Origin: Variovorax boronicumulans
GTDB lineage: Bacteria > Pseudomonadota > Gammaproteobacteria > Burkholderiales > Burkholderiaceae_C
Assembly: GCF_019352895.1 (NCBI RefSeq)
Contig: NZ_JAAAFX010000014.1
Location: 62,001-126,000 of the forward strand
Length of the DNA stretch: 64,000 nucleotides
Reading direction: 5' to 3'
The position numbers and the translations under genes were made by a program. Below are positions 1 to 64,000 of this stretch, piece by piece; position 1 is the first letter of the stretch, and every line of letters begins with the position of its first letter. A model generated the notes under the pieces. The model was not told the DNA's origin, did no database searches, and worked only from the letters and a program-made list of their open reading frames with translations.

Positions 1-993
<993 letters not shown>

Positions 994-1029
994 TCCAGCC
1001 CCGACAACGCCCCGAACGAGAACGAGAAG

Positions 1030-3450
1030 ATGCAATTCCCCGAATCCTGGTTGCGCGAGTTCTGCAACCCGCCGCTGTCCAGCGCCGACCTGGCCGAGAC
1101 GCTCACCATGGGCGGCTTCGAAGTCGAAGAGCGCCGTCCTGTCGCGCCCCCCTTCAGCAAGATCGTCGTCGGCGAAATCAAGGAAGCCGAACAGCACCCC
1201 AATGCCGATCGCCTGCGCGTGTGCCAGGTCGACGTGGGGCAGGGCGCTTTGCTCAACATCGTCTGCGGCGCGCCGAATGCGCGTGTGGGCATCAAGGTGC
1301 CGTGCGCGCTGGTCGGTGCCGAACTGCCGCCAGGTGAAGACGGCAAGCCTTTCCTGATCAAGCTGGGCAAGCTGCGCGGCGTCGAGAGCCAGGGCATGCT
1401 GTGCTCGGCGCGCGAACTCAAGCTCAGCGAAGACCATGGCGGCCTGCTCGAGCTGGCCGGCGATGCGCCCGTCGGCGCCGACGTGCGCGACGTCCTCAAG
1501 CTCGACGACGCGCTGCTCACGCTCAAGCTCACGCCGAACCTGGCGCACGGCCTCAGCGTCTACGGCATCGCGCGCGAACTGTCCGCGCTGACCGGCACGC
1601 CACTGGCCACGCCCGCCATCGCATCCGTCGCTGCGGCGCATGCCGATCGCCTGCCGGTGAAGGTGGAAGCGCCCGAACTGTGCGGCCGCTTCTCCGGCCG
1701 CATCGTGCGCGACGTCGACACCCGCACCGCCACGCCGGCCTGGATGGTCGAGCGCCTTGCACGCTGCGGCCAGCGCAGCGTCTCGCCGCTGGTCGACATC
1801 TCGAACTACGTGATGTTCGAGTACGGCCAGCCGACCCACATCTTCGACCTCGACAAGATCCACGGCGGCCTCACGGTGCGCTGGGGCCAGGCCGGCGAAC
1901 AGCTCAAGCTGCTCAACGGCAACACCGTGACCGTCGATGCCAAGGTCGGCGTGATCGCGGACGAACGCGAAGTCGAATCGCTGGCCGGCATCATGGGCGG
2001 CGACGCGACCGCGGTGTCCGACGACACGAAGAACATCTATGTCGAAGCCGCCTTCTGGTGGCCCGAGTCCATTCAGGGCCGTTCGCGTCGCTTCAACTTC
2101 TCGACCGATGCCGGGCACCGCTTCGAGCGCGGCGTCGACCCGAGCCGCACCGTCGAGATCATCGAGCGCATCACGCAACTGATCGTCGAGGTCTGCGGCG
2201 GCGCTGCCGGCCCGATCGACGACCAGATCCTGCGCCTGCCCGAAGCCAGGCCCGTCACGCTGCGCGTGGCCCGCGCCGCGCGTGTGATCGGCATGCCGGT
2301 CACGCAGGCGCAGTGCGTCGATGCGCTCAAGCGCCTGGGTCTGCCGATCGAGGAAGGCGATGGCATCGTGATCGTCACGCCGGCCCCGCACCGCTTCGAC
2401 CTGCAGATCGAGGAAGACCTGATCGAAGAGGTCGCGCGCCTGATCGGCTACAACAACCTGCCGACCACGCCGCCGCTCGCGCCCATCACCGCCCGCCTGC
2501 GCCCCGAAGCGCAGCGCAGCCGCTTCGCGGTGCGCCATCGCGTGGCCGCGCTGGGCTATCAGGAAACCATCAACTTCAGCTTTGTCGAAGCGCATTGGGA
2601 AGCCGACCTGGCGGGCAACGCCAACCCGATCAAGCTGCTGAACCCCATCGCCAGCCCGATGAGCGTGATGCGTTCGTCGCTGATCGGCTCGCTGCTGCAG
2701 GTGCTCAAGTTCAACCTCGACCGCAAGGCGCCGCGCGTGCGCGTGTTCGAAGCCGGCCGTGTGTTCCTGCGCGACGACACGGTCGAGACCACCGACAGCA
2801 CCGTCAAGGGCATCCATCAGCCGATGCGCCTGGCCGGCCTGGCCTTCGGCGATGCGGCCGACGCGCGCTGGGACGGCAAGCCCCAGCGTGTGGACTTCTA
2901 CGACGTCAAGGGCGACGTCGAAGCGCTGCTCGCGCCGCTGGTGCCCACCTTCGAGGCGACCGAGCATCCCGCGCTGCACCCCGGGCGTGCGGCCCGCGTG
3001 CGGGTCGACGGCGAGGCCATCGGCGTGGTCGGTGAACTGCATCCGCGCTGGCGCCAGAAATGGGACTTCGCCCACGCGCCCATCGTGTTCGAGCTTGACC
3101 TCGATGCCGTGGCCGTGCGCCCCGTGCCCGTGGCCCAGCCGGTGCCCAAGCACCAGGCCGTCGAGCGCGACATCGCGGTGGTCGTGGCCGAGAACGTCAC
3201 GCACGACGCGCTGCTGCGGGCCATCGACGGCGCACCGACCGACGGACTGCTGCGCGATGCGGCGCTGTTCGACATCTACCGCCCGCAGCCGGGCCGCGAC
3301 GGCGGGCTGGCGGCCGGCGAGAAGAGCATGGCGGTGCGTCTGAGCTTCCACAGCGACAGCGCCACGCTGACCGATGAACAGGTCGATCCGGCCGTGCGCG
3401 CGATCCTCGATCGCCTCGCGGAACGGCTCGGCGCACGCCTGCGAGGATGA
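1030..3450 (+). CDS. pheT: Phenylalanyl-tRNA synthetase beta subunit
   Basis: This 806-residue protein is the non-catalytic subunit that binds tRNA and edits mischarged Tyr-tRNA. An OB-fold tRNA-binding domain lies at about residues 40-150 (NADRLRVC, then IVCGAPNAR). The B3/B4 editing region and the B5 domain follow, with the catalytic-like core after them. A ferredoxin-fold anticodon-binding domain forms the last 95 residues or so (VPKHQAVERDIAVVV). The length is normal for the family. The stop codon overlaps the ihfA start by four bases (ATGA), so the two genes are probably translationally coupled. Confidence 0.97.
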   Translation: MQFPESWLREFCNPPLSSADLAETLTMGGFEVEERRPVAPPFSKIVVGEIKEAEQHPNADRLRVCQVDVGQGALLNIVCGAPNARVGIKVPCALVGAELPPGEDGKPFLIKLGKLRGVESQGMLCSARELKLSEDHGGLLELAGDAPVGADVRDVLKLDDALLTLKLTPNLAHGLSVYGIARELSALTGTPLATPAIASVAAAHADRLPVKVEAPELCGRFSGRIVRDVDTRTATPAWMVERLARCGQRSVSPLVDISNYVMFEYGQPTHIFDLDKIHGGLTVRWGQAGEQLKLLNGNTVTVDAKVGVIADEREVESLAGIMGGDATAVSDDTKNIYVEAAFWWPESIQGRSRRFNFSTDAGHRFERGVDPSRTVEIIERITQLIVEVCGGAAGPIDDQILRLPEARPVTLRVARAARVIGMPVTQAQCVDALKRLGLPIEEGDGIVIVTPAPHRFDLQIEEDLIEEVARLIGYNNLPTTPPLAPITARLRPEAQRSRFAVRHRVAALGYQETINFSFVEAHWEADLAGNANPIKLLNPIASPMSVMRSSLIGSLLQVLKFNLDRKAPRVRVFEAGRVFLRDDTVETTDSTVKGIHQPMRLAGLAFGDAADARWDGKPQRVDFYDVKGDVEALLAPLVPTFEATEHPALHPGRAARVRVDGEAIGVVGELHPRWRQKWDFAHAPIVFELDLDAVAVRPVPVAQPVPKHQAVERDIAVVVAENVTHDALLRAIDGAPTDGLLRDAALFDIYRPQPGRDGGLAAGEKSMAVRLSFHSDSATLTDEQVDPAVRAILDRLAERLGARLRG

Positions 3451-3845
3451 CCGCCATGGATTTCACGCTCGAAGCCCTCGAAACGCCCGCGCTCACCAAG
3501 GCGCACCTGGCCGAACTGCTGTTCGAGCAGATCGGTTTGAACAAGCGCGAATCGAAGGACATGGTCGAGGCCTTCTTCGAACTGGTGTCGAGTGGCCTCA
3601 TCGAAGGCACCGACGTCAAGATATCGGGCTTCGGCAATTTCCAGATCCGCGTCAAGGCCCCGCGGCCCGGGCGCAATCCGCGCACCGGCGAGGCCATCCC
3701 CATCGGCGCGCGCCGTGTCGCGACCTTCCATGCCAGCGCCAAGCTCAAGGAACAGATCCAGGGCGGCCTGGTCGGTGAAGCGGCGGCCGTCGAAGATGCC
3801 GGCGAAACAACGTCCGCCGAAGTCTGGCGCGTCGGTACGGAATAA
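3447..3845 (+). CDS. ihfA: Integration host factor alpha subunit
   Basis: This is a sequence-specific DNA-bending protein of the HU/IHF family that acts as a heterodimer with IhfB in nucleoid structure, recombination and transcription. It carries the family signature GFGNFQIRVKAPRPGRNP and the arm motif RTGEAIPI. At 132 residues it is longer than the usual ~100 because of an acidic C-terminal tail after KLKEQIQG. The first ATG overlaps the pheT stop; a second in-frame ATG at 3456 would remove only three residues. The pheT-ihfA junction is conserved in proteobacteria. Confidence 0.95.
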   Translation: MTAMDFTLEALETPALTKAHLAELLFEQIGLNKRESKDMVEAFFELVSSGLIEGTDVKISGFGNFQIRVKAPRPGRNPRTGEAIPIGARRVATFHASAKLKEQIQGGLVGEAAAVEDAGETTSAEVWRVGTE

Positions 3846-3910
3846 GTACTTGGTATCGCGCACGTGCCTGGAGTAACCTATGAGGTTTCGCGCGCACGAT
3901 CTTGATTTCA

Positions 3911-4390
3911 ATGGAGAAAACCCTCCCACCGATTCCTGTCAAACGCTACTTCACGATCGGTGAAGTGGGCGAGCTGTGCGGCGTCAAGCCGCATGTGCTG
4001 CGCTACTGGGAACAGGAGTTCACCCAGTTGCGGCCGATGAAGCGGCGTGGCAACAGGCGCTACTACCAGCACCACGAGGTGCTCATGATCCGGCGCATCC
4101 GCGATCTGCTCTACGACCAGGGCTTCACCATCAGTGGTGCCCGCAACAAGCTGCAGGAACTCACGCAATCCGAGCGCGATCGCCGCAAGGCGGGCGGCCT
4201 GGCCGAAGAGGTGCATCTCGACGGCGTCGAGGCGACCGACATCGAGCCGGAAGAATGGGAAGCGGCCACCGCGCATCAGCCCCTCCAGCCCACGGCCGTT
4301 TCGTCGCTTCTGGCCATCGATCCGGTGCCGTGGCAACAATTGCGACGCGAGTTGTTTGAAATTCGTGAGCTCTTGACGTCAGGACACTGA
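3911..4390 (+). CDS. MerR-family transcriptional regulator downstream of ihfA
   Basis: This 159-residue DNA-binding protein has an N-terminal MerR winged helix-turn-helix at about residues 10-80 (YFTIGEVGELCGVKPHVLRYWE, cited here only as a location; key residues are the RYWE helix and the RRYYQ wing). A helical region (SGARNKLQEL) and an acidic C-terminus of unknown role follow. No cysteine cluster typical of metal-sensing MerR proteins is seen. The ATG at 3911 is preferred to the in-frame TTG at 3902. A MerR gene directly after ihfA is a fixed arrangement in many beta- and gammaproteobacteria; its target is not known to me. Confidence 0.9.
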   Translation: MEKTLPPIPVKRYFTIGEVGELCGVKPHVLRYWEQEFTQLRPMKRRGNRRYYQHHEVLMIRRIRDLLYDQGFTISGARNKLQELTQSERDRRKAGGLAEEVHLDGVEATDIEPEEWEAATAHQPLQPTAVSSLLAIDPVPWQQLRRELFEIRELLTSGH

Positions 4391-4400
4391 TCTCGCCGGC

Positions 4401-4406
4401 TATAAT
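4401..4406 (+). promoter_or_regulatory. -10 box for the tRNA-Pro gene
   Basis: A perfect TATAAT lies ten bases before the mature tRNA. The only TTGAC-like hexamer (4373-4378) is 22 bases upstream, too far for a standard -35, so the -35 is weak or absent. Confidence 0.6.
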
Positions 4407-4415
4407 CACAGGCTT

Positions 4416-4492
4416 CGGTGTGTGGCGCAGCCTGGTAGCGCACTTGCATGGGGTGCAAGGGGTCGAAGGTTCGAATCCTTTCACACCGACCA
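4416..4492 (+). tRNA. tRNA-Pro (anticodon GGG)
   Basis: The 77-base sequence folds as a complete tRNA. The acceptor arms are CGGTGTG and CACACCG, with an encoded ACCA 3' end. The anticodon stem CTTGC/GCAAG carries the loop ATGGGGT, giving anticodon GGG, which reads CCC and CCU. The T arm contains GGTTCGAATCC. It sits 25 bases after the merR stop and is followed by a strong terminator. Confidence 0.97.
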
Positions 4493-4509
4493 TAAACGTC
4501 AGATAGATC

Positions 4510-4547
4510 AACGGGTCACGCTCACAAGGCGTGACCCGTTTTTCTTT
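4510..4547 (+). terminator. Rho-independent terminator after tRNA-Pro
   Basis: A perfect 12-bp stem (AACGGGTCACGC at 4510-4521 with GCGTGACCCGTT at 4529-4540) encloses a 7-base loop and runs into TTTTTCTTT. This is a canonical intrinsic terminator. Confidence 0.93.
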
Positions 4548-4580
4548 GTCTTTGACAAACTCGGGTGGTCTTTGACAAAC
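4548..4580. repeat. 13-bp direct repeat behind the tRNA terminator
   Basis: GTCTTTGACAAAC occurs at 4548-4560 and again at 4568-4580, a 20-base period. It starts within the terminator tail and is the first unusual feature of the remnant-rich stretch up to 5480. It could be a small duplication scar; no function is shown. Confidence 0.6.
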
Positions 4581-4666
4581 CCTGCGTTTCCACAGCGGCC
4601 AAGGCCCTCGATCGCCGAGGACAGCGAGTGGGGCCGACGTCGACACCTTTCGCCGGTGCACGTGTT

Positions 4667-4777
4667 TCACGCCTTCATGCATTCGAGCCGAAGCAGCGCC
4701 TGCGTGGCAATGTCTGGATCGGCGTCCAGTGCAGCCTTCGTCGGCCTTTCGTGGGCCGTGATGTCTCCCGCACCCAT
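4667..4777 (-). pseudogene. Possible C-terminal remnant of a GntR/FCD-family regulator
   Basis: A 36-codon minus-strand frame contains ALDADPDIATQALL just before its stop. This resembles the last helices of FCD ligand-binding domains, which end in patterns like AAL-ARD-D-A--LL. It lies in the same frame as the propeller fragment upstream, after that fragment's stop. There is no helix-turn-helix and no room for a full gene. The match is from memory and weak, so chance is a real alternative. Confidence 0.25.
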
Positions 4778-4822
4778 GCCAGGCCTGCCGGCACGCCCGT
4801 GCGGGAGGCGCACCGATGCGCC

Positions 4823-5462
4823 TCACCTCGACAGGAGGATCCTGTTCGGCAACTGTCCGGCCGCGACCGTCGGTGCCGCTTGTGGACCCAGCACACCCGA
4901 CGCCGCATCGATGGTGTAGATCGACACGTTGTCGTCTGTGTTGTCCGCCACATAGGCGAACTTGCCGCTCGCCTCTATTGCAACGGAGACGGGGCGATTG
5001 CCCGTGGAAATGGTCGGCGTCACCGTGGGCGCCAGCGCACCGGTCGAGGCGTTCAAGGTATAGGCCGACACGTTGCGGCTGTCCAGGTTCGCCACGTGCG
5101 CGAAGCGCCCCTCCGGGTCCACGGTGATGCTGAATGGAGCGCTGCCTGTGGATGGCGGTGTCGTTGCGAGCGGAGCCAGCGCGCCCGGCACGGGATCGAT
5201 GGCGTAAGCCAAGATGTTCTGGTCGCCCTGGTTCAATACGTAGGCGAAGCGGCCGGAGGGAGCCACGGCAATGTCGCGGGAACCGGACCCGGCCGCCACG
5301 GTGGGCTTTGCCATGGGGCGCAGCGCACCAGACGCGGCATCGATGTGGAAGGCCGACACGGTGCCGTCGCCGATGTTCGCCACGTAGGCGAAGCGGCCCG
5401 TGGGGTCGACGGCAATGCCGTAAGGCGACCTGCCGGTCGCCACGGCCGGCACCGGGCCTCTG
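4823..5462 (-). pseudogene. Truncated YVTN/lactonase-type beta-propeller
   Basis: The minus-strand frame encodes four consecutive propeller blades of about 47-50 residues, each built on a pattern like GIAVDPTGRFAYVAN...VSAF.IDA.SGAL, plus the first strand of a fifth (PNRILLSR) before the stop. Family members normally have seven blades and, when exported, a signal peptide. Here the 5' half is gone: the homology begins about 25 bases from the iclR stop and the frame then runs into non-homologous sequence overlapping iclR. No plausible start with a signal peptide is present, so I call it a 3' relic. Confidence 0.75.
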
Positions 5463-5484
5463 CGCCCCGTGCCGTGGTGTCTCG

Positions 5485-6273
5485 CTAGGTCGTCCCGCCC
5501 AGGGCCACGGTCGCTCGCGCGGCACTCTCCAGCAATGCCGTGACATGAGGACTTCCTCGCTCGGTCTGCAGGGTTGTGCGACTGCCCACCAGGCTGATGG
5601 CAAAGCGCAGTTGGCCGGTGAAGTCGAAGATCGGCGCGGCAATCGAGGCGTAGCCGCTCATGTCCGCGCGATGCAGCGTCGCGTACTTCTTGCGCTCCAG
5701 TTCGCGCACCGCCTCCTCGTGGAAGGCGGCAGGGTCGGTCTTCGCGTGGGCCTGCTCGTTCAGTTCCTCGGCTGAAAACGGTTGCGTCACGGACAGCGGC
5801 AGGCAGGCAACGAAAACCTTGCCGGCGGCCGTGGAAGTCAAGGGGATCAGGCCGGTGCGCATCTCGAATGCACCTCGCAGATCGCCGTCCTGCTTGAAGA
5901 GGCTCAGCACGCCGTCGTCGGTCCACATGGTCACGGCCGTGCTGCGGCTGGTCTCGTCACGCAGCCGCGTCACCTCCCTGCGCAACAGGTCGAAGCCATC
6001 GATCTGCCGGATGGCGCTCATGCCCAGCGCGAGCGCGGACGGCCCGAGCTTGTAGTAGCCCGCGCGGTCGTCAGGCGTCGCCAGGCCCGTGCGCACCAGG
6101 CTCACCAGGTAGTTGTTGGCCGCGCTGGGCGTGAGATCGGCGCCCAGCGCGATGTCCTTCAACGGCACGGCCTGTGCGCTGTTCTGCAGCACCCGCAGCA
6201 GGCGATACGCGATCTCGACCGACTGGATGCCGCGGCGCGAACTCTTTTCCTGCTTGTCTTGCTGTTCTTCCAT
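5485..6273 (-). CDS. IclR-family transcriptional regulator (divergent from the Bug/monooxygenase operon)
   Basis: The 262-residue protein has an N-terminal winged helix-turn-helix at about residues 15-75 (VEIAYRLLRVL, then LTPSAANNYLVSLV) and a C-terminal IclR effector domain (residues ~90-250, including TSTAAGKVFVA and MSGYASIAAPIFD). I place the start at the ATG at 6271-6273; the frame is open further upstream but that extension has no family similarity and covers the promoter. It is divergent from the operon starting at 6390, and the 116-base gap holds a strong promoter and inverted repeats, so it most likely controls that operon. Confidence 0.88.
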   Translation of the reverse strand: MEEQQDKQEKSSRRGIQSVEIAYRLLRVLQNSAQAVPLKDIALGADLTPSAANNYLVSLVRTGLATPDDRAGYYKLGPSALALGMSAIRQIDGFDLLRREVTRLRDETSRSTAVTMWTDDGVLSLFKQDGDLRGAFEMRTGLIPLTSTAAGKVFVACLPLSVTQPFSAEELNEQAHAKTDPAAFHEEAVRELERKKYATLHRADMSGYASIAAPIFDFTGQLRFAISLVGSRTTLQTERGSPHVTALLESAARATVALGGTT

Positions 6274-6286
6274 GGCTGACGCGTCG

Positions 6287-6305
6287 TTAAACCAAACGAG
6301 TTTAA
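6287..6305. promoter_or_regulatory. Inverted repeat near the iclR start
   Basis: TTAAAC (6287-6292) and GTTTAA (6300-6305) form an inverted repeat with a 7-base spacer just upstream of the iclR coding start. It is a candidate autoregulatory operator; only the symmetry is observed. Confidence 0.35.
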
Positions 6306-6327
6306 GTGCGCACGCGTCCTTGCCCCG

Positions 6328-6356
6328 TTGACAGGCGTCGAACGCCATTCGATAAT
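6328..6356 (+). promoter_or_regulatory. Sigma70-type promoter of the Bug/monooxygenase operon
   Basis: A consensus -35 TTGACA (6328-6333) is separated by exactly 17 bases from GATAAT (6351-6356). The spacer contains an inverted repeat, GGCGT-CGA-ACGCC (6334-6346), well placed for an operator. The first gene starts 33 bases (or 51, if TTG) after the -10 box. Confidence 0.7.
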
Positions 6357-6374
6357 TCAACCATATTATAAGCA

Positions 6375-6389
6375 TTCAATACTGTTGAA
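6375..6389. promoter_or_regulatory. Candidate operator between promoter and first gene
   Basis: TTCAA (6375-6379) and TTGAA (6385-6389) form an inverted repeat with a 5-base spacer, around or just after the expected transcription start. It could bind the divergent IclR regulator; this is inference from symmetry and position. Confidence 0.35.
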
Positions 6390-7490
6390 ATGTCGAAGGA
6401 GACTCTCTTGAAGAATCAAACCGTTCCCGGCCATGTGCAGCCCGTGCACGCCCAAACCTCCGCATCCCGTTCTCCGTCGGCCTCGGGGCTGGCCCGCCGC
6501 GCCAGGTGCGCGACCATGGTGGCCGCCCTGTGGGCGGGCCTGTGTGCCGGCGCGGGGGCCCAGACCGCGCCGCAGGCATCGGCCGCCGGTGCGTTTCCAC
6601 AGCGGCCCGTGACCTTCGTGTTGCCCGGCCCGGCCGGCGGTGGCCCGGACCAGGTGGTGCGCCTGCTCTCCGAGATCCTGGCCACGCGCTGGGGTGTGCC
6701 GGTGGTGGTGGACAACAAGCCGGGCGCGACCGGCGTGATCGGCGCGGAATCGGTGGCACGGGCCGAGCCGACGGGCTACAGGCTGCTTTTCACCTTCACG
6801 GCGCTGGTGCAGGCGCCCGCGGTGTTCGCCAAGGTGCCCTATGACGTCGAGCGCGACTTTGCGCCCCTGACGCAGGTCGCCAATGCACCGGTGTTCCTCG
6901 CGGTCCGGGCGAACTCACCGATCCGCTCGCTCGCGGACTACGTGGCCGCCGGAAAGCGCGGCGACAAGCCGGTTTCGTTTGGCAGCTTCGGCATCGGCTC
7001 GAGCTATCACATCTATGGCGAAGCACTGCAGCACTCGCAAGGCCTGGACCTGCTCCACGTGCCCTACAAGGGCGAGGCCCTGGCGATGTCCGACCTGCTG
7101 GGCGGGCAGATCGACTCGACCTTCGTCTCGGTCGGCACGGGCGCACCGCAGGTGCGCGCCGGAAAGATCAGGCCGCTCGCCGTGGTCTCCAAGGTGCGCA
7201 GTGCCGCGCTGCCCGACGTGCCGACCTTCGCCGAAGCGGGTGTGCAGGGCATGGACGCGGTCGGCTGGTTCGGCGCCCTGGCGCCTGCCGGAACACCGTC
7301 CGCGGTGGTGGCCAAGCTGGCCGCGGACATCAATGCCGCGGTGCAGACGCCCGCGCTGTCGGCGCGGCTGCGCGAGCTGGGTTTCGACCCGGTCACCGAC
7401 AGCAATCCCGAGGCATTCCGTCAATTCCTGCGCGCCGAAAGCAAGCGCTGGAAGAAGCTGATCGCCGACGCCGGGGTCAAGCCCGAATAG
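6390..7490 (+). CDS. Bug-family (TctC-like) periplasmic solute-binding protein
   Basis: Bug proteins bind small carboxylates or related solutes in the periplasm. The mature region begins near FPQRPVTFVLPGPAGGGPD, followed by VDNKPGATGVIG and HVPYKGEALAMSDLLGGQID, the usual Bug signatures. A signal peptide (ARCATMVAALWAGLCAGAGAQ) sits unusually far in, after about 35 residues. The start may therefore be later: AAGGAG at 6396-6401 lies inside this frame and is correctly spaced for the TTG at 6408. It opens an operon running to 13337. No TctA/TctB membrane genes are nearby, so it is an orphan receptor, as is common in Burkholderiales. Confidence 0.88.
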   Translation: MSKETLLKNQTVPGHVQPVHAQTSASRSPSASGLARRARCATMVAALWAGLCAGAGAQTAPQASAAGAFPQRPVTFVLPGPAGGGPDQVVRLLSEILATRWGVPVVVDNKPGATGVIGAESVARAEPTGYRLLFTFTALVQAPAVFAKVPYDVERDFAPLTQVANAPVFLAVRANSPIRSLADYVAAGKRGDKPVSFGSFGIGSSYHIYGEALQHSQGLDLLHVPYKGEALAMSDLLGGQIDSTFVSVGTGAPQVRAGKIRPLAVVSKVRSAALPDVPTFAEAGVQGMDAVGWFGALAPAGTPSAVVAKLAADINAAVQTPALSARLRELGFDPVTDSNPEAFRQFLRAESKRWKKLIADAGVKPE

Positions 7491-7505
7491 CGCAGTGGGA
7501 CGCAT

Positions 7506-7865
7506 ATGCCTATTCACAAGATTCAAAGCATCTACACCGTCGTGAGGGACATGGACCGCATGCAGGACTTCTACGCCAGGGGCCTGGGGTTGACCCTCCG
7601 GTTTCGCGATGCCGACGCCTGGTGCCAGTTCGGTGTCGGCGGCAGCAATTTCGCCCTCAGCTCGACCGCCGAATCGGCTCGCGGCGCACAGGGCAGCGTG
7701 CCGGTCTTCGAAACCGACGACCCCGGCGCCACGCGGACCGACATCGAGCAGGCGGGCGGCCGCTTCCTGATGCAGCGCGACATGGGCGCGCACGGCGTCG
7801 TGCTCACGTTCGCAGACGTCGAAGAAAACCTGTTCCAGGTCTTTGCCAAGGCGGCCAGGACCTGA
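7506..7865 (+). CDS. VOC-family (glyoxalase/dioxygenase-fold) protein
   Basis: This 119-residue protein is a single vicinal-oxygen-chelate module (IQSIYTVVRDMDRMQDFYARGLGL at the N-terminus, key elements V-D-FY-LGL; C-terminal VVLTFADVEENLFQVF). Members include glyoxalases, dioxygenases and resistance proteins, and metal use cannot be decided here. It lies 15 bases after the Bug gene and 37 bases before the monooxygenase, so it probably handles a pathway intermediate. Confidence 0.75.
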   Translation: MPIHKIQSIYTVVRDMDRMQDFYARGLGLTLRFRDADAWCQFGVGGSNFALSSTAESARGAQGSVPVFETDDPGATRTDIEQAGGRFLMQRDMGAHGVVLTFADVEENLFQVFAKAART

Positions 7866-7902
7866 GTCTTTCATCTGTTCCCCGCATTCCAAAAGGATCC
7901 CC

Positions 7903-8931
7903 ATGCAATTCGGCATCTTCGACCAGAACGACCGCAGCGGCCTGCCGCTGGCTCAGCAGTACGAGCAGCGCCTTCAGATGGCCGAGCTCTACGACGAATC
8001 CGGCTTCTACTGCTACCACATGAGCGAGCACCATGCGACGCCGCTGAGCATCGCCCCGTCGCAGAACGTGTTCCTGTCGGCCATGGCCCAGCGCACCAGG
8101 CGGCTGCGGCTCTGCCCGCTGGTCTATCTGCTGCCCATCCATCATCCGATGCGGCTGGCCGAAGAGATCTGCATGCTCGACCATCTGAGCCAGGGCCGCT
8201 TCGAATTCGGCGTCGGCCGCGGCGCATCGCCCCACGAACTGCAGGCACTGGGGGTGGACCCGGCGCGTGCCGCCCAGATGTATGCCGAAGCCTTCGAGAT
8301 CCTGCAGCGCTGCTTCCGGTCCACGACGCTGGACTTCCAGGGCGAGTTCTGGCGCTTCGACGACGTGCCGGTCGTCATGCAGCCTCTGCAGCAGCCGACC
8401 CCGCCGGTCTGGTACGCGCTGGCGTCCCCGGAGTCCACGGTGTGGCCCGCGCAGAAGGGAGTCCATGTGGTGTGCGGCGGTCCGGTGCAACGCGTCCGCG
8501 CGATCACCGACCGCTACCGCGAGGAGTGGTCCCGCGCCAACCCGGGCGCCAGCGTGGAGCCGCGCATGGGTGTCAATCGCTACGTGGTAGTGGCCGAGAG
8601 CGACGCCGAGGCACTGGAGATCGGCCGCAAGGCGTGGCCGGTTTTCTATGCCAATTTCATGAAGCTCTGGCACAAGCACGGGACCCAGCCGGTCAATGCC
8701 AAGCTGCCGCCCGATTTCGATCAGCTGCTGGCGTCCGGCCATGCGGTGGCCGGCAGCGCGGCCACCGTGACGGCACAGCTGCGCCAGCAGCTGGAAGAGG
8801 GCGGTCTCAACTACCTGATCAGCAGCTTCGTCTTCGGCGACATGCCGCACGAGGTCGCGGTGCAGTCGGTGAAGCGCTTCGCGTCCGAGGTGATGCCGGT
8901 GCTGCGTGAAATCGAGCACGAGAGCGTCTGA
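7903..8931 (+). CDS. LLM-class flavin-dependent monooxygenase
   Basis: The 342-residue TIM-barrel protein belongs to the bacterial luciferase-like family, which uses reduced flavin and oxygen to oxidise a small substrate. Visible landmarks are MQFGIFDQND at the start, MSEHHATPLSIAPSQ, RTRRLRLCPLVYLLP, GRFEFGVGRGASP and the C-terminal segment GGLNYLISSFVFGDM. The start at 7903 follows AAAAGGA; an open extension back to 7843 has no family similarity. It overlaps the flavin reductase gene by one base (TGATG), strong evidence that the two form a two-component system. Confidence 0.88.
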   Translation: MQFGIFDQNDRSGLPLAQQYEQRLQMAELYDESGFYCYHMSEHHATPLSIAPSQNVFLSAMAQRTRRLRLCPLVYLLPIHHPMRLAEEICMLDHLSQGRFEFGVGRGASPHELQALGVDPARAAQMYAEAFEILQRCFRSTTLDFQGEFWRFDDVPVVMQPLQQPTPPVWYALASPESTVWPAQKGVHVVCGGPVQRVRAITDRYREEWSRANPGASVEPRMGVNRYVVVAESDAEALEIGRKAWPVFYANFMKLWHKHGTQPVNAKLPPDFDQLLASGHAVAGSAATVTAQLRQQLEEGGLNYLISSFVFGDMPHEVAVQSVKRFASEVMPVLREIEHESV

Positions 8932-10115
8932 TGAGCGCCCACATCCAGGACCCGAGCCCTCGCCAGCCGGGCACAGCGACCGGCTTCGACAGCAAGGAGC
9001 TGCGTCGCGCGCTGGGCGACTTCGTCACCGGGGTCACGGTGATCACCACGGTGGACGCCGAGGGGCGCTTCCATGGACTCACGGCGAACTCCTTCAGTTC
9101 GGTCTCGCTGGACCCGCCGCTGGTGCTGTGGAGCCAGGCCATCGGCGCGCCCAGCCACGGTGTGTTCTGTGGCGTCGAGCGCTTCGCCATCAACATCCTG
9201 GCCGAGGACCAGATCGAACTGTCGAACCGTTTCGCCAGCTCGGGCCGGGACAAGTTCGCCGGCCTGGACATCGACGTCGGCGTGGACGGCGTGCCCCTGT
9301 TGCGCGGTTGCAGGGCTTGGCTGGAATGCACGGTGTCCTCGCGCCTGCCCGGTGGCGATCACACCATCCATGTGGGCGAGGTCCGCACGATCCGCCGCGC
9401 GACCCGCAAGCCGCTGGTGTTCGGCGGAGGCCAGTACCTGGTCGCCGATCCGCACGACCTGGGCTCGCCGCCACCGGGCATCGGCACCAGCGCGCAGGCC
9501 CAGCTGCATGCGGTGCGCCTGGGCACCCGCGCGATGGCCCGGCTGAGCAAGGAGCACGACGAGACGATGACGCTCGCCGTGTGGGGCAACCATGGCCCCA
9601 CGGTGGTGGCATGGGAGGCCTCGGGCTCGCCCGTGAGTGCGCAGCTGCCGCTCGGGCTGGTGCTGTCCGTGACGACCAGCGCGACCGGCCGGGCCCTGGC
9701 AGCCCACCTGCCCGATGCCGCCACGGCGCGCTTCGTGGCGGCCGAGCTGGCGCTCGCGGATGAACGATCCGGTGTGCCGGCGGACCTCAACAGCCCCGCC
9801 ACGCAGGAGGCCTGGCAGCGCGAGCTGGCCGACGTGCGCCGTCATGGGCTCGCGCGCCGCACACCCGGGGCGTTCCATGGGGAGCAGCTGATCGTCAATG
9901 CGCTGAGTGCGCCGGTGCTCGACGCCCATGGCCAGGCCGTGCTGGCGATCACGGCGGTGGGCGATGCGAGCCGCTTCGACGTCGGCCTGCACACGCCGTT
10001 CGCGCAGGCGCTGGCGGCCACGGCCCGGGACATCTCGCGCCGGCTCGGCCATGTGGCCGCGCCGGAGGAGGCCACGCATACGCACACGCACGCCGCCGCC
10101 GTGCCAAGCCACTGA
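8931..10115 (+). CDS. Flavin reductase fused to an IclR-type ligand-binding domain
   Basis: Residues about 20-175 form a HpaC-like FMN-binding flavin reductase domain (ALGDFVTGVTVITT, GLTANSFSSVSLDPPL, FAINILAEDQ). Residues about 200-380 resemble the C-terminal effector domain of IclR regulators (GPTVVAWEASG, SVTTSATGRALAAHLP, HGLARRTPGAFHGEQ, INALSAPVLDAHGQ), but no DNA-binding domain is present. The reductase presumably supplies reduced flavin to the adjacent monooxygenase. The second domain may sense a substrate or product and tune activity. The protein is 394 residues against about 160-190 for a plain reductase, with no frameshift at the junction. Confidence 0.85.
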   Translation: MSAHIQDPSPRQPGTATGFDSKELRRALGDFVTGVTVITTVDAEGRFHGLTANSFSSVSLDPPLVLWSQAIGAPSHGVFCGVERFAINILAEDQIELSNRFASSGRDKFAGLDIDVGVDGVPLLRGCRAWLECTVSSRLPGGDHTIHVGEVRTIRRATRKPLVFGGGQYLVADPHDLGSPPPGIGTSAQAQLHAVRLGTRAMARLSKEHDETMTLAVWGNHGPTVVAWEASGSPVSAQLPLGLVLSVTTSATGRALAAHLPDAATARFVAAELALADERSGVPADLNSPATQEAWQRELADVRRHGLARRTPGAFHGEQLIVNALSAPVLDAHGQAVLAITAVGDASRFDVGLHTPFAQALAATARDISRRLGHVAAPEEATHTHTHAAAVPSH

Positions 10116-10118
10116 GAG

Positions 10119-11006
10119 ATGCCAATGATCACTTCGGAAGACTTCAACCTGCTCCGGCAGGCGTTGCCGGCGCCATCGACCGTTCAGGTCGCCTCGAACG
10201 TGTTTGCGGGAGGCGTGGGCCAGATCGAATACCGCACGCGCGGACCTGCGCAGGCCCCTGCCGTACTGCTGCTGCACGGGATCGGATCGAGCTCGGCCGG
10301 GTACCGGGCCCAGCTCGCCGGCCTGGCCGATGCGTTCCGCGTCATTGCATGGAATGCGCCGGGCTTCGGAAACAGCACGCCCCTGGCGTCGGAGACGCCC
10401 GGCGCGCAGGACTATGCGCAGGCGCTGGGCGACTTCATCGCCGCGCTCGGCATCCGTCGACTGGCCGTGTTGGTGGGCAGTTCGTGGGGCAGCGTGATCG
10501 CGGCCACGTTCGCGACGCTCAGCCCCGCCACCGTGCCCGGTCTGGTCCTGTCCGCACCCAACACGGCGCGGGGCCGGTTGCAGGGCGATGCGCGAGCCGC
10601 GGAACTGGCCGGCCTGGTGCGTGCCGGCGCCAGCGCCGATCGCCGCGCCGTGGCCGACCGGTTGCTGACGCCCGACACGTCCGCCGAGGTGCGCGCACAT
10701 GTCGAGGCGCTGCGCGATGCCGTCACGCCGAGTGGCTGGCGCCAGGCGGCCCACATGCTGTTCACCGTCCATACGCCGGATCTGCTGGCGCACTACGGCG
10801 GGCACCTCGCGATCGTGGCGGGCACCCGTGACCAGGTGGCCCCGCTCGAAGCGCACGGCGCCGTGCTGCATGCCGCCGCACCGGCGTCGCGGCTGCACGT
10901 GCTGGAAGGGTATGGCCACATGCCGAAGCTCGAGGCACCCGCACGCTTCAATGCCATCGTGCGCACGGCGGCGCAGGAGGCCGAGGACTTCGGCGCCGGT
11001 CCATGA
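10119..11006 (+). CDS. Alpha/beta-hydrolase
   Basis: The 295-residue protein has the alpha/beta-hydrolase fold: LLLHGIGSSSAGY (oxyanion loop), nucleophile elbow GSSWGS with Ser122, and a C-terminal histidine in EGYGHMPKLE. Relatives hydrolyse esters or carbon-carbon bonds of ring-cleavage products, so it probably acts after the monooxygenase. A second ATG six bases in could be the true start. It follows the flavin reductase gene closely and its stop overlaps the next gene by four bases (ATGA). Confidence 0.85.
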   Translation: MPMITSEDFNLLRQALPAPSTVQVASNVFAGGVGQIEYRTRGPAQAPAVLLLHGIGSSSAGYRAQLAGLADAFRVIAWNAPGFGNSTPLASETPGAQDYAQALGDFIAALGIRRLAVLVGSSWGSVIAATFATLSPATVPGLVLSAPNTARGRLQGDARAAELAGLVRAGASADRRAVADRLLTPDTSAEVRAHVEALRDAVTPSGWRQAAHMLFTVHTPDLLAHYGGHLAIVAGTRDQVAPLEAHGAVLHAAAPASRLHVLEGYGHMPKLEAPARFNAIVRTAAQEAEDFGAGP

Positions 11007-11971
11007 AGATCGCCGTCATCGACGACTACCAGCGCGTCGCGCAAGGCATGGCCGACTGGTCCGTGCTGAGCGGATGCGAGGTCGACTTCTTCCACCAGAC
11101 CTTGCGCGCGCCCGACGAGCTGGTGGCGAGGCTCGCGTCCTACGACGTGATCGTCGCGATGCGCGAGCGCACCCGCTTTCCCCGGGACATCCTGCAGGCA
11201 CTGCCCGCGCTGCGGTTGCTGGTGACGACGGGCATGGTCAACCGCTCGATCGACCTGGCTGCGGCCCGCGAGCGCGGCATCGTGGTGTGCGGAACGCCAT
11301 GGGCCGAAGACGCGACGGTGGAGCTGACCTGGGCGCTCATCCTCGGGTTGGCCCACGCCGTGCCGCAAGAGGACGCATCCCTGCGCGCGGGCCGCTGGCA
11401 AAGCGCGCTCGGCACCTCGCTCGCGGGCAAGACGCTGGGCGTGGTGGGCCTGGGGACGATCGGCGGCAAGGTCGCGCGCATCGGCCAGGCCTTCGGCATG
11501 CGCGTGATCGCCTACAGCCCGCATCTGACGCAGGAACGCGCGGACACCGTGGGCGCCACCGCGGTCGGCAAGCAGGCGCTGTTCGCCGAATCGGATGTGG
11601 TCTCGGTGCACATGATCCTCAGCGATGCCACACGCGCCATGGTGGGCGCCGACGAGATCGGCCACATGAAAGGCAGCGCGTTCCTCGTCAACACCGCACG
11701 CGGCCCGCTGGTGGACGAAGCCGCGCTCGCCAGCGCCTTGCGGGAACGCCGCATTGCGGGCGCTGCGCTCGATGTCTACAGCCACGAGCCGATCGATCCC
11801 GCGCATCCCCTGCTGCATGCGCCGAACACGATCCTGACGCCGCACATCGGCTATGTCACGCACGAGGTGTACCGGGCCTGGTACGGCGCCGTCGTGGAGG
11901 ACATCCTGGCCTATCGCGCCGGACAGCCGATCCGGCGCATCGAGATCGCGCCCCTCCCCCGGAGCCCGTAG
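11003..11971 (+). CDS. D-isomer-specific 2-hydroxyacid dehydrogenase
   Basis: The 322-residue protein belongs to the NAD-dependent D-2-hydroxyacid dehydrogenase family. The nucleotide-binding motif is VVGLGTIGGKVARIGQAFG (G-x-G-x-x-G). The catalytic residues are the Arg in NTARGPLVDEAAL, the Glu in YSHEPIDPAHP and the His in LTPHIGYVT. It would interconvert a 2-hydroxy acid and a 2-keto acid derived from the pathway substrate; the substrate is not predictable. It is translationally coupled to the hydrolase gene. Confidence 0.88.
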   Translation: MKIAVIDDYQRVAQGMADWSVLSGCEVDFFHQTLRAPDELVARLASYDVIVAMRERTRFPRDILQALPALRLLVTTGMVNRSIDLAAARERGIVVCGTPWAEDATVELTWALILGLAHAVPQEDASLRAGRWQSALGTSLAGKTLGVVGLGTIGGKVARIGQAFGMRVIAYSPHLTQERADTVGATAVGKQALFAESDVVSVHMILSDATRAMVGADEIGHMKGSAFLVNTARGPLVDEAALASALRERRIAGAALDVYSHEPIDPAHPLLHAPNTILTPHIGYVTHEVYRAWYGAVVEDILAYRAGQPIRRIEIAPLPRSP

Positions 11972-12032
11972 CGCAAGGCGCGCCGCGCTCTGCGGGCCGA
12001 AGCAAGTTCGAATCAAACACAACGGAGACAGT

Positions 12033-13337
12033 ATGCAAACCAGCCTCGACAACGTGGCACCCACCCGTGCGCAGTGGCGCATGGTCGCCATCCTGTGCCT
12101 GGTGAACGCGATCGCGTTCATCGACCGAACCGCATTGCCGCTGCTGGTGCAGCCCATCAAGCGGGACCTCGGGATTTCCGACACCGAGATCAGCCTGCTG
12201 ATCGGTGCCGCCTTCATCATCACCTATGCTGTCGGCGGCTTCCTGGTGGGCATGCTGGTGGACCGTTTCTCACGCCGCAAGATCCTGGCCGGCGCCATCG
12301 GCGTGTGGGGCACAGCCACCGTGTTCTGCGGAACGGCGTCGAGCTATGCCGCATTGTTCCTGGGCCGCTGCGGGGTGGGGATCGGCGAGTCCGCCTGCGG
12401 TCCGGCGAGCATGTCCCTGATCAAGGATGCGTTCGCGCCCCAGTTCCGCGGCCGTGCCGTGGCCATCTGGGCGATGGGGGCGAGCCTGGGCGGCGGCTGT
12501 GCGCTGCTGGCCGGCGGCGCCATCCTCACGGTGGTGGGTGAGAGCGGCAGCCTGAACTTGCCGCTGCTGGGCGTGGTGAAGAGCTGGCAGCTGGTGCTGA
12601 TCGCCTGCGGCCTGGCCTCGCTGCCGGTGGCGCTGCTGGTGTTCAGCTTTCCCGAACCGGTGCGCCGCTGGCAGGCGCCGGACCCAGTACAGCCCGACCG
12701 GCCGGCGGCGCCCAAGGCGCCGATCCCGTGGCGCCTCTTCGTGCCGCTGTTCCTGGCCAACGCCGCCACCATCATGCTGCTCACCGGCTTCTCGACCTGG
12801 ATCCCGGCGTTGATGGGCCGCACCTGGAAACTCGCGGCCGGCGAGATCGGCCTGGTCTTCGGCCTGATCACCTTGCTGCTGAGCACCTCCAGCCAGTTCG
12901 GCGCCGGCTTCCTGGTGGACCTGGTGCGCAAACGCTATGGCGTGGCGGCCGTTCCGATGCTGGGCGGGCTGCTCTGTGCCGCGGTGTCGGTGCCCGCTTT
13001 CCTGATCCCCGGTGCACCTTCGGTATGGGTGGCCTGGTGCCTGATCGCGCTGTTGAGTCTGGCTGCGACGAGCCTGTTCACCATCGGCACCGCCACGGTG
13101 GTCCAGCTCACGCCGAGCGCGGTGGTCGGCAAGGTCACGGGCGTGCATTTCGCCTGGGTGGGGATCATGGGGTCGGCGGTGGCGCCCACGCTGATCGCGC
13201 TGGTGGCCGAGCGCGTTTTCGGCGGCACGCCCGCTGCGTTGGGTCAGGCGCTGTCGAGCGCCGCGGTGGTGCTGGCGGTCATCGGTAGCGTGGGGCTGTT
13301 GACCGTGGCGTGGCAGCTTCGGCGCGCCGAGACGTAG
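12033..13337 (+). CDS. MFS transporter, last gene of the operon
   Basis: This 434-residue inner-membrane carrier has 12 predicted hydrophobic segments. The first is VAILCLVNAIAFIDRTALPLL, with the D-R pair seen in organic-anion and aromatic-acid symporters. A family loop motif, GMLVDRFSRRK, lies between helices 2 and 3, and a cytoplasmic loop (PDPVQPDRPAAPKAP) divides the halves. The start at 12033 is preceded by GGAGACA; the open frame back to 11853 has no membrane character. It probably imports the substrate of this operon, in parallel with or instead of the Bug receptor. Confidence 0.87.
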   Translation: MQTSLDNVAPTRAQWRMVAILCLVNAIAFIDRTALPLLVQPIKRDLGISDTEISLLIGAAFIITYAVGGFLVGMLVDRFSRRKILAGAIGVWGTATVFCGTASSYAALFLGRCGVGIGESACGPASMSLIKDAFAPQFRGRAVAIWAMGASLGGGCALLAGGAILTVVGESGSLNLPLLGVVKSWQLVLIACGLASLPVALLVFSFPEPVRRWQAPDPVQPDRPAAPKAPIPWRLFVPLFLANAATIMLLTGFSTWIPALMGRTWKLAAGEIGLVFGLITLLLSTSSQFGAGFLVDLVRKRYGVAAVPMLGGLLCAAVSVPAFLIPGAPSVWVAWCLIALLSLAATSLFTIGTATVVQLTPSAVVGKVTGVHFAWVGIMGSAVAPTLIALVAERVFGGTPAALGQALSSAAVVLAVIGSVGLLTVAWQLRRAET

Positions 13338-13357
13338 CGCGCCCCAAGACAGGCGCC

Positions 13358-14134
13358 TCAGAGGCTGGCGTCATCGGCCAGGATGACTTCGACGCGCGCG
13401 ACGCCCAGGGCGTTGGCGAGCGCCATGTCCTCCGGCATCCGATTTGTGACCAGGCGCTGGATGCCGGCCAGCGGACTCCAGGGGAAGAGGGCCTCCCTGC
13501 CCAGCTTGGAGGAGTCGGCGAGCACCGTGACCGACCTGGCATGCGCCACCATGGCGCGCGCCACATCCGATTCCTCGAGCGCGAAGTCCATCGCGCCGAA
13601 CTGGGAAATAGCGCCCACCGTCAGCACGGCGTGGTCGGCGCGGAAGCGTGAGATCTGCTCGAGCACGAAGCTTCCCAGGTTCTGGCTCGACTCCTCGCGG
13701 TATTCGCCGCCGAGCAGGAACACCTTGTTCTTGCCCCGTCCCTGGCCGATCACGCGCGCGATGGACGCCGAGTTGGTGATCACCGTCAGGCCCGTGGACT
13801 CGGCGAGCGCCTCGGCGAACATCAGCGTGGTGGTGCCGGTGTCGATGAACAGCGAATCGCCGGGCTTGAACAACTGCGCGGCACGCCTGGCGATGCGCTT
13901 CTTGTGCGGCGCACTCTCGTTCATCCGGATGTCGAACGAGTTCTCGCTCGTGGCCTCGGGCAGGACCGCGCTGCCATGTACCTTGCGGATGCGCCCTTCC
14001 TCTGCCAGGCCGGAGAGGTCGCGTCGAACGGTTTCCTTGGACGCACCGAGCATCCCGGCCAAATCCTCGACTGAAACGCGGCTGTTCTCGCGCACCAATC
14101 GCACAATCTGTTCTCGACGTTCTATTGGTTTCAT
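13358..14134 (-). CDS. DeoR/GlpR-family transcriptional regulator
   Basis: The 258-residue protein has an N-terminal DeoR helix-turn-helix (IERREQIVRLV, VSVEDLAGMLGASKETVRRDL, KVHGSAV) and a C-terminal sugar-phosphate-sensing domain (IDTGTTTLMFAEAL, TVITNSASIA). Such proteins usually repress polyol or sugar operons until a phosphorylated intermediate binds. It lies at the 3' end of the minus-strand kinase/oxidoreductase operon, 96 bases after the DUF1937 gene, and converges with the MFS gene. The repeats at 18761-18779 and 19039-19069 are candidate targets. Confidence 0.9.
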   Translation of the reverse strand: MKPIERREQIVRLVRENSRVSVEDLAGMLGASKETVRRDLSGLAEEGRIRKVHGSAVLPEATSENSFDIRMNESAPHKKRIARRAAQLFKPGDSLFIDTGTTTLMFAEALAESTGLTVITNSASIARVIGQGRGKNKVFLLGGEYREESSQNLGSFVLEQISRFRADHAVLTVGAISQFGAMDFALEESDVARAMVAHARSVTVLADSSKLGREALFPWSPLAGIQRLVTNRMPEDMALANALGVARVEVILADDASL

Positions 14135-14230
14135 TCTTGCGGGCGCGCCCTGATCCTTTGCTCTACAAGTCTATTCCATGTCTTTTGCCGACCTGGACTG
14201 CACGCGGCTTCCGCATGGCCCGCGCGGCAG

Positions 14231-14593
14231 TCAGTTCGCCGCGAAGCTGGCTTCCACCACGCTCCACAGATGGACCGGGCAGCCGCGGTCCTTGAAGATC
14301 TGCATCTCGCGGGCGACACCTGCGCTGTCTTTCCAGCCCGGGGCGTCGATGACGATGAGTTCCTCCATGGCGTCCATGAAGACCTGGTCCACCGGTGCCC
14401 AGAGCTTGCCGATGCCCGCCTTGTCCAGGCCCGTGAGTTCGCCGTTGATCGGGTGCGACATGGACACCTGGCTGAAGACGGCGCAGCCGGTTTTCACGAT
14501 CCGGGCGGCGACCCTGTTGGACAGCTGGAAGCGCTGCGCCACCACCTCCTTGTCGTCGTGACCGTAGGGACAGGCCAGGAAAATCTTACGCAT
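14231..14593 (-). CDS. DUF1937-family protein
   Basis: The 120-residue protein starts MRKIFLACPYGHDDKEV and contains SHPINGEL, MDAMEELIVIDAPGWKDSAGV and a C-terminal REMQIFKDRGCPVHLW. This is the layout of DUF1937 proteins, which are distantly related to nucleoside 2-deoxyribosyltransferases (Rossmann-like fold; the buried D-S-G-E style site is represented by the W-D-S-G-V-x-R-E segment). A GGAGGT ribosome-binding site precedes the ATG. I know no role for it in polyol catabolism, so its place in this operon is unexplained. An unrecognised N-glycosidic or sugar-linked substrate is possible. Confidence 0.75.
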   Translation of the reverse strand: MRKIFLACPYGHDDKEVVAQRFQLSNRVAARIVKTGCAVFSQVSMSHPINGELTGLDKAGIGKLWAPVDQVFMDAMEELIVIDAPGWKDSAGVAREMQIFKDRGCPVHLWSVVEASFAAN

Positions 14594-14650
14594 TGCTCTA
14601 CCTCCGCCTGTTGAAAGGCTCGTTGAAAAAATCTTGGAATCGGGGGGCGC

Positions 14651-16042
14651 TCACTGGCGCCAGTGCTGCGCGCGGGCCAGGGCCGATGCGAAGCGCCGAT
14701 GGTCCTCGGCGCCCACCAGGCCGTCCGGCCGGAAGGTGCGCAGCGTGCCCCGCATCGTTCCCACGTCCACGCCGCAGAGGCCGGCCAGGCCCAGGGCGCT
14801 CAGTTCGTACATCGACGGCACCGTGACCGTCCGCCCGCAAGCCGAGGCCAGGAACTGCGCGAAGTAGTGGCTCTGCGACAGGCCGCCATCGATGGAGAGG
14901 GTGTCGCTCAGGCCGCAGTTCCGGGCGGCGGCGTCCACCAGTCCGGCCGTCAGCATGGCGATGCCCTCGAGCACCGCGCGCACGAGGTCGCGGCGGTCGG
15001 TGGCGTGGTCCATGCCGATGAACAGCGGCGCGGCCGTTCGGTCCCAGTGCGGTGCCGCCAGGCCCGACAGCGCGGGGACGAAGACGATGCCCCGGCTGAG
15101 TGCGGATGGACCTTCGAAGGTCTCGAGTTCCTCGAGCGAGGAGAAGAGGCCGAGGGTGCGTGCCCATTCCAGCGCGGCGCCCGCGTCATAGATCCCGCCC
15201 TCGACGGCATAGACCGGCGGCTTCCCCTTCATCTGCCATGCCACGGTCGGCAGCAGGTCGGACGGCGCCGGGCGCTGCGGCCCCGTGATCGCCAGGAAGA
15301 AGGCGCCAGTGCCGAAGGTGATCTTGCTGTCGCCCGGCGCCCTGCAGCCGTGGCCATACAGCGCGGCTTGCTGGTCCACGATGGAGGCCAGCACCGGTAC
15401 GCCCTCGATGCAGCCGAAGCCTTCATCGACCGGCACGATGCGCGGCAGGCATTCGATGGGCACGCCATGGGCCTCGCACATCTCGGGGCTCCATGCCAGC
15501 CGCGCCAGGTCCATCAGGCCGGTGCGCGAGGCGGTGGCCACGTCGGTCAGGCACTGGCCCGTGAGGCGCTGGAGGAAGAAGGCATCGGTCGTACCGAGTC
15601 GCAGGCGTTTGGCGCGCCGCGCCTGTGACACCGCGGGCACGTGCGCCACCAGCCAGGCCAGCTTGCTGGCGGAGAAGTAGGGGTCCAGCGGCAGGCCGGT
15701 GATCTCGCGCGAGCGCCGGTCCGCCGCCTCGCCCCGGGCCTTGAGCGCGGCTTCGGTGCGCGCGTCCTGCCAGACGATGACCGGCGACAGGGCCTGGCCG
15801 GTCGCCGCGTCCCAGGCCAGGCAGCTCTCGCCCTGGTTGGCGAGGGCGATCGCGTCGACCGGGCCCGCGGCGTCGAGCACCGTGCGCACGTTCGCGAGCA
15901 GTTCCTCGGGGTCGTGCTCGACCCATCCCGCCGCGGGGTGGTGTCGCGCATGGCGCAGTGAAGCGGCCAGCTTCACGCCCTGTGCTTCCACCACCAGGCA
16001 GCGGGTGGAGGTCGTTCCCTGGTCGATCGCTGCAATCCGCAT
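14651..16042 (-). CDS. FGGY carbohydrate kinase (glycerol kinase-like)
   Basis: The 463-residue kinase shows the FGGY-family ATPase fold: phosphate-1 motif IDQGTTSTRCLVVEAQG, IALANQGESCLAWD, KLAWLVAHVP, FGTGAFFLAITG and a C-terminal SIDGGLSQSHYFAQFLA. It is about 40 residues shorter than classical GlpK, so the substrate may be glycerol or another small polyol. Its start codon lies directly next to the stop of the upstream FAD oxidoreductase gene, giving a compact operon. The phosphorylated product would feed the GlpA-like dehydrogenase. Confidence 0.87.
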   Translation of the reverse strand: MRIAAIDQGTTSTRCLVVEAQGVKLAASLRHARHHPAAGWVEHDPEELLANVRTVLDAAGPVDAIALANQGESCLAWDAATGQALSPVIVWQDARTEAALKARGEAADRRSREITGLPLDPYFSASKLAWLVAHVPAVSQARRAKRLRLGTTDAFFLQRLTGQCLTDVATASRTGLMDLARLAWSPEMCEAHGVPIECLPRIVPVDEGFGCIEGVPVLASIVDQQAALYGHGCRAPGDSKITFGTGAFFLAITGPQRPAPSDLLPTVAWQMKGKPPVYAVEGGIYDAGAALEWARTLGLFSSLEELETFEGPSALSRGIVFVPALSGLAAPHWDRTAAPLFIGMDHATDRRDLVRAVLEGIAMLTAGLVDAAARNCGLSDTLSIDGGLSQSHYFAQFLASACGRTVTVPSMYELSALGLAGLCGVDVGTMRGTLRTFRPDGLVGAEDHRRFASALARAQHWRQ

Positions 16043-17269
16043 TCAGGCTTTCTCCTCGAAGACAAACGAAATCCGGCCGGCGTCCGGCGCACCGGGCGGC
16101 ATCGGCACCAGGATGCGCCGCTCGGGCAACCAGCGGCCGCTCTGCTGCCAAGCCGGGAGGCCGTCGAGCAGCAGCGTGATGCGTCCGACCGCCGCGCACG
16201 TCATGCGCAGCTGGAAGTGCCGGAAGGCGTTGACCGCCATGCGGTCACCGCTGCTGACCAGGCCCGGCACGACCAGCTTGATCGGCGCGTCGAAGTGGAC
16301 CCGCACGGGCTGGCACGCCGAAGCCGGCCGCGACAGGTCTTCGGCGACGGCTCTTCCGACCGCCCGACCCTCGCGAAAAGCCCAGCCGCCGGTCTCGACG
16401 GCCCGCAGCACGTTGCCGGCGGCGAAGTAGAGCGGATTCTGCAGCCGGCCGTACTGGTCTACCAGCGGCGCGCCGCTGCCGTCGGCAATGCCCAGGCCGG
16501 AGAGCATGTGCAGCGACGCCTCGGGCGTGAATCGGCCCGTGAACAGCACGCCATCGCAGGCGATGCTGGTCAGGACCTCGCCGCGCCGGAGCGTGACCGA
16601 CTCGACCCGCTGGCGACCCTGGATGTCGACGATCTCCGCGCCGCGGTGGAACGGGATGCCCAGGACCGTCGGCAGCCAAGTCAGCGGTTGTTTGGCGGTT
16701 GCCCGCGCGTTGGCCTCGAGCATCGCCACGGGCCTGGCACCGTGGGAGACGCAGGTGAGCAGAGCAGACAAGGACACCAGTTCGGAGCCGACGATCACCG
16801 GCCTGCGGAAAGGCATGAGCCCGTGGAAGGCCACATAGGACTGCAGGGCGCCGGTGGTCAGCACGCCCAGCGGCCGGTCCCCCGACACCAGCCGCGCCGA
16901 ACGCGGTGTTTCTCGGGCGCCGGTGGAGGTGACGATGCGGCGGCCCCGCAGGCTGGAAACGCCCTGCGGGCTGCTCACCAGCAGTTCGCCGTCGTCGCCC
17001 AGGCGCACCACCGAGTGCGAGGTGCGGACATCGACGCCAGCGGCCAGTGCCTCCTGCTGCAGTCGGCGACCGTAGCTCGCGCCGAGGTAGACGCGATGGA
17101 ACTCCCGCATGCCGAAGGGCGAGTGGCTGCAATGGCGCGTCGCGCCGCCGAGTTCGGATTCGCGGTCGAGCAGCACCACGTCCCTCACGCCGCGCCGTCG
17201 CAGTTCCACGGCCGCCGCGACGCCCGAGGGGCCGCCGCCCACGACGATCACATCATGGGTCGCGCTCAT
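16043..17269 (-). CDS. FAD-dependent NAD(P)-type oxidoreductase, second subunit of a GlpA-like pair
   Basis: The 408-residue protein has a two-nucleotide-binding-domain flavoprotein fold: FAD motif VIVVGGGPSGVAAAVELR, a second dinucleotide site near RPVIVGSELVSLSALL, and YFAAGNVLRAVETGGWA near the C-terminal end of the core. The last ~90 residues form an extra domain not seen in plain reductases. I start it at MSATHD (17269), which overlaps the upstream gene by four bases; the longer frame upstream lacks homology. It probably passes electrons from the dehydrogenase subunit (17266-18711) to an acceptor. Confidence 0.82.
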   Translation of the reverse strand: MSATHDVIVVGGGPSGVAAAVELRRRGVRDVVLLDRESELGGATRHCSHSPFGMREFHRVYLGASYGRRLQQEALAAGVDVRTSHSVVRLGDDGELLVSSPQGVSSLRGRRIVTSTGARETPRSARLVSGDRPLGVLTTGALQSYVAFHGLMPFRRPVIVGSELVSLSALLTCVSHGARPVAMLEANARATAKQPLTWLPTVLGIPFHRGAEIVDIQGRQRVESVTLRRGEVLTSIACDGVLFTGRFTPEASLHMLSGLGIADGSGAPLVDQYGRLQNPLYFAAGNVLRAVETGGWAFREGRAVGRAVAEDLSRPASACQPVRVHFDAPIKLVVPGLVSSGDRMAVNAFRHFQLRMTCAAVGRITLLLDGLPAWQQSGRWLPERRILVPMPPGAPDAGRISFVFEEKA

Positions 17270-18711
17270 CGGGTTGCTTCCCCGGCCTTGACGGCCAGCG
17301 GCGCAGTCCAGAGGTCCTGCGTCATGTCGGCCAGCCTGGCGTTGCAGTAGAAGCCCTGGCAACGGCCCATGCCGGCCCGCGTGCGTCGGCGCAGCCCGCC
17401 GAAATCACCCGGGGGCACGGGGCTGTTCAGGGCAGCCACGATCTCGCGCCTGGTCACCAGCTCGCAGTGGCAGACGATCTCGCCATGGTCGGGCGCCTGC
17501 CAGTCGCGCGGCCGGCATTCCGCGAGGTTGGGCATGCGCACCGTAGGCACGGCAGGCGACGCGTGCGCGACGGTGCCGAAGCCCGCATGCAGCTGCAGCG
17601 CATGCTGGGCCAGGCCCAGCGCGGCGCTCAGGCCGGTCGAGCGGATCCCGCCCAGCGTGATGACGCGCTGTTCGGCGCGCACGAAGACCCGGTAGGCCTT
17701 GTCCTCGGTCGCGGGGCGCAGGCCCGCATACACCGCGGTCACCGGAATGGCCGCGAGCGCGGGCACGATCTCGGCCGCCTTGCGCAGCAGCATCTCCAGC
17801 GTGGCCTGCTCGACCGTGGCCCGGTCCCGGTCTTCCTGCTCCTCGGCGGTCGGGCCGACGAGCACGTTCCCGAAGGCCGTGGGGCACACCACGATGCCCT
17901 TGGTGATCTCGGTGGGCACGGGCAGGACGATGCGCGGCACGTAGCGCGCGGCGGCCTTGTCGAGCACCACGAACTGGCCCTTGCGCGGCCGGATCTCGAA
18001 GCTGCGGGGCAGGCCCAGCCGCTCGTCGACGAGGTCGCCGAACAGTCCCGCGGCGTTCACGACCGACGCGGCCTCGACCCGGCCCGCGGTGGTCTGCAGG
18101 TGCCAGCCGCCGTCGAAGCTGCCTCGCACGAGTTCGGCATGGCGCAGGAACACCGCGCCCAGCGCCACGGCCTGGGTCAGGTAGGCGAGCGGGGCCGACC
18201 ACGGGTCGATCACGTGCTCGTCGACCACCTCCAGCGCCTGCACCAGCCGCTCGGACAGGTGCGGCATGGACTGCCGCGCTTCCTTCGCGCCGAGCATGCG
18301 AAGCTTCTGCACCCCGTTGCGCCGGCCCTGCGCCTCGATGGCGGCCAGCTTGTCGGCCTGCTGCGCGTCCCAGGCGCACACCAGCGCGCCGGTCTGCACC
18401 AGCGGGAGGTTGAGTCCGTCGGCGATCTGAAGGTATTCCTCCCGGCCCGCCTGGACCAGGGCGTGCTCCAGGCTGTCCGGCGGCGCATCGAAGCCGGTGT
18501 GGAGGATGGCGCTGTTCGCCTTGGATGCGCCCGACAGCAGGTCCGCCCCCTTCTCGATCAGCACGACCCGCGCGCCGGCCAGCGCGAAGCGGCGGGCCAC
18601 GGCGCAGCCGACCACGCCGGCGCCAATGATGGCGACGTCGAACCGCCCCTTGGCGGCACTGGCCTCGTTCTGAGCGCCGGCACGCGCTTCGTTCACAACA
18701 CATTCGGTCAT
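17266..18711 (-). CDS. GlpA-like FAD-dependent dehydrogenase with C-terminal [2Fe-2S] (BFD-like) domain
   Basis: The 481-residue protein starts with a DAO-type FAD fold (FDVAIIGAGVVGCAVARRFA, SGASKANSAILHTGFDA) typical of anaerobic glycerol-3-phosphate dehydrogenase subunit A. The C-terminus has four cysteines in a BFD-like pattern (C414, C416, C451, C456; motifs VCHCELVTRREI and GRCQGFYC), expected to bind a [2Fe-2S] cluster. It is the first gene of the operon and its stop overlaps the next gene. The substrate is likely a polyol phosphate or 2-hydroxy compound; glycerol 3-phosphate is the default guess. Confidence 0.87.
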   Translation of the reverse strand: MTECVVNEARAGAQNEASAAKGRFDVAIIGAGVVGCAVARRFALAGARVVLIEKGADLLSGASKANSAILHTGFDAPPDSLEHALVQAGREEYLQIADGLNLPLVQTGALVCAWDAQQADKLAAIEAQGRRNGVQKLRMLGAKEARQSMPHLSERLVQALEVVDEHVIDPWSAPLAYLTQAVALGAVFLRHAELVRGSFDGGWHLQTTAGRVEAASVVNAAGLFGDLVDERLGLPRSFEIRPRKGQFVVLDKAAARYVPRIVLPVPTEITKGIVVCPTAFGNVLVGPTAEEQEDRDRATVEQATLEMLLRKAAEIVPALAAIPVTAVYAGLRPATEDKAYRVFVRAEQRVITLGGIRSTGLSAALGLAQHALQLHAGFGTVAHASPAVPTVRMPNLAECRPRDWQAPDHGEIVCHCELVTRREIVAALNSPVPPGDFGGLRRRTRAGMGRCQGFYCNARLADMTQDLWTAPLAVKAGEATR

Positions 18712-18760
18712 TTTTATGCCAACTTTCGGCGATTTGTGGCTGAATCATAGTATCTTTCTG

Positions 18761-18779
18761 CCCGAACGTACACATCGGG
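18761..18779. promoter_or_regulatory. Inverted repeat upstream of the GlpA-like operon
   Basis: CCCGA (18761-18765) and TCGGG (18775-18779) form an inverted repeat about 50 bases upstream of the minus-strand operon start. It shares the core TCGG with the direct repeats at 19039-19069 and is a candidate site for the operon's DeoR regulator. Confidence 0.35.
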
Positions 18780-19038
18780 TAGACCCTTTCAATGCGAACG
18801 GTCGATGCTTCCTTGGGTGGATCTTCAACCGAACACGGGGGGCGAAAGGTGCGTGATGCACCGCATCCCGGCGTGCATCACTCGAGAAAAAGCAGAGTTC
18901 TTCCAATGAGAAGACCAATCGACGGGGCATCGTGCGGGGCCCGGCTCCGCGCATCGCCAGACTTGCACCGAATCGGAACCCACGTCGCACCAGGGCTGTG
19001 CCCGATGGCACCGAGCCAGAGCTTTTTGGATGAATTTG

Positions 19039-19069
19039 GACCATTCGGTAGATAAAAATGACCATTCGG
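19039..19069. promoter_or_regulatory. Paired 10-bp direct repeat upstream of the amidase operon
   Basis: GACCATTCGG occurs at 19039-19048 and 19060-19069. The 21-base period is two helical turns, so a regulator could bind both copies on one DNA face. The sites lie about 100 bases before the amidase start. DeoR/GlpR operators often contain TTCG cores; assignment to the regulator at 13358 is inference. Confidence 0.45.
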
Positions 19070-19167
19070 GTAAATACGATGTGAGGTATGACTGATATGG
19101 TCTGAAAATTGCAGGCACTGCGAAGTCATTTTTCCAACAACGCCCGAACGGGCATCACGAGGTACAT

Positions 19168-20616
19168 ATGGATAGAAAGTTGAGCGAACTGGATGCGGTG
19201 GCCTGCGCGGAACTGGTCGCCAGCGGCGAGGTCAGCGCCGTCGAGATGGTCGAAGCGGCCATCGATCGCATCGAGCAGGTCAATGGCGATGTGCATGCGG
19301 TCATCCATCCACGCTACGAGCGTGCGCTCGACGAAGCCCGTCGCGCGCAGAACGGCACCGGCCGCTTCCGCGGCGTGCCGATCCTCGTGAAGGACCTCGA
19401 CGGTACGCTGGCCGGCGAGCCCTACCACGGCGGCATGAAGTTCCTGAAGGAACTGGGCTGGAAGGAGACCGAGGACTCGACCTTGTTCCGCCGCCTCAAG
19501 GACGCCGGCTTCATCGTCGTGGGCAAGACCAACACGCCCGAGCTCGGGACCATGACGACCACCGAGCCGCTGGCGCACGGCCCGACCCGCAACCCCTACA
19601 ACCTCGAACATTCGACCGGCGGCTCCAGCGGCGGCTCGGCCGCGGCGGTCGCGGCCCGCATGGTGCCGCTGGCCCACGCGGGCGACGGCGGCGGCTCCAT
19701 CCGCGTGCCAGCCAGCGAATGCGGCCTGGTCGGCCTGAAGCCCTCGCGCGGCCGCGTCTCGCTAGGGCCGGTCGAAAGCGAAGGCTGGGCCGGCATGGTG
19801 AGCCGCCACGTGGTCACCCGGACCGTGCGCGACAGCGCGGCGGTGCTGGACATCCTGGGCCAGCCGATGCCCGGCGACCCCTACGGCCCGCTGCAGGCGG
19901 CGCCTGCGGGCGGCTATGAAGGCGTCCATCGGATCGCGCCGCCGCGGCTGCGCGCGGGCCTGATGCTGCAGACGCCCGGCAACGAATACCCGATGGACCC
20001 CGAAGTGATCGAGGCCACCCGGCTGTGCGGCCGGCTGCTCGAGGGCATGGGCCACGCGGTCGACGAGTCGCATCCGCGCGCGCTCGACAACGACGTGATG
20101 ATGAGCAACGTCGGCGTGATCATCCGCACCTGGACCGCCGCCTCGCTGGAAGCCTGGGGCGAGCGCATCGGCCGGAAGATCGTCGAGTCGGACATCGAGC
20201 CGCTGAACTGGGTGTACCTCCAGGACGGCCAGACCTACAACGCCGTGCAGTACGTGCGTGCGCTGGAGCGGCTGCACGCGTGGTCGCGCGATGTCGAGAG
20301 CTGGTGGAACGACTACGACATCCTGGTCACGCCCACGGTCTGCGAACTGCCGCCCAAGCTGGGCGCGTTCCGCACGACCGACGACCCCTGGGCGCCCTTC
20401 CACAAGGGCAAGGTCATCTCGGCCATGGCGCGACCCTTCAACGTCACCGGCCAGCCGGCCATCTCCGTGCCGTTGACCGTGTCGAAGTCCGGACTGCCGA
20501 TCGGCATCCAGATCGTCGCCAGCGAAGGCCGCGAAGACCTGCTGCTGCAGATCGCGGCGCAGCTGGAAACCCAGCTGCAGTGGCAAGACCGCCGCCCCAC
20601 CCATTCCGCCCGTTGA
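19168..20616 (+). CDS. Amidase (amidase-signature family)
   Basis: The 482-residue enzyme belongs to the Ser-cisSer-Lys amidases that hydrolyse amide bonds. Lys75 (PILVKDLDG), the [10 protein letters not shown] loop (residues 151-160) and the nucleophile Ser178 in [13 protein letters not shown] make the triad complete. GatA is unlikely because no gatB/gatC is adjacent. It is 17 bases ahead of a dipeptide-type ABC transporter operon, so it probably hydrolyses the imported amide or peptide-like compound. No signal peptide is visible; a GAGGT site lies just before the ATG. Confidence 0.9.
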
Positions 20617-20633
20617 CCGATGGAGTATTGAAG

Positions 20634-22214
20634 ATGAGCCCCGTTCTTTCCCGCCTCGCCCGGACCCTGCAACTGAGCGCCGTCGCCGCGCTGCTCGGCG
20701 TCACCGCCGCCCATGCCCAACTCCACGACAAGAAGACGCTGACCGCCGTGCTGGAGGCGGACGTGCGGGTACTCGACCCGTCGTTCACCACGGTCTACAT
20801 CACGCGCACCTTCGGCTTCATGGTGTACGACACGCTGTTCTCGCAGGCCGAGGACGGCTCGGTCAAGCCGCAGATGCTCGAGAGCTTCGACATCAGCCCC
20901 GACAAGATGGTCTACAAGTTCGTCCTGCGTGACGGCCTCAAGTTCCATGACGGCAGCAAGGTCACCTCGGCCGACGTGGTGGCCTCGCTGCAGCGCTGGG
21001 GCCAGAAGGACGCCCTGGGCAAGGCCCTCACGGCGGCCACCAAGAGCCTGGTCGCGACCGACGAGAAGACCATCGTCCTGACACTGGGCAAGCCCTACGG
21101 CCAGGTGCTGCAGACGTTGGGCAAGCCCTCGGCGATGGTGCCCTTCATCATGCCGGCGCGCCTGGCCAAGACGCCCCTGAGCGAGCAGGTGCCCGAGATC
21201 ATCGGCTCGGGTCCCTTCGTCTTCAAGCGCAGCGAGTGGAAGCCCGGCAGCCAGATGACCTTCGAGCGCTTCAAGGACTACGTGCCGCGCAAGGAGGCCG
21301 TGGACTTCCTGGCGGGCGGCAAGGTCGCCAAGGTGGACCGGGTGATATGGAAGGTCATCCCTGATGCGAACACCGCCATCTCGGCGCTGCAGGCCGGCGA
21401 GGTCGACTATGTGCAGTACCCGAGCTTCGACATGCTGAAGCTGCTGCAGAAGGACCCGAGCGTCCAGCTCGTGAGCGCCAAGGGCGCGGGCATGTTCATG
21501 GGCCACTTCCGCCTGAACCACCTCGAGAAGCCCTTCGACGACCCGGCGATCCGGCGCGTTGTCAACATGGCCGTCGACTCGTCGAAGTTCATGGCCGCGC
21601 TGGGCGTGCCGCCCGAGTACGCGGTCACGAACTGCCTGGCCTACTTCAGCTGCGGCGGGACCTACGAGACCAATGCGGGCAGCGAACTCGTCGCGCCGCG
21701 CAGCATCGCGGCGGCCAAGGCCGCCCTGGCCAAGACCAAGTACAAGGGCGAGAAGATCACCATCCTGCAGGGCACGGACATCGAGGCGCCGCGCGTGTCG
21801 GCCGAAGTGCTGGCCCAGTCGCTGCGCGAAGTCGGCTTCAACGTCGACCTCCAGAGCATGGACTGGGGCAGCGTGGTGTCCAAGCGGGCCTCGAAGACCG
21901 GATGGCACATGTTCTCCGTGCACAACGCGGGTTACGACATGGCCAACCCGCTCACCAACCTCTACATCGGCAGCAACTGCGCCGACTACCCGGGCTGGTC
22001 CTGCGACGAGCGCATCACGAAGAAGCTCGCCGAGTTCCGCGAGACCGCGGACCTCGCCAAGCAGAAGGAATTGGCGGCCGACATCCAGAAGCTGGCCTAC
22101 GAGACCACGCCTTCCGTCGTCTGGGGCCAGTTCGCCCAGCCCGCGGCGCTCAGCAAGGAGCTCAAGGGAATGATCAATTCGTCGATTCCAGTGTTCTGGA
22201 ACGTCTCGAAGTAA
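20634..22214 (+). CDS. ABC transporter solute-binding protein, family 5 (DppA/OppA-like)
   Basis: The 526-residue periplasmic protein has a clear Sec signal peptide (LQLSAVAALLGVTAAHA, cut before QLHDKK) and family-5 landmarks: SFDISPDKMVYKFVLRDGLKFHDG, SADVVASLQRWG, GSGPFVFKRSEW and FRLNHLEKPFDDPAIRRVV. It delivers the ligand to the permeases encoded next. The ATG at 20634 is the only start compatible with the signal peptide. Confidence 0.92.
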   Translation: MSPVLSRLARTLQLSAVAALLGVTAAHAQLHDKKTLTAVLEADVRVLDPSFTTVYITRTFGFMVYDTLFSQAEDGSVKPQMLESFDISPDKMVYKFVLRDGLKFHDGSKVTSADVVASLQRWGQKDALGKALTAATKSLVATDEKTIVLTLGKPYGQVLQTLGKPSAMVPFIMPARLAKTPLSEQVPEIIGSGPFVFKRSEWKPGSQMTFERFKDYVPRKEAVDFLAGGKVAKVDRVIWKVIPDANTAISALQAGEVDYVQYPSFDMLKLLQKDPSVQLVSAKGAGMFMGHFRLNHLEKPFDDPAIRRVVNMAVDSSKFMAALGVPPEYAVTNCLAYFSCGGTYETNAGSELVAPRSIAAAKAALAKTKYKGEKITILQGTDIEAPRVSAEVLAQSLREVGFNVDLQSMDWGSVVSKRASKTGWHMFSVHNAGYDMANPLTNLYIGSNCADYPGWSCDERITKKLAEFRETADLAKQKELAADIQKLAYETTPSVVWGQFAQPAALSKELKGMINSSIPVFWNVSK

Positions 22215-22229
22215 CGCGCAGCGCACGTC

Positions 22230-23171
22230 ATGCCAAGGCTGATTCTCTCCCGGCTGATGGCGACCATTCCGGTGGTCGTCATCGTGGCCCTCTTCATTTT
22301 CCTGATGCTGCGACTCAGCCCTGGCGACCCGGCCATCATCATGGCCGGCGACAACGCCACGCCGGCGGAGCTGGTCGCCATTCGCGCCCAGCTCGGCCTC
22401 GACCAGCCGCTGATCCTGAGTTTCCTGCGGTGGGCGGGCCACGTCGTCCAGGGCGACCTGGGCATGTCGCTGTTCGCGCACATCCCCGTGACCGAGCTCA
22501 TCGGCCAGCGGCTGGAACCCACGCTGATGCTGACCCTGTGCGCCACCCTGTTCTCGGTCACGGTCGCCGTGCCGCTGGGCGTGGTGGCGGGCATCCACCA
22601 GGGCAAGCTCATCGACCGGATCGTGATGGTGATGGTCGTGCTGGGCTTCTCGCTGCCGGTGTTCCTCATCGGCTACGGGCTGGTGCGGGAGCTGTCCATC
22701 CAGGCCGGCCTGTTCCCGGTCCAGGGCTATGTCTCGATCTTCGAAGACCCGCTCAAATCGCTGCATCACCTGGTGCTGCCGACCGTCACGGTGGGACTGG
22801 CCTATGCGTCGCTGGTGGCACGCATGACGCGCTCCTCGATCATCGAGGTGATGAAGCAGGACTACATCCGCACGGCCCGGGCGAAGGGGCTCAGGCCGCT
22901 GGTGGTGTTGGGCATCCATGCGCTCAAGAACGCCTCGCCGCCGATCATCACCACCATCGGCGCCGGCGTGGCGGTGCTGCTCGGCGGCGTGGTGGTCACC
23001 GAAAGCGTGTTCGCCATTCCCGGCCTGGGCCGGCTCACGGTGGACGTGGTGCTGCGCCGCGACTACCCGGTGATCCAGGGGCTGCTGCTGCTCTTCTCCG
23101 GCCTCTACTTCCTGGTCAACCTGGCCGTTGACATCCTCTACGTGATGGTCGATCCACGGGTCCGCACATGA
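22230..23171 (+). CDS. ABC transporter permease (DppB-like)
   Basis: The 313-residue inner-membrane protein begins MPRLILSRLMATIPVVVIVA and shows six hydrophobic segments, LSPGDPAIIM and the cytoplasmic EAA-type loop YIRTARAKGLRPLVVLGIHAL. It pairs with the permease encoded next, which overlaps its stop by four bases. Confidence 0.92.
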   Translation: MPRLILSRLMATIPVVVIVALFIFLMLRLSPGDPAIIMAGDNATPAELVAIRAQLGLDQPLILSFLRWAGHVVQGDLGMSLFAHIPVTELIGQRLEPTLMLTLCATLFSVTVAVPLGVVAGIHQGKLIDRIVMVMVVLGFSLPVFLIGYGLVRELSIQAGLFPVQGYVSIFEDPLKSLHHLVLPTVTVGLAYASLVARMTRSSIIEVMKQDYIRTARAKGLRPLVVLGIHALKNASPPIITTIGAGVAVLLGGVVVTESVFAIPGLGRLTVDVVLRRDYPVIQGLLLLFSGLYFLVNLAVDILYVMVDPRVRT

Positions 23172-23986
23172 AACTGCTCAGAACCCGCAACATCCTCGCG
23201 CTCGTCTGCGCGACCTACCTGCTGCTGCTGGTCGTGTCGACGCTCTTCGCCAGCCAGCTCACGAGCTTCGATCCCAAGGCGATGGCACCGCTGCAGCGCC
23301 TGCAGGCGCCATCGATGGCGCACTGGTTCGGCACCGACTCGTTCGGCCGCGACGTTTTCACGCGCACCCTCTACGGCGGCCGGGTCAGCCTCGTGGTGGG
23401 CGTGGCCGTGACGGTGCTGGCGCTGCTCATCGGCACCACCATCGGCCTGGTCAGCGGCTACTTCAGCGCGCTGGACAAGATCCTGATGCGCATCATGGAC
23501 GGCATCATGTCCATGCCCGGCATCGTACTGGCCGTGGCGCTGATGGCACTCTTCAACGCCGACATCAAGACCGTGGTGATCGCCATCACCATCCCCGAGA
23601 TCCCGCGCGTGGCGCGGCTCGTGCGCTCGGTGGTGCTGACCATCCGCGAGCAGGAGTTCGTGCAGGCCGCCATCGTGACCGGCTGCACGGTGCCGCAGAT
23701 CCTGTACCGCCACATCCTGCCCAACGCGGCCGGGCCGCTGGCGGTGCAGGCCACCTTCGTCTGCGCCTCGGCGATCCTGCTGGAGGCCTACCTGAGCTTC
23801 CTGGGCGTCGGCCTGCCGCAGGAGACGCCGACCTGGGGCAACATCATGAGCGGCGGCCGGCTGTCGGTGCAGGTCGCCTTCTGGGCCATCCTCTATCCCG
23901 GCATCGTGCTCGCGCTCACGATCCTCGCGGTCAATGTGCTGGGCGACAGCATCCGTGACCTGTTCGACCCCAAAGGAAAGAAGTGA
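23168..23986 (+). CDS. ABC transporter permease (DppC-like)
   Basis: The 272-residue membrane protein has the DppC hallmark [21 protein letters not shown] after the first membrane segment, and the EAA loop [21 protein letters not shown]. It forms the channel with the DppB-like protein. Start and stop overlap both neighbours (ATGA upstream, a single shared base downstream). Confidence 0.92.
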
Positions 23987-24849
23987 TGAGCGTCAACGTT
24001 CTCGAGGTCAAGGGGCTGTCGATCGCGGTCGGCGGCGAGGAGGGCGACAGCTCGCTCGTGCGCGACGTCAACTTCTCGCTGGTCGAGGGGAAGACCGTCG
24101 GCATCGTCGGCGAAAGCGGCAGCGGCAAGACGCTGACGTCGCTTGCGCTGATGGGCCTGCTGAGCCCGCCCCTGAAGGTGACGGCCGGCAGCATCCGGCT
24201 CGCCGGCGAGGAACTGGTGGGCGCGTCGGAGCAACGGCTGCGCGAACTGCGCGGCAACCGGATGGCGATGGTCTTCCAGGAACCGATGACCTCGCTCAAT
24301 CCCGTGCTGAGCATCGGCTATCAGCTCTCGGAAGCCCTGATGGTGCACAGCGGCTGCAGCCGCAAGGAGGCACTGGCCAAGGCCGTGCAATTGCTCGACC
24401 GCGTGCGGATCCCCAAGGCCAGGGAGCGGCTCAAGAGCTATCCGCACGAGCTCTCGGGCGGGATGCGCCAGCGCGTGATGATCGCGATGGCCATGATGTG
24501 CGACCCGAAGGTGATCGTGGCCGACGAGCCGACCACGGCGCTGGACGTCACGGTGCAGGCCGAGGTGCTGATGCTGCTCAAGGACCTGCAGCGCGAGTAC
24601 CGCACGGCCGTGGTGTTCATCTCGCACGACCTGGGCGTGATCGGCGACGTCTGCGACGAGGTCATGGTCATGTACCGCGGCGACGTCGTCGAGACCGGCG
24701 TGGTGACCGAGGTGCTGCAGCGGCCCCGCCATGCGTACACTGCCGCGCTGCTGGCGGCACGGCCGGCCTTCCACCGGGGTGCGCATGCGCTTCGACTGGA
24801 CAAGAGGACGCGGCTGGCGGACCTGAACTCAATGATGGAGGCCACGTGA
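23986..24849 (+). CDS. ABC transporter ATP-binding protein (DppD-like)
   Basis: The 287-residue ATPase has Walker [12 protein letters not shown], signature [15 protein letters not shown], Walker [15 protein letters not shown] and the switch histidine in [11 protein letters not shown]. The C-terminal tail is shorter than in typical DppD. It overlaps both neighbours by one base; a GTG three bases earlier is a possible start. It energises the importer as a heterodimer with the next product. Confidence 0.9.
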
Positions 24850-25676
24850 TGCCCAACACCGCAGCGATGCCGGTACCCCGTGCCGATGCCCACGTTCTCG
24901 AGGCCCGCAACCTCGTCAAGGACTACAAGACCAAAAAGAGCGAGGACGGCAGCAAGACCTTCCGCGCCGTCGACGGCGTCTCCTTCAACCTGGCGCGCGG
25001 CCAGACCCTGAGCATCGTGGGCGAGAGCGGCAGCGGCAAGTCGACGGTGGCGCGGATGATCATGCGGCTGATCGAACCCACGAGCGGCCAGGTGAACATC
25101 GACGGGCGCGACTGGCTGGCGCTCAGGGGCTCGGCGTTGCGCGCCGCGCGCCGCAAGCTCCAGCTGGTCTTCCAGGACCCGTACTCCTCGATCAACCCGC
25201 GCATGAAGGTCCACCAGATCGTCTCGGAGCCGCTGCGGAATTTCGGCCTCTGCCCAGCCTCGCAACTGAAGGACCGCGCGGCCGAACTGCTCGAGAAGGT
25301 GGGGCTGCCGACCTCCGCGCTGGAGCGCTATCCGCACCAGTTCTCGGGCGGGCAACGCCAGCGCATCGTGATCGCGCGCGCGCTGGCCTCGGAGCCGGAG
25401 ATCATCATCTGCGATGAGGCCGTGTCGGCGCTCGATGTTTCGATCCAGGCCCAGATCCTGAACCTGCTGCGCGACATCCAGGCCAAGACCGACGTGGCCT
25501 TCCTGTTCATCTCGCACGACCTCGCCGTGGTCCAGCACATCAGCGACGAGGTCCTGGTCATGCGCAAGGGACAGGTCGTCGAGCAGGGGGATGTGCGCAG
25601 CCTCTTCTCGGCGCCGAAGCACGAGTACACCGTCAAGCTGCTGGATTCGGTGCCGGGGCAGCGGCTCTTTTCCTAG
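24849..25676 (+). CDS. ABC transporter ATP-binding protein (DppF-like)
   Basis: The 275-residue ATPase has Walker A GESGSGKSTVARMI, signature FSGGQRQRIVIARAL, Walker B IIICDEAVSALDVS and switch region FISHDLAVVQH. An N-terminal extension of about 15 residues precedes the first strand (VLEARNLVKDYK). It is the last gene of the amidase/ABC operon; a 7-bp hairpin starts at its stop codon. Confidence 0.9.
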   Translation: MPNTAAMPVPRADAHVLEARNLVKDYKTKKSEDGSKTFRAVDGVSFNLARGQTLSIVGESGSGKSTVARMIMRLIEPTSGQVNIDGRDWLALRGSALRAARRKLQLVFQDPYSSINPRMKVHQIVSEPLRNFGLCPASQLKDRAAELLEKVGLPTSALERYPHQFSGGQRQRIVIARALASEPEIIICDEAVSALDVSIQAQILNLLRDIQAKTDVAFLFISHDLAVVQHISDEVLVMRKGQVVEQGDVRSLFSAPKHEYTVKLLDSVPGQRLFS

Positions 25677-25694
25677 GCCGCGGGACACGCGGCC
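25676..25694 (+). terminator. GC hairpin at the end of the amidase/ABC operon
   Basis: GGCCGCG (25676-25682) pairs with CGCGGCC (25688-25694) around a 5-base loop, starting at the last base of the dppF-like stop. There is no T tract, so it may protect the mRNA 3' end or assist Rho rather than act alone. Confidence 0.4.
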
Positions 25695-26411
25695 GCAAAG
25701 GAATGCGGTGGAGGCTGCGATGCAGCGGGAAGGCCGCGCTGACGCGCGCTGGTCGGAGAGGGGCAGCATCGCGTCTCTTCGGCCGTCCGGTGTCGATCCG
25801 TGCCTGGCGCGGAGGCGATGCAGGCGCGGTGCGCGGCCATCTTCAAAACAGGTTGTGCTGAGGTCGCATCGGTGCAGTGCATCAAAAGACTGTGTGGATA
25901 TGCAGTATTTATGTGGGTTGGCGCAACGGACCAGATGCCTGAAACCGAATGAATCGCTGCCTTCGCGCACCGACTGCACCGTCATTGGCATACCGTTGAC
26001 CCGCTCGAGCTGGAGGCCGTGGCCACCGAGATCTCGCACGACCAGCGTCCTGCCATGCGCATTCGCGGCTTCCCTCCAGAGGTCGCTGAGATCGGGCGCT
26101 TCCGGGCTTGCCCTTGCTTGCCAGCCTGATCTGTGGTCGCGAGATTGTCCCTCGGGCGCCGTCTCTGGGCGGCAGCGACACACGGATTGCCATCACGCGA
26201 TAGTCACGCCTGGCACTGGCGCTTGGCGCACCCTGGGTCGTCGCCTGTCTCAACCGACCCGCGTCAGCGAGGTCGTCTCAGGCCGTTCGCGCCAGTCTTC
26301 CGCTCTCATGAAGAGATGTCTATGCCGCGTCATGGCTGCTGAGCCCGGGACCGGCGTACTCGATCCCGACCGCGCTTTGGTCGTGCCCTGCGACGTCAGC
26401 GGCGTCGATCC
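25695..26411. other. Gene-poor stretch without a convincing intact gene
   Basis: About 700 bases hold only short, broken frames. A minus-strand segment around 25975-26090 reads SDLWREAANAHGRTLVV and RDLGGHGL, faintly like the C-terminal part of some alpha/beta-hydrolases, but it has no start, no catalytic elbow and no defined end. The base composition is mixed and less coding-like than the flanks. I see decayed DNA here. Confidence 0.5.
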
Positions 26412-26690
26412 ATCCTGAAAACCTCGGTGATCTCCGAGTGCTTCCGCAAGCACGACCTGAACCGGCCGGGCTAGGAGAGGCTCTTCGAGGCGCGGGCGGT
26501 GGGGTTCAAAAGCTTGAACGACTACCACCGGCGCATCAACGATCCGGCCCTGGCCATCGACGAAGGCTGCATCCTGGTGATGAGCGTGGCGGGGCCCTGG
26601 CCGGGCTCGGCGGAGGTGGTCAACATGCAGCCGCCCGATGCGCTGATCCGCCCACGCTGGGCGGCCGACAGGCGCATCGAGCGGCCGCGC
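26412..26690 (+). pseudogene. Relic of an IlvD/Edd-family sugar-acid dehydratase (xylonate dehydratase-like)
   Basis: The plus strand reads LKTSVISECFRK, then a stop (TAG at 26472-26474), then ERLFEARAVGF, DYHRRINDPALAIDEGCILV and GPWPGSAEVVNMQPPDALIRP in the same frame. These segments follow the order of the C-terminal domain of xylonate/arabonate-type dehydratases (family pattern: EDYHxRIDDPxLxID, then GYPGxAEVVNMxPP). After LIRP the homology continues only after a frame change (PTLGGRQ, compare PxxGDGRQSG). The catalytic N-terminal two-thirds are missing. It lies just downstream of the minus-strand xylose operon, in opposite orientation. Confidence 0.82.
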
Positions 26691-26730
26691 CGCGCGCGAT
26701 GGAACCGGCGCCGATGCGCGCCACGCATCT

Positions 26731-27684
<954 letters not shown>

Positions 27685-27754
27685 GATATGTCTCCTATGG
27701 GGTTTTCTTGGGCGTCAAAGTCCGCGCGCTGCCGGCTGGCCACCGCGCGCATCG

Positions 27755-28795
27755 TCATCGTCGACCTCTCTGGAGAAAGGCCACGATGATGATCACGAAG
27801 CCCTGCACAGCCGCATTCAGGTACACGCTGATGATGCTGGTCAGGTTCAATAGGTTGCTGATCACGGAGAGCAGCACGGCACCGATCACGGTGCCGAGGA
27901 TGCGGCCCTCGCCGCCCTTGAGCGCGGTGCCGCCCACGATCACCGCGGCGATCGCTTCGAGCTCCCAGAGCAGCCCGGTGGTGGGCGAGGCCGAACCCAG
28001 GCGCGGCACGTACAGCAGCGTGGCCACGGCGACGCAGCAGCCCAGCAGCACGTAGGTGAGGATCTTCACGCGGTCGACCGCCACCGCCGAATAGCGCGCC
28101 ACCTGCTCGTTGGAGCCGATCGCCTGCACGTAGCGGCCGTAGCGCGTGCGGTTCAGCAGGAAGGCGCCCGCCAGCGCCATCGCCGCGAAGACCCAGATCG
28201 GCACCGGGATGCCGAGCCAGCTCGCGTAGTACACCGGGCTGTAGACATCCGACAGCGTGCCGTCGAGCGTGATCGCACCGCCATCGGCGAAGTAGGTGAG
28301 GTAGGCGCGGAAGATGCCGAGCGTGCCCAGCGTCACGATGAAGGGCTCGATGCGGCCCTTGGTGATGAGCAGGCCATGCGCGAGGCCGAAGGACGCGCCC
28401 AGCACCAGCGCCACCGCCATGCCCAGCAGCACCGCCGTCACCGGCGACCCGACATGCGGCGCCAGCGCGTTCATCACCAGGATCATGCAGCCCGCGATCA
28501 GCGCCGCCATCGAGCCCACCGAGAGGTCGATGCCGCCGCTGATGATGACGAAGCTCATGCCCACCGCGATGATGCCGATGAAGGCCGTGCGGGTCAGCAC
28601 GTTCATCGCGTTGTCCCAGGTCGCGAAGTCGGGGTTGAGCAGCGTGCCCGCGATGCACAGCAGCACCAGGCCGGCGATCGGCCCGGTTTCCCGCAGGCGC
28701 TGGCGCCAGGGCGTGCCGCCGCGTCGCGCCGGAGGGGGCGCCGTCGGGTCGATGCCGACGGGCGGCGTCAGGCTGTCAGTGGGTGCCGGTGGCAT
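27755..28795 (-). CDS. Sugar ABC transporter permease (RbsC/XylH-like)
   Basis: The 346-residue inner-membrane protein has about eight to ten hydrophobic segments and the family landmarks [59 protein letters not shown] and [19 protein letters not shown]. An N-terminal proline-rich cytoplasmic stretch of about 40 residues precedes the first helix. The gene overlaps the 3' end of the ATPase gene by 20 bases. Confidence 0.9.
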
Positions 28796-30260
28796 GCGCG
28801 ATGAGCTCCTCTTCGGTCAGGTGATCGGCGTCGAGCGTGGCCTGGACCGTGCCGGCACGCATCACGACGACGCGGTGGCACAGGCCGATCAGTTCCATCA
28901 GCTCCGACGAGATGACGACCACGCCACGGCCTTCGGCCGCCACCTGGTCGATCAGGAAATAGATGTCGCGCTTGGCGCCGACGTCGACACCGCGCGTGGG
29001 CTCGTCGAGCACCACCACGCGCGGGCCGGGCTGCAGCACCTTGGCCATCGCCAGCTTCTGCTGGTTGCCGCCCGACAGCGCGCCGGCGCGCGCACCCAGG
29101 TCGCGTGTGCGGATGCCGAAGTCCGCCACCGCGCGCGTCAGCGCCGCGGCTTCGGAGCGGCGGTCGAGCCAGGGGTGCGCGTGGCGGTCCAGGTCCATCA
29201 GCGTGAGGTTGTCCTGCAGCGGCAGCCGCACGTGCAGGCCGCAGCCCTTGCGGTCCTCGCTCAGGTAGGTGAGGCCGGCGCGCGCCGCGGCACGCGGATC
29301 GGCGAACGCGACCGGCCGGCCCTCGAGCGCGACCGTGCCGCCGTCGCGCGCGCGCAGGCCCAGCAGGCCCTCGAACAGTTCGGTGCGGCCCGCGCCCACC
29401 AGCCCGGCGAAGCCGAGGATCTCGCCGGGACGCACCTCGAAGCTCACGTCGTGCGCCCAGCCCGGCACGTTCAGCCCGCGCACGGCCAGCAGCGGCGCCG
29501 CCGGCTCGGGCCGGCGCCGCACGGGGAACATGTTGGAGAGTTCGCGCCCGACCATCAGGTTCGCCATCTGCTGGCGCGAATGCTGCGCGGTCGGCCTGCG
29601 CATGACGAAGCGGCCGTCGCGCATGACCACGATCTCGTCGGTGATCCGTGCGACCTCGTCGAGCTTGTGCGAGATGTAGACGATGGTCGTGCCCTGCGCG
29701 CGCAGGCTCCGGATCAGGCCGAAGAGCCGCTGGCTCTCGGAGGGCGTGAGCGTGGCCGTCGGCTCGTCCATCACCAGCAGCCGCGCGTTGCGCGACAGCG
29801 CCTTGGCGATCTCCGCCAGTTGCTTCTCGGCGACGATCAGGTCGCGCACCCGGGTGTCGGGATCGACCGCGAGGCCGACCGCGCCCAGCGCCTCCTGCGC
29901 CGCGCGGCGCATGCCCTCGTCGTCGAGCCGCCAGCCCCGGCGCTTCTCGCGGCCCAGGAAGATGTTCTGCGCCACCGTGAGATCCTCGGCCAGGTTGAAC
30001 TCCTGGTGGATCAGCACCACGCCCGCGTCTTCGGCGTCGCGTGAACTCGCGAAGGAGCGCTGCGCGTCGTCGATCGTGAGCGTCCCGCCGCTGGGGACCT
30101 CGTAACCCGAGAGGATCTTCATCAGCGTGGACTTGCCCGCGCCGTTCTCCCCGAGCAGGCCCAGCACCGTGCCGGGCGCGATGTCGAAGCTCACGCCGTG
30201 CAGCACCTGCACCGGCCCGAAGTTCTTCGTGATGGCGTCGAAGCGCACGTGCAGGCTCAT
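28776..30260 (-). CDS. Sugar ABC transporter double ATP-binding protein (RbsA/XylG-like)
   Basis: The 494-residue protein contains two ATPase domains. The first has Walker [15 protein letters not shown] and Walker [16 protein letters not shown], with a modified signature ([13 protein letters not shown]). The second has the degenerate Walker [13 protein letters not shown] and the strong signature [15 protein letters not shown], normal for this family. The ATG at 30260 lies two bases from the stop of the Gfo/Idh gene; a GTG at 30269 would overlap it. Confidence 0.9.
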
Positions 30261-30261
30261 C

Positions 30262-31434
30262 TCACACACCGACCCAGAGGCCGCCGTCGGCGGACGAGCG
30301 GATCGCCGCTTCGATGAAGGCGACGCCGTGGATGCCGTCTTCCAGCGTCGGGAAGTTCACTTCCGCCGCCGGCGCGCGGCCGTCGCGCGCCGCGCGGATG
30401 GCATGGCCGATCTCGCTGTAGAGCGTGGCGAAGCCCTCGAAGTAGCCCTCGGGATGGCCCGCGGGCAGGCGCGTGACGCGGGCGGCATCCGCATGGGCCG
30501 CGCCGCTGCCGCGCGAGACGGTCTGCGGCGCCTCGCCGAAGCGCGACACCTGCAGCCTGTTGGGCTGCTCCTGCTGCCATTCGAGCCCGGCGCGGCTGCC
30601 GTAGACACGGATGCGCAATGCGTTCTCGTTGCCCGGCGCGACCTGGCTGGCCCAGAGCATGCCGCGCGCGCCGTTGGCATAGCGCAGCATGATCTGCACG
30701 TTGTCGTCGAGCGCTCGGCCGGGCACGAAGGTGCTGAGTTCGGCGCACAGCTGCGAGGGCTGCATGCCGGCGATGAAGCCCGCGAGCTGGTAGGCGTGCG
30801 TGCCGATGTCCCCGATGCAGCCGCCCGGGCCCGAACGCTGCGGGTCGGTGCGCCAGGCCGCCTGTTTCTGGCCGGTGGTCTCGAGCGGCTCGGTCAGCCA
30901 GTCCTGCGGGTACTCGACCTGGACCAGCCGGATCTCGCCCAACTCGCCGTCGCGCACCATGCGGCGCGCCTGGCGCACCATGGGGTAGCCGGTGTAGTTG
31001 TAGGTCACGGCGAAGATGCGACGGCGCGCCTGCGCGATCGCCTGCAGCCGGTGCGCATCCGCGACGTTCGTGGTCACCGGCTTGTCGCAGATCACATGGA
31101 TGCCGGCCTCGAGAAAGGCCTCGGCCACGGCCGCGTGCTGGTCGTTGGGCGTCACGATGGTCACGACCTCGATGCCGTCGGCGCGCGCGGCCTCCTCGCG
31201 CGCCATGGTGCGGTAGTCGGGGTAGCTGCGCGCGAGGCCGATCGCGGCGGCCGAGCGGGCCGCCTTCTCCGGCGTGGAGGAGAGCGCGCCGGCGCTCAGC
31301 ACGAACTGGTCGTCGAGCCGCGCGGCGATGCGGTGCACGGCGCCGATGAAGGCGCCTTCGCCGCCGCCCACCATGCCCAGGCGGATGCGGGCGCTCGCCG
31401 CCTCCGCATGGCTGTAACTGGCCTCGATGGTCAT
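30262..31434 (-). CDS. Gfo/Idh/MocA-family oxidoreductase
   Basis: The 390-residue NAD(P)-dependent sugar dehydrogenase family member shows LGMVGGGEGAFIGAVHR (Rossmann glycine motif), the catalytic-lysine region HVICDKPVTTNVADAH and the C-terminal domain motif GCIGDIGTHAYQLAGF. Relatives oxidise sugars, inositols or keto-sugars. The start overlaps the TIM-barrel gene by four bases. With its partner it suggests the operon also processes a sugar other than free xylose; the substrate is unknown. Confidence 0.88.
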   Translation of the reverse strand: MTIEASYSHAEAASARIRLGMVGGGEGAFIGAVHRIAARLDDQFVLSAGALSSTPEKAARSAAAIGLARSYPDYRTMAREEAARADGIEVVTIVTPNDQHAAVAEAFLEAGIHVICDKPVTTNVADAHRLQAIAQARRRIFAVTYNYTGYPMVRQARRMVRDGELGEIRLVQVEYPQDWLTEPLETTGQKQAAWRTDPQRSGPGGCIGDIGTHAYQLAGFIAGMQPSQLCAELSTFVPGRALDDNVQIMLRYANGARGMLWASQVAPGNENALRIRVYGSRAGLEWQQEQPNRLQVSRFGEAPQTVSRGSGAAHADAARVTRLPAGHPEGYFEGFATLYSEIGHAIRAARDGRAPAAEVNFPTLEDGIHGVAFIEAAIRSSADGGLWVGV

Positions 31435-32501
31435 GGCGCTACCGGCGCCAGGCCCAGCATGCGTCGCAGCTGGGCCGGGTCCTTCTCGCCGCCCGCGAAG
31501 TCGTCGAAGGCTTTTTCCGTGACCCGGATGATGTGGTCGCGGATGAAGGCCGCGCCTTCGGCGGCACCGGTCTCGGGGTGCTTGAGGCAGCATTCCCACT
31601 CGAGCACCGCCCAGCTGTCGTAGCCGTACTGGGCCATCTTGGAGAAGATGGCGCCGAAGTCGATCTGGCCGTCGCCCAGCGAGCGGAAGCGTCCCGCGCG
31701 ATCGATCCATGGCTGGTAGCCCGAATAGACGCCCTGGCGGCCGGTGGGGCGGAACTCGGCATCCTTGATGTGCAGGGCCTTGATGCGCGTGTGGTAGATG
31801 TCGATGAATTCGAGGTAGTCGAGCTGCTGCAGCAAGAAGTGCGAGGGGTCGTAGTTGATGCAGCAGCGCGGATGGTCGTCCACGCGCTGCAGGAACATCT
31901 CGAAGGTGGTGCCGTCGAACAGGTCCTCGCCCGGATGCAACTCGAAGCAGACGTTGCAGTCGGCTTCGTCGAAGGCGTCGAAGACCGGGCGCCAGCGCTT
32001 GGCCAGCTCGTCCAAGGCGGCTTCGATCAGGCCCGCGGGCCGCTGCGGCCACGGATACAGGTAGGGCCAGGCCAGCGCGCCGGGAAAGCTCACGGTGCTC
32101 TTGAGGCCCAGGTGGCGCGAGGCGCGTGCCGACAGCAGCATCTGCTCCACCGCCCAGGCCTGGCGCGCCTGCGGGTTGCGCCGCACCGCCTCCGGCGCGA
32201 AGCCGTCGAAGGCTTCGTCGTAGGCCGGGTGCACGGCCACCAGCTGGCCCTGCAGGTGGGTGCCCAGCTCGGTGATCTCCACGCCGTTCTCGCGTGCGAT
32301 GCCCGCCACCTCGTCGCAGTAGGTCTTCGATTCCGCCGCCCGGCGCAGGTCGAAGATGCGCGCGTCCCACGACGGGATCTGCACCCCCTTGAAGCCCAGG
32401 CCGCCGGCCCAGCGCGTGATCGACTGCCAGGAGTCGAAGGGGGCTTCGTCGCTCGCGAACTGGGCCAGGTAGATGCCTGGGCCCTTGATGTTGCTGGCCA
32501 T
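31431..32501 (-). CDS. TIM-barrel sugar isomerase/epimerase (xylose isomerase-like, AP endonuclease 2 fold)
   Basis: The 356-residue protein belongs to the metal-dependent sugar phosphate isomerase/epimerase superfamily (GFKGVQIPSWDARIF, ELGTHLQGQLVAVHP, NVCFELHPGEDLFDGT, CINYDPSHFLLQQLD, HIKDAEFRPTGRQG, AVLEWECCLK). It is a distinct gene from xylA upstream and most resembles proteins paired with Gfo/Idh dehydrogenases. An AAGGAGCG site precedes the ATG. Confidence 0.87.
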   Translation of the reverse strand: MASNIKGPGIYLAQFASDEAPFDSWQSITRWAGGLGFKGVQIPSWDARIFDLRRAAESKTYCDEVAGIARENGVEITELGTHLQGQLVAVHPAYDEAFDGFAPEAVRRNPQARQAWAVEQMLLSARASRHLGLKSTVSFPGALAWPYLYPWPQRPAGLIEAALDELAKRWRPVFDAFDEADCNVCFELHPGEDLFDGTTFEMFLQRVDDHPRCCINYDPSHFLLQQLDYLEFIDIYHTRIKALHIKDAEFRPTGRQGVYSGYQPWIDRAGRFRSLGDGQIDFGAIFSKMAQYGYDSWAVLEWECCLKHPETGAAEGAAFIRDHIIRVTEKAFDDFAGGEKDPAQLRRMLGLAPVAP

Positions 32502-32525
32502 GTCTCGCTCCTTGGTGGGGTTCGT

Positions 32526-33878
32526 TCAGAGGTAGCTGCTGACGAGGTGCTCGAGCCGTTCCTGACCGGCCGAGCGGGGCTGCGGCTCGACGGGATTCGC
32601 TTCGGCCTGCTCGGCGAGCGCCGCCAGTGACACATCGCCGCGCAGGATCGACTGGCCGCGGGGCGTGTCCCAGCCCGCATAGCGCGTGTCGACGTGGCGT
32701 TGCAAGGCGCCGTCGCGCACCATGGCCTCGGCGACCAGCAGCCCGCGGGCGCACAGGTCCATGGCCGTCGCGTGCGACCAGACCAGGTCGTCCGGGGCGA
32801 TCGACTGGCGCCGCAGCTTGGCGTCGAAGTTGAGACCGCCGGTGCTCAGGCCCCCAGCGCGCAGCACCTCGTACAGCGCCATCGCGACGTGCTGCAGGTT
32901 GTTGGGAAACTGGTCGGTGTCCCAGCCCAGCAGTTCGTCGCCCCGGTTCATGTCGATCGAGCCGAAGATGCCCAGCGCATGGGCCAGCGCGATCTCGTGC
33001 TCGAAGCTGTGGCCCGCGAGCAGCGCATGGTTCTGCTCGATGTTGACCTTCACTTCCTTTTCCAGGCCGTGCGCCTGCAGGAAGCCGTAGACCGTCGCGA
33101 CGTCGTAGTCGTATTGGTGCTTGGTGGGTTCGGCCGGCTTGGGTTCGAGCAGGATCGGCCCCTTGAAGCCGATCTTGTGCTTGTGCTCGACCACCAGGTT
33201 CAGGAAGCGGCCCAGCTGCGCCAGTTCGCGCTTGAGGTCGGTGTTGAGCAGCGTCTCGTAGCCTTCGCGGCCACCCCACAGGACGTAGTTCGCGCCGCCC
33301 AGGCCGTGCGTCACGTCGAGCGCGTTCTTCACCTGCGCGGCGGCATAGGTGAAGACCTCCGGGTCGGGGTTGGTCGCGCCGCCGGCCATGTAACGCCGGT
33401 GCGAGAACAGGTTGGCGGTGCCCCAGAGCAGGCGCACGCCGGTGTCGGCGATATGGCGCTCGAACACCTTGGCGACCTGGCGCAGGTTGCGGTTCGATTC
33501 CGCCAGCGTCGCGCCCTCCGGCGCCACATCGCGGTCATGGAAGGTGAAGAAGGGCGTGTCGACCAGCCGGAACAGATCGAAGGCCACGTCGGCCTTGTGC
33601 AGGGCCTGTTCCATCGGGTCGCCCGGACCGTGCCAGGGCCGCTGGAAGGTCGCGTCGCCGAAGGGGTCGAGGCCCGCCCCCACGAAGCTGTGCCAGTAGC
33701 AGACCGCGAAGCGAAGCTGGTCTTCCATGCGCTTGCCCAGCACCAGCCGGTCCTTGTCGTAGTAGCGGTAGGCAAAGGGCTCGCCCGGCGACGGACGGAA
33801 TTCGGTCCCGCGAAAGACGATCGGGCTTTCGAATCCGAAGAAGGGCGGGCGCGCCGCGGCAGAGGGCACAGAGGTCAT
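32526..33878 (-). CDS. xylA: Xylose isomerase
   Basis: This 450-residue cytoplasmic enzyme converts D-xylose to D-xylulose using divalent metals. Diagnostic segments are [13 protein letters not shown] (catalytic His/Asp), [58 protein letters not shown] (metal ligand Glu), [16 protein letters not shown] and SIDMNRGD. The length is normal for the long (class II) isomerases. It lies between xylB and the epimerase gene in one minus-strand operon. Confidence 0.97.
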
Positions 33879-33897
33879 GGCGTGTGTTCCAGGTGGG

Positions 33898-35391
33898 TCA
33901 GGAAGGAGCGGTGGAAGGATCGGCGGCGGCCGCCGTGGCCTGCGCCGAAGGGGCGTGTCGGATCAGGCCGTAGAGCTGTTGCCAGCGCGCATGCATCTCG
34001 TCGTAGCGGCGCGCACGCGTGCCATCGGGTTCGAAGCTGCGCAGCCGCGGGGGCTTGGAAAAGAGCCGCTCGCCGTCGGCGGCCGCACGGGCCAGCCGGG
34101 CCGCGCCGAGCGCGCAGCCGTGCTGGGAACCGGCCGCCTGGTGCAGCGGCAGGTCGAGCACGTCGGCCAGGATCTGGTTCCAGGTCGCCGAGCGGGCCCC
34201 GCCGCCGATCAGGTCGGCCTGCGTGAGCACCGTGCCGGCGGCCGACAGTGCATCGCGCGCGTCGCGGAAGGCGAAGGCCACGCCCTCGAGCAGGGCGCGC
34301 GTCATCGCGGGCCGGTCGGTCGCCGCCGACAGCTGCAGGAAGCCGGCGCGCAGCGCCGTGTCGTTGTGCGGCGTGCGTTCGCCCGACAGGTAGGGCGCGA
34401 ACCAGCAGGCCGGGTCGCCCGGTGACGAGGCCTCGAGTTCGCGCAGCAGCGCTTCCTCGCTCACATGCTGGATGCCGGCCCACCACGACAGGCAGGAGGC
34501 CGCCGAGAGCAGCACGCCCATCTGGTGCCAGGTCCGGGGCAGCGCATGGCAGAAGGCATGCACCGCGCGCTCGGGCGCCGGCGCGAAGCCCGCGGTGGTG
34601 GCCCACAGCACGCCCGAGGTGCCGAGCGAGACGAAGGCGTCGCCGGCCGCGACCGCGCCCACGCCGATCGCGCCGGCCGCGTTGTCGCCTGCACCGCCGG
34701 CCATGACCGGCGCGCGGTCGAAGCCCCAGCGGGCCACCCACTCGGCGCGCAGTTCGCCGGTGCGCTCGGTGCCTTCGACCAGGCGCGGCATCTGCGAGGT
34801 GTCCAGGCCGCAGGCGGCCAGCAGTTCGGAAGACCAGCGCCGCTGCCCGACGTCCAGCCAGAGCGTGCCTGAGGCATCGGACATGTCTTCCGCGAACTCG
34901 CCGGTGAGCTTCCAGCGCAGCCAGGCCTTGGGCAGCAGCACCTTGGCGATGCGGTCGGCATGGTGCGGCTCGTGTTCGCGCAGCCAGAGCAGCTTGGGCG
35001 CGGTGAAGCCCGGCATCGCGGGATTGCCGGTGCGTGCGCGCAGCTGCAGCGCCGGCGCTTCGAGCGCCTCGCAATGGGCGGCGCTGCGGCCGTCGTCCCA
35101 CAGGATGCAGGGGCGCAGCACCTCGTCGTTCGCGTCGAGCAGGGTCGCGCCGTGCATCTGGCCCGACAGGCCGATGCCGCGCACCGCGGCAAGCACGCGC
35201 GGGTGCTCCGTGCGCAGCGCATCGAGGCAGTCGCAGGTCGCCTGCCACCAGTGCGCCGGGTCCTGTTCCGACCAGCCCGGGTGGGGGCGGCTGACCCGCA
35301 AGGGCGCACTCGCGACCGCCAGCGGGCGGTCGTCGTCCAGCAGCAATGCCTTGACGCTGGAGGTGCCCAGGTCGATGCCCAGGGTGATCAC
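33898..35391 (-). CDS. xylB: Xylulokinase
   Basis: The 497-residue FGGY kinase phosphorylates D-xylulose to xylulose 5-phosphate. It shows [17 protein letters not shown] (phosphate-1), the xylulokinase segment [63 protein letters not shown] and [17 protein letters not shown]. The start is a GTG at 35391 overlapping the regulator's stop by four bases (GTGA), which implies translational coupling. Confidence 0.95.
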
Positions 35392-36437
35392 GGCAGGTTG
35401 TCCTTGAGGTAGATGTCGATGCGGATGCGTTCCTGGTCCGCATGCACCGGTTCGTGGGTGATGCGCGAAATGGCCAGGCGCAGTGCCGAGCGGATCTCGT
35501 GGCCGGCGTCCTGGTTGATCACCGCGTCCATGGTTCCGTCGAGCAGGTCGGCGCGCGCGGCCGGCGTGAGTTCGTGGCCCACGAACACGATCTCGCGGGC
35601 CCGGCCGCTGGCCTGGAGCGCGGCCGAGATGCCGGGGTTGCCCGCGCCCACGCTGTAGATGCCGCGCAATTGCGGATGCTCGGCCAGCAGCTGGGCCGTG
35701 AGCCGCTGCGTGAGCCGCGGGTCGTCCTTGCCTTCGAGCGGCGGGAGCACCCGCAGCGCGGCGAATTCGGCGCCCATCACCTGGCTGAAGCCGAAGCTGC
35801 GTTCCGCGTGGTCGCGCAGCGACAGGCTGCCCACGATGACGCCGATGTCGCCGCGCACCCGTCCGGCGAAGCGGCCCAGCAGCGTGGCCGCGGTGCGGCC
35901 CGCGGCCACGTTGTCGATGCCCACGAAGTGCTGCCGATGCGATCGGGGGACGTCCGAGACCAGCGTGATCACCCCTTTGCCGCGCGCCACCAGGTGGTCG
36001 ATGGCGTGCTGCACCTGCGGGTGGTCGAGCGCCATGATGACGGCGGTCTCGCACTGGTCTTCCAGCGACAGGATCAGGGCCGCGAGACGCTGGGGCTCGA
36101 AGACATCCACTTCCAGCGTGCGCGCCGTCACGCGGTGATCGGCCATCCACGGGCCGTTCTCGACGACCTGGTCGCGCAGCACTTCCACGAAGCTGTTGTT
36201 GCCCGAGGGCAGCACGAAGCACACCCGATGGAGTTGCGTGCGCGCCAGCCGGGCTGCGGCGGGGTCGGGCCGGTAGTTCAGGCGATCGATGGCTTCCTTG
36301 ACCCGCGTGATCGAGCGCGCATGAACGCCCGGACGGTTGTTGATGACACGGTCGGCCGTGGCGAGGCTGACCTGCGCCTCGCGCGCGACATCGCTCAGGG
36401 TCGCTCGCGGGCTGGAGGGATCGTTTTCCAATGGCAT
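35388..36437 (-). CDS. LacI-family repressor of the xylose operon
   Basis: The 349-residue regulator has an N-terminal LacI helix-turn-helix (ATLSDVAREAQVSLATADRV, NNRPGVHARSITRVKEAI) and a periplasmic-binding-protein-like ligand domain (VCFVLPSGNNSFVEVL, FVGIDNVAAGRTAATLLG, GIYSVGAGNPGISAAL, EIVFVGHELTPAARA). The hinge helix LARTQLHR follows the DNA-binding domain. As the first gene of the operon it is probably autoregulated; the ligand is presumably xylose or a metabolite. Confidence 0.92.
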   Translation of the reverse strand: MPLENDPSSPRATLSDVAREAQVSLATADRVINNRPGVHARSITRVKEAIDRLNYRPDPAAARLARTQLHRVCFVLPSGNNSFVEVLRDQVVENGPWMADHRVTARTLEVDVFEPQRLAALILSLEDQCETAVIMALDHPQVQHAIDHLVARGKGVITLVSDVPRSHRQHFVGIDNVAAGRTAATLLGRFAGRVRGDIGVIVGSLSLRDHAERSFGFSQVMGAEFAALRVLPPLEGKDDPRLTQRLTAQLLAEHPQLRGIYSVGAGNPGISAALQASGRAREIVFVGHELTPAARADLLDGTMDAVINQDAGHEIRSALRLAISRITHEPVHADQERIRIDIYLKDNLP

Positions 36438-36765
36438 GGCGGAATAATGAGGTGCGTACGTCAGAAATGAAAGTAGGTGGATTCACCTAGGGTGAGGCTT
36501 TGGATTTTGTGGCGTTGAAGATGGGAGGAAGAATATTTGAGGGGCGCACATCAGAAAAGGTGAGGGCGGCCAAGCGCGGAAAGCCGAGCGCGCCAGAGCC
36601 TGACTTCTGATGCCAGACGTTCTCGTGCGCATCGACGATGAGGTTCGCGTGCGGACTCCGCCAGCGGCACGTGCGGTGCCCTCGGCGGTTTGAAAGGCCG
36701 CGCCTTGGCACCACCGAGCGCGCCTCGCGTGGATCCGCCTTCGGCTTGCTGACGAAAATGCGGGC
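36438..36765. promoter_or_regulatory. Intergenic region between the xylose operon and the nitroreductase gene, with candidate operator
   Basis: No gene is seen. At 36483-36495 the inverted repeat TCACC-TAG-GGTGA lies about 46 bases upstream of the LacI regulator and is the best operator candidate. A second element, an imperfect direct repeat (GCGTACGTCAGAAATG near 36454 and GCGCACATCAGAAAAG near 36544), may mark additional sites. The right-hand 200 bases are featureless. Confidence 0.4.
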
Positions 36766-37485
36766 ATGCACAGCGTCCTTCCCCTCGAGCCGGTCACCGC
36801 GCCCGCCATTCCCGCCCACCTGGCCTTGCCGGCGCTGCTCGCGCAGCGCAGCGCGACGCGTGGCTTCACCGACCAGCGCCTGCCCGACGGTTGCCTCGAA
36901 GACCTTCTCGTGCAGGCGCGCCGCGCGCCCAGCGGGGCGAACCTGCAGCCCGGCGAATTCATCTCGCTCGAGGGCGATGCCCGGGCGCGTCTGTCGTCGG
37001 CCCTGGTGGGCGCCTTCCGCAGTGGCGCGCGGGAGGCCGAGGACTACAGCTACTTCCCGGTGCCGATGCCGCACAGCTTGCGCCGCCGGCAGGTCGCGGC
37101 GGCCCAGGCGCTGTATGGCGCGCTGGGCGCGGAACGGGACGACCGCGCCGCGCGCGATGCGCAGTTCGAGCGCAACTTCCGCTTCTTCGATGCGCCGACG
37201 GCCTTGCTGGTGCTGATCGATGCGCGCATGGGCAGCGGCTGCTACATGGACCTGGGCATGTGCCTCTTCGCCTTGATGATGGCGGCCGACGCGCAGGGCA
37301 TCGGCACTTGCCCCATCGGTGCCATCGCGTCCTATCCGGGGCTGGTGCGCGCCACCCTCGCGCTGCGGGACGACCAATCCGTCGTCTGCGGCCTGGCGCT
37401 GGGCTACGCCGATCCGCTGGCGCCGGAGAACGCCGTGCGCACGGCGCGACGGCCGCTGGAGGACTACTTCAGCGTCATGCGCTAG
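36766..37485 (+). CDS. Nitroreductase-family FMN oxidoreductase
   Basis: The 239-residue protein has the nitroreductase fold: RSATRGFTDQRLP, an FMN-contacting ARRAPSGANLQPGEFI, YMDLGMCLFALMMAADAQGIGTCPIGAI and CGLALGYADPLAPENAV. Such enzymes reduce nitro groups, quinones or flavins with NAD(P)H. It is transcribed alone and converges on the thiolase gene, sharing the palindromic CTAG that supplies both stop codons. Confidence 0.87.
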   Translation: MHSVLPLEPVTAPAIPAHLALPALLAQRSATRGFTDQRLPDGCLEDLLVQARRAPSGANLQPGEFISLEGDARARLSSALVGAFRSGAREAEDYSYFPVPMPHSLRRRQVAAAQALYGALGAERDDRAARDAQFERNFRFFDAPTALLVLIDARMGSGCYMDLGMCLFALMMAADAQGIGTCPIGAIASYPGLVRATLALRDDQSVVCGLALGYADPLAPENAVRTARRPLEDYFSVMR

Positions 37486-38651
37486 AGCCGCTGCACGAGG
37501 CCTGCCGCCCCCACGCCACCGGCACCCGCGATCGCCGCGAGGCCATGCGCACCGGGCGGCGCGTCGCACTGCATGTCGCTGAGCAGGCGAACCAGGCTGA
37601 TCGCGCCGGAAGCACCGATCGGGTGGCCGCGGCCCAGGCCCCCGCCGCCGCGGTTGAGTCGCGCCGGGTCAATGCCGAGCGTCTGGATGAAGTCCAGTGC
37701 CTGCACGGCGAAGGCTTCGTGCAGCTCGAGGCCCCAGAGCGCGTCGACACCGAGCCGGGCACGTTGCAGCAGGGCGCTGGCGGCTTCGGCGGCGGCGAGC
37801 ATCGGCATCTCCGGCGCCACGCCGACCGACGCACCGCCGAGCCAGCGAAAGTGCGGTGTCAATTGCAGTGCGGCCGCGGCCTGCGGCGTCGCCATCACGA
37901 CGAAGGCGGCGCCGTCGGCGCGGGGCGCGATCGCCAGCCGGCTGACGGCCGTGTCGGGGCGATCGATCGCGTCAGGCGGTGCCGCTTCGGCGCTGGCCGC
38001 GATCGGCATGCGCGCCATGCGTGCCGGTGTCAGCGGGCGGGCGTAGCTGTCATGCGTGGCGTCCCCGATCGGCACGATCTCCTGCGCCATCATCCGGTCG
38101 CGCAGCGCGAGCGCGCGCGCATGGCTCTCGGCCGCAAAGGCGTCCTGCCGGCTGCGGCTGATCGACAGCAAGGCCGCCTGGCGCGCGGCCGCGTGCAGCA
38201 GGTCGGGGTCGCGCTCGGGGTCGGGGGCGAAGGCCGGGCGGTCGTAGTCGACGGGGCGTTCCGCCGCGTGGCGCGGGCGATGCTGGCGGATGGGGGCGCG
38301 GCTCCAGGCTTCGACGCCGCCAGCGACCACCACCGACGCGCCACCGCTGGCCAGCAAGCCGGCGGCGATGCTCACGGCGTCCAGTCCGGCGCAGCATTGG
38401 GTGTCCACCGACAGCGCGGCGCTTCGGTCCGCCAGGCCGGCGGCCAGCGCCACCATGCGCGCCGGATTGCCACCCGCACCCAGCGCATTGCCCACGACGA
38501 CGGCATCCACGGCGCCGGCCGGAATGCCGAAGCGCGCCAGCAGGCCGCGCAGCACCGGCGCGCCGATCTCGTGGGCCGCCAGCGCGCCGAGCGCACCGCC
38601 CACGGGGATCACCGCGCTGCGCGCCCAGCCGAGGATCACCGGTGCGTTCAC
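37482..38651 (-). CDS. Thiolase-family acyl-CoA acetyltransferase, third gene of the bioY operon
   Basis: The 389-residue protein carries the thiolase active-site cysteine (TQCCAGLDA, Cys87), the ELHEAFAVQALDF segment and the catalytic histidine in GGGLGRGHPIGASGAI. The C-terminal catalytic cysteine of ordinary thiolases (C-x-G-G-x-G type motif) is replaced by alanine in AIAGAGGVGAAG. The start is a GTG at 38651 overlapping the ligase stop (GTGA). Together with bioY and the ligase it may act on a pimeloyl- or other acyl-CoA; activity without the second cysteine is doubtful. Confidence 0.83.
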   Translation of the reverse strand: MNAPVILGWARSAVIPVGGALGALAAHEIGAPVLRGLLARFGIPAGAVDAVVVGNALGAGGNPARMVALAAGLADRSAALSVDTQCCAGLDAVSIAAGLLASGGASVVVAGGVEAWSRAPIRQHRPRHAAERPVDYDRPAFAPDPERDPDLLHAAARQAALLSISRSRQDAFAAESHARALALRDRMMAQEIVPIGDATHDSYARPLTPARMARMPIAASAEAAPPDAIDRPDTAVSRLAIAPRADGAAFVVMATPQAAAALQLTPHFRWLGGASVGVAPEMPMLAAAEAASALLQRARLGVDALWGLELHEAFAVQALDFIQTLGIDPARLNRGGGGLGRGHPIGASGAISLVRLLSDMQCDAPPGAHGLAAIAGAGGVGAAGLVQRL

Positions 38652-40072
38652 AACAGCCTCAAGCCCGCCGCCGGTGCGTTCGGCGATGCGAGATGCGCGG
38701 CGAGCAGGCGTGCCAGCGCCGCGTGATCCGTCTTGCCGCTGGGCGTGCGCGGCCACGCATCGACGGCGTAGAAGCGGCGCGGCAACTTGAAGGGCTCCAG
38801 GCGCTCCTGGCACCACGCCACGAGCGCCGACCGGTCGGTGGCATCCGACAGCACCAGCAAGGCCACCGCCTGCGTGCCGCGCACGTCATGCGGCAGGCCC
38901 TGGACCGATGCGGCGGCCACCGAGGGGTGTCCGGCCAGCACGTTCTCGACTTCTTCCGGAAACAGGTTCTTGCCCTGGACCAGCAGCATGCGCTGCTGCC
39001 GGCCGACCAGATGCAGGAAGCCTTCTTCGTCGATGTGGCCCATGTCGCGCACGGAGAGCCAGTCGCCGTCGCGCAGCACGGCCGTGCTGTCTTCCTCGGC
39101 GGTGAGCGTGACGTAGTTGCTGAACACCATCGGACTGCGCACATAGATCAGGCCGGGTGCGGGCGCCTCGACGCGCAGTTCGACATTGGAGAAGGGCCGG
39201 CCGACCACGTCGTCGGGCACGCTGCGGTCGCTGTCGACCCAGGCGATGAAGGAGGTTTCCGATGCGCCGTAGAACTCGACGATGCGGGCCGACGGGAACA
39301 AGGCCCGCAACGCCGTGGTACGCGCGCGCGGCCAAGGCGCGCCGCTGATCATCACGAGCTGCGTGGCCGTGATGGGGTCCATGCGATGACGCTGGGCATG
39401 CTCGAGCATCAGCAGCAACTGGCTCGGTACCGCGACCAGGCTGCCTGCCTGGCCCAGGCGCAGCGTCTCCAGCGCCGACGCGGCGGAGAACCGTGGCTGC
39501 ACGCGCATGCCCGCGCCGGTCCACAAGCCCAGCAGCGCGCCGAAGAGGAACAGCGAGTGCGACAACCGGCCCGGGACCAGGAGGGTCGTTTGCGTGGCGG
39601 GGCCGAAGCTCTGCACGCAGATGTCGAAGCTGCGCGTCCACGATCCATGCGTGCGCTGGAAGCCCTTGGGCACGCCCGTGCTGCCGGAAGTGAACCCGAT
39701 GTAGAAGGGCGAGCCCGCCGCCACGGGTTCCGCGCCGGGCCTGGCACGCGCAAGCGAGGCCATGCGCACCCGCACTTCGTCGCGCACGCGTGCGGGCCAG
39801 TCGGGGTCGCTCACGGCTGCGGTGCGGCCGCTGGCGATGATCGCCAGGAAGCGCTGCAGCTGGTCGACGGGAGAGGCCGTCTCGTGGGCCCACACGACGG
39901 CGGGCGCGTCTTCGGCATCGAGTGCGGCGGCATCGGTCGCCACGCGCGCCGCGAGCTCGGCGAAGCTCAGTTGCACGTCGCCGTCGTCCAGCGCCATCGC
40001 CGAGGGCGAGTGCCGGGCCCACCAGGCCAGCGGCGCATGAACGGTCTGGAAGTCGGGCGGCTGGAGCGGCAT
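38648..40072 (-). CDS. AMP-forming acyl-CoA ligase (adenylate-forming family)
   Basis: The 474-residue enzyme has the adenylation motifs FTSGSTGVPKGFQ (P-loop), VEFYGASETSF, RDGDWLSVRDMGHIDEEGFLH (with catalytic Asp), GRQQRMLLVQGKNLFPEEVE and the C-terminal PRTPSGKTDH lysine. It activates a carboxylic acid to an acyl adenylate and then a CoA thioester. The gene starts inside the bioY stop (TGATG) and overlaps the thiolase start. The operon suggests a biotin-related acid such as pimelate, by analogy with yhfT beside a bioY paralogue in Bacillus subtilis. Confidence 0.87.
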   Translation of the reverse strand: MPLQPPDFQTVHAPLAWWARHSPSAMALDDGDVQLSFAELAARVATDAAALDAEDAPAVVWAHETASPVDQLQRFLAIIASGRTAAVSDPDWPARVRDEVRVRMASLARARPGAEPVAAGSPFYIGFTSGSTGVPKGFQRTHGSWTRSFDICVQSFGPATQTTLLVPGRLSHSLFLFGALLGLWTGAGMRVQPRFSAASALETLRLGQAGSLVAVPSQLLLMLEHAQRHRMDPITATQLVMISGAPWPRARTTALRALFPSARIVEFYGASETSFIAWVDSDRSVPDDVVGRPFSNVELRVEAPAPGLIYVRSPMVFSNYVTLTAEEDSTAVLRDGDWLSVRDMGHIDEEGFLHLVGRQQRMLLVQGKNLFPEEVENVLAGHPSVAAASVQGLPHDVRGTQAVALLVLSDATDRSALVAWCQERLEPFKLPRRFYAVDAWPRTPSGKTDHAALARLLAAHLASPNAPAAGLRLL

Positions 40073-40647
40073 CAGTCGCGGTCGAGCCGCCAGCTCGGGA
40101 GGCCGCGCGCCACCGTCTGCACCATCAGCGCGCACACCAGGCACTTGATGAGGTCGCCCGGCACGAACACCAGGACCGCGACGGCGGCCTGCTGCAGCGA
40201 GAGCTTGGCCGCCATGGCCAGGCCTGCGATGCCGAACAGGTAGACCACGCCGATCCCGCCGACCAGCGAGGCGACGAAGGTTGCGGCAAACAAGGCCTTG
40301 CCGCGCGCGCCCGACAGGCGCCGCATGATCCAGCCGCAGGTGAAGGCGCCGAACATCCAGCCGACCAGGAAGCCGGAGGAGGGCGCGACGAACACGGCGA
40401 GCCCACCGCGGCCGCCCGACAGCAGCGGCAGCCCGAGCGCCACGGCCAGCAGCAGCAGCGCCACGGCGAGAAAACCGCGCCGAGGCCCAAGAAGGCAACC
40501 TGCGAGCATGACGCCGAGGGTCTGCAGGGTGATCGGCACGCCGAGCGGCAAGTCGATCTTGGGGATCATGCCGAACACCGCGATCAAGGCGGCGAACAGG
40601 GCAACGTAGGACAGCGAGCGGGAGGAGGTGAGCGAGTCGGTGGTCAT
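40072..40647 (-). CDS. bioY: BioY-family biotin uptake protein (ECF S-component)
   Basis: The 191-residue membrane protein has six hydrophobic segments and BioY landmarks (VPITLQTLGVMLAGCLLGPRRG, PSSGFLVGWMFGAF, PGDLIKCLVCALMVQ). It binds biotin and imports it, with or without the BioMN energising module, which is not in this window. It is the first gene of a three-gene operon with an acyl-CoA ligase and a thiolase. Confidence 0.92.
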   Translation of the reverse strand: MTTDSLTSSRSLSYVALFAALIAVFGMIPKIDLPLGVPITLQTLGVMLAGCLLGPRRGFLAVALLLLAVALGLPLLSGGRGGLAVFVAPSSGFLVGWMFGAFTCGWIMRRLSGARGKALFAATFVASLVGGIGVVYLFGIAGLAMAAKLSLQQAAVAVLVFVPGDLIKCLVCALMVQTVARGLPSWRLDRD

Positions 40648-41019
40648 GGCAGGTCGTGAGAGCCCGGCAACTGCCGGTCGCGCGCGAGCCTAACATTCTG
40701 GCGTGCTCCGCCCCGGCCACCGGCGAGCCACTGACGGCCGGTACATCGCGCATCGGCCGCAAGCCACGACCGCCATTGCTTGGCGTGTCAGGACAAGTAT
40801 CATTCCGTCACAATTTGCTTCCAAGGCCGTCTGCTGGCGCTTTCGTCCCTGTGCGGCCCAAGGTCGCGGACAGCGCACAGGGGACGCCGGCCATGAAAAG
40901 GGGCCGCGATGGCGATGTCGATGTCGAAGGGATGCTTCGTCGCCCGCCCGAAGCAATGCAGTCGCGTCACAACGAAACTTCAAAGGGCTTGCTCTGCAAG
41001 GACGGCCCACGCACGACCC
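40648..41019. other. Intergenic region upstream of bioY
   Basis: No gene is supported. I looked for the long BirA-type dyad TTGTAAAC...GTTTACAA and for a BioR-type TTAT...ATAA dyad and saw neither. Weak -10-like TATCAT at 40798-40803 points towards the small gene downstream. Confidence 0.4.
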
Positions 41020-41274
41020 ATGTCGATTTCCATGCTCCAGTCGCTCTCCGAAACGAACTTTCCCGTGACGATCAAGGGCGGCGAGGACGTCGACGCGATC
41101 CACATCCTGGTGATCGCAGGCCATGTGGAAGCCGACATCGCGAAGGCGGTTCGCACGCCCGTCGGCTGGATGAACCCCACCGCCACCGTGACCTCCATCA
41201 CGCGCACCGGCCTCCAGATGCTGCGGCTCTTCCCCAGAAGATCCGGCTCGCGCAAGCGCCTCGGCGCGGACTGA
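41020..41274 (+). CDS. Small hypothetical protein
   Basis: The 84-residue product begins MSISMLQSLSETNFPV and contains GGEDVDAIHILVIAGHVEADIAKAV, followed by a basic C-terminus (RRSGSRKRLG). The frame has the strong third-position G/C bias of real genes here, and a second ATG lies four codons in. I do not recognise a family. It stands alone between the divergent bioY operon and the osmC cluster. The middle may be a small alpha/beta segment with a charged tail; no signal peptide or membrane helix is seen. Confidence 0.5.
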   Translation: MSISMLQSLSETNFPVTIKGGEDVDAIHILVIAGHVEADIAKAVRTPVGWMNPTATVTSITRTGLQMLRLFPRRSGSRKRLGAD

Positions 41275-41387
41275 GGCCGGCGCCGTTCCGGCGGCGTCAT
41301 CCGGACCACGTGCCGCGCAGCGGCCACCGAGCCTCGAGGCGAAGCGTGCCGGCGCGATATGCGGATTCCGAGCAAGCCAGCTTCTTT

Positions 41388-41500
41388 TTCTTCGTTCCCT
41401 GTCGCGCCGCCGGCGCGAAGAATCCCGGGCTTCCGCTGCCCCGGAACCAGGGCGCATGCGTCCCGGCGGGTCCGCCGGGCGTCGTCCCTGGAACGAAGAA
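41388..41500 (+). promoter_or_regulatory. Structured leader upstream of osmC
   Basis: TTCTTCGTTCC (41388-41398) is exactly complementary to GGAACGAAGAA (41490-41500), so an 11-12 bp stem could close a loop of about 90 bases that itself contains the hairpin CCCGGCG/CGCCGGG (41462-41479). The right arm lies 8 bases before the osmC ATG and covers its A-rich ribosome-binding area (GAAGAAAGAA). This suits translational control or a protein site; no known riboswitch class is recognised. Confidence 0.45.
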
Positions 41501-41508
41501 AGAACACC

Positions 41509-42060
41509 ATGAGCCATCTCAACGACTACCTGGCCGAGAAACGCGCGGCCGTGCTGGCGCGCAGCGCCGCCATCGAGGCCGGCACTGCGCAGCCGGCGCA
41601 ATTGAAGGCCACGGTGCGCGCCGAAGGCCGCAGCGGCGTGCGCCGCCTGCGCATCCGCGACCACCAGGTGATCAGCGACAGCCCGCCCGATTTCGCGGGC
41701 TACAACCTGGGCCCGAGCTCGCCCGAACTGCAGCTCGGCGTGCTGGGCACCTGCGTGACCCACATCTTCCTGATCCAGGCGGCCGAGCGCCAGGTGCCGC
41801 TGGAGAGCCTCGAGGTCGAGGTCACCGGCATCATCGATCCGCGCGGCGGCAAGCCGGGCCATGAGCAGACGCCCATCTGGCCGCACCAGATCGCCTACAC
41901 CGTGCACATCGATTCGCCCGCCAGCCGCGCCGACATCGACGCGCTGTTCGAGGCGGTCGAGCGCAACTGCCCGATCCTGAACCTGCTGCGCAATCCGCAG
42001 ACGATCCGGGCCGAGGTCAAGCTCACCAACTCGCTGGCTGACACCCGCGTCGCGGCCTGA
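41509..42060 (+). CDS. OsmC-family protein
   Basis: The 183-residue protein starts MSHLNDYLAEKRAAVLARS and has the OsmC/Ohr fold with a segment LGVLGTCVTHIFLIQAAERQVPLESLEVEVTG. One active-site-type cysteine (GTCVTH) is visible near the helix centre, and Cys in ERNCPILNLL is the likely partner. OsmC/Ohr proteins reduce organic hydroperoxides with two cysteines. The RNPQTI C-terminal part is typical for the branch found with sulfur or oxidoreductase genes. It opens the cluster reaching 50542. Confidence 0.85.
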   Translation: MSHLNDYLAEKRAAVLARSAAIEAGTAQPAQLKATVRAEGRSGVRRLRIRDHQVISDSPPDFAGYNLGPSSPELQLGVLGTCVTHIFLIQAAERQVPLESLEVEVTGIIDPRGGKPGHEQTPIWPHQIAYTVHIDSPASRADIDALFEAVERNCPILNLLRNPQTIRAEVKLTNSLADTRVAA

Positions 42061-42075
42061 ACAGGAGCGCCCGCC

Positions 42076-42885
42076 ATGTCCCTCACGCTCGACCACATCG
42101 TCATCGCCGTCCACGACCTCGACACCACCATCGCCGACTACACCGCCCTGGGCTTCAACGTACAGCGCGGCGGCGACCATCCCGGCCGCTCGACGCACAA
42201 CGCCCTGGTGGTGTTCGCCGACGGCAGCTATTTCGAACTCATCGCCTGGAAGCAGCCCGCGCCGCAGGAGCGCTGGTGGCAACTGCTGCAGCGCCATGGC
42301 GAAGGCATCATCGACTTCGCCCTGCTGCCGCGCAGCGTCGCCGACACCGTGGCCCAGGCCGGCCAGCGCGGCCTGGTGCTCGACGGACCGCTCGAAGGCG
42401 GGCGCCTGCGCCCCGACGGCGAACGCCTGCACTGGCAGACCGCACGGCCGCCGTCCACCGATCTGCCCTTCCTGTGCGGCGACGTCACGCCGCGCGCCTT
42501 GCGCGTGCCCGAGGGCGGCGCGCGCGTGCATCCCAACGGCGCGCTCGGCGTGGCCAGCCTGGCGGTCGCGGTGCACAACCTCGACGCCACGCTGGCGCGC
42601 TACCGCGCGCTGTTCGGCAATGGCGCCCATGTCGCGATCGGGCAGCCCGTGCCGCTGCCGGGGCAGGGCCTGCGGCTGGCGGTGATCGCCTTCGGCAGCA
42701 GCGCGTTGGTGCTGTCCACGGCACGCGAGGCGACCGAGGACCAGGTCGAAGGCCCTTATGCGCTGGTGCTGCGCACCGCCGATGCCACGCAGCCGCTCGG
42801 TGCGCTCGACCGGGTGCGCAGCCATGGCGCGCGCATCGAGTTCGAGCGTGCGGGCACCCCGGCGCCAGCCGTGAAACGCGACTGA
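42076..42885 (+). CDS. VOC-family protein (two-module glyoxalase-like)
   Basis: The 269-residue protein has an N-terminal vicinal-oxygen-chelate module (LDHIVIAVHDLDTTIADYTALGFNV, ELIAWKQPAP) and a second module from about residue 150 (GVASLAVAVHNLDATLARYRALFGN). It resembles the Glyoxalase_3-type family. It begins 15 bases after osmC and precedes the binding-protein gene by about 170 bases, so osmC-VOC may be one unit and the ABC block another. Confidence 0.83.
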   Translation: MSLTLDHIVIAVHDLDTTIADYTALGFNVQRGGDHPGRSTHNALVVFADGSYFELIAWKQPAPQERWWQLLQRHGEGIIDFALLPRSVADTVAQAGQRGLVLDGPLEGGRLRPDGERLHWQTARPPSTDLPFLCGDVTPRALRVPEGGARVHPNGALGVASLAVAVHNLDATLARYRALFGNGAHVAIGQPVPLPGQGLRLAVIAFGSSALVLSTAREATEDQVEGPYALVLRTADATQPLGALDRVRSHGARIEFERAGTPAPAVKRD

Positions 42886-43055
42886 ATTCCGCACCGGGGT
42901 TCACGCGCGAGATGCGGGCATCGCTTATCTGCTGGGCGCATAAGGATGCTACTTAATCGGTGCCCAAAGCACAGGCGCCTGACTACGATTTCCCAGGCCG
43001 GCGAAGCGCTTGCGAGCGCCGCCGGGCCGTTCTTCCTCTCCATCGAAAGTACTTC

Positions 43056-44732
43056 GTGATCGTGTTTTCCAGAAGGTTTGAGCGCGCGGCTGCGGCCGCT
43101 GCCGTCGTGGCTTTGATGGCGTTGGTCGCCGCCTGCTCCAAGACCGCCGATGCGCCGGCCGCCGCGGTCGCCGCGAATTCCTCGGCCCCCGTGACCGGCG
43201 GCACGCTGGTCTACCTGGAGCAGCAGGCGCACACCAACCTGTACCCACCCGCGGGCGGCTTCTATCCGAACGGCGGCATCCTCAACCAGATCACCGACAA
43301 GCTCACCTACCAGGATCCGAAGACGCTCAAGGTCGAGCCCTGGATCGCGGAGTCGTGGACGGTCAACGATGCCGTGACCGAATACACCTTCAAGCTGCGC
43401 GAAGGCGTGACCTTCTCCGACGGCACGCCGCTGGACGCGGCCGCGGTGGCGAAGAACTTCGACACCTTCGGCAAGGGCAACAAGGAACTCAAGCAGCCGG
43501 TGTCCGAGGCCATCAACAACTACGACCGCAGCGAAGTGATCGATGCACGCACGGTCAAGTTCTACTTCAAGAAGCCGTCGCCGGGCTTCCTGCAGGGCAC
43601 CTCGGTGATCGGTTCGGGCCTGGTGTCGCTGAGCACGCTGGCCCGCCCCTTCGAGGAGCTGGGCGACGCGACCCGGATCATCGGCTCCGGCCCCTTCGTC
43701 GTCGCCAGCGAGACGTTGGGCAAGGAACTGGTGCTCGCGGCGCGCAAGGACTACGCCTGGGGCCCCACCACGCTGGCGCACCAGGGCCGCGCGCGACTCG
43801 ACGAGATCAAGCTCATCGTGACGCCCGAGGACAGCGTGCGCATCGGCGCGCTGGTGGCCGGGCAGGCCGGCTTCATCCGCCAGGTGCAGGCCTACGACGA
43901 GAAGCGCGTGAAGGACCAGGGCTTCGCGATCTACGCGCCCTCGACGCGCGGCGTCAACAACAGCATCAACTTCCGTCCGGACAACCCGCTGGTGGCGGAC
44001 GTGCGCGTGCGCCAGGCGCTGCTGCATGCGACCAACACCAAGGAGATCGTCGAGACCCTGTTCTCCTCGAACTACCCGCAAGCCACCTCGGTGATCGCCG
44101 CCACCGCGGCCGGCTACGTGGACCTGTCGGCCAAGCTGGGCTACGACGAAGCCAAGGCCAAGCAGCTGCTCGACGAGGCCGGCTGGACCGTCGGCGCCAA
44201 CGGCACGCGGAGCAAGGACGGCCAGGAACTGGCACTGCGTGCCTACGAGGCGCTGCCCCAGCCGCAGAACAAGGCGACGCTGCAACTGGTGGCGCAGCAG
44301 TGGGCCAAGATCGGCGTCAAGCTCAACGTGCTCACCGGCGACGCGGGCACCACGACCCTCGACAACCTCGACCCGGCCAAGACGGCGGTGCTGCCGACCA
44401 TGGTGGGCCGCGCCGATCCCGACGTGATCAAGAGCCAGTACTACCCGACCAACCGCAACGTGCTGCTGCAGAAGGGCGGCGTGAGCGACAAGGTCAAGGG
44501 CTTCGTGGACGCCAAGCTCAACGGGCTGCTCGAAGGCATCGCCAGCGAGGTCGATCCGGCCAAGCGGCTGGCGCTGGTCGGCGAGGTGCAGAACTACCTG
44601 ATCGACCAAGCCTACGTGATCCCGATCTTCGAAGAGCCGCAGGCCTTCGCGGGCGCGCCGTGGGTCAGAGACGTGGGTTACGAAGCCGTCGGCCGGCCGA
44701 GCTTCTACGCCGCCTGGCTGGCCGCACACTGA
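43056..44732 (+). CDS. Lipoprotein solute-binding protein of an oligopeptide-type ABC importer (TIGR04028/KPN_01854-like)
   Basis: The protein belongs to solute-binding family 5 (LREGVTFSDGTPLDAAAVAKNFD, GSGPFVVASETLGKELVL, YYPTNRNVLLQKGG). It has a bacterial lipobox (ALVAAC) after a hydrophobic stretch, so it is tethered to the membrane. I start it at GTG 43056, giving a normal signal peptide and 558 residues; a GTG at 42960 would add 32 residues without membrane character. The sequence NLYPPAGGFYPNGGILNQI matches the unassigned subfamily known from TIGRFAMs as KPN_01854 (recalled). Confidence 0.88.
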   Translation: MIVFSRRFERAAAAAAVVALMALVAACSKTADAPAAAVAANSSAPVTGGTLVYLEQQAHTNLYPPAGGFYPNGGILNQITDKLTYQDPKTLKVEPWIAESWTVNDAVTEYTFKLREGVTFSDGTPLDAAAVAKNFDTFGKGNKELKQPVSEAINNYDRSEVIDARTVKFYFKKPSPGFLQGTSVIGSGLVSLSTLARPFEELGDATRIIGSGPFVVASETLGKELVLAARKDYAWGPTTLAHQGRARLDEIKLIVTPEDSVRIGALVAGQAGFIRQVQAYDEKRVKDQGFAIYAPSTRGVNNSINFRPDNPLVADVRVRQALLHATNTKEIVETLFSSNYPQATSVIAATAAGYVDLSAKLGYDEAKAKQLLDEAGWTVGANGTRSKDGQELALRAYEALPQPQNKATLQLVAQQWAKIGVKLNVLTGDAGTTTLDNLDPAKTAVLPTMVGRADPDVIKSQYYPTNRNVLLQKGGVSDKVKGFVDAKLNGLLEGIASEVDPAKRLALVGEVQNYLIDQAYVIPIFEEPQAFAGAPWVRDVGYEAVGRPSFYAAWLAAH

Positions 44733-44740
44733 GCCGCTGA

Positions 44741-45679
44741 ATGAGCAAGTACCTCTGGAGCCGCATCGCGCAGGCCTTGGTGGTGCTGTGGGCCGCGTTC
44801 ACCGCGTCCTTCGTGCTGCTGCAGGCCCTGCCCGGGGATGCGGTGCTGATCAAGTTCCTCAACCCCGAACTGGGGCTGGGGCCGACGGAGATCGCCGACA
44901 TCCGCGCCGCCTACGGCGCCGACAGCCCGGTGTGGGAGCGCTATTTCCACACCCTGTGGAATTTCCTGGGCGGCAACTTCGGCTACTCGATGCAGGCTGG
45001 CGTGCCGGTGAGCCAGGGCCTGGCGGTCAACCTGCCGCCGACGCTGCGGCTCGCGAGCTTCGGCTTCGGCGTGGCGCTGCTGCTGGCGGTGGGCCTGGCC
45101 TTCCTGTCGAACCTCACGCGCTTCGCCTGGCTGCGCGCGGCGATCCAGTCGCTGCCCTCGCTGTTCATCTCGGTGCCGGTGTTCTGGCTGGGCATCATGC
45201 TGATCCAGGTCTTCTCGTTCCGGCTCGGCCTGATCCCGGTGATCAACCCGGGCAAGTGGGAAGGGCTGGTGCTGCCCACGCTCACGCTGGCCATCCCGAT
45301 CTCCGCGCCGCTGGCGCAGATCCTCATGCGCAACATCGACCAGGTGCTCACGCAGCCCTTCGTGACCGTGGCGCGGGCCAAGGGCGCGACGCGCAACTGG
45401 GTGCTGTGGAAGCACGTGGCGCGCAACGCCGTGCTGCCGACGCTGACCATCGCGGGCATCCTGTTCGGCGAACTGCTGGCCGGCGCGGTGGTGACCGAGG
45501 CGGTGTTCGGGCTCAACGGCCTGGGCAGCCTCACGCAGCAGGCGGTGGGCAACCAGGACACGGCGGTGCTGCAGGCCATCGTGGTGATCTCCGCCGCGGC
45601 CTTCGTTCTCATCAATCTCGTGGTCGACCTGCTGTATCCGGTGCTCGACCCGCGCCTGCGCGTCCAACTGGGCCACTGA
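44741..45679 (+). CDS. ABC transporter permease (DppB-like)
   Basis: The 312-residue membrane protein has six hydrophobic segments, the periplasmic loop start LQALPGDAVLIKFLNPELGLG and the cytoplasmic loop FVTVARAKGATRNWVLWKH. It lies 8 bases after the binding-protein gene and 4 bases before the second permease gene. Confidence 0.9.
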   Translation: MSKYLWSRIAQALVVLWAAFTASFVLLQALPGDAVLIKFLNPELGLGPTEIADIRAAYGADSPVWERYFHTLWNFLGGNFGYSMQAGVPVSQGLAVNLPPTLRLASFGFGVALLLAVGLAFLSNLTRFAWLRAAIQSLPSLFISVPVFWLGIMLIQVFSFRLGLIPVINPGKWEGLVLPTLTLAIPISAPLAQILMRNIDQVLTQPFVTVARAKGATRNWVLWKHVARNAVLPTLTIAGILFGELLAGAVVTEAVFGLNGLGSLTQQAVGNQDTAVLQAIVVISAAAFVLINLVVDLLYPVLDPRLRVQLGH

Positions 45680-45683
45680 CACC

Positions 45684-46628
45684 ATGAGCCTCACTCTCGA
45701 GATCGATTCGCTGGCGCCCACGGGCGCGGCCCGCACCGCGGTCGCGAACCCGGTGGCCGCCAGCCCGGCGGCCGTTCCGGCGAAGGCCACGCCCGCATGG
45801 CGCAAGGGCCTGCACAAGGCGTGGAAGGCCGTGCGCCGCGCGCAACCCGGTCTGCTGCTCGCCTGGCTGGTGATCGCCACCGTCACGCTGTGGGCCATCG
45901 CGCCGGGCCTGTTCTCGGGCTACAACCCGGTGCAGGGCACCTCGGGCCAGCACCTGCTGGCACCGAGCGCCACCCACCTGCTGGGCACCGACGGCCTGGG
46001 CCGCGACCTCTATGCGCGCGTGGTGCACGGCGCGGTGCATTCGCTGTCGGGCGCTTTCCTGGCCGTGACCGTCGGCCTGCTGCTGGGCACCGCGATCGGC
46101 GTGCTCGCGGGCTCGGTCGGCGGGCTGGTGGAAGACGCGCTGATGCGCGTGGTCGACGTGTTGCTGGCCGTGCCCTCGCTGCTGCTGTCGCTGAGCATCA
46201 TCATCATCCTGGGCTTCGGCACGCTGAACGCCGCGCTCGCGGTCGGCATCGCCTCGGTGGCGGGCTTCGCGCGGCTGGTGCGCTCGGAGGTGGTGCGGGT
46301 GCGCCGCGCCGAATACGTCGAGGCGGCCTTCGGCAGCGGCGGCAGCTTTCGCAGCGTGCTCTGGCGCCATGTGCTGCCCAACTCGCTGACCTCGGTGGTG
46401 GCCATGGCCGCGCTGCAGTTCGGCAGCGCCATCCTCTCGATCTCGACCCTGGGCTTCCTGGGCTACGGCGCGCCGCCGCCCACGCCGGAATGGGGCCTGC
46501 TGATCGCCGAAGGCCGCAACTACATCTCGACCGGCTGGTGGCTCACCACCGTGCCGGGCCTGGTCGTGGTGGCCGTGGTGCTGTCGGCCAACCGCATCAG
46601 CGTGGCGGTGTCGAAGGCGCGCCGATGA
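45684..46628 (+). CDS. ABC transporter permease (DppC-like)
   Basis: The 314-residue membrane protein carries the DppC hallmark HLLGTDGLGRDLYARVVHG and the loop EYVEAAFGSGGSFRSVLWRHV. An alanine-rich cytoplasmic N-terminus of about 40 residues precedes the first helix. Its stop overlaps the ATPase start (ATGA). Confidence 0.9.
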   Translation: MSLTLEIDSLAPTGAARTAVANPVAASPAAVPAKATPAWRKGLHKAWKAVRRAQPGLLLAWLVIATVTLWAIAPGLFSGYNPVQGTSGQHLLAPSATHLLGTDGLGRDLYARVVHGAVHSLSGAFLAVTVGLLLGTAIGVLAGSVGGLVEDALMRVVDVLLAVPSLLLSLSIIIILGFGTLNAALAVGIASVAGFARLVRSEVVRVRRAEYVEAAFGSGGSFRSVLWRHVLPNSLTSVVAMAALQFGSAILSISTLGFLGYGAPPPTPEWGLLIAEGRNYISTGWWLTTVPGLVVVAVVLSANRISVAVSKARR

Positions 46629-48298
46629 GCGCGGCCGTCGCACCGGTGCTCGAGGTCGAAGGGCTGGCGATCGGCTACCGCGACCAGGACACGCTGCACC
46701 GTGTGGTGCACGACGTGTCCTTCACCATCCACCCGGGCGAGATCGTCGCGCTGGTGGGCGAATCGGGCTCGGGCAAGACCACCACCGCACAGGCGGTGAT
46801 CGGCCTGCTGCCCGAGAACGGCCAGCGCGAGGCCGGCGCGATCCGGCTCAACGGCGTCGACGTCGCGAACTGGTCGCAGAAGCGCTTCGACGGCATCCGT
46901 GGGTCCGTCGTGAGCCTGATCCCGCAGGACCCGACGAGCTCGCTGAACCCGGTGCGCACCGTGGGCGAGCAGGTGGCCGAGATCCTGCGCATCCACCGCC
47001 GCGTCGAGCGGCGCGAGATCAACGCCCGCGTGGTCGAGCTGCTGGCCCGCGTCGGGCTCTCGCAGCCCGAACTGCGCGCGCGCCAGTACCCGCACGAACT
47101 CTCGGGCGGCATGAAGCAGCGCGTGCTGATCGCGATCGCGATCGCGTTGCAGCCCGCGCTGATCATTGCCGATGAGCCCACCAGCGCGCTCGACGTGACG
47201 GTGCAAAAGCGCATCCTCGACCTGATCGACGAACTGCGCCTGGCCTACGGCACGGCCGTGCTGCTGGTGACGCACGACCTGGGCGTGGCCACCGACCGCG
47301 CGAGCCGCATCGTGGTGCTGCAGGGCGGCCGCATCCAGGAGCAGGGCCCGACGGCCGAGCTGCTGCGCAAGCCGAGCAGCCCCTACACGCGCCAGCTGCT
47401 GGCCGACGCGCCCTCGCTCGCGATGGCGGACTTCCGGCCGGAGCGCACACCGGCGGCAACCGCGGAAGACGACTTCGCCATCGTGGTCGAACACCTGGTG
47501 CACGACTTCGCCGTGGGCGGCAAGGGGGGCACGCGCTTCCGCGCGGTCGACGACGTGTCCTTCCGCGTGCGGCGCGGCACCACGCATGCGATCGTGGGCG
47601 AGTCGGGCTCGGGCAAGACCACCACCATCCGCGACGTGGTGGGTTTTCGCCAGCCGACCAGCGGCCGCATCCTGATCGAAGGCACCGAACTCACGACCCT
47701 GCGCGGCGAGGCGCTGCGGCAGTTCCGCCGCAAGATCCAGCTGGTCCACCAGAACCCCTTCAGCTCGCTCGACCCGCGCCAGACCATCTTCCAGATCATC
47801 GAGGAGCCGTTGCGCAACTTCGATCCGCTGGACGCCGCCGAGCGCCAGCGCCGCGTGGAGGACATCCTCGCGCGCGTCGGCCTGCCGCCCGCGGTGCTGC
47901 AACGCCGGCCGCATGCGCTGTCGGGCGGGCAGCGCCAGCGCGTGGCGATCGCGCGCGCGCTGGTGCTCGAGCCGCGGGTGCTGGTGCTGGACGAGGCCGT
48001 CTCGGCGCTCGACGTGACCGTGCAGGCGCAGATCCTGCGGCTGCTCGACCAACTGCAGGCCGAACTCGGCCTGACCTATCTCTTCATTTCGCACGACCTC
48101 GCGGTGGTGCGCCAGATCGCGGACACCGTGTCGGTGCTGCAGAACGGGCGGCAGGTCGATGCCGGTCGCGTGGAAGACGTCTTCCTCTGGCCGCACAGCG
48201 ACTACACGCGCGAACTCATCGACGCTATCCCCGGCAAAAGGAATTCCGATCTTGTTTCACAACATTCAACGCCTGGGCTTCTTCAGCCGGCTTCTTGA
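46625..48298 (+). CDS. Fused double ABC ATPase (DppD-DppF in one chain)
   Basis: The 557-residue protein contains two complete ATPase modules. Module 1 (residues ~5-260) has [31 protein letters not shown] and LIIADEPTSALDVT. Module 2 (~290-540) has [31 protein letters not shown] and VLVLDEAVSALDVT. Both keep the switch histidine (LVTHDLG, FISHDLA). A single chain therefore replaces the usual two genes. The 3' end overlaps the monooxygenase gene by 47 bases in another frame. Confidence 0.9.
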   Translation: MSAAVAPVLEVEGLAIGYRDQDTLHRVVHDVSFTIHPGEIVALVGESGSGKTTTAQAVIGLLPENGQREAGAIRLNGVDVANWSQKRFDGIRGSVVSLIPQDPTSSLNPVRTVGEQVAEILRIHRRVERREINARVVELLARVGLSQPELRARQYPHELSGGMKQRVLIAIAIALQPALIIADEPTSALDVTVQKRILDLIDELRLAYGTAVLLVTHDLGVATDRASRIVVLQGGRIQEQGPTAELLRKPSSPYTRQLLADAPSLAMADFRPERTPAATAEDDFAIVVEHLVHDFAVGGKGGTRFRAVDDVSFRVRRGTTHAIVGESGSGKTTTIRDVVGFRQPTSGRILIEGTELTTLRGEALRQFRRKIQLVHQNPFSSLDPRQTIFQIIEEPLRNFDPLDAAERQRRVEDILARVGLPPAVLQRRPHALSGGQRQRVAIARALVLEPRVLVLDEAVSALDVTVQAQILRLLDQLQAELGLTYLFISHDLAVVRQIADTVSVLQNGRQVDAGRVEDVFLWPHSDYTRELIDAIPGKRNSDLVSQHSTPGLLQPAS

Positions 48299-49301
48299 CG
48301 ACGCCACCGCCGCCGAGCGCTACCGCCTCGTCACCGAACAGATCGTGCACGCCGAAGCCCTGGGCTTCGATTCGGCCTGGGTCGCGCAGCACCACTTCCA
48401 CGAGGCCGAGGGCGGCCTGCCGTCGCCGCTGGTCTTTCTCGCTTCGGTGGCGGCGCGCACGCAGCGCATCCGGCTCGGCACCGGCATCGTCACGCTGCCG
48501 CTGGAGAACCCGGTGCGCGTGGCCGAAGATGCGGTTGTGCTCGACCTGATCGCCGGCGGGCGGCTGGAGTTCGGCGTGGGCACGGGCGGCACGCCCTCGT
48601 CCTTCACCGCCTTCGGCCAGCACAGCGAGCAGCGCGCGACGGTGTTCGCCAGCCACCTCGCGCAGTTGCGCGAAGCCTGGGCCGGACGCCCGCTGCTGGG
48701 CGGCGACCGGCTGTACCCGGTCTCGGCGCAGCTGCCCGACCGGGTCTGGCAGGCCAGCTTCTCGGTCAGCGGCGGTGCGCGCGCGGGCCTGGCCGGCGAC
48801 GGCCTGATGCTCTCGCGCACCCAGCCCCGGCCCGCCGATGCGCCGCACGCGACGCTCGCCGACATCCAGCTGCCGATCATCGAGGCCTACCTGGCCGCGC
48901 TGCCCGCGAGCCGCGCGCCGCGCATCGTGGGTTCGCGCTCGGTGTTCGTCGCCGACGATCGCGCGCTCGCGCGCCGGCTGGCGGAGGAGGGCCTGCGCCG
49001 CAGCCTCGCGCGCCAGAACGATCCGTCGCTCGCGGGCGTGCCCTTCACGCTCGACGAACTGATCGCGCGCCAGGACGTGCACGTGGGCACGCCCGACGAG
49101 GTGATCGCCTCGCTGCGCGCCGACCGCACCCTGGCGCACGTGACCGACCTGGTGTGCCAGGTGCACTCGGTGGACCCGCCGCACCGCCACATCCTGCGTT
49201 CGATCGAGCTCATCGCCACCGAGGTCGCACCCGCGCTCGGCTGGGCCGGGCCGTCGACGAACAACCTTTCTTCCCACGCACCTCTTCAGGCCATCGCATG
49301 A
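48252..49301 (+). CDS. Luciferase-like FMN-dependent monooxygenase (TIGR04027/KPN_01858-like)
   Basis: The 349-residue LLM-class protein has FHNIQRLGFFSRLLDD at the N-terminus, then SAWVAQHHFHEAEGGLPSPLV, RTQRIRLGTGIVTLPLENP, GRLEFGVGTGG and GTPDEVIASLRADRTL. I place the start at TTG 48252, after AAAGGA at about 48237, because upstream codons are the ATPase 3' end in another frame. It needs reduced flavin from a reductase that is not encoded in this cluster. It belongs to a family reported only by name (KPN_01858). Confidence 0.87.
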   Translation: MFHNIQRLGFFSRLLDDATAAERYRLVTEQIVHAEALGFDSAWVAQHHFHEAEGGLPSPLVFLASVAARTQRIRLGTGIVTLPLENPVRVAEDAVVLDLIAGGRLEFGVGTGGTPSSFTAFGQHSEQRATVFASHLAQLREAWAGRPLLGGDRLYPVSAQLPDRVWQASFSVSGGARAGLAGDGLMLSRTQPRPADAPHATLADIQLPIIEAYLAALPASRAPRIVGSRSVFVADDRALARRLAEEGLRRSLARQNDPSLAGVPFTLDELIARQDVHVGTPDEVIASLRADRTLAHVTDLVCQVHSVDPPHRHILRSIELIATEVAPALGWAGPSTNNLSSHAPLQAIA

Positions 49302-49924
49302 CTGTCTCCTCCCTTCCGGACGTGATCGACCAACTCGTCGGCATCCAGCCCGGCGACGCGCTCGACGCGATCCGCGCCCAGCGCCAGCAGGCGCGCCTGC
49401 ACGCGCAGCAAAGCCACATCGCGCTGTTCGAGCCCGCCGATCTCGCGGCCTCGACCTTCACCGCGGCCGAGCGCCACGCGCTGGCGGTTTTCGTGGCCGG
49501 GCTGCACGGCCAGGTCGAACTGGCGGCCTTCCATGCGAGCGCGTTGCTGCTGGCCGGCACGCCGACCGAACTGCTGGATGCCGTGAGCGCCGAGGCCGAA
49601 GCCGGCGCGGGCCGCGGCCCTTACGGCAGCTACCCGGCCGGCCCGCTGAGCGCGGAGAACGCGCCCGGTCCGCTGTACGTGGCAGGCGCGGCGAACCTTG
49701 CCGTGCTCGGGACGCGGCTCGCCGCGGGCCTGGCGCATGCGCACCGGCTGGTGTTCCATCCGCGCGATGCCGAGGCGGCCTGGCTGCAGGCGCTGCTCGA
49801 TGCGGGTTGGTCGACCACCGAGATCGTCACGCTGTCGCAGCTGGTGTCCTTCCTGAGCTTCCAGATCCGTGTGATCGCCGGCCTGCGCGCGCTGGCCGCG
49901 CAGCCCTCCCTGGCCATCGCCTGA
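49298..49924 (+). CDS. CMD-domain protein (TIGR04029/Avi_7170-like)
   Basis: The 208-residue all-helical protein resembles the carboxymuconolactone decarboxylase/AhpD superfamily (ERHALAVFVAGLHGQVELAAFHASALLL, GWSTTEIVTLSQLVSFLSFQIRVIAGLRAL). The usual C-x-x-C redox pair is absent, unlike its neighbour, so it may be a structural partner. The ATG overlaps the monooxygenase stop (ATGA). Confidence 0.83.
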   Translation: MTVSSLPDVIDQLVGIQPGDALDAIRAQRQQARLHAQQSHIALFEPADLAASTFTAAERHALAVFVAGLHGQVELAAFHASALLLAGTPTELLDAVSAEAEAGAGRGPYGSYPAGPLSAENAPGPLYVAGAANLAVLGTRLAAGLAHAHRLVFHPRDAEAAWLQALLDAGWSTTEIVTLSQLVSFLSFQIRVIAGLRALAAQPSLAIA

Positions 49925-49936
49925 ACAGACTTCCCC

Positions 49937-50542
49937 ATGAGCACCCAGACCCTCTCGCATCCCAGCAATGTGCCGCCCAACGCCTTCACGCAGGCGCAGC
50001 TTGAATGGCTGCCCTGGCTCGAGCCGCTGCCGCAGGAAGAACTGACCGAGCGCCACCTGGCGGGCCTGGTCGATGCCTCGCGCGCCAAGTCGCCGTACTT
50101 CATGCTGCTGGCGCGCGACCCGGACATCCTCGGCGCGCGCACCCGCACCGACAAGGACATCTTCTACAACCCCGAGGCCGGCCTGCCGCGCGCCGAGCGC
50201 GAACTGGCCGCTGCGGCCACCTCGCGCTACAACGGCTGCATCTACTGCGCGTCGGTGCACGCGCGCTTCGCCACGCATTTCTCGCCGCGCTCGGACGACA
50301 TCCAGCGCCTGCTCGACGAAGGCGTGGGCGCGGCGCTGGACCCACGCTGGGACGCGATCGTGGCCGCGTCGGTCGCGCTGTCGGCGACGCCGGTCGCGTT
50401 CGACGCCACCCATGTCGAGGCGCTGCGGGCGGTGGGGCTCGACGATCTCGCGGTCTCGGACGTGGTCCACGGCGCCGCCTTCTTCAACTGGGCCAACCGG
50501 TTGATGCTGTCGCTGGGCGAGCCGCAACTGCCGGCGGCCTGA
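49937..50542 (+). CDS. AhpD-like alkylhydroperoxidase-domain protein (TIGR04030/Avi_7169-like)
   Basis: The 201-residue protein contains the AhpD redox motif CIYCASVHARF (C-x-x-C-x3-H) preceded by ERELAAAATSRYNG, and a C-terminal helical part ending in FFNWANRLMLSLGEP. AhpD relatives reduce peroxides through this cysteine pair. It lies 12 bases after the CMD gene and ends the cluster; the SDR gene on the other strand stops 26 bases further on. Confidence 0.87.
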   Translation: MSTQTLSHPSNVPPNAFTQAQLEWLPWLEPLPQEELTERHLAGLVDASRAKSPYFMLLARDPDILGARTRTDKDIFYNPEAGLPRAERELAAAATSRYNGCIYCASVHARFATHFSPRSDDIQRLLDEGVGAALDPRWDAIVAASVALSATPVAFDATHVEALRAVGLDDLAVSDVVHGAAFFNWANRLMLSLGEPQLPAA

Positions 50543-50567
50543 GCGAGCGCGTCAGCGGCGCATGCGG

Positions 50568-51353
50568 CTACAGCGCCGCGGTGACGCCGCCGTCGACGTA
50601 CAGGATGTGGCCGTTGACGAAGCGCGACGCGTCGCTGGCCAGGAAGATCGCGGCGCCGACCAGGTCTTCGACGTGTCCCCAGCGGCGCGAAGGCGTGCGG
50701 TTCAACAGCCAGGCCGTGAAGGCGGCATCGTCCACCAGGGCCTGCGTGAGTTCGGTCTGGAAGTAGCCCGGCCCCAGGCCGTTGACCTGCAGCCCGTGCG
50801 GACCCCAGTCGATGGCCATGCCCTTGGTGAGCATCTTCACGGCGCCCTTGCTCGCCGTATACGGCGCGATGCCGGGGCGCCCGAGTTCGCTCTGCACCGA
50901 GCAGATGTTGATGATCTTGCCGCGGCCGCGCGCGATCATGTGGCGCGCCACGGGTTGCGAGACGTAGAACACGCTGTCGACGTTGGTCCGCATGACGGCC
51001 TGCCAGTCGGCGTGCGAAAAGGACTCCAGCGGCGCGCGGCGCTGCATGCCGGCGTTGTTCACCAGGATGTCGATCGCGCCGTCGGTCCGTTCATGGTCGT
51101 CGATGGCCTTGGCCGCCGCCTGCGGGTCGGTGACGTCGAAGGCCAGGGTCTGGACGGCATGACCGAGCGCCTGCAGGCGCTGTGCGGCGTCCTGCAGCCG
51201 CGACGCGTCGCGGCCGTTGAGCAGGACGCGTGCGCCGGCCGAAGCCAGGCCGGCCGCCAGCGCAAAGCCGATGCCGCCGCTCGAGCCGGTGACCAGTGCG
51301 GTACGCCCGCGCAGGTCGAAGGCTGCGAGGCCGGGTGGCAGATTCTCTTTCAT
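50568..51353 (-). CDS. SDR-family oxidoreductase, gluconate 5-dehydrogenase-like
   Basis: The 261-residue short-chain dehydrogenase shows the NAD(P) motif TALVTGSSGGIGFALA, the NNAG motif (ILVNNAGMQRR), and the catalytic Ser/Tyr/Lys set in INICSVQSELGRPGIAPYTASKGA. The sequence around RRAPLESFSHADWQAV resembles IdnO/gluconate 5-dehydrogenases, which interconvert gluconate and 5-ketogluconate. Its start overlaps the stop of a gluconokinase stub, which supports the sugar-acid assignment. Confidence 0.85.
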   Translation of the reverse strand: MKENLPPGLAAFDLRGRTALVTGSSGGIGFALAAGLASAGARVLLNGRDASRLQDAAQRLQALGHAVQTLAFDVTDPQAAAKAIDDHERTDGAIDILVNNAGMQRRAPLESFSHADWQAVMRTNVDSVFYVSQPVARHMIARGRGKIINICSVQSELGRPGIAPYTASKGAVKMLTKGMAIDWGPHGLQVNGLGPGYFQTELTQALVDDAAFTAWLLNRTPSRRWGHVEDLVGAAIFLASDASRFVNGHILYVDGGVTAAL

Positions 51354-51484
51354 GGGAGTCGATGTCCTTCACGTATGGTGTCGTCGGGGTCGGCTGCGAG
51401 ACCGCTCAGCGCCTGCGCCACGGCCTCGGACTTGCCGCAGCCGGCGATGCCCATCACCACGGTATGCGCAGACGCGTCTTTCAT
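51350..51484 (-). pseudogene. Truncated gluconokinase (N-terminal stub)
   Basis: A 44-codon frame opens with ATG at 51482-51484 and reads VVMGIAGCGKSEAVAQAL, the Walker A loop (G-x-x-G-C-G-K-S) of GntK-type gluconokinases, followed by DTIREGHRLP, which looks like a decayed form of the family's EGD--HP motif. A TGA that overlaps the SDR start (ATGA) ends it. Full gluconokinases are about 165-180 residues, so about three quarters of the gene is missing. It sits directly upstream of a gluconate 5-dehydrogenase-like gene. Confidence 0.68.
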
Positions 51485-51676
51485 GGTGCTGTGCATGGTA
51501 GCGGCGTCGGCGAAGGCGGGCCGGCGACAAGGGCTGCCAGGTTCTCGCGTGCTGGCGCTATGCTCGCAACACCCGTCGCGCCCTTCGCCTCAGCGGAGCA
51601 TGCCGCCCTGCGGCAGAGCGGCTTTGCCAGCGCGGGGCCCGGGCATCGAATGGAATCTTGAGAGCGAGACTGACGG

Positions 51677-52477
51677 ATGAGTGAAGGTACGAAAGAGCCA
51701 AAGGGCCAGCCGCTGGTGACAGGCCTGCTGCGGGGGCTCGAGGTGCTGCGCTGTTTCGACCTGGGGCACGAGCGCCTCGGCAGTTCGGACATCGCGCGCA
51801 TGACGGGGCTGCCACAGCCCACGGTGTGGCGGCTGTGCAAGACGCTGGAGCACGGCGGCTACCTGATCGCCGACCGGGACGGTTCGCGCTTCCGCCCGGG
51901 CCTGTCGATCCTTACGCTGGGCTATGCGGCCCTCGACACGCTCGAACTGGCCGAGCTCGCGCGCCCGCTGCTGCAGGACGTGGCCACGCGCTTCCATGGC
52001 GGCGCCAGCCTGTCGACGCGCGAGCGCACCTCGATGCTCTACCTGCAGCGCTACGAGGCGCCGAACGCGGTGCTCAACGTCAACGTGCGCGTCGGCTCCG
52101 AGGTGCCGATCATGAACAGCGGCACCGGCTGGGCCTACCTGGCCGGACTCGACGATGCCGCGCGCGCGCAGGCGCTGCACGAGTGCCAGGCGGCCAACGG
52201 CGCGCTCTACAAGAAGCACGAGAAGGGCGCGCTGAAGGCTGTGGCCGAATACCGCAAGCTGGGCTTCATCACCAACATCGACGTGTTCTTCCCGGGCCTG
52301 AGCACGGTGGCGGTGCCGCTGCCCACCGGGCCGGGCGGCACGCCCTACGTGCTCAACTGCACCTCGCCCTCGGCTGCGCTCGCGGACCCCGAGGTGCGCC
52401 ACGAGGCCGGCCTCGCGCTGATGCATGCGGTCGAACAGCTGCGGCGCGCGGCGGCGCGGCTCGACGCGGCAGGCTAG
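51677..52477 (+). CDS. IclR-family transcriptional regulator
   Basis: The 266-residue protein has an N-terminal winged helix-turn-helix (LLRGLEVLRCFDL, SSDIARMTGLPQPTVWRLCKTL) and an IclR effector domain (VPIMNSGTGWAYLAGLDD, YRKLGFITNIDVFFPGLSTVAVPL). It lies directly upstream of the catabolic operon at 52695 and in the same direction; 217 bases separate them, with repeated half-sites at 52634-52663. It probably controls that operon and may autoregulate. Confidence 0.9.
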   Translation: MSEGTKEPKGQPLVTGLLRGLEVLRCFDLGHERLGSSDIARMTGLPQPTVWRLCKTLEHGGYLIADRDGSRFRPGLSILTLGYAALDTLELAELARPLLQDVATRFHGGASLSTRERTSMLYLQRYEAPNAVLNVNVRVGSEVPIMNSGTGWAYLAGLDDAARAQALHECQAANGALYKKHEKGALKAVAEYRKLGFITNIDVFFPGLSTVAVPLPTGPGGTPYVLNCTSPSAALADPEVRHEAGLALMHAVEQLRRAAARLDAAG

Positions 52478-52633
52478 GCTTTTCCTGCACCGTCCCTGCA
52501 GCACAGCGCAGGGCACCTCCTCATCCCCTGAACGCGCGGCCGCCCGAGGCCGGCCGCGGCCGTGCGCGCGCGGCCTTTGTCCGTTCTAGGTGAACTCCCT
52601 GATGCAAACGCCGCTCCTTGGCTCTTACGATTG

Positions 52634-52663
52634 GTGAATAGACTATTCATTAAGTGAATAGAC
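52634..52663. promoter_or_regulatory. Triple half-site operator candidate before the catabolic operon
   Basis: TGAATA (52635-52640), TATTCA (52644-52649) and TGAATA (52655-52660) create two overlapping inverted repeats with 3- and 5-base spacers. The 10-bp string GTGAATAGAC is directly repeated with a 20-base period (52634 and 52654). The elements lie 30-60 bases before the GTG start of the hydrolase gene, as expected for an IclR-type operator over the promoter. Confidence 0.55.
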
Positions 52664-52694
52664 GAAGTTCAAATCTACTTTTCAAGGAAGCAAC

Positions 52695-53537
52695 GTGATC
52701 AGTTATCCCTTCTCCGTCCAAGGCACCCACACCCGCGTCCTGGAGGCTGGCCAAGGCGAGCGCGCGGTGGTCTTCGTGCACGGCACCGGCGGCCGTGCCG
52801 ACCGCTGGGTGCGCAACATCGACGCCATCGCGGCCGCGGGCTACCACGTGTATGCGATGGACCTGCCGGGCCACGGCTACGCATCGAAGGGCGTCGACGT
52901 CGCGTGCTCGGTGCCGGCCTACCGCGACTTCCTCGGCCAGTTCCTCGACGCGCAGAAGATCGACCGCGCGACCATCGTCGGCACCTCGCTGGGTGGCCAC
53001 GTCGTGGCCGCATACGCGACGGCCAATCCGGCGCGCATCGACGGCATCGCGCTGGTGGGCAGCATGGGCCTGGTGCCGATCGGCGACGAGGCGCGCGGCC
53101 GCATCCAGGCCGGCGCCAACAACCAGACGCGCGACGGCGTGGCGACCAAGCTGGCGCGCGTGATCCACGACCAGGCGCTGGTCACGGCCGAGATGCAGGA
53201 AGAGGAATGGCGCATCAACAACTCGGCCGGCGCCGCCGAGTCCTTCGCCACGCTGGGCCGCTACATCGCCGCCGACCTGGACCGCGACGTGGTGGGCGAG
53301 CCGCTGGCCGGCACCGACTTCCCGGTGCTGCTGGTCTGGGGCGAGGAGGACAAGACCGTGCCGCCCGCGGTCGGCGAGAAGGCCCGCGCCATGCTGCCGC
53401 GCAGCCGGCTGGCGCTGCTGGCCTGCGCGGCCCACACCGCCTACTACGAGAAGCCCGAGCTGTTCAACCGCGTGCTGCTGGACTTCCTCGCGGGCCAGGG
53501 CGCCACGCACCAGGCGGCCGGTCTGCAGTGGAAGTGA
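52695..53537 (+). CDS. Alpha/beta-hydrolase of the second catabolic operon
   Basis: The 280-residue protein shows VVFVHGTGGRADRW (oxyanion loop), the nucleophile elbow VGTSLGGHV with Ser98, the acid-containing strand DFPVLLVWGEEDKTV and a His in ACAAHTAYYEKPE. Relatives hydrolyse carbon-carbon or ester bonds. It starts with GTG, preceded by AAGGAAG at 52684-52690. It is the first gene of an operon that also holds an amidohydrolase, a Bug protein, an FAH hydrolase and an SDR. Confidence 0.87.
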   Translation: MISYPFSVQGTHTRVLEAGQGERAVVFVHGTGGRADRWVRNIDAIAAAGYHVYAMDLPGHGYASKGVDVACSVPAYRDFLGQFLDAQKIDRATIVGTSLGGHVVAAYATANPARIDGIALVGSMGLVPIGDEARGRIQAGANNQTRDGVATKLARVIHDQALVTAEMQEEEWRINNSAGAAESFATLGRYIAADLDRDVVGEPLAGTDFPVLLVWGEEDKTVPPAVGEKARAMLPRSRLALLACAAHTAYYEKPELFNRVLLDFLAGQGATHQAAGLQWK

Positions 53538-53542
53538 AGGCC

Positions 53543-54907
53543 ATGACGGTCCCCGCAGACAACAAGCGCTACGTGACCGGCGGCCGGCTGATCGACGGCA
53601 CGGGCGACGCACAGCGGCCGCTGCACTGGATGGAATTGAGCGGCGATCGCATCACCGACATCGAGGCCGGCGAAGGCCCGGGCCGTCCGCTGCCGGCGGG
53701 CGCCGTGGTCGCCTTCGACGCCGCCGGCAAGACCGTGATGCCCGGGCTGATCGATGCCCACTGCCACATCAGCTACGGCGTGGCGCGCGGCATCGAGGAG
53801 CAGGACCTGTTCGGCTCGGCCGAGTACCGCTCGATCCGCGCCATGTACCACGCGCAGACCGTGCTGCAGGCGGGCGTGACCTCGTGCAGCGACCCGGGCG
53901 GCGGCTGGTACGTGGCGGTCGCGGTGCGCGACGCGGTCAAGGCCGGGCTGTTCCCGGGTCCGCGCATCTCGGCGGCCGCGCGCTACTTGAGCACGCATGC
54001 GGCGCTGACCGACTACTTCCCCTCGTGGGTGGGCTCGCCGCGTTCGGGCGTGGGCGTGCTCACCGAGGGCACGAGCCACATGCTCAACGAGGTGCGCGAG
54101 CAGATCAAGAACGGCGTCGACTTCATCAAGATCGCGGCCAGCGGCGAGTCGGCCACGCTCACGCCGGGCGGCGGCAGCGTGCCGGCCTTCCGCGCGGAAG
54201 AGCTCAAGGTGATCGTCGACGAGGCGCACCGGCTCGGCCGCCGCGTGACCGCGCATGCGCGCAGCGGCCAGTCGGTGGAGGACTGCGTGGACGCGGGCAT
54301 CGACTGGATCATGCACGCCGACTTCATGGACCGGCGCCAGGCCGACAGGCTGGCCGCGAGCGGCATCCCCTGCTGCCCCACGCTGACCTTCGTGGCCAAC
54401 GTGGCGCAATGGGGCCACATCGCGGGCTGCTCGCAGGGCCGCCTCGACCGCTTCCGTCGCGACCTCGACCTGGCCGTGACCAACCTCGACTACGCCTGGC
54501 GCAACGGCGTGCAGATGATGTGCGGCACCGACACCGGCTTCGCCGTCACGCCGTATGGCGAATGGCATGCGCGCGAGCTCGAGCTCTTCGTCGACCTGCT
54601 GGGCATGAGCCCGCTGCAGGCCATCACCTGCGCCACGCGCAATGCGGCGGTCACGGTCGACGCGGCCAACCTCGGCACGCTGCAGAAGGGCAAGCTGGCC
54701 GACTTCCTCGTGGTCGACGGCGACCCGCTGGCCGACATCCGCATCCTGCAGGACAAGAAGCGCTTCAGCGCCATCTTCCAGGGCGGCGCGCCGGTCGACC
54801 TGACGCCGCAGAAACCCATTCACCGCTGGCCCTGGGAGCGTTCGCTGCAGATCTCCGAACGCGAACTCTTCCAGTCCACCGTGACCCAGGCGCTTGCGCA
54901 CCCCTGA
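53543..54907 (+). CDS. Amidohydrolase-family metal-dependent hydrolase
   Basis: The 454-residue protein has the TIM-barrel amidohydrolase layout: VMPGLIDAHCHIS (metal ligands His73 and His75), FIKIAASGES (lysine position), RRVTAHARSGQ (His), WIMHADFMD (His) and MCGTDTGFAVTPYG (Asp). The N- and C-terminal beta-sandwich strands (RLIDGTGD; GKLADFLVVDGDPL) are typical. It would hydrolyse an amide, lactam or cyclic urea-type bond. The ATG lies 5 bases after the hydrolase stop. Confidence 0.88.
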   Translation: MTVPADNKRYVTGGRLIDGTGDAQRPLHWMELSGDRITDIEAGEGPGRPLPAGAVVAFDAAGKTVMPGLIDAHCHISYGVARGIEEQDLFGSAEYRSIRAMYHAQTVLQAGVTSCSDPGGGWYVAVAVRDAVKAGLFPGPRISAAARYLSTHAALTDYFPSWVGSPRSGVGVLTEGTSHMLNEVREQIKNGVDFIKIAASGESATLTPGGGSVPAFRAEELKVIVDEAHRLGRRVTAHARSGQSVEDCVDAGIDWIMHADFMDRRQADRLAASGIPCCPTLTFVANVAQWGHIAGCSQGRLDRFRRDLDLAVTNLDYAWRNGVQMMCGTDTGFAVTPYGEWHARELELFVDLLGMSPLQAITCATRNAAVTVDAANLGTLQKGKLADFLVVDGDPLADIRILQDKKRFSAIFQGGAPVDLTPQKPIHRWPWERSLQISERELFQSTVTQALAHP

Positions 54908-54946
54908 CAGAGATTCCCCCCACAAGAACCACAGGAGACAAGAACC

Positions 54947-55918
54947 ATGTTGAAGAAGATCCATCGCCGCGCCTGCCTGGCGCTCGCCGGGTTGGCCGGG
55001 CTCGTGCTCGCCGGCAGCGCCCTGGCCGCGGACCCGAGCCGCATCACCATCGTCGTGCCCTATCCGCCGGGCGGCCTGGCCGACATCGTCGCGCGCCTGA
55101 CCGGCAAGGTGCTGGCGCAGAACATGGGCGTGCCGGTCATCGTCGAGAACAAGCCGGGCGCCAACGGCGTGCTGGGCCTGCAGGCCATCGCCCATGCCGT
55201 GCCCGACGGCGCCACGATCGGCCTGGTGCCGGCCAGCGTGCTCACCGTCAATCCCTGGCTCTACAAGGACATGAAGGTCGACACGCTCAAGGACGTGCTG
55301 CCGCTCACGCTGGCCGTGACGCTGCCCAACGTGCTGGTGGTCAACCGCGACCTGCCGGTGAAGAACCTCGAAGAACTCGTGGCCTACCTGAAGAAGACGC
55401 CCAACGTGAACTTCGGCTCCATGGGCACCGGCTCGAGCGCGCACCTCAACGGCGAGATGCTCCAGCGCAGCACCGGCGTCACGCTGACCCACGTGCCCTA
55501 CAAGGGCAGCGGCGCGGTGATGCAGGACCTGATGGGCGGCAACATCCAGATGGCCTTCGAGAATTTGCCCTTGGCCCTGCCGCTGATCCAGTCGGGCAAG
55601 CTGCGCGCCATCGGCGTGACGAGCAGCACGGTGTCGCCGCAGGCGCCCGACATCCCGCCGATCAGCGCGGTCGTGCCCGGCATGGTCGACCAGATCTGGT
55701 TCGGCTTCATCGCACCGCGCGGCCTGCCCAAGGACGTGGCGACCAGATTGCACGACCAGCTGGTGCGCGCGCTGCAGTCCGACGAGGTCGGCGTGCCGAT
55801 CCGCGAGCGCGGCGCCAACATCGCGCCGAGCACGCCCGAGGCCATGCAGAAGGTGATCGTCGAGGAGCGCGGCCACTGGCAGAAGCTCATCGCCGAACGC
55901 AACATCTCCGTCAACTGA
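54947..55918 (+). CDS. Bug-family periplasmic solute-binding protein
   Basis: The 323-residue protein has a signal peptide (LAGLAGLVLAGSALA, cut before ADPSR) and the Bug signatures IVVPYPPGGLADIVAR, VIVENKPGANGVLGL, GSMGTGSSAHLNGEML and HVPYKGSGAVMQDLMGGNI. It probably captures the pathway substrate. GGAGACAAGA precedes the ATG. No tripartite membrane partners are nearby. Confidence 0.92.
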   Translation: MLKKIHRRACLALAGLAGLVLAGSALAADPSRITIVVPYPPGGLADIVARLTGKVLAQNMGVPVIVENKPGANGVLGLQAIAHAVPDGATIGLVPASVLTVNPWLYKDMKVDTLKDVLPLTLAVTLPNVLVVNRDLPVKNLEELVAYLKKTPNVNFGSMGTGSSAHLNGEMLQRSTGVTLTHVPYKGSGAVMQDLMGGNIQMAFENLPLALPLIQSGKLRAIGVTSSTVSPQAPDIPPISAVVPGMVDQIWFGFIAPRGLPKDVATRLHDQLVRALQSDEVGVPIRERGANIAPSTPEAMQKVIVEERGHWQKLIAERNISVN

Positions 55919-55919
55919 A

Positions 55920-55934
55920 GGCCGCATCGCGGCC
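55920..55934 (+). other. Stem-loop between the Bug and FAH genes
   Basis: GGCCGC-ATC-GCGGCC forms a perfect 6-bp stem right after the Bug stop. A T run follows only 30 bases later. This suits mRNA processing or stabilisation of the upstream binding-protein message rather than a full terminator. Confidence 0.4.
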
Positions 55935-55993
55935 TGCGGCGGCCCGGTGCCGTCGCCTCCGGCTTTTTCCCATCCTGAGCAATCACATCACCC

Positions 55994-56830
55994 ATGAAAT
56001 TCGCAAGTTACGAACTCGACGGCCGCGCCAGCTGGGGCGCGGTGGTCGGCGACACCGTCGTCCCGCTGGCCACGCCGGCCCTGCCCACGCTCAAGGCCGC
56101 GATCGCCGCCGACGCGCTGCCGCAAAACGAAGCCGGCCTGGCGCTGCAGACCGGCGTGCCGCTGTCGGCCGTGACCTGGCTGCCGGTCATCCCCGAGCCC
56201 GGCAAGATCTTCTGCATCGGCGTCAACTACGAGGAGCACCGCGTCGAGATGAAGCGCGAGCGCGTCGGCCATCCGACGGTGTTCATGCGCGTGGCCGATT
56301 CGCAGATCGGCCACGGCCAGGCGATGCTGCGTCCGCCCGAGTCGGAACAGCTCGACTACGAAGGCGAGATCGCGATCGTGATCGGCCGCGGCGGACGCCG
56401 CATCGCCGAAGCCGACGCCTGGACCCACATCGCAGGCTACGCGCCCTACAACGACGGCTCGGTCCGCGCCTGGCAGCGCCACACCACGCAGTGGACGCCC
56501 GGCAAGAACTTCAGCGGCACCGGCGGCTTCGGCCCCTGGATGGTCACGCGCGGCGAGATCGCCGACGGCGAGGTGCTGACGCTGGAGACGCGCCTCAACG
56601 GCAAGGTGATGCAGCACGCCACCACCGACATGCTGCTGTTCGACATCCCTTCGCAGATCGCCTACATCTCGACTTTCACCACGCTGCGGCCCGGCGACGT
56701 GATCGTCACCGGCACGCCGGGCGGTGTCGGGGCGCGCCACGAGCCGCCGATCTGGATGAAGCCCGGTGATCGCGTGGAGGTCGAGGTCTCGAAGCTCGGC
56801 ACGCTGGTCAACCTGGTCGCGCAGGAGTAG
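55994..56830 (+). CDS. Fumarylacetoacetate hydrolase-family protein
   Basis: The 278-residue protein shows the FAH catalytic fold: IFCIGVNYEEHRVEMK, the metal-binding glutamates in LDYEGEIAIVIGRGGR, WTPGKNFSGTGGFGPWMV, DIPSQIAYISTFTTLRPGDVIVTGTPGG. FAH-superfamily enzymes cleave acylpyruvates or hydrate/decarboxylate dienoates. It fits a late step of ring or chain cleavage. It lies 75 bases after the Bug gene and ends 7 bases before the SDR gene. Confidence 0.9.
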   Translation: MKFASYELDGRASWGAVVGDTVVPLATPALPTLKAAIAADALPQNEAGLALQTGVPLSAVTWLPVIPEPGKIFCIGVNYEEHRVEMKRERVGHPTVFMRVADSQIGHGQAMLRPPESEQLDYEGEIAIVIGRGGRRIAEADAWTHIAGYAPYNDGSVRAWQRHTTQWTPGKNFSGTGGFGPWMVTRGEIADGEVLTLETRLNGKVMQHATTDMLLFDIPSQIAYISTFTTLRPGDVIVTGTPGGVGARHEPPIWMKPGDRVEVEVSKLGTLVNLVAQE

Positions 56831-56837
56831 GAGAGGC

Positions 56838-57635
56838 ATGGACCTGGGCATCAAGGGCCGATGGGCGCTGGTCTGCGGCGGCAGCCAGGGCCTGGGGCTG
56901 GCCTGCGCGAGCGCGCTGGCGCGCGAAGGCGTGCATGTGCTGCTGGTGGCGCGCGGTGCCGAGGCCCTGGCCGCGGCGGCCGCCACGCTGGCGCACGACG
57001 ATCGGGTGCCTCGCGGCACCTGCGTCCAGACCTTCGCCGCCGACATCGGCACCGAGGCGGGCCGCGCGGCCGTGCTGGCGGCGCGCGGCGAGGTCGACAT
57101 CCTGGTCAACAACGGCGGCGGCCCGCCGCCCGGCGATTTCCGGGCCTGGACGCGCGAGGACTGGATCGGCGCGCTGGATGCCAACATGCTGGCGCCGATC
57201 GCGCTCATGCGCGCCTGTGTCGACGGCATGGTGGCGCGCGGTTTCGGCCGCATCGTCAACATCACCTCCAGTGCGGTCAAGGCGCCGATCGAGATGCTGG
57301 GCCTGTCCAACGGCGCGCGCAGCGGGCTCACCGGCTTCGTGGGCGGCCTGGCGCGCTCGACGGAACTGGCCGCGGCCAACGTGACCGTCAACAACCTGCT
57401 GCCGGGGCTGTTCGACACCGGGCGCATGGCCCGGCTCGCGAGCGCGGCGGCCGGGCGGGCCGGGCAGTCGGTCGCGCAGTACACGCAGGACAAGCACGCC
57501 ACCATTCCCGCGCGCCGCGCCGGCCGGCCCGAGGAGTTCGGCGCCGCCTGTGCTTTTCTGTGCGGCGCACAGGCCGGCTACCTCACGGGCCAGAACATCC
57601 TGCTCGACGGCGGCGCCTTTCGCGGGACGTTTTGA
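56838..57635 (+). CDS. SDR-family oxidoreductase
   Basis: The 265-residue short-chain dehydrogenase has WALVCGGSQGLGLACAS (Rossmann glycines), VDILVNNGGGPPPGDF (an NNGGGP variant of NNAG) and the catalytic region GRIVNITSSAVKAPIEMLGLSNGARSG. In the last, the expected Tyr of YxxxK is not present in standard form: the segment reads L-S-N-G-A-R, a known deviation in a subgroup of these proteins. The ATG at 56838 follows GGAG. It ends the operon. Confidence 0.87.
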   Translation: MDLGIKGRWALVCGGSQGLGLACASALAREGVHVLLVARGAEALAAAAATLAHDDRVPRGTCVQTFAADIGTEAGRAAVLAARGEVDILVNNGGGPPPGDFRAWTREDWIGALDANMLAPIALMRACVDGMVARGFGRIVNITSSAVKAPIEMLGLSNGARSGLTGFVGGLARSTELAAANVTVNNLLPGLFDTGRMARLASAAAGRAGQSVAQYTQDKHATIPARRAGRPEEFGAACAFLCGAQAGYLTGQNILLDGGAFRGTF

Positions 57636-57724
57636 TGCAAAGAGCGGCGGTTCGGCACGGCTCGGCCGGGGCCGATCCGGTGGCGTATGCTCCGCGTTCT
57701 TCTGTGTCAAGGTTCAATTTCGCA

Positions 57725-58084
57725 ATGGCAAAAACATTCGTTCAAGTGCAAAGACAGATCGAGCAGCTGCAAAAGCAGGCCGATCAGCTTCGCAAAAAGG
57801 AAGCCGACGGCGTGCGGGCCCGTATCCAGGAAGCGATCAGCGTGTACGGTTTCAGCGCGGACGATTTCGATTTCTCGGGCGAACCCCGGCGCGCACGGGC
57901 CGCAAAGAAGGCCGTCGGCAAGCACGTGCCCAAGGCTGGTGCAAAGGCCCGGGTGAAGGCCAAGGCATCGGCAGCGAAGTACAAGGACGACCAGGGCCAT
58001 ACCTGGGGCGGCCGCGGTCCGCGTCCGGCCTGGTTCAAGGCCGCGCTGGCTGCCGGCAAGACGCCGGAAGAACTCGGCGCTTGA
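57725..58084 (+). CDS. H-NS-family histone-like protein
   Basis: The 119-residue protein has an N-terminal coiled-coil oligomerisation part (FVQVQRQIEQLQKQADQLRKKE), an alanine/lysine-rich linker (about residues 55-85) and the C-terminal DNA-binding motif DDQGHTWGGRGPRPAWFKAALAAGKTPEEL, located at about residues 80-118. Such proteins silence AT-rich or foreign DNA. It is a single gene; its presence agrees with a chromosome carrying acquired catabolic clusters. Confidence 0.88.
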   Translation: MAKTFVQVQRQIEQLQKQADQLRKKEADGVRARIQEAISVYGFSADDFDFSGEPRRARAAKKAVGKHVPKAGAKARVKAKASAAKYKDDQGHTWGGRGPRPAWFKAALAAGKTPEELGA

Positions 58085-58182
58085 TGGCCGGCGCGGCTCG
58101 CCGCGTCGAATGGCGTTCGCCGCCCGATCGATTCGGGCATTTGGCTGGCAAGCAGCCGGCGTCCGCGCTGCTACATTGCCCC

Positions 58183-58662
58183 ATGGTTTCCGCCGACCCC
58201 GACCCTGATTCCGACCTCGACGCATTGCTGGACGTGGCCCGTCGCAGCGGCGTGCGCGAGGTGCTTGCACGGCTCAATGCCCGCGTCCCGCATCGCTACA
58301 CCGCGATCTATCGCCTCAGCGGCGACATGCTGCAATGCGTGCACCTGATCGACAAGACCGGTGCCGTCCAGCCCGGCTTCCTCGCCGAGGTGTCGCTGCA
58401 GGACAGCTTCTGCCAGTTCGTCTTTCGCGACGGCATCTTCCAGACGGAGAACTCGGCCTTCGACCATCGGCTCGATGGGCATCCGTACCAGGGCATCGTG
58501 GTGTCCTACCACGCGATTCCCCTGGTGCTCGAGGGCCGCACCTTGTTCGGCACGCTGTGCCATCTCGACACCGTGCCTTGCGACCTGCCGGCGCCGGAGC
58601 TCGACCTGCTGCAGCGCGTGGCGGCTGCGCTGCCGCCTTTCCTGGAGCGTCCCGCCGGGTAA
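58183..58662 (+). CDS. GAF-domain protein
   Basis: The 159-residue protein is a single GAF module (REVLARLNARVPHRYTAIYRL, EVSLQDSFCQFVF, YQGIVVSYHAIPLVLEGRTLFGTLCHLD, LDLLQRVAAALPPFL). The DSFCQ-type segment resembles GAF domains that precede light- or redox-linked signalling enzymes. It lies 12 bases upstream of a response regulator gene and no kinase is present, so the two probably act with a remote histidine kinase. Confidence 0.8.
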   Translation: MVSADPDPDSDLDALLDVARRSGVREVLARLNARVPHRYTAIYRLSGDMLQCVHLIDKTGAVQPGFLAEVSLQDSFCQFVFRDGIFQTENSAFDHRLDGHPYQGIVVSYHAIPLVLEGRTLFGTLCHLDTVPCDLPAPELDLLQRVAAALPPFLERPAG

Positions 58663-58674
58663 GCGGCACAGGCC

Positions 58675-59058
58675 ATGGCACTCAAGGTATTTCTTGTCGA
58701 GGACAACCAGACCATTCGGGACAACCTCATCCCGACCTTGGCGGACCTGGCGCATGCCGAGGTCGTCGGCATCGCGGAAGGCGAGCATGACGCCACCACC
58801 TGGTTGTCCAGCCATCCCGACGGCTGGGAGCTGGCCGTGGTCGACCTGTTTCTCAAGGAAGGCTCGGGACTGGGCGTGCTGCGCGAACTGCAGGGCCGTT
58901 CACCGCACCAGCATGCGGTGGTGCTGACCAACTATCCGACCCCGAGCATCCGCCATCGCAGCCTGGCGCTGGGCGCCGACGCGGTGTTCGACAAGTCGAC
59001 CGAGCTCGACGCCTTCTTCGCCTTCTGCCTGCAGCCGCAGGCGCATGTGACGCGCTGA
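58675..59058 (+). CDS. Single-domain response regulator
   Basis: The 127-residue receiver domain has the acidic pair Glu9/Asp10 (VFLVEDN), the phospho-acceptor Asp57 (AVVDLFL), the switch Thr85 (VVLTNYP) and the conserved Lys107 (VFDKSTE). There is no DNA-binding or enzyme domain, so it must act on a partner. It is next to the GAF gene and probably co-transcribed with it; a GC stem-loop follows its stop (59068-59096). Confidence 0.9.
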   Translation: MALKVFLVEDNQTIRDNLIPTLADLAHAEVVGIAEGEHDATTWLSSHPDGWELAVVDLFLKEGSGLGVLRELQGRSPHQHAVVLTNYPTPSIRHRSLALGADAVFDKSTELDAFFAFCLQPQAHVTR

Positions 59059-59136
59059 GCCGGGGCGGGGTTGCGCGCTCAGCGCACAACCCGCCGCATC
59101 GCCGTCACCACCGGACACCCACGGGCTGTTCGCGGG

Positions 59137-60063
59137 CTACGCCGCCAGCGTCCGGCCGCGGAGAAAGGCGGCGACGTCTTCCGTGGGGATGCCATGCCTG
59201 GCGTTGTAAGTGCTGTCCATGTCCCAGGCCACGCCGCCTTCTTCCGCGAATGCCAGCCGGTACTTGCGCATCACGTCGTCCGGCTGTTGTGCCAGCGCAT
59301 GCCGGAGGCTCTCGATCGTCCATTCCTTGCGCTTTACCGTGGTGTGAAGCGCCTGCTCGACCAGGTCGGCCAGACGACCGTAGCTCAGGGTCTCGCCGGC
59401 CGTGAAGTAGATCTCATCGGTACCGGCCGGATGGGTGAAGAGAATGTCGGCCGTCAACGTGCCGATATCCCTGGGCGTGGTCACGGTCACGCGGGTGTCC
59501 CAACTGCCCAGCGCATGGACGGACATCTCCTGCAGGTTCGCGACGCCGAAGGCCGGCTCGAAGAGGAAGCTCGTGAACATGCCGGTCGAGACGATGGTCC
59601 AGCGGGTCCTCTGTTGCGCCCGCAGCAAGGCGCGCACGGCGATCTGTTCGTCGAAGATGCCGCCACCGCTGCCGGTTTCGATCGCGTCGTAGTCGACACC
59701 GAATTGCCAGGGCACGTAGCGCGCGACGCCTGCCTCCAGGGCCGCGGCCGTGAGCTTCAGCTGCGTGCCAGGGCCGCCGACGAAGCCCGTGCAATTGACG
59801 ACGGTCTGGAACGGCCGGAAGACTTCGCCGAGCGCGGATGCGCTCGTGCCTGCAATGTCGGCGTAGACGGTGGCCACTTTCAGTCTCGCCAGTTCGGCCA
59901 GCAAGGCGCGCCTGGCAAGCGAGGGTGAGGATGCTTCGGGCCTGAGCAACGCGGTGAGCCGGGCGCCCATCGGATCCGAGCGCGCAGCCAGCGCGCGAAT
60001 CACGCTCAATCCCAGTTCTCCGGCGCCCACGACGAGTATCTTGGTCGGGCTGCGATGATCCAT
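59137..60063 (-). CDS. NmrA-like/aromatic alcohol reductase-family NAD(P)-binding protein
   Basis: The 308-residue protein has the glycine motif ILVVGAGELGLSVIRALAAR, a long-chain atypical SDR fold with VPWQFGVDYDAIETGSGGGIFDEQ, and the NmrA-type C-terminal region. Relatives are isoflavone and aromatic-alcohol reductases or redox sensors. GGAGAAG precedes the ATG (60061-60063). It is divergent from a HxlR regulator that starts 64 bases away, the usual layout for quinone- or aldehyde-stress genes. Confidence 0.83.
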   Translation of the reverse strand: MDHRSPTKILVVGAGELGLSVIRALAARSDPMGARLTALLRPEASSPSLARRALLAELARLKVATVYADIAGTSASALGEVFRPFQTVVNCTGFVGGPGTQLKLTAAALEAGVARYVPWQFGVDYDAIETGSGGGIFDEQIAVRALLRAQQRTRWTIVSTGMFTSFLFEPAFGVANLQEMSVHALGSWDTRVTVTTPRDIGTLTADILFTHPAGTDEIYFTAGETLSYGRLADLVEQALHTTVKRKEWTIESLRHALAQQPDDVMRKYRLAFAEEGGVAWDMDSTYNARHGIPTEDVAAFLRGRTLAA

Positions 60064-60127
60064 GGATTCTTCTCCAGTAAAAATCGGCAGTTGGACTCGG
60101 AACGCTCCAGCAAAAGAAGGCACACGC

Positions 60128-60577
60128 GTGATACCGCAAGAAAAAATCGAAGCGCTGATACGGCAGTCGCACGCGGCCTGTGCGGCGCTGAGTGACGACG
60201 ACGACGGGCTCAAGCGCGAGTTGCTCGCGCATGCCGGCAACCGGTGGTCGCTCGGTGTGGTTCATGCGCTGGGCGTATCGGGGCGCCTGCGTCATGCCGA
60301 CCTGGGGCGTCGGTTGGCCGGTGTGACGCAGCGCATGCTCACGCGCACGCTGCGGCAGCTCGAGCGCGATGGTCTGGTGACGCGTTGGGACCATCACGAA
60401 ACGCCGCCGCGCGTCGAATACGAGCTGACGGCGCTGGGGCGCGAACTGCTCTACCAGATGATCCCGCTGTGGACCTGGGTGATCCGGAACGCCGACAGCA
60501 TCCGGGCGCAACGCCTGGCCTTCGACGCAGCGCAAGCGGCCGAGGGTGCCCCGGCATCGGCGCAAGGATCGCGGTAG
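60128..60577 (+). CDS. HxlR-family transcriptional regulator
   Basis: The 149-residue winged helix-turn-helix protein shows AGNRWSLGVVHALGVSGRLRHADLGRRL, TQRMLTRTLRQLERDGLVTR and YELTALGRELL. I choose GTG 60128 because AGAAGG at 60115-60120 is correctly spaced; an ATG at 60062 would overlap the divergent reductase start and leave no room for a promoter. It probably represses the NmrA-like gene in response to a reactive small molecule. Confidence 0.85.
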   Translation: MIPQEKIEALIRQSHAACAALSDDDDGLKRELLAHAGNRWSLGVVHALGVSGRLRHADLGRRLAGVTQRMLTRTLRQLERDGLVTRWDHHETPPRVEYELTALGRELLYQMIPLWTWVIRNADSIRAQRLAFDAAQAAEGAPASAQGSR

Positions 60578-60588
60578 GTGCGACCTGC

Positions 60589-61188
60589 TCAGCGCTGCGC
60601 CGTGGGCACCGTCAGCGTTTCCCCGATCGCCAGGAAATGCCCGCCCGCGATGTAGTGCAGGCTGCGCAAGGCCGGGTCGGCCGTCTCGAAATGCCAGTGG
60701 CCGTCGCGGAACACCCGGGTGTCCGACCAGGCGGCCACCACCTCGCCGATGAACAGGTCGTAGGCCTGCTGGTTGTGCGGCTCCGCGATCAGCCGGCATT
60801 GCAGCCAGGCCGCGCAACCGTCGACGAAAGGCAGCTCGCTGCCGGGCATGCGGAACAGCTGTACGCCCGAGCGCTCGAGCTTGTCGGCCGCCTCGTGCAG
60901 GCTGCGCGTGCCCAGCGTGTGGGTCAGCGTCAGCTGCGCGACGGTCGGCACCTGGATCACGAAAGTGCCGCTGCCCTCGACCAGTTCACGCGTCCTGGTC
61001 GCCTTGTCCAGCACCACGGTGAGCTTGGGCGGCGCGAAGTCCAGCGCGCAGGCCCAGGCCGCGGCCATCACGTTGTCCACACCGTCGTGACGGGCCGACA
61101 CCAGCACCGTCGGGCCGTGGTTGAGCAGGCGGTAGGCCTTGTCGAGGGGGACGGGGGCGATGGGCGCGGTGGGGCTGTGGGGATTCAT
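60589..61188 (-). CDS. Flavin reductase-family (FMN-binding split barrel) protein
   Basis: The 199-residue protein has the flavin-reductase-like split-barrel fold (PVPLDKAYRLLNHGPTVLVSARHD, VMAAAWACALDFAPPKLTVVLD, TFVIQVPTVAQ). It differs from the HpaC-like domain at 8931 and belongs to the branch with a DNVMAAAWA segment. It ends 11 bases from the HxlR stop, convergent. It could support a flavin-dependent monooxygenase, possibly the one at 48252, though nothing links them directly. Confidence 0.83.
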   Translation of the reverse strand: MNPHSPTAPIAPVPLDKAYRLLNHGPTVLVSARHDGVDNVMAAAWACALDFAPPKLTVVLDKATRTRELVEGSGTFVIQVPTVAQLTLTHTLGTRSLHEAADKLERSGVQLFRMPGSELPFVDGCAAWLQCRLIAEPHNQQAYDLFIGEVVAAWSDTRVFRDGHWHFETADPALRSLHYIAGGHFLAIGETLTVPTAQR

Positions 61189-61199
61189 GGCGGGCGTTG

Positions 61200-61222
61200 T
61201 CTACGTGGTTCGTCCACGTGGA
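61200..61222 (-). other. Stem-loop 12 bases upstream of the flavin reductase start
   Basis: TCTACGTGG (61200-61208) pairs with CCACGTGGA (61214-61222), nine base pairs with one wobble, around TTCGT. On the minus strand it lies just before the ATG at 61188 and could hinder ribosome access or end an upstream transcript; a T run is absent. Confidence 0.4.
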
Positions 61223-61305
61223 TGCGAATGATGCCCGGCTTGCGTGGGCACTTGGCGTGCAGCGTTGCATGGCCCTTCGGCGCCATGCGGTCCGCAGCGT
61301 CCGGT

Positions 61306-61575
61306 TCAGGCGCGCGAGAGCTGCCACAGCGCGATGCCGGCCGCGATGGCGGGCACGGCGAACACCAGCAGCAGGATCGGAGATTCCTCTCGCACGCTGT
61401 AGCCCGCGTGGGTGACGCCCACCCACATGTTGACGGCCGCGATCAGCAGCCAGACCGGCACGAAGGCCTTGGCACCCATCGCCATTCCGGCGGCGCTCGC
61501 GCCCCAGAGCCAGCCGAACAGGATGAACAGGCCCAGCAGCACCACGCCGCCTCCGATGACCATCAGCACATGCAT
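61306..61575 (-). CDS. Small membrane protein, unknown function
   Basis: The 89-residue protein has three hydrophobic segments (VLMVIGGGVVLLGLFILFGWL, a location marker around residues 4-24; AFVPVWLLIAAVNMWVGV; SPILLLVFAVPAIAAGIALW) and almost no soluble part. The start is the first ATG of the frame beginning MHVLMV. I recognise no family function. It lies between the flavin reductase and cytochrome genes on the minus strand. Confidence 0.7.
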   Translation of the reverse strand: MHVLMVIGGGVVLLGLFILFGWLWGASAAGMAMGAKAFVPVWLLIAAVNMWVGVTHAGYSVREESPILLLVFAVPAIAAGIALWQLSRA

Positions 61576-61724
61576 GTGGGAGTCCTCGTCGATCGATGAA
61601 CGCTCGAGTCTACGGTGGGACTGCGCGCTGGATCGTTCGCGTGCGATGGGGGGTGCGGGACCCGGCTCATCCCTGAAGTGGGGACGGCGAGCCCTGTTGG
61701 CAGGATTCGGGCCGTCCCTTTGGC

Positions 61725-62993
61725 TCAGCGCCGCATCGTGTCCCGCTGCGACACCGCCGGCGCGTCGTTGCCCCAGCTGCCGCGCACATAGGTCAGCACC
61801 GCCGCGATGTCGTTGTCGTCGAGCACGTGGCCGAAGGGGGGCATGCCATAGGGGCGCGGGTTGCCGGCCGTGGCCGGCAGGAAGCCGCCGTGGCGCACCA
61901 CCTGGATCAGGTTGGCGGGCGTGTCCATGTTGACCGCGCGGCTGCCGGCCAGCGGCGGGTAGGCGCCGGCCGCGCCCTGGCCCGCGTCGCCGTGGCAGTA
62001 GGCGCAGCGCTGGTCGTAGATGCGCGCGCCGCGTTCCATGGTGCCGACGTCGCGCCGTTGCGGTGCGGGCGCCGACGTGGTGGTGTCGGGCAGCTTCTGC
62101 AGGTAGAGCGCCATCGCCGTGAGGTCGGCCTCGCTCAGGTGCTGGGTGCTGCGGTAGACCACGTCGGCCATCGGGCCCATCACCGAGCCGCCGGGCGCGG
62201 TGCCGTTCTTCAGCAGCGCCACCACATGGCGCGTTTCCCAGTCGGCCACCGAAGCTTCGCGCTTGGAGGTGAGCGAAGGTGCGTACCAGTTCTCGATCGG
62301 GATCAGGCCGCCCGACAGGCCGCGTTTTTCTTCGGTGGCGCCCAGCACGTTGCGCGTGCCGTGGCAGGCGATGCAGTGGCCCAGGCCTTCGACCAGGTAG
62401 GCGCCGCGGTTCCATTCGGCCGGCTGCGCCGGATCGGGCACGAAGGGCGCAGGCGTGAACGAGAGCGCGCGCCAGACGGCCAGCGCGGCCTGCGTGTCGT
62501 AGGGGAAGCGCAGCCGGTGCGGCGCGTTCGGCGTGGCCGACGCCGGCACGCTGCGCAGGTAGGCGTAGAGCGCGTCGGAATCCTCGCGCGTGATGCGCGT
62601 GAAGCTCGGATACGGGAAGGCCGGGTAGAGCAGGCGGCCGTCCTTGCCGCGGCCGTTGTGCAGGGCGCGCCAGAAGTGCGCGGGGCTCCAGCTGCCGATG
62701 CCCTGCTGGACGTCGGGCGTGAGGTTGCCTGCGTAGACGGTGCCGAAGGGCGTCTCGATGCCCAGGCCGCCCGCGTAGGCCTGGCCGCCGCGCACCGTGT
62801 GGCAGCCCGCGCAGTTGCCGGCCAGCGCGAGGTAGCGGCCGCGGTCGACCTGGGCCGGCGTCGCTTCGAAGGCGGAGCCGGCCTCGGCGGGCAGCGTGTC
62901 TTCGCCGCGCAGGTTGAGTGCGACCAGCGCCGCGGTGCCGAGCACCAGCAGCACGACCAGGCCGGCGAGGAGGTAGAGGAAGCGTTTCAACAT
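61725..62993 (-). CDS. Triheme c-type cytochrome (alcohol/sugar dehydrogenase subunit-like)
   Basis: The 422-residue protein has an N-terminal membrane anchor or uncleaved signal (FLYLLAGLVVLLVLGTAALVAL) and three heme sites: CAGCH (residues 61-65), CIACH and CAYCH. The surrounding segments (GLGIETPFGTVYAGNLTPD, SPAHFWRALHNGRGKDGRLLYPAFPYPSF) match the triheme cytochrome subunits of periplasmic gluconate, aldehyde and alcohol dehydrogenases. No catalytic dehydrogenase subunit is in the window. It starts 10 bases after the stop of the next cytochrome gene. Confidence 0.9.
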   Translation of the reverse strand: MLKRFLYLLAGLVVLLVLGTAALVALNLRGEDTLPAEAGSAFEATPAQVDRGRYLALAGNCAGCHTVRGGQAYAGGLGIETPFGTVYAGNLTPDVQQGIGSWSPAHFWRALHNGRGKDGRLLYPAFPYPSFTRITREDSDALYAYLRSVPASATPNAPHRLRFPYDTQAALAVWRALSFTPAPFVPDPAQPAEWNRGAYLVEGLGHCIACHGTRNVLGATEEKRGLSGGLIPIENWYAPSLTSKREASVADWETRHVVALLKNGTAPGGSVMGPMADVVYRSTQHLSEADLTAMALYLQKLPDTTTSAPAPQRRDVGTMERGARIYDQRCAYCHGDAGQGAAGAYPPLAGSRAVNMDTPANLIQVVRHGGFLPATAGNPRPYGMPPFGHVLDDNDIAAVLTYVRGSWGNDAPAVSQRDTMRR

Positions 62994-63003
62994 GCTCGCG
63001 CCC

Positions 63004-63747
63004 TCACTTCTTCACCGAGGCCGGCATGGCGCTGCAGGGCATGGGCAGCGGGCCGGGCAATGCGGCCACGGCCTTGGCGCGGTCGGGTACGGGTTGCAGC
63101 GCGAGCCAAGCCGCGACGGCGTTGATGTCGGCGGTGTCCAGCTTGCGGCCGACCTGGGCCATGCAGTCGGGCGCAAGCGCGTGGCGGTCGTCGGTGAGCC
63201 AGGCGCCGAGCTGCGAGGACAGGTAGAGCCGCGGCAGGCCGACCAGCGCCGGGATGCCGGGCTGCACGCCGGTGAGCGCCGCGCCGTGGCACTGGGTGCA
63301 GGCGGGGATGCCGCGCGCCGCGTCGCCCTGCAGCGCCAGCGCCTTGCCGCGCGCCAGCGTTTCGGCCGAGGCGTCGCTGACGGTCGAGACCGCGGGGTAG
63401 GGCAGGTCGAGCCCGGCGAAGTAGGCGGCCATTTCGCGCAGGTAGTCGTCCGACAGGTGCTGCACCAGGTGGACCATGTCCGAGTTGAAGCGCCGGCCGT
63501 CGCGGAAGCTCACCAGCTGGTTGAACAGGTAGCCCTCGGGCTTGCCGGCCAGCCGCGGGAAGAAGGCCGCATTGTTGGTCGCGCCTTCGCGGCCGTGGCA
63601 GGCGATGCAGGCCGCCACGCGCTGCGCGATGGTGTCGGGGACGGCACGCGATGCGGCGGGTGCGGGTTCGGCCGCCGCGGCCAGCATGGGGAGGACGCCG
63701 AGTGCGAGCAGGGCCAGCAGGCGGCGGGAGGAATGCAGCAGCTTCAA
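63004..63747 (-). CDS. Diheme c-type cytochrome (c4-like)
   Basis: The 247-residue protein has a signal peptide (LLALLALGVLPMLAAAAEP) and two heme sites (CIACHGREG and CTQCHGAAL), each followed by c4-like sequence (FFPRLAGKPEGYLFNQLVSFRDGRR; IPALVGLPRLYLSSQLGAWL). I choose TTG 63747 as start because it places the signal peptide at the N-terminus; an ATG at 63852 would add 35 residues without signal character. It is the upstream gene of a cytochrome pair and may shuttle electrons to a terminal oxidase. Confidence 0.87.
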   Translation of the reverse strand: MKLLHSSRRLLALLALGVLPMLAAAAEPAPAASRAVPDTIAQRVAACIACHGREGATNNAAFFPRLAGKPEGYLFNQLVSFRDGRRFNSDMVHLVQHLSDDYLREMAAYFAGLDLPYPAVSTVSDASAETLARGKALALQGDAARGIPACTQCHGAALTGVQPGIPALVGLPRLYLSSQLGAWLTDDRHALAPDCMAQVGRKLDTADINAVAAWLALQPVPDRAKAVAALPGPLPMPCSAMPASVKK

Positions 63748-63886
63748 ATCGGGGGCGCTTGTCGTCGTGATCGTGATCGTGGGCGCGCACGCACTCGGGC
63801 GCGCGCGGGGACAGGGCCGATTGTCGGCTGTGGGTCCGGAGCCGAACAGCATCAGTTGCGGTCGCTTCGACCCTAGCAGTTGGGGT

Positions 63887-64000
63887 CTACAGCCAGCCGA
63901 TGCACTGGAAACACACGACCGCCAGCGGCATCAGCAGCGCGGTCGCGATGCCGTTGAGCCCCATGGCCAGCGCGGCGAAGGCGCCCGTGCCCGGGTGCTC
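63887..64000 (-). CDS. LrgB-family protein (only the C-terminus is in the window)
   Basis: The last 37 codons of a minus-strand gene contain GAFAALAMGLNGIATALLMPLAV, the characteristic C-terminal helix of LrgB/CidB-type antiholin-like membrane proteins, then a TAG stop (63887-63889). The remainder lies beyond the window edge. The stop is 35 bases from the longest possible start of the cytochrome gene. Confidence 0.8.
   Translation of the reverse strand, partial: EHPGTGAFAALAMGLNGIATALLMPLAVVCFQCIGWL

What the first reader, a model, noticed from the sequence alone, without database searches (positions are those of the whole stretch)
41509..50542. Conserved but unassigned OsmC / VOC / lipoprotein-ABC / LLM / CMD / AhpD system
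Seen: eight co-directional genes, most overlapping or within 15 bases, in the order OsmC, two-module VOC, family-5 lipoprotein, two permeases, a fused double ATPase, a luciferase-like monooxygenase, a CMD protein without C-x-x-C, and an AhpD-like protein with C-x-x-C. From memory, the monooxygenase, binding protein, CMD and AhpD-like products match TIGRFAM families TIGR04027 to TIGR04030, defined by co-occurrence and without an assigned function. Inference: import of a peptide-like or sulfur-containing compound, its flavin-dependent oxidation, and disposal of a resulting hydroperoxide by OsmC/AhpD. The cluster encodes no flavin reductase.
Basis: partly seen in the sequence, partly recalled or inferred. 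Interest (0 to 1): 0.85.

Follow-up and report, generated by a model that had tools for sequence, protein, structure and literature searches.

The report
Orphan cluster for scavenging organic sulfur
A widely shared but functionally unassigned set of bacterial genes (an importer, a flavin oxygenase and thiol-based peroxidase-like proteins) is most likely a kit for taking up an organic sulfur compound and cutting it open when ordinary sulfur runs short.

Summary
The association is real: among 398 genomes, all 15 with TIGR04030 and all 8 with TIGR04028 over cut-off are among the 16 with TIGR04027, co-located. LLM-CMD-AhpD is the core; the ABC is replaceable; OsmC is a local addition. New evidence favours sulfur scavenging: the matching C. 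glutamicum operon (cg2678-74; identity inferred) is reported in the McbR sulfur regulon; CysB, MetQ, SfnB-like, rhodanese and taurine-type genes flank some copies; sister LLMs sit with SsuD- or SsuA-like genes. Proposed: import of an anionic S-substituted compound, FMNH2/O2 attack at its C-S bond, thiol repair by AhpD/CMD. Substrate unknown. Against: enrichment statistics are modest; no panel sulfur gene lies within 10 kb of the window's copy; iron signals exist (Klebsiella orthologue higher under iron limitation; fhuE near four Pantoea copies). A Klebsiella orthologue (PDB 8K74) is published as a very slow poly(acrylic acid) oxygenase.

The parts
41509..42060 (+). OsmC-family protein with two conserved cysteines (C82, C154)
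   Evidence: PF02566 54.5 bits; cysteines kept in 23 of 23; found in 23 of 94 loci, divergent from the SBP gene in 15 of them
42076..42885 (+). VOC / Glyoxalase_3 protein
   Evidence: PF13468 138.9 bits; 28 of 94 loci by profile; VOC also annotated in the Erwinia and Pantoea operons inspected; Glyoxalase_3 after the core in Nonomuraea L113
42924..42944 (+). Palindrome CTTAT-N11-ATAAG in the promoter region before the SBP gene; putative LysR-type (CysB-like) site
   Evidence: shorter form: 1 in window, 0 in 100 shuffles; 2 places in the 6.53-Mb genome; conserved promoter block in most of 20 chosen Comamonadaceae-type upstream regions, by eye; not enriched over the backward control across 13 genomes
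43056..44732 (+). Family-5 solute-binding lipoprotein, TIGR04028
   Evidence: 875.2 bits, cut-off 468.5; nearest solved structure 4oer NikA, E 1.5e-30
44741..45679 (+). ABC permease 1 (Opp/Nik type)
   Evidence: best Opp2B 252.9 bits, below cut-off 350
45684..46628 (+). ABC permease 2 (Opp/Nik type)
   Evidence: best Opp2C 223.2 bits, below cut-off 300
46625..48298 (+). Fused double ABC ATPase
   Evidence: two ABC_tran stretches in one 557-aa protein
48252..49301 (+). Luciferase-like FMN monooxygenase, TIGR04027; close relative of PDB 8K74
   Evidence: 539.9 bits, cut-off 412.9; 8K74 E 6.4e-114
49298..49924 (+). CMD protein, TIGR04029: AhpD-like fold without CxxC
   Evidence: 189.6 bits, cut-off 100.75; AF2 mean pLDDT 87.1; top fold hits are AhpD-like proteins, best E 3.0e-3, none at E 0.001 or below
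49937..50542 (+). AhpD-like protein with CxxC, TIGR04030
   Evidence: 285.0 bits, cut-off 233.15; CxxC and His kept in 74 of 74 rows; in one frame with CMD in 8 of 9 loci titled Enterobacterales

Best explanation
A sulfur-scavenging module. Step 1 (family shown, substrate inferred): the TIGR04028 ABC importer brings in an anionic, S-substituted organic compound. Step 2 (enzyme class shown, reaction inferred): the TIGR04027 enzyme, fed FMNH2 by a housekeeping reductase, oxygenates the compound at or next to sulfur so that the C-S bond breaks, giving a carbonyl fragment and a thiol or sulfenic acid. Step 3 (redox motifs shown, role inferred): the CMD/AhpD pair, one polypeptide in most Enterobacterales loci seen, and in Comamonadaceae also OsmC, reduce the sulfenic acid or stray peroxide through their cysteines. 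VOC handles the carbonyl or thiohemiacetal, and an M20 deacylase in Pantoea releases the amine. Expression is expected when sulfate or cysteine is scarce.
For: (1) Published regulation: C. glutamicum cg2678, cg2677, cg2675 and cg2674 (peptide-type ABC periplasmic subunit, permease, 'duplicated ATPase', 'carboxymuconolactone decarboxylase') are marked McbR* in a table of PMC2807442. cg2678-74 is named among McbR-regulon genes less transcribed in a cysR mutant under sulphur starvation in PMC2580772. cg2678 rises (M 4.99, McbR column R) with ssuR, ssuD1, ssuC, ssuB and metY in PMC6892785. C. glutamicum is the only one of 14 control genomes over cut-off for TIGR04028, 04029 and 04030. (2) Neighbours: CysB family over cut-off (L042), DszC/SfnB-like (below cut-off), multi-rhodanese and M20 proteins; MetQ/NlpA over cut-off directly before the LLM in L224 and L226; TauABC and sulfonate SBP. 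(3) Count: 12 of 55 non-redundant neighbourhoods against 3 of 60 control windows, p = 0.007. (4) Sister LLMs (221-268 bits by my profile) in 4 of 4 genomes lie with SsuD- or SsuA-like genes. (5) A promoter palindrome shared with a MetN-, TauD- and SsuA-like operon of the same genome, and a similar site between MetN-like and MetQ genes in an Acidovorax. (6) Three arginines and one serine of the 8K74 pocket are invariant in 15 orthologues. (7) KPN_01858, for which TIGR04027 is named, is listed with TauC among K. pneumoniae proteins higher under iron limitation, which cuts both ways.
Against: The panel chosen beforehand (E. coli Tau, Ssu, CysB) alone gives 7 of 55 against 2 of 60, p = 0.06; the other panel members were chosen after seeing loci. 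43 of 55 neighbourhoods, the window's included, have no panel gene within about 10 kb. In 27 positive genomes the SsuA-family genes listed were not close to the LLM: the nearest I read is about 26 kb away, and the list was truncated. The palindrome is not enriched: 5 forward places in 13 genomes against 9 for the backward control. I could not fetch C. glutamicum sequence, so identity with cg2674-78 is inferred; its TIGR04027 match is below cut-off. The CysR effect there is absent from the direct comparison, the starvation was not sulfur-specific (1 mM sulfate present), and a heme regulator acts on cg2675-78. Iron or nickel signals: KPN_01858 up under iron limitation; fhuE annotated near 4 of 5 Pantoea copies; FetAB and a 'nickel transporter' in L052; a protein that I read by eye as a NiCoT nickel/cobalt permease in L224 and L225. 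The 8K74 authors report PAA oxidation with NADPH and none with FMNH2.
Confidence: 0.58

Rival explanations
1. Import of a peptide, opine, siderophore-like or metal chelate (iron, nickel or staphylopine-like) followed by oxidation to free the metal or nitrogen.
For: SBP and permeases are nearest to the NikA, CntA and GsiB group; the Klebsiella namesake KPN_01858 is higher under iron limitation with siderophore proteins; heme-responsive HrrA is said to regulate cg2675-78; fhuE near 4 of 5 Pantoea copies, FetAB and a nickel transporter in L052; a NiCoT-like protein by eye in L224 and L225.
Against: SBP and permeases are far below the metal-transporter cut-offs; the importer is replaced by a Liv-type ABC in several lineages; TauC rises in the same iron-limited list; McbR, CysB and MetQ context is not explained. 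The frequency of iron genes near the loci was not tested against controls.
Confidence: 0.18
2. Poly- or oligocarboxylate oxidation: the LLM hydroxylates poly(acrylic acid)-like anions, as published for the Klebsiella relative PCX02514 (PDB 8K74).
For: Direct assay and crystal structure (PMC11354265); four of five pocket residues conserved.
Against: kcat 0.00214 per second; 0 occurrences of 'gene cluster' and 'alkylhydroperoxidase' in the main text; does not explain the McbR, CysB or MetQ context.
Confidence: 0.06
3. One reading: the oxidation makes an organic hydroperoxide that OsmC and AhpD destroy.
For: OsmC cysteines and AhpD CxxC intact; LLM enzymes form flavin hydroperoxides (general knowledge).
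Against: OsmC not found in 71 of 94 loci; the published sulfur control is not explained by peroxide defence alone. AhpC- or AhpF-like partners were not searched for. Not exclusive of the main reading.
Confidence: 0.11
4. Detoxification of a plant or microbial electrophile or antibiotic rather than nutrition.
For: Many listed records come from soil or plants; VOC and LLM enzymes can act in detoxification (general knowledge).
Against: Member of a sulfur repressor's regulon in C. glutamicum; carries importers; sulfur-acquisition neighbours.
Confidence: 0.07

Closest known systems
CmoO/CmoJ S-alkylcysteine salvage (Bacillus subtilis; PMC10863075, part 1 of 3 read)
   Same: LLM-type flavoenzymes break a C-S bond and leave a sulfenic acid that must be reduced, then deacetylated; a cmo/yxe-like gene set (GNAT, two LLMs, amidohydrolase, amino-acid ABC) lies beside the TIGR04028 operon in Pantoea dispersa.
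   Different: Here one LLM of another family, a family-5 ABC, AhpD/CMD proteins and no acetyltransferase among the nine genes.
YxeK / 2SC pathway (PMC9706529, abstract and passages)
   Same: FMN monooxygenase, ABC importer, deacetylase (an M20 amidohydrolase only in Pantoea here).
   Different: TIGR04027 is a separate LLM group; acetyltransferase absent; the ABC class differs (recalled).
SsuEADCB alkanesulfonate system of E. coli
   Same: ABC importer plus FMNH2-dependent LLM for sulfur starvation; sister LLMs of TIGR04027 sit beside SsuD-like genes.
   Different: No reductase gene, SBP of another family, LLM not SsuD.
C. glutamicum cg2674-cg2678 (McbR regulon)
   Same: SBP, permease(s), duplicated ATPase, CMD-type protein; TIGR04028, 04029 and 04030 over cut-off in that genome.
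   Different: No TIGR04027 over cut-off; substrate unknown; sequence identity not checked here.
Klebsiella PCX02514, PDB 8K74 (PMC11354265)
   Same: Close relative of the LLM (E 6.4e-114); R13, R128, S188, R189 match R10, R125, S186, R187 (my count on the alignment).
   Different: Published as a poly(acrylic acid) oxygenase; its operon is not discussed in what I read; H253 is Q255 here.

Membership tests
TIGR04027-04030 co-occurring families | Whole-protein score over the curated cut-off for LLM, SBP, CMD and AhpD-like | tested here: met
   all four
TIGR04027-04030 co-occurring families | Genes co-located across genomes | tested here: met
   (positions): 15 of 15 AhpD and 8 of 8 SBP genomes over cut-off, of 398, within 1.8 and 5.2 kb of the LLM; 94 loci. 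TIGR04029 co-occurrence was not tested this way
Organosulfur scavenging systems (Ssu/Tau/Cmo/Yxe class) | Control by sulfur supply | tested here: inconclusive
   Published for the C. glutamicum operon, whose identity is inferred; not measured for the window
Organosulfur scavenging systems (Ssu/Tau/Cmo/Yxe class) | Sulfur genes nearby more often than in control windows | tested here: inconclusive
   12 of 55 against 3 of 60 (p 0.007, panel partly post hoc); beforehand panel 7 of 55 against 2 of 60 (p 0.06)
Organosulfur scavenging systems (Ssu/Tau/Cmo/Yxe class) | Cleavage of a C-S bond by the monooxygenase | not testable with these tools
   needs enzyme assay
CmoO/CmoJ or YxeK pathway | Acetyltransferase and LLM of the same families in the operon | tested here: not met
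   best LLM families are TIGR04027, then TIGR04020 (97.0 bits, cut-off 244.45) and TIGR03558 MsnO8 (82, cut-off 166.95); no acetyltransferase among the nine genes
SsuD alkanesulfonate monooxygenase | SsuD model over cut-off | tested here: not met
   no SsuD model (TIGR03565, NF001939) among the 25 of 28 families shown
Nickel (Nik) or dipeptide (Dpp) importer | SBP and permeases over equivalog cut-offs | tested here: not met
   the double ATPase exceeds NikD and NikE cut-offs only as a sum of two stretches
AhpD alkylhydroperoxidase | CxxC with following His in the AhpD core | tested here: met
   TIGR00778 40.7 bits over 27.8
AhpD alkylhydroperoxidase | Peroxidase activity with an AhpC partner | not testable with these tools
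   needs assay

The most novel reading that the evidence does not exclude
The module is an undescribed oxidative desulfurisation pathway for pre-acylated cysteine S-conjugates (mercapturates, the excreted detoxification products of plants and animals). LLM cleavage yields an N-acyl-cysteine sulfenic acid, and the CMD/AhpD pair is a dedicated sulfenic-acid reductase rather than a peroxidase. The lack of an acetyltransferase together with the M20 deacylase in the inspected Pantoea operons would fit a substrate that arrives already acylated.
Probability: 0.2. Interest if true: 0.75.

Novelty: new variant of a known kind. Interest (0 to 1): 0.55.

Why it matters
Four families that NCBI lists as hypothetical equivalogs occur on chromosomes and plasmids of many Proteobacteria and some Actinobacteria. 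Linking them to sulfur supply gives a concrete, cheap test (sulfur-source growth and induction). It also questions a published physiological role (poly(acrylic acid) breakdown), and it proposes a function for AhpD/CMD proteins as thiol-repair partners of a flavin C-S oxygenase.

Tried and rejected
Nickel, dipeptide or glutathione transporter identity: not supported by SBP and permease cut-offs. OsmC as a core gene: rejected (23 of 94). A known RNA family: none at gathering threshold in 36000-56000. SsuA-family clustering in 27 positive genomes: not close among the matches listed. Palindrome enrichment: not found. At two mismatches in nine Acidovorax, Comamonas and Delftia genomes, 9 places were listed: 4 are the operons' own promoters, 2 of the other 5 lie before Met or SsuA-family transporters; 9 backward-control hits were counted and not inspected. 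The promoter block ATAASGATGCTACTTAATA was found only at this operon (2 of 6 genomes), so by itself it shows no sulfur regulon. The first gene caller was wrong and replaced. The first enrichment run wrongly dropped CysB genes abutting the core; corrected.

Literature on the cluster's function: searches (open-licence PMC library only). They gave PMC11354265 for the LLM, one mention of KPN_01858 (PMC7194016) and the C. glutamicum papers; other listed papers were not opened, save those named next. Papers, what was seen: PMC11354265 abstract, introduction, sections 2.1, 2.2, 2.4 and passages; PMC10863075 part 1 of 3; PMC9706529 abstract lines and passages; PMC2580772 section 2.2 and one passage; PMC2807442 one table passage (the meaning of the star in McbR* was not seen); PMC6892785, PMC9491836, PMC1779776, PMC7194016 passages; PMC12757645 listing only (its find returned nothing). 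Rey et al. 2005 was seen only as a reference.

Full report
What is there. The nine plus-strand genes at 41509-50542 are real and ordered OsmC, VOC, SBP, permease, permease, double ATPase, LLM, CMD, AhpD-like. Four exceed the curated cut-offs of TIGR04028, TIGR04027, TIGR04029 and TIGR04030. Pfam supports the OsmC, Glyoxalase_3, SBP_bac_5 and Bac_luciferase assignments. A 170-base gap separates VOC from SBP and contains the palindrome CTTAT-N11-ATAAG.

Is the association real? In an even draw of 398 genomes of the phylum, 16 exceed the TIGR04027 cut-off, 15 TIGR04030 and 8 TIGR04028; only a few best candidates per genome were scored. All 15 and all 8 are among the 16, AhpD within 1.1-1.8 kb and SBP within 4.4-5.2 kb of the LLM by start positions. 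One LLM genome (G373) has neither. Lower-scoring TIGR04030 relatives exist in six further genomes, and one genome (G095) has a distant SBP below cut-off. In 61 near relatives, 12 have the LLM at E up to 1e-60, 10 of them over the cut-off, all in the window's genus, so the cluster is patchy even within the genus. An LLM match is found in 124 of 72,556 plasmid-collection records.

Anatomy in 94 loci (window, 13 plasmid-collection records, 80 genome contigs), chosen by LLM similarity and counted anywhere in the stretch: LLM 94, AhpD 89, CMD 82, ATPase 73, SBP 70, permeases 69 and 69, VOC 28, OsmC 23. Of the 12 loci below my CMD threshold, 8 are Enterobacterales in which CMD and AhpD are one frame; the other 4 are L091, L109, L116 and L125. 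A ninth locus titled Enterobacterales (L089, 'Pantoea sp. 18069') has separate genes and shares flank families with L042 and L107. Five loci lack AhpD (L091, L096, L109, L116, L125; L091 and L096 are short or end early). So LLM-CMD-AhpD is the core. OsmC occurs in Variovorax, Acidovorax, Comamonas, Delftia and one unclassified MAG, divergent from SBP in 15 of 23. Five inspected Pantoea records (agglomerans, dispersa, vagans, piersonii, SOD02) have an M20 amidohydrolase, in dispersa only a short piece, between the CMD-AhpD fusion and VOC; Erwinia sp. E602 has VOC without it.

Sulfur context. Proteins near the core include a CysB-family regulator over its cut-off (L042, 410.2 of 402; relatives in L057, L058, L078), DszC/SfnB-like oxidoreductases below cut-off (L060, L123; relatives L059, L043), multi-rhodanese proteins (L107, L070; relatives L042, L056, L073) and an M20 amidohydrolase (L054). 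TauA or sulfonate SBP genes are annotated near A. vitis-type and R. tumorigenes copies. MetQ/NlpA over cut-off lies directly before the LLM in L224 and L226. Count: 55 non-redundant neighbourhoods (724 kb of flank) against 60 hand-placed 20-kb windows at round coordinates in 13 positive genomes (1200 kb): the E. coli panel chosen beforehand 7 against 2 (one-sided p 0.062), all panel genes 12 against 3 (p 0.0074). The extra panel members were picked after seeing loci, and controls and loci are mostly different genomes, so this supports but does not decide. The window's own flanks hold no panel gene.

Signals that point elsewhere. fhuE is annotated near four of five Pantoea copies, and L052 also has FetAB and a 'nickel transporter'. 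In L224 and L225 a protein after the Liv genes looks by eye like a NiCoT nickel/cobalt permease. KPN_01858 is listed among K. pneumoniae proteins higher under iron limitation, next to siderophore proteins and TauC. HrrA is said to act on cg2675-78. No control count was made for these.

Sister family. Below the TIGR04027 cut-off lies a paralogue group in four genomes. In three it is a tandem pair beside an NtaA-type LLM and an SsuD-like gene (378.8 bits, cut-off 510, in L213); in the fourth a single copy near an SsuA-like SBP (below cut-off) and an NtaA-type LLM.

Published regulation. C. glutamicum is the only one of 14 control genomes over cut-off for TIGR04028, TIGR04029 and TIGR04030. cg2678, cg2677, cg2675 and cg2674 are described as peptide-type ABC (periplasmic subunit, permease, duplicated ATPase) plus carboxymuconolactone decarboxylase and marked McbR*. 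cg2678-74 is named among McbR-regulon genes lower in a cysR mutant under sulphur starvation, though not in the direct-effect comparison. cg2678 is among the strongest induced genes with cys, ssu and metY genes on total starvation, which was not sulfur-specific. That these are the same proteins is inferred from family and gene order; I could not fetch the sequence.

Promoter. The palindrome occurs at two places in the 6.53-Mb genome. The other lies directly before MetN-like, MetI-like (by eye), MetQ-like, TauD-like, SsuA-family and TauB-like genes, all those scored being below cut-off. Upstream regions of 20 chosen loci share a block with LysR-type half-sites, clear by eye in about 17. One Acidovorax genome has a similar site between MetN-like and MetQ genes. 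Counts are no higher than the backward control, so this is a hint only.

Enzyme. The LLM is a close relative of Klebsiella PCX02514, PDB 8K74, reported to oxidise poly(acrylic acid) with kcat 0.00214 per second, NADPH-dependent and not FMNH2-dependent. Its Arg10, Arg125, Ser186 and Arg187 are R13, R128, S188 and R189 here (counted by eye) and are invariant in 15 orthologues; His253 is Q255. An Arg-rich pocket suits a carboxylated substrate, but some of these residues could bind the flavin phosphate instead. The CMD protein is predicted to have an AhpD-like fold (best E 3.0e-3, probability 1.00, TM 0.56 and 0.62) without the CxxC, so CMD and AhpD probably form one complex (inference from fold and fusion).

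Mechanism. Commitment: sulfur scavenging by oxidative C-S cleavage with thiol repair (0.58 for sulfur scavenging as the role; the individual steps are less certain). The CmoO/CmoJ pathway is the closest model, since it also ends in a sulfenic acid that must be reduced. Shown: genes, families, co-occurrence, redox motifs, fusions, transporter swapping. Inferred: substrate, reaction, order of steps, regulation in the window's organism.

Noticed in passing
   Followed up: partly
L198 180-7448 (window genome C13 near 2.51 Mb): Gene run with MetN-, MetQ-, TauD-, SsuA- and TauB-like members behind the only other CTTAT-N11-ATAAG palindrome of the genome.
   Followed up: partly
L223-L226: LLM-CMD-AhpD followed by a Liv-type ABC, with a divergent family-5 SBP and, in two of four, MetQ upstream; L224 and L225 also have a NiCoT-like protein (by eye) beyond the Liv genes.
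   Followed up: partly
L052, L054, L220, L221 (Pantoea plasmid records): fhuE (ferric-siderophore receptor) annotated within about 8 kb of the operon in four Pantoea species; not compared with controls.
   Followed up: no
L109, L116, L125: TIGR04027-type LLM without CMD or AhpD on long enough contigs; L109 and L116 have ATPases of my taurine/nitrate-type cluster in the stretch.
   Followed up: no
window 41020-41274: Small plus-strand ORF (84 aa) before OsmC, with a relative in L055; function not examined.
   Followed up: no
window 51677-57635: Separate downstream group read by eye as IclR regulator, alpha/beta hydrolase, amidohydrolase, Bug-type SBP, fumarylacetoacetate-hydrolase-like and SDR genes: looks like an unrelated catabolic cluster.
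   Followed up: no
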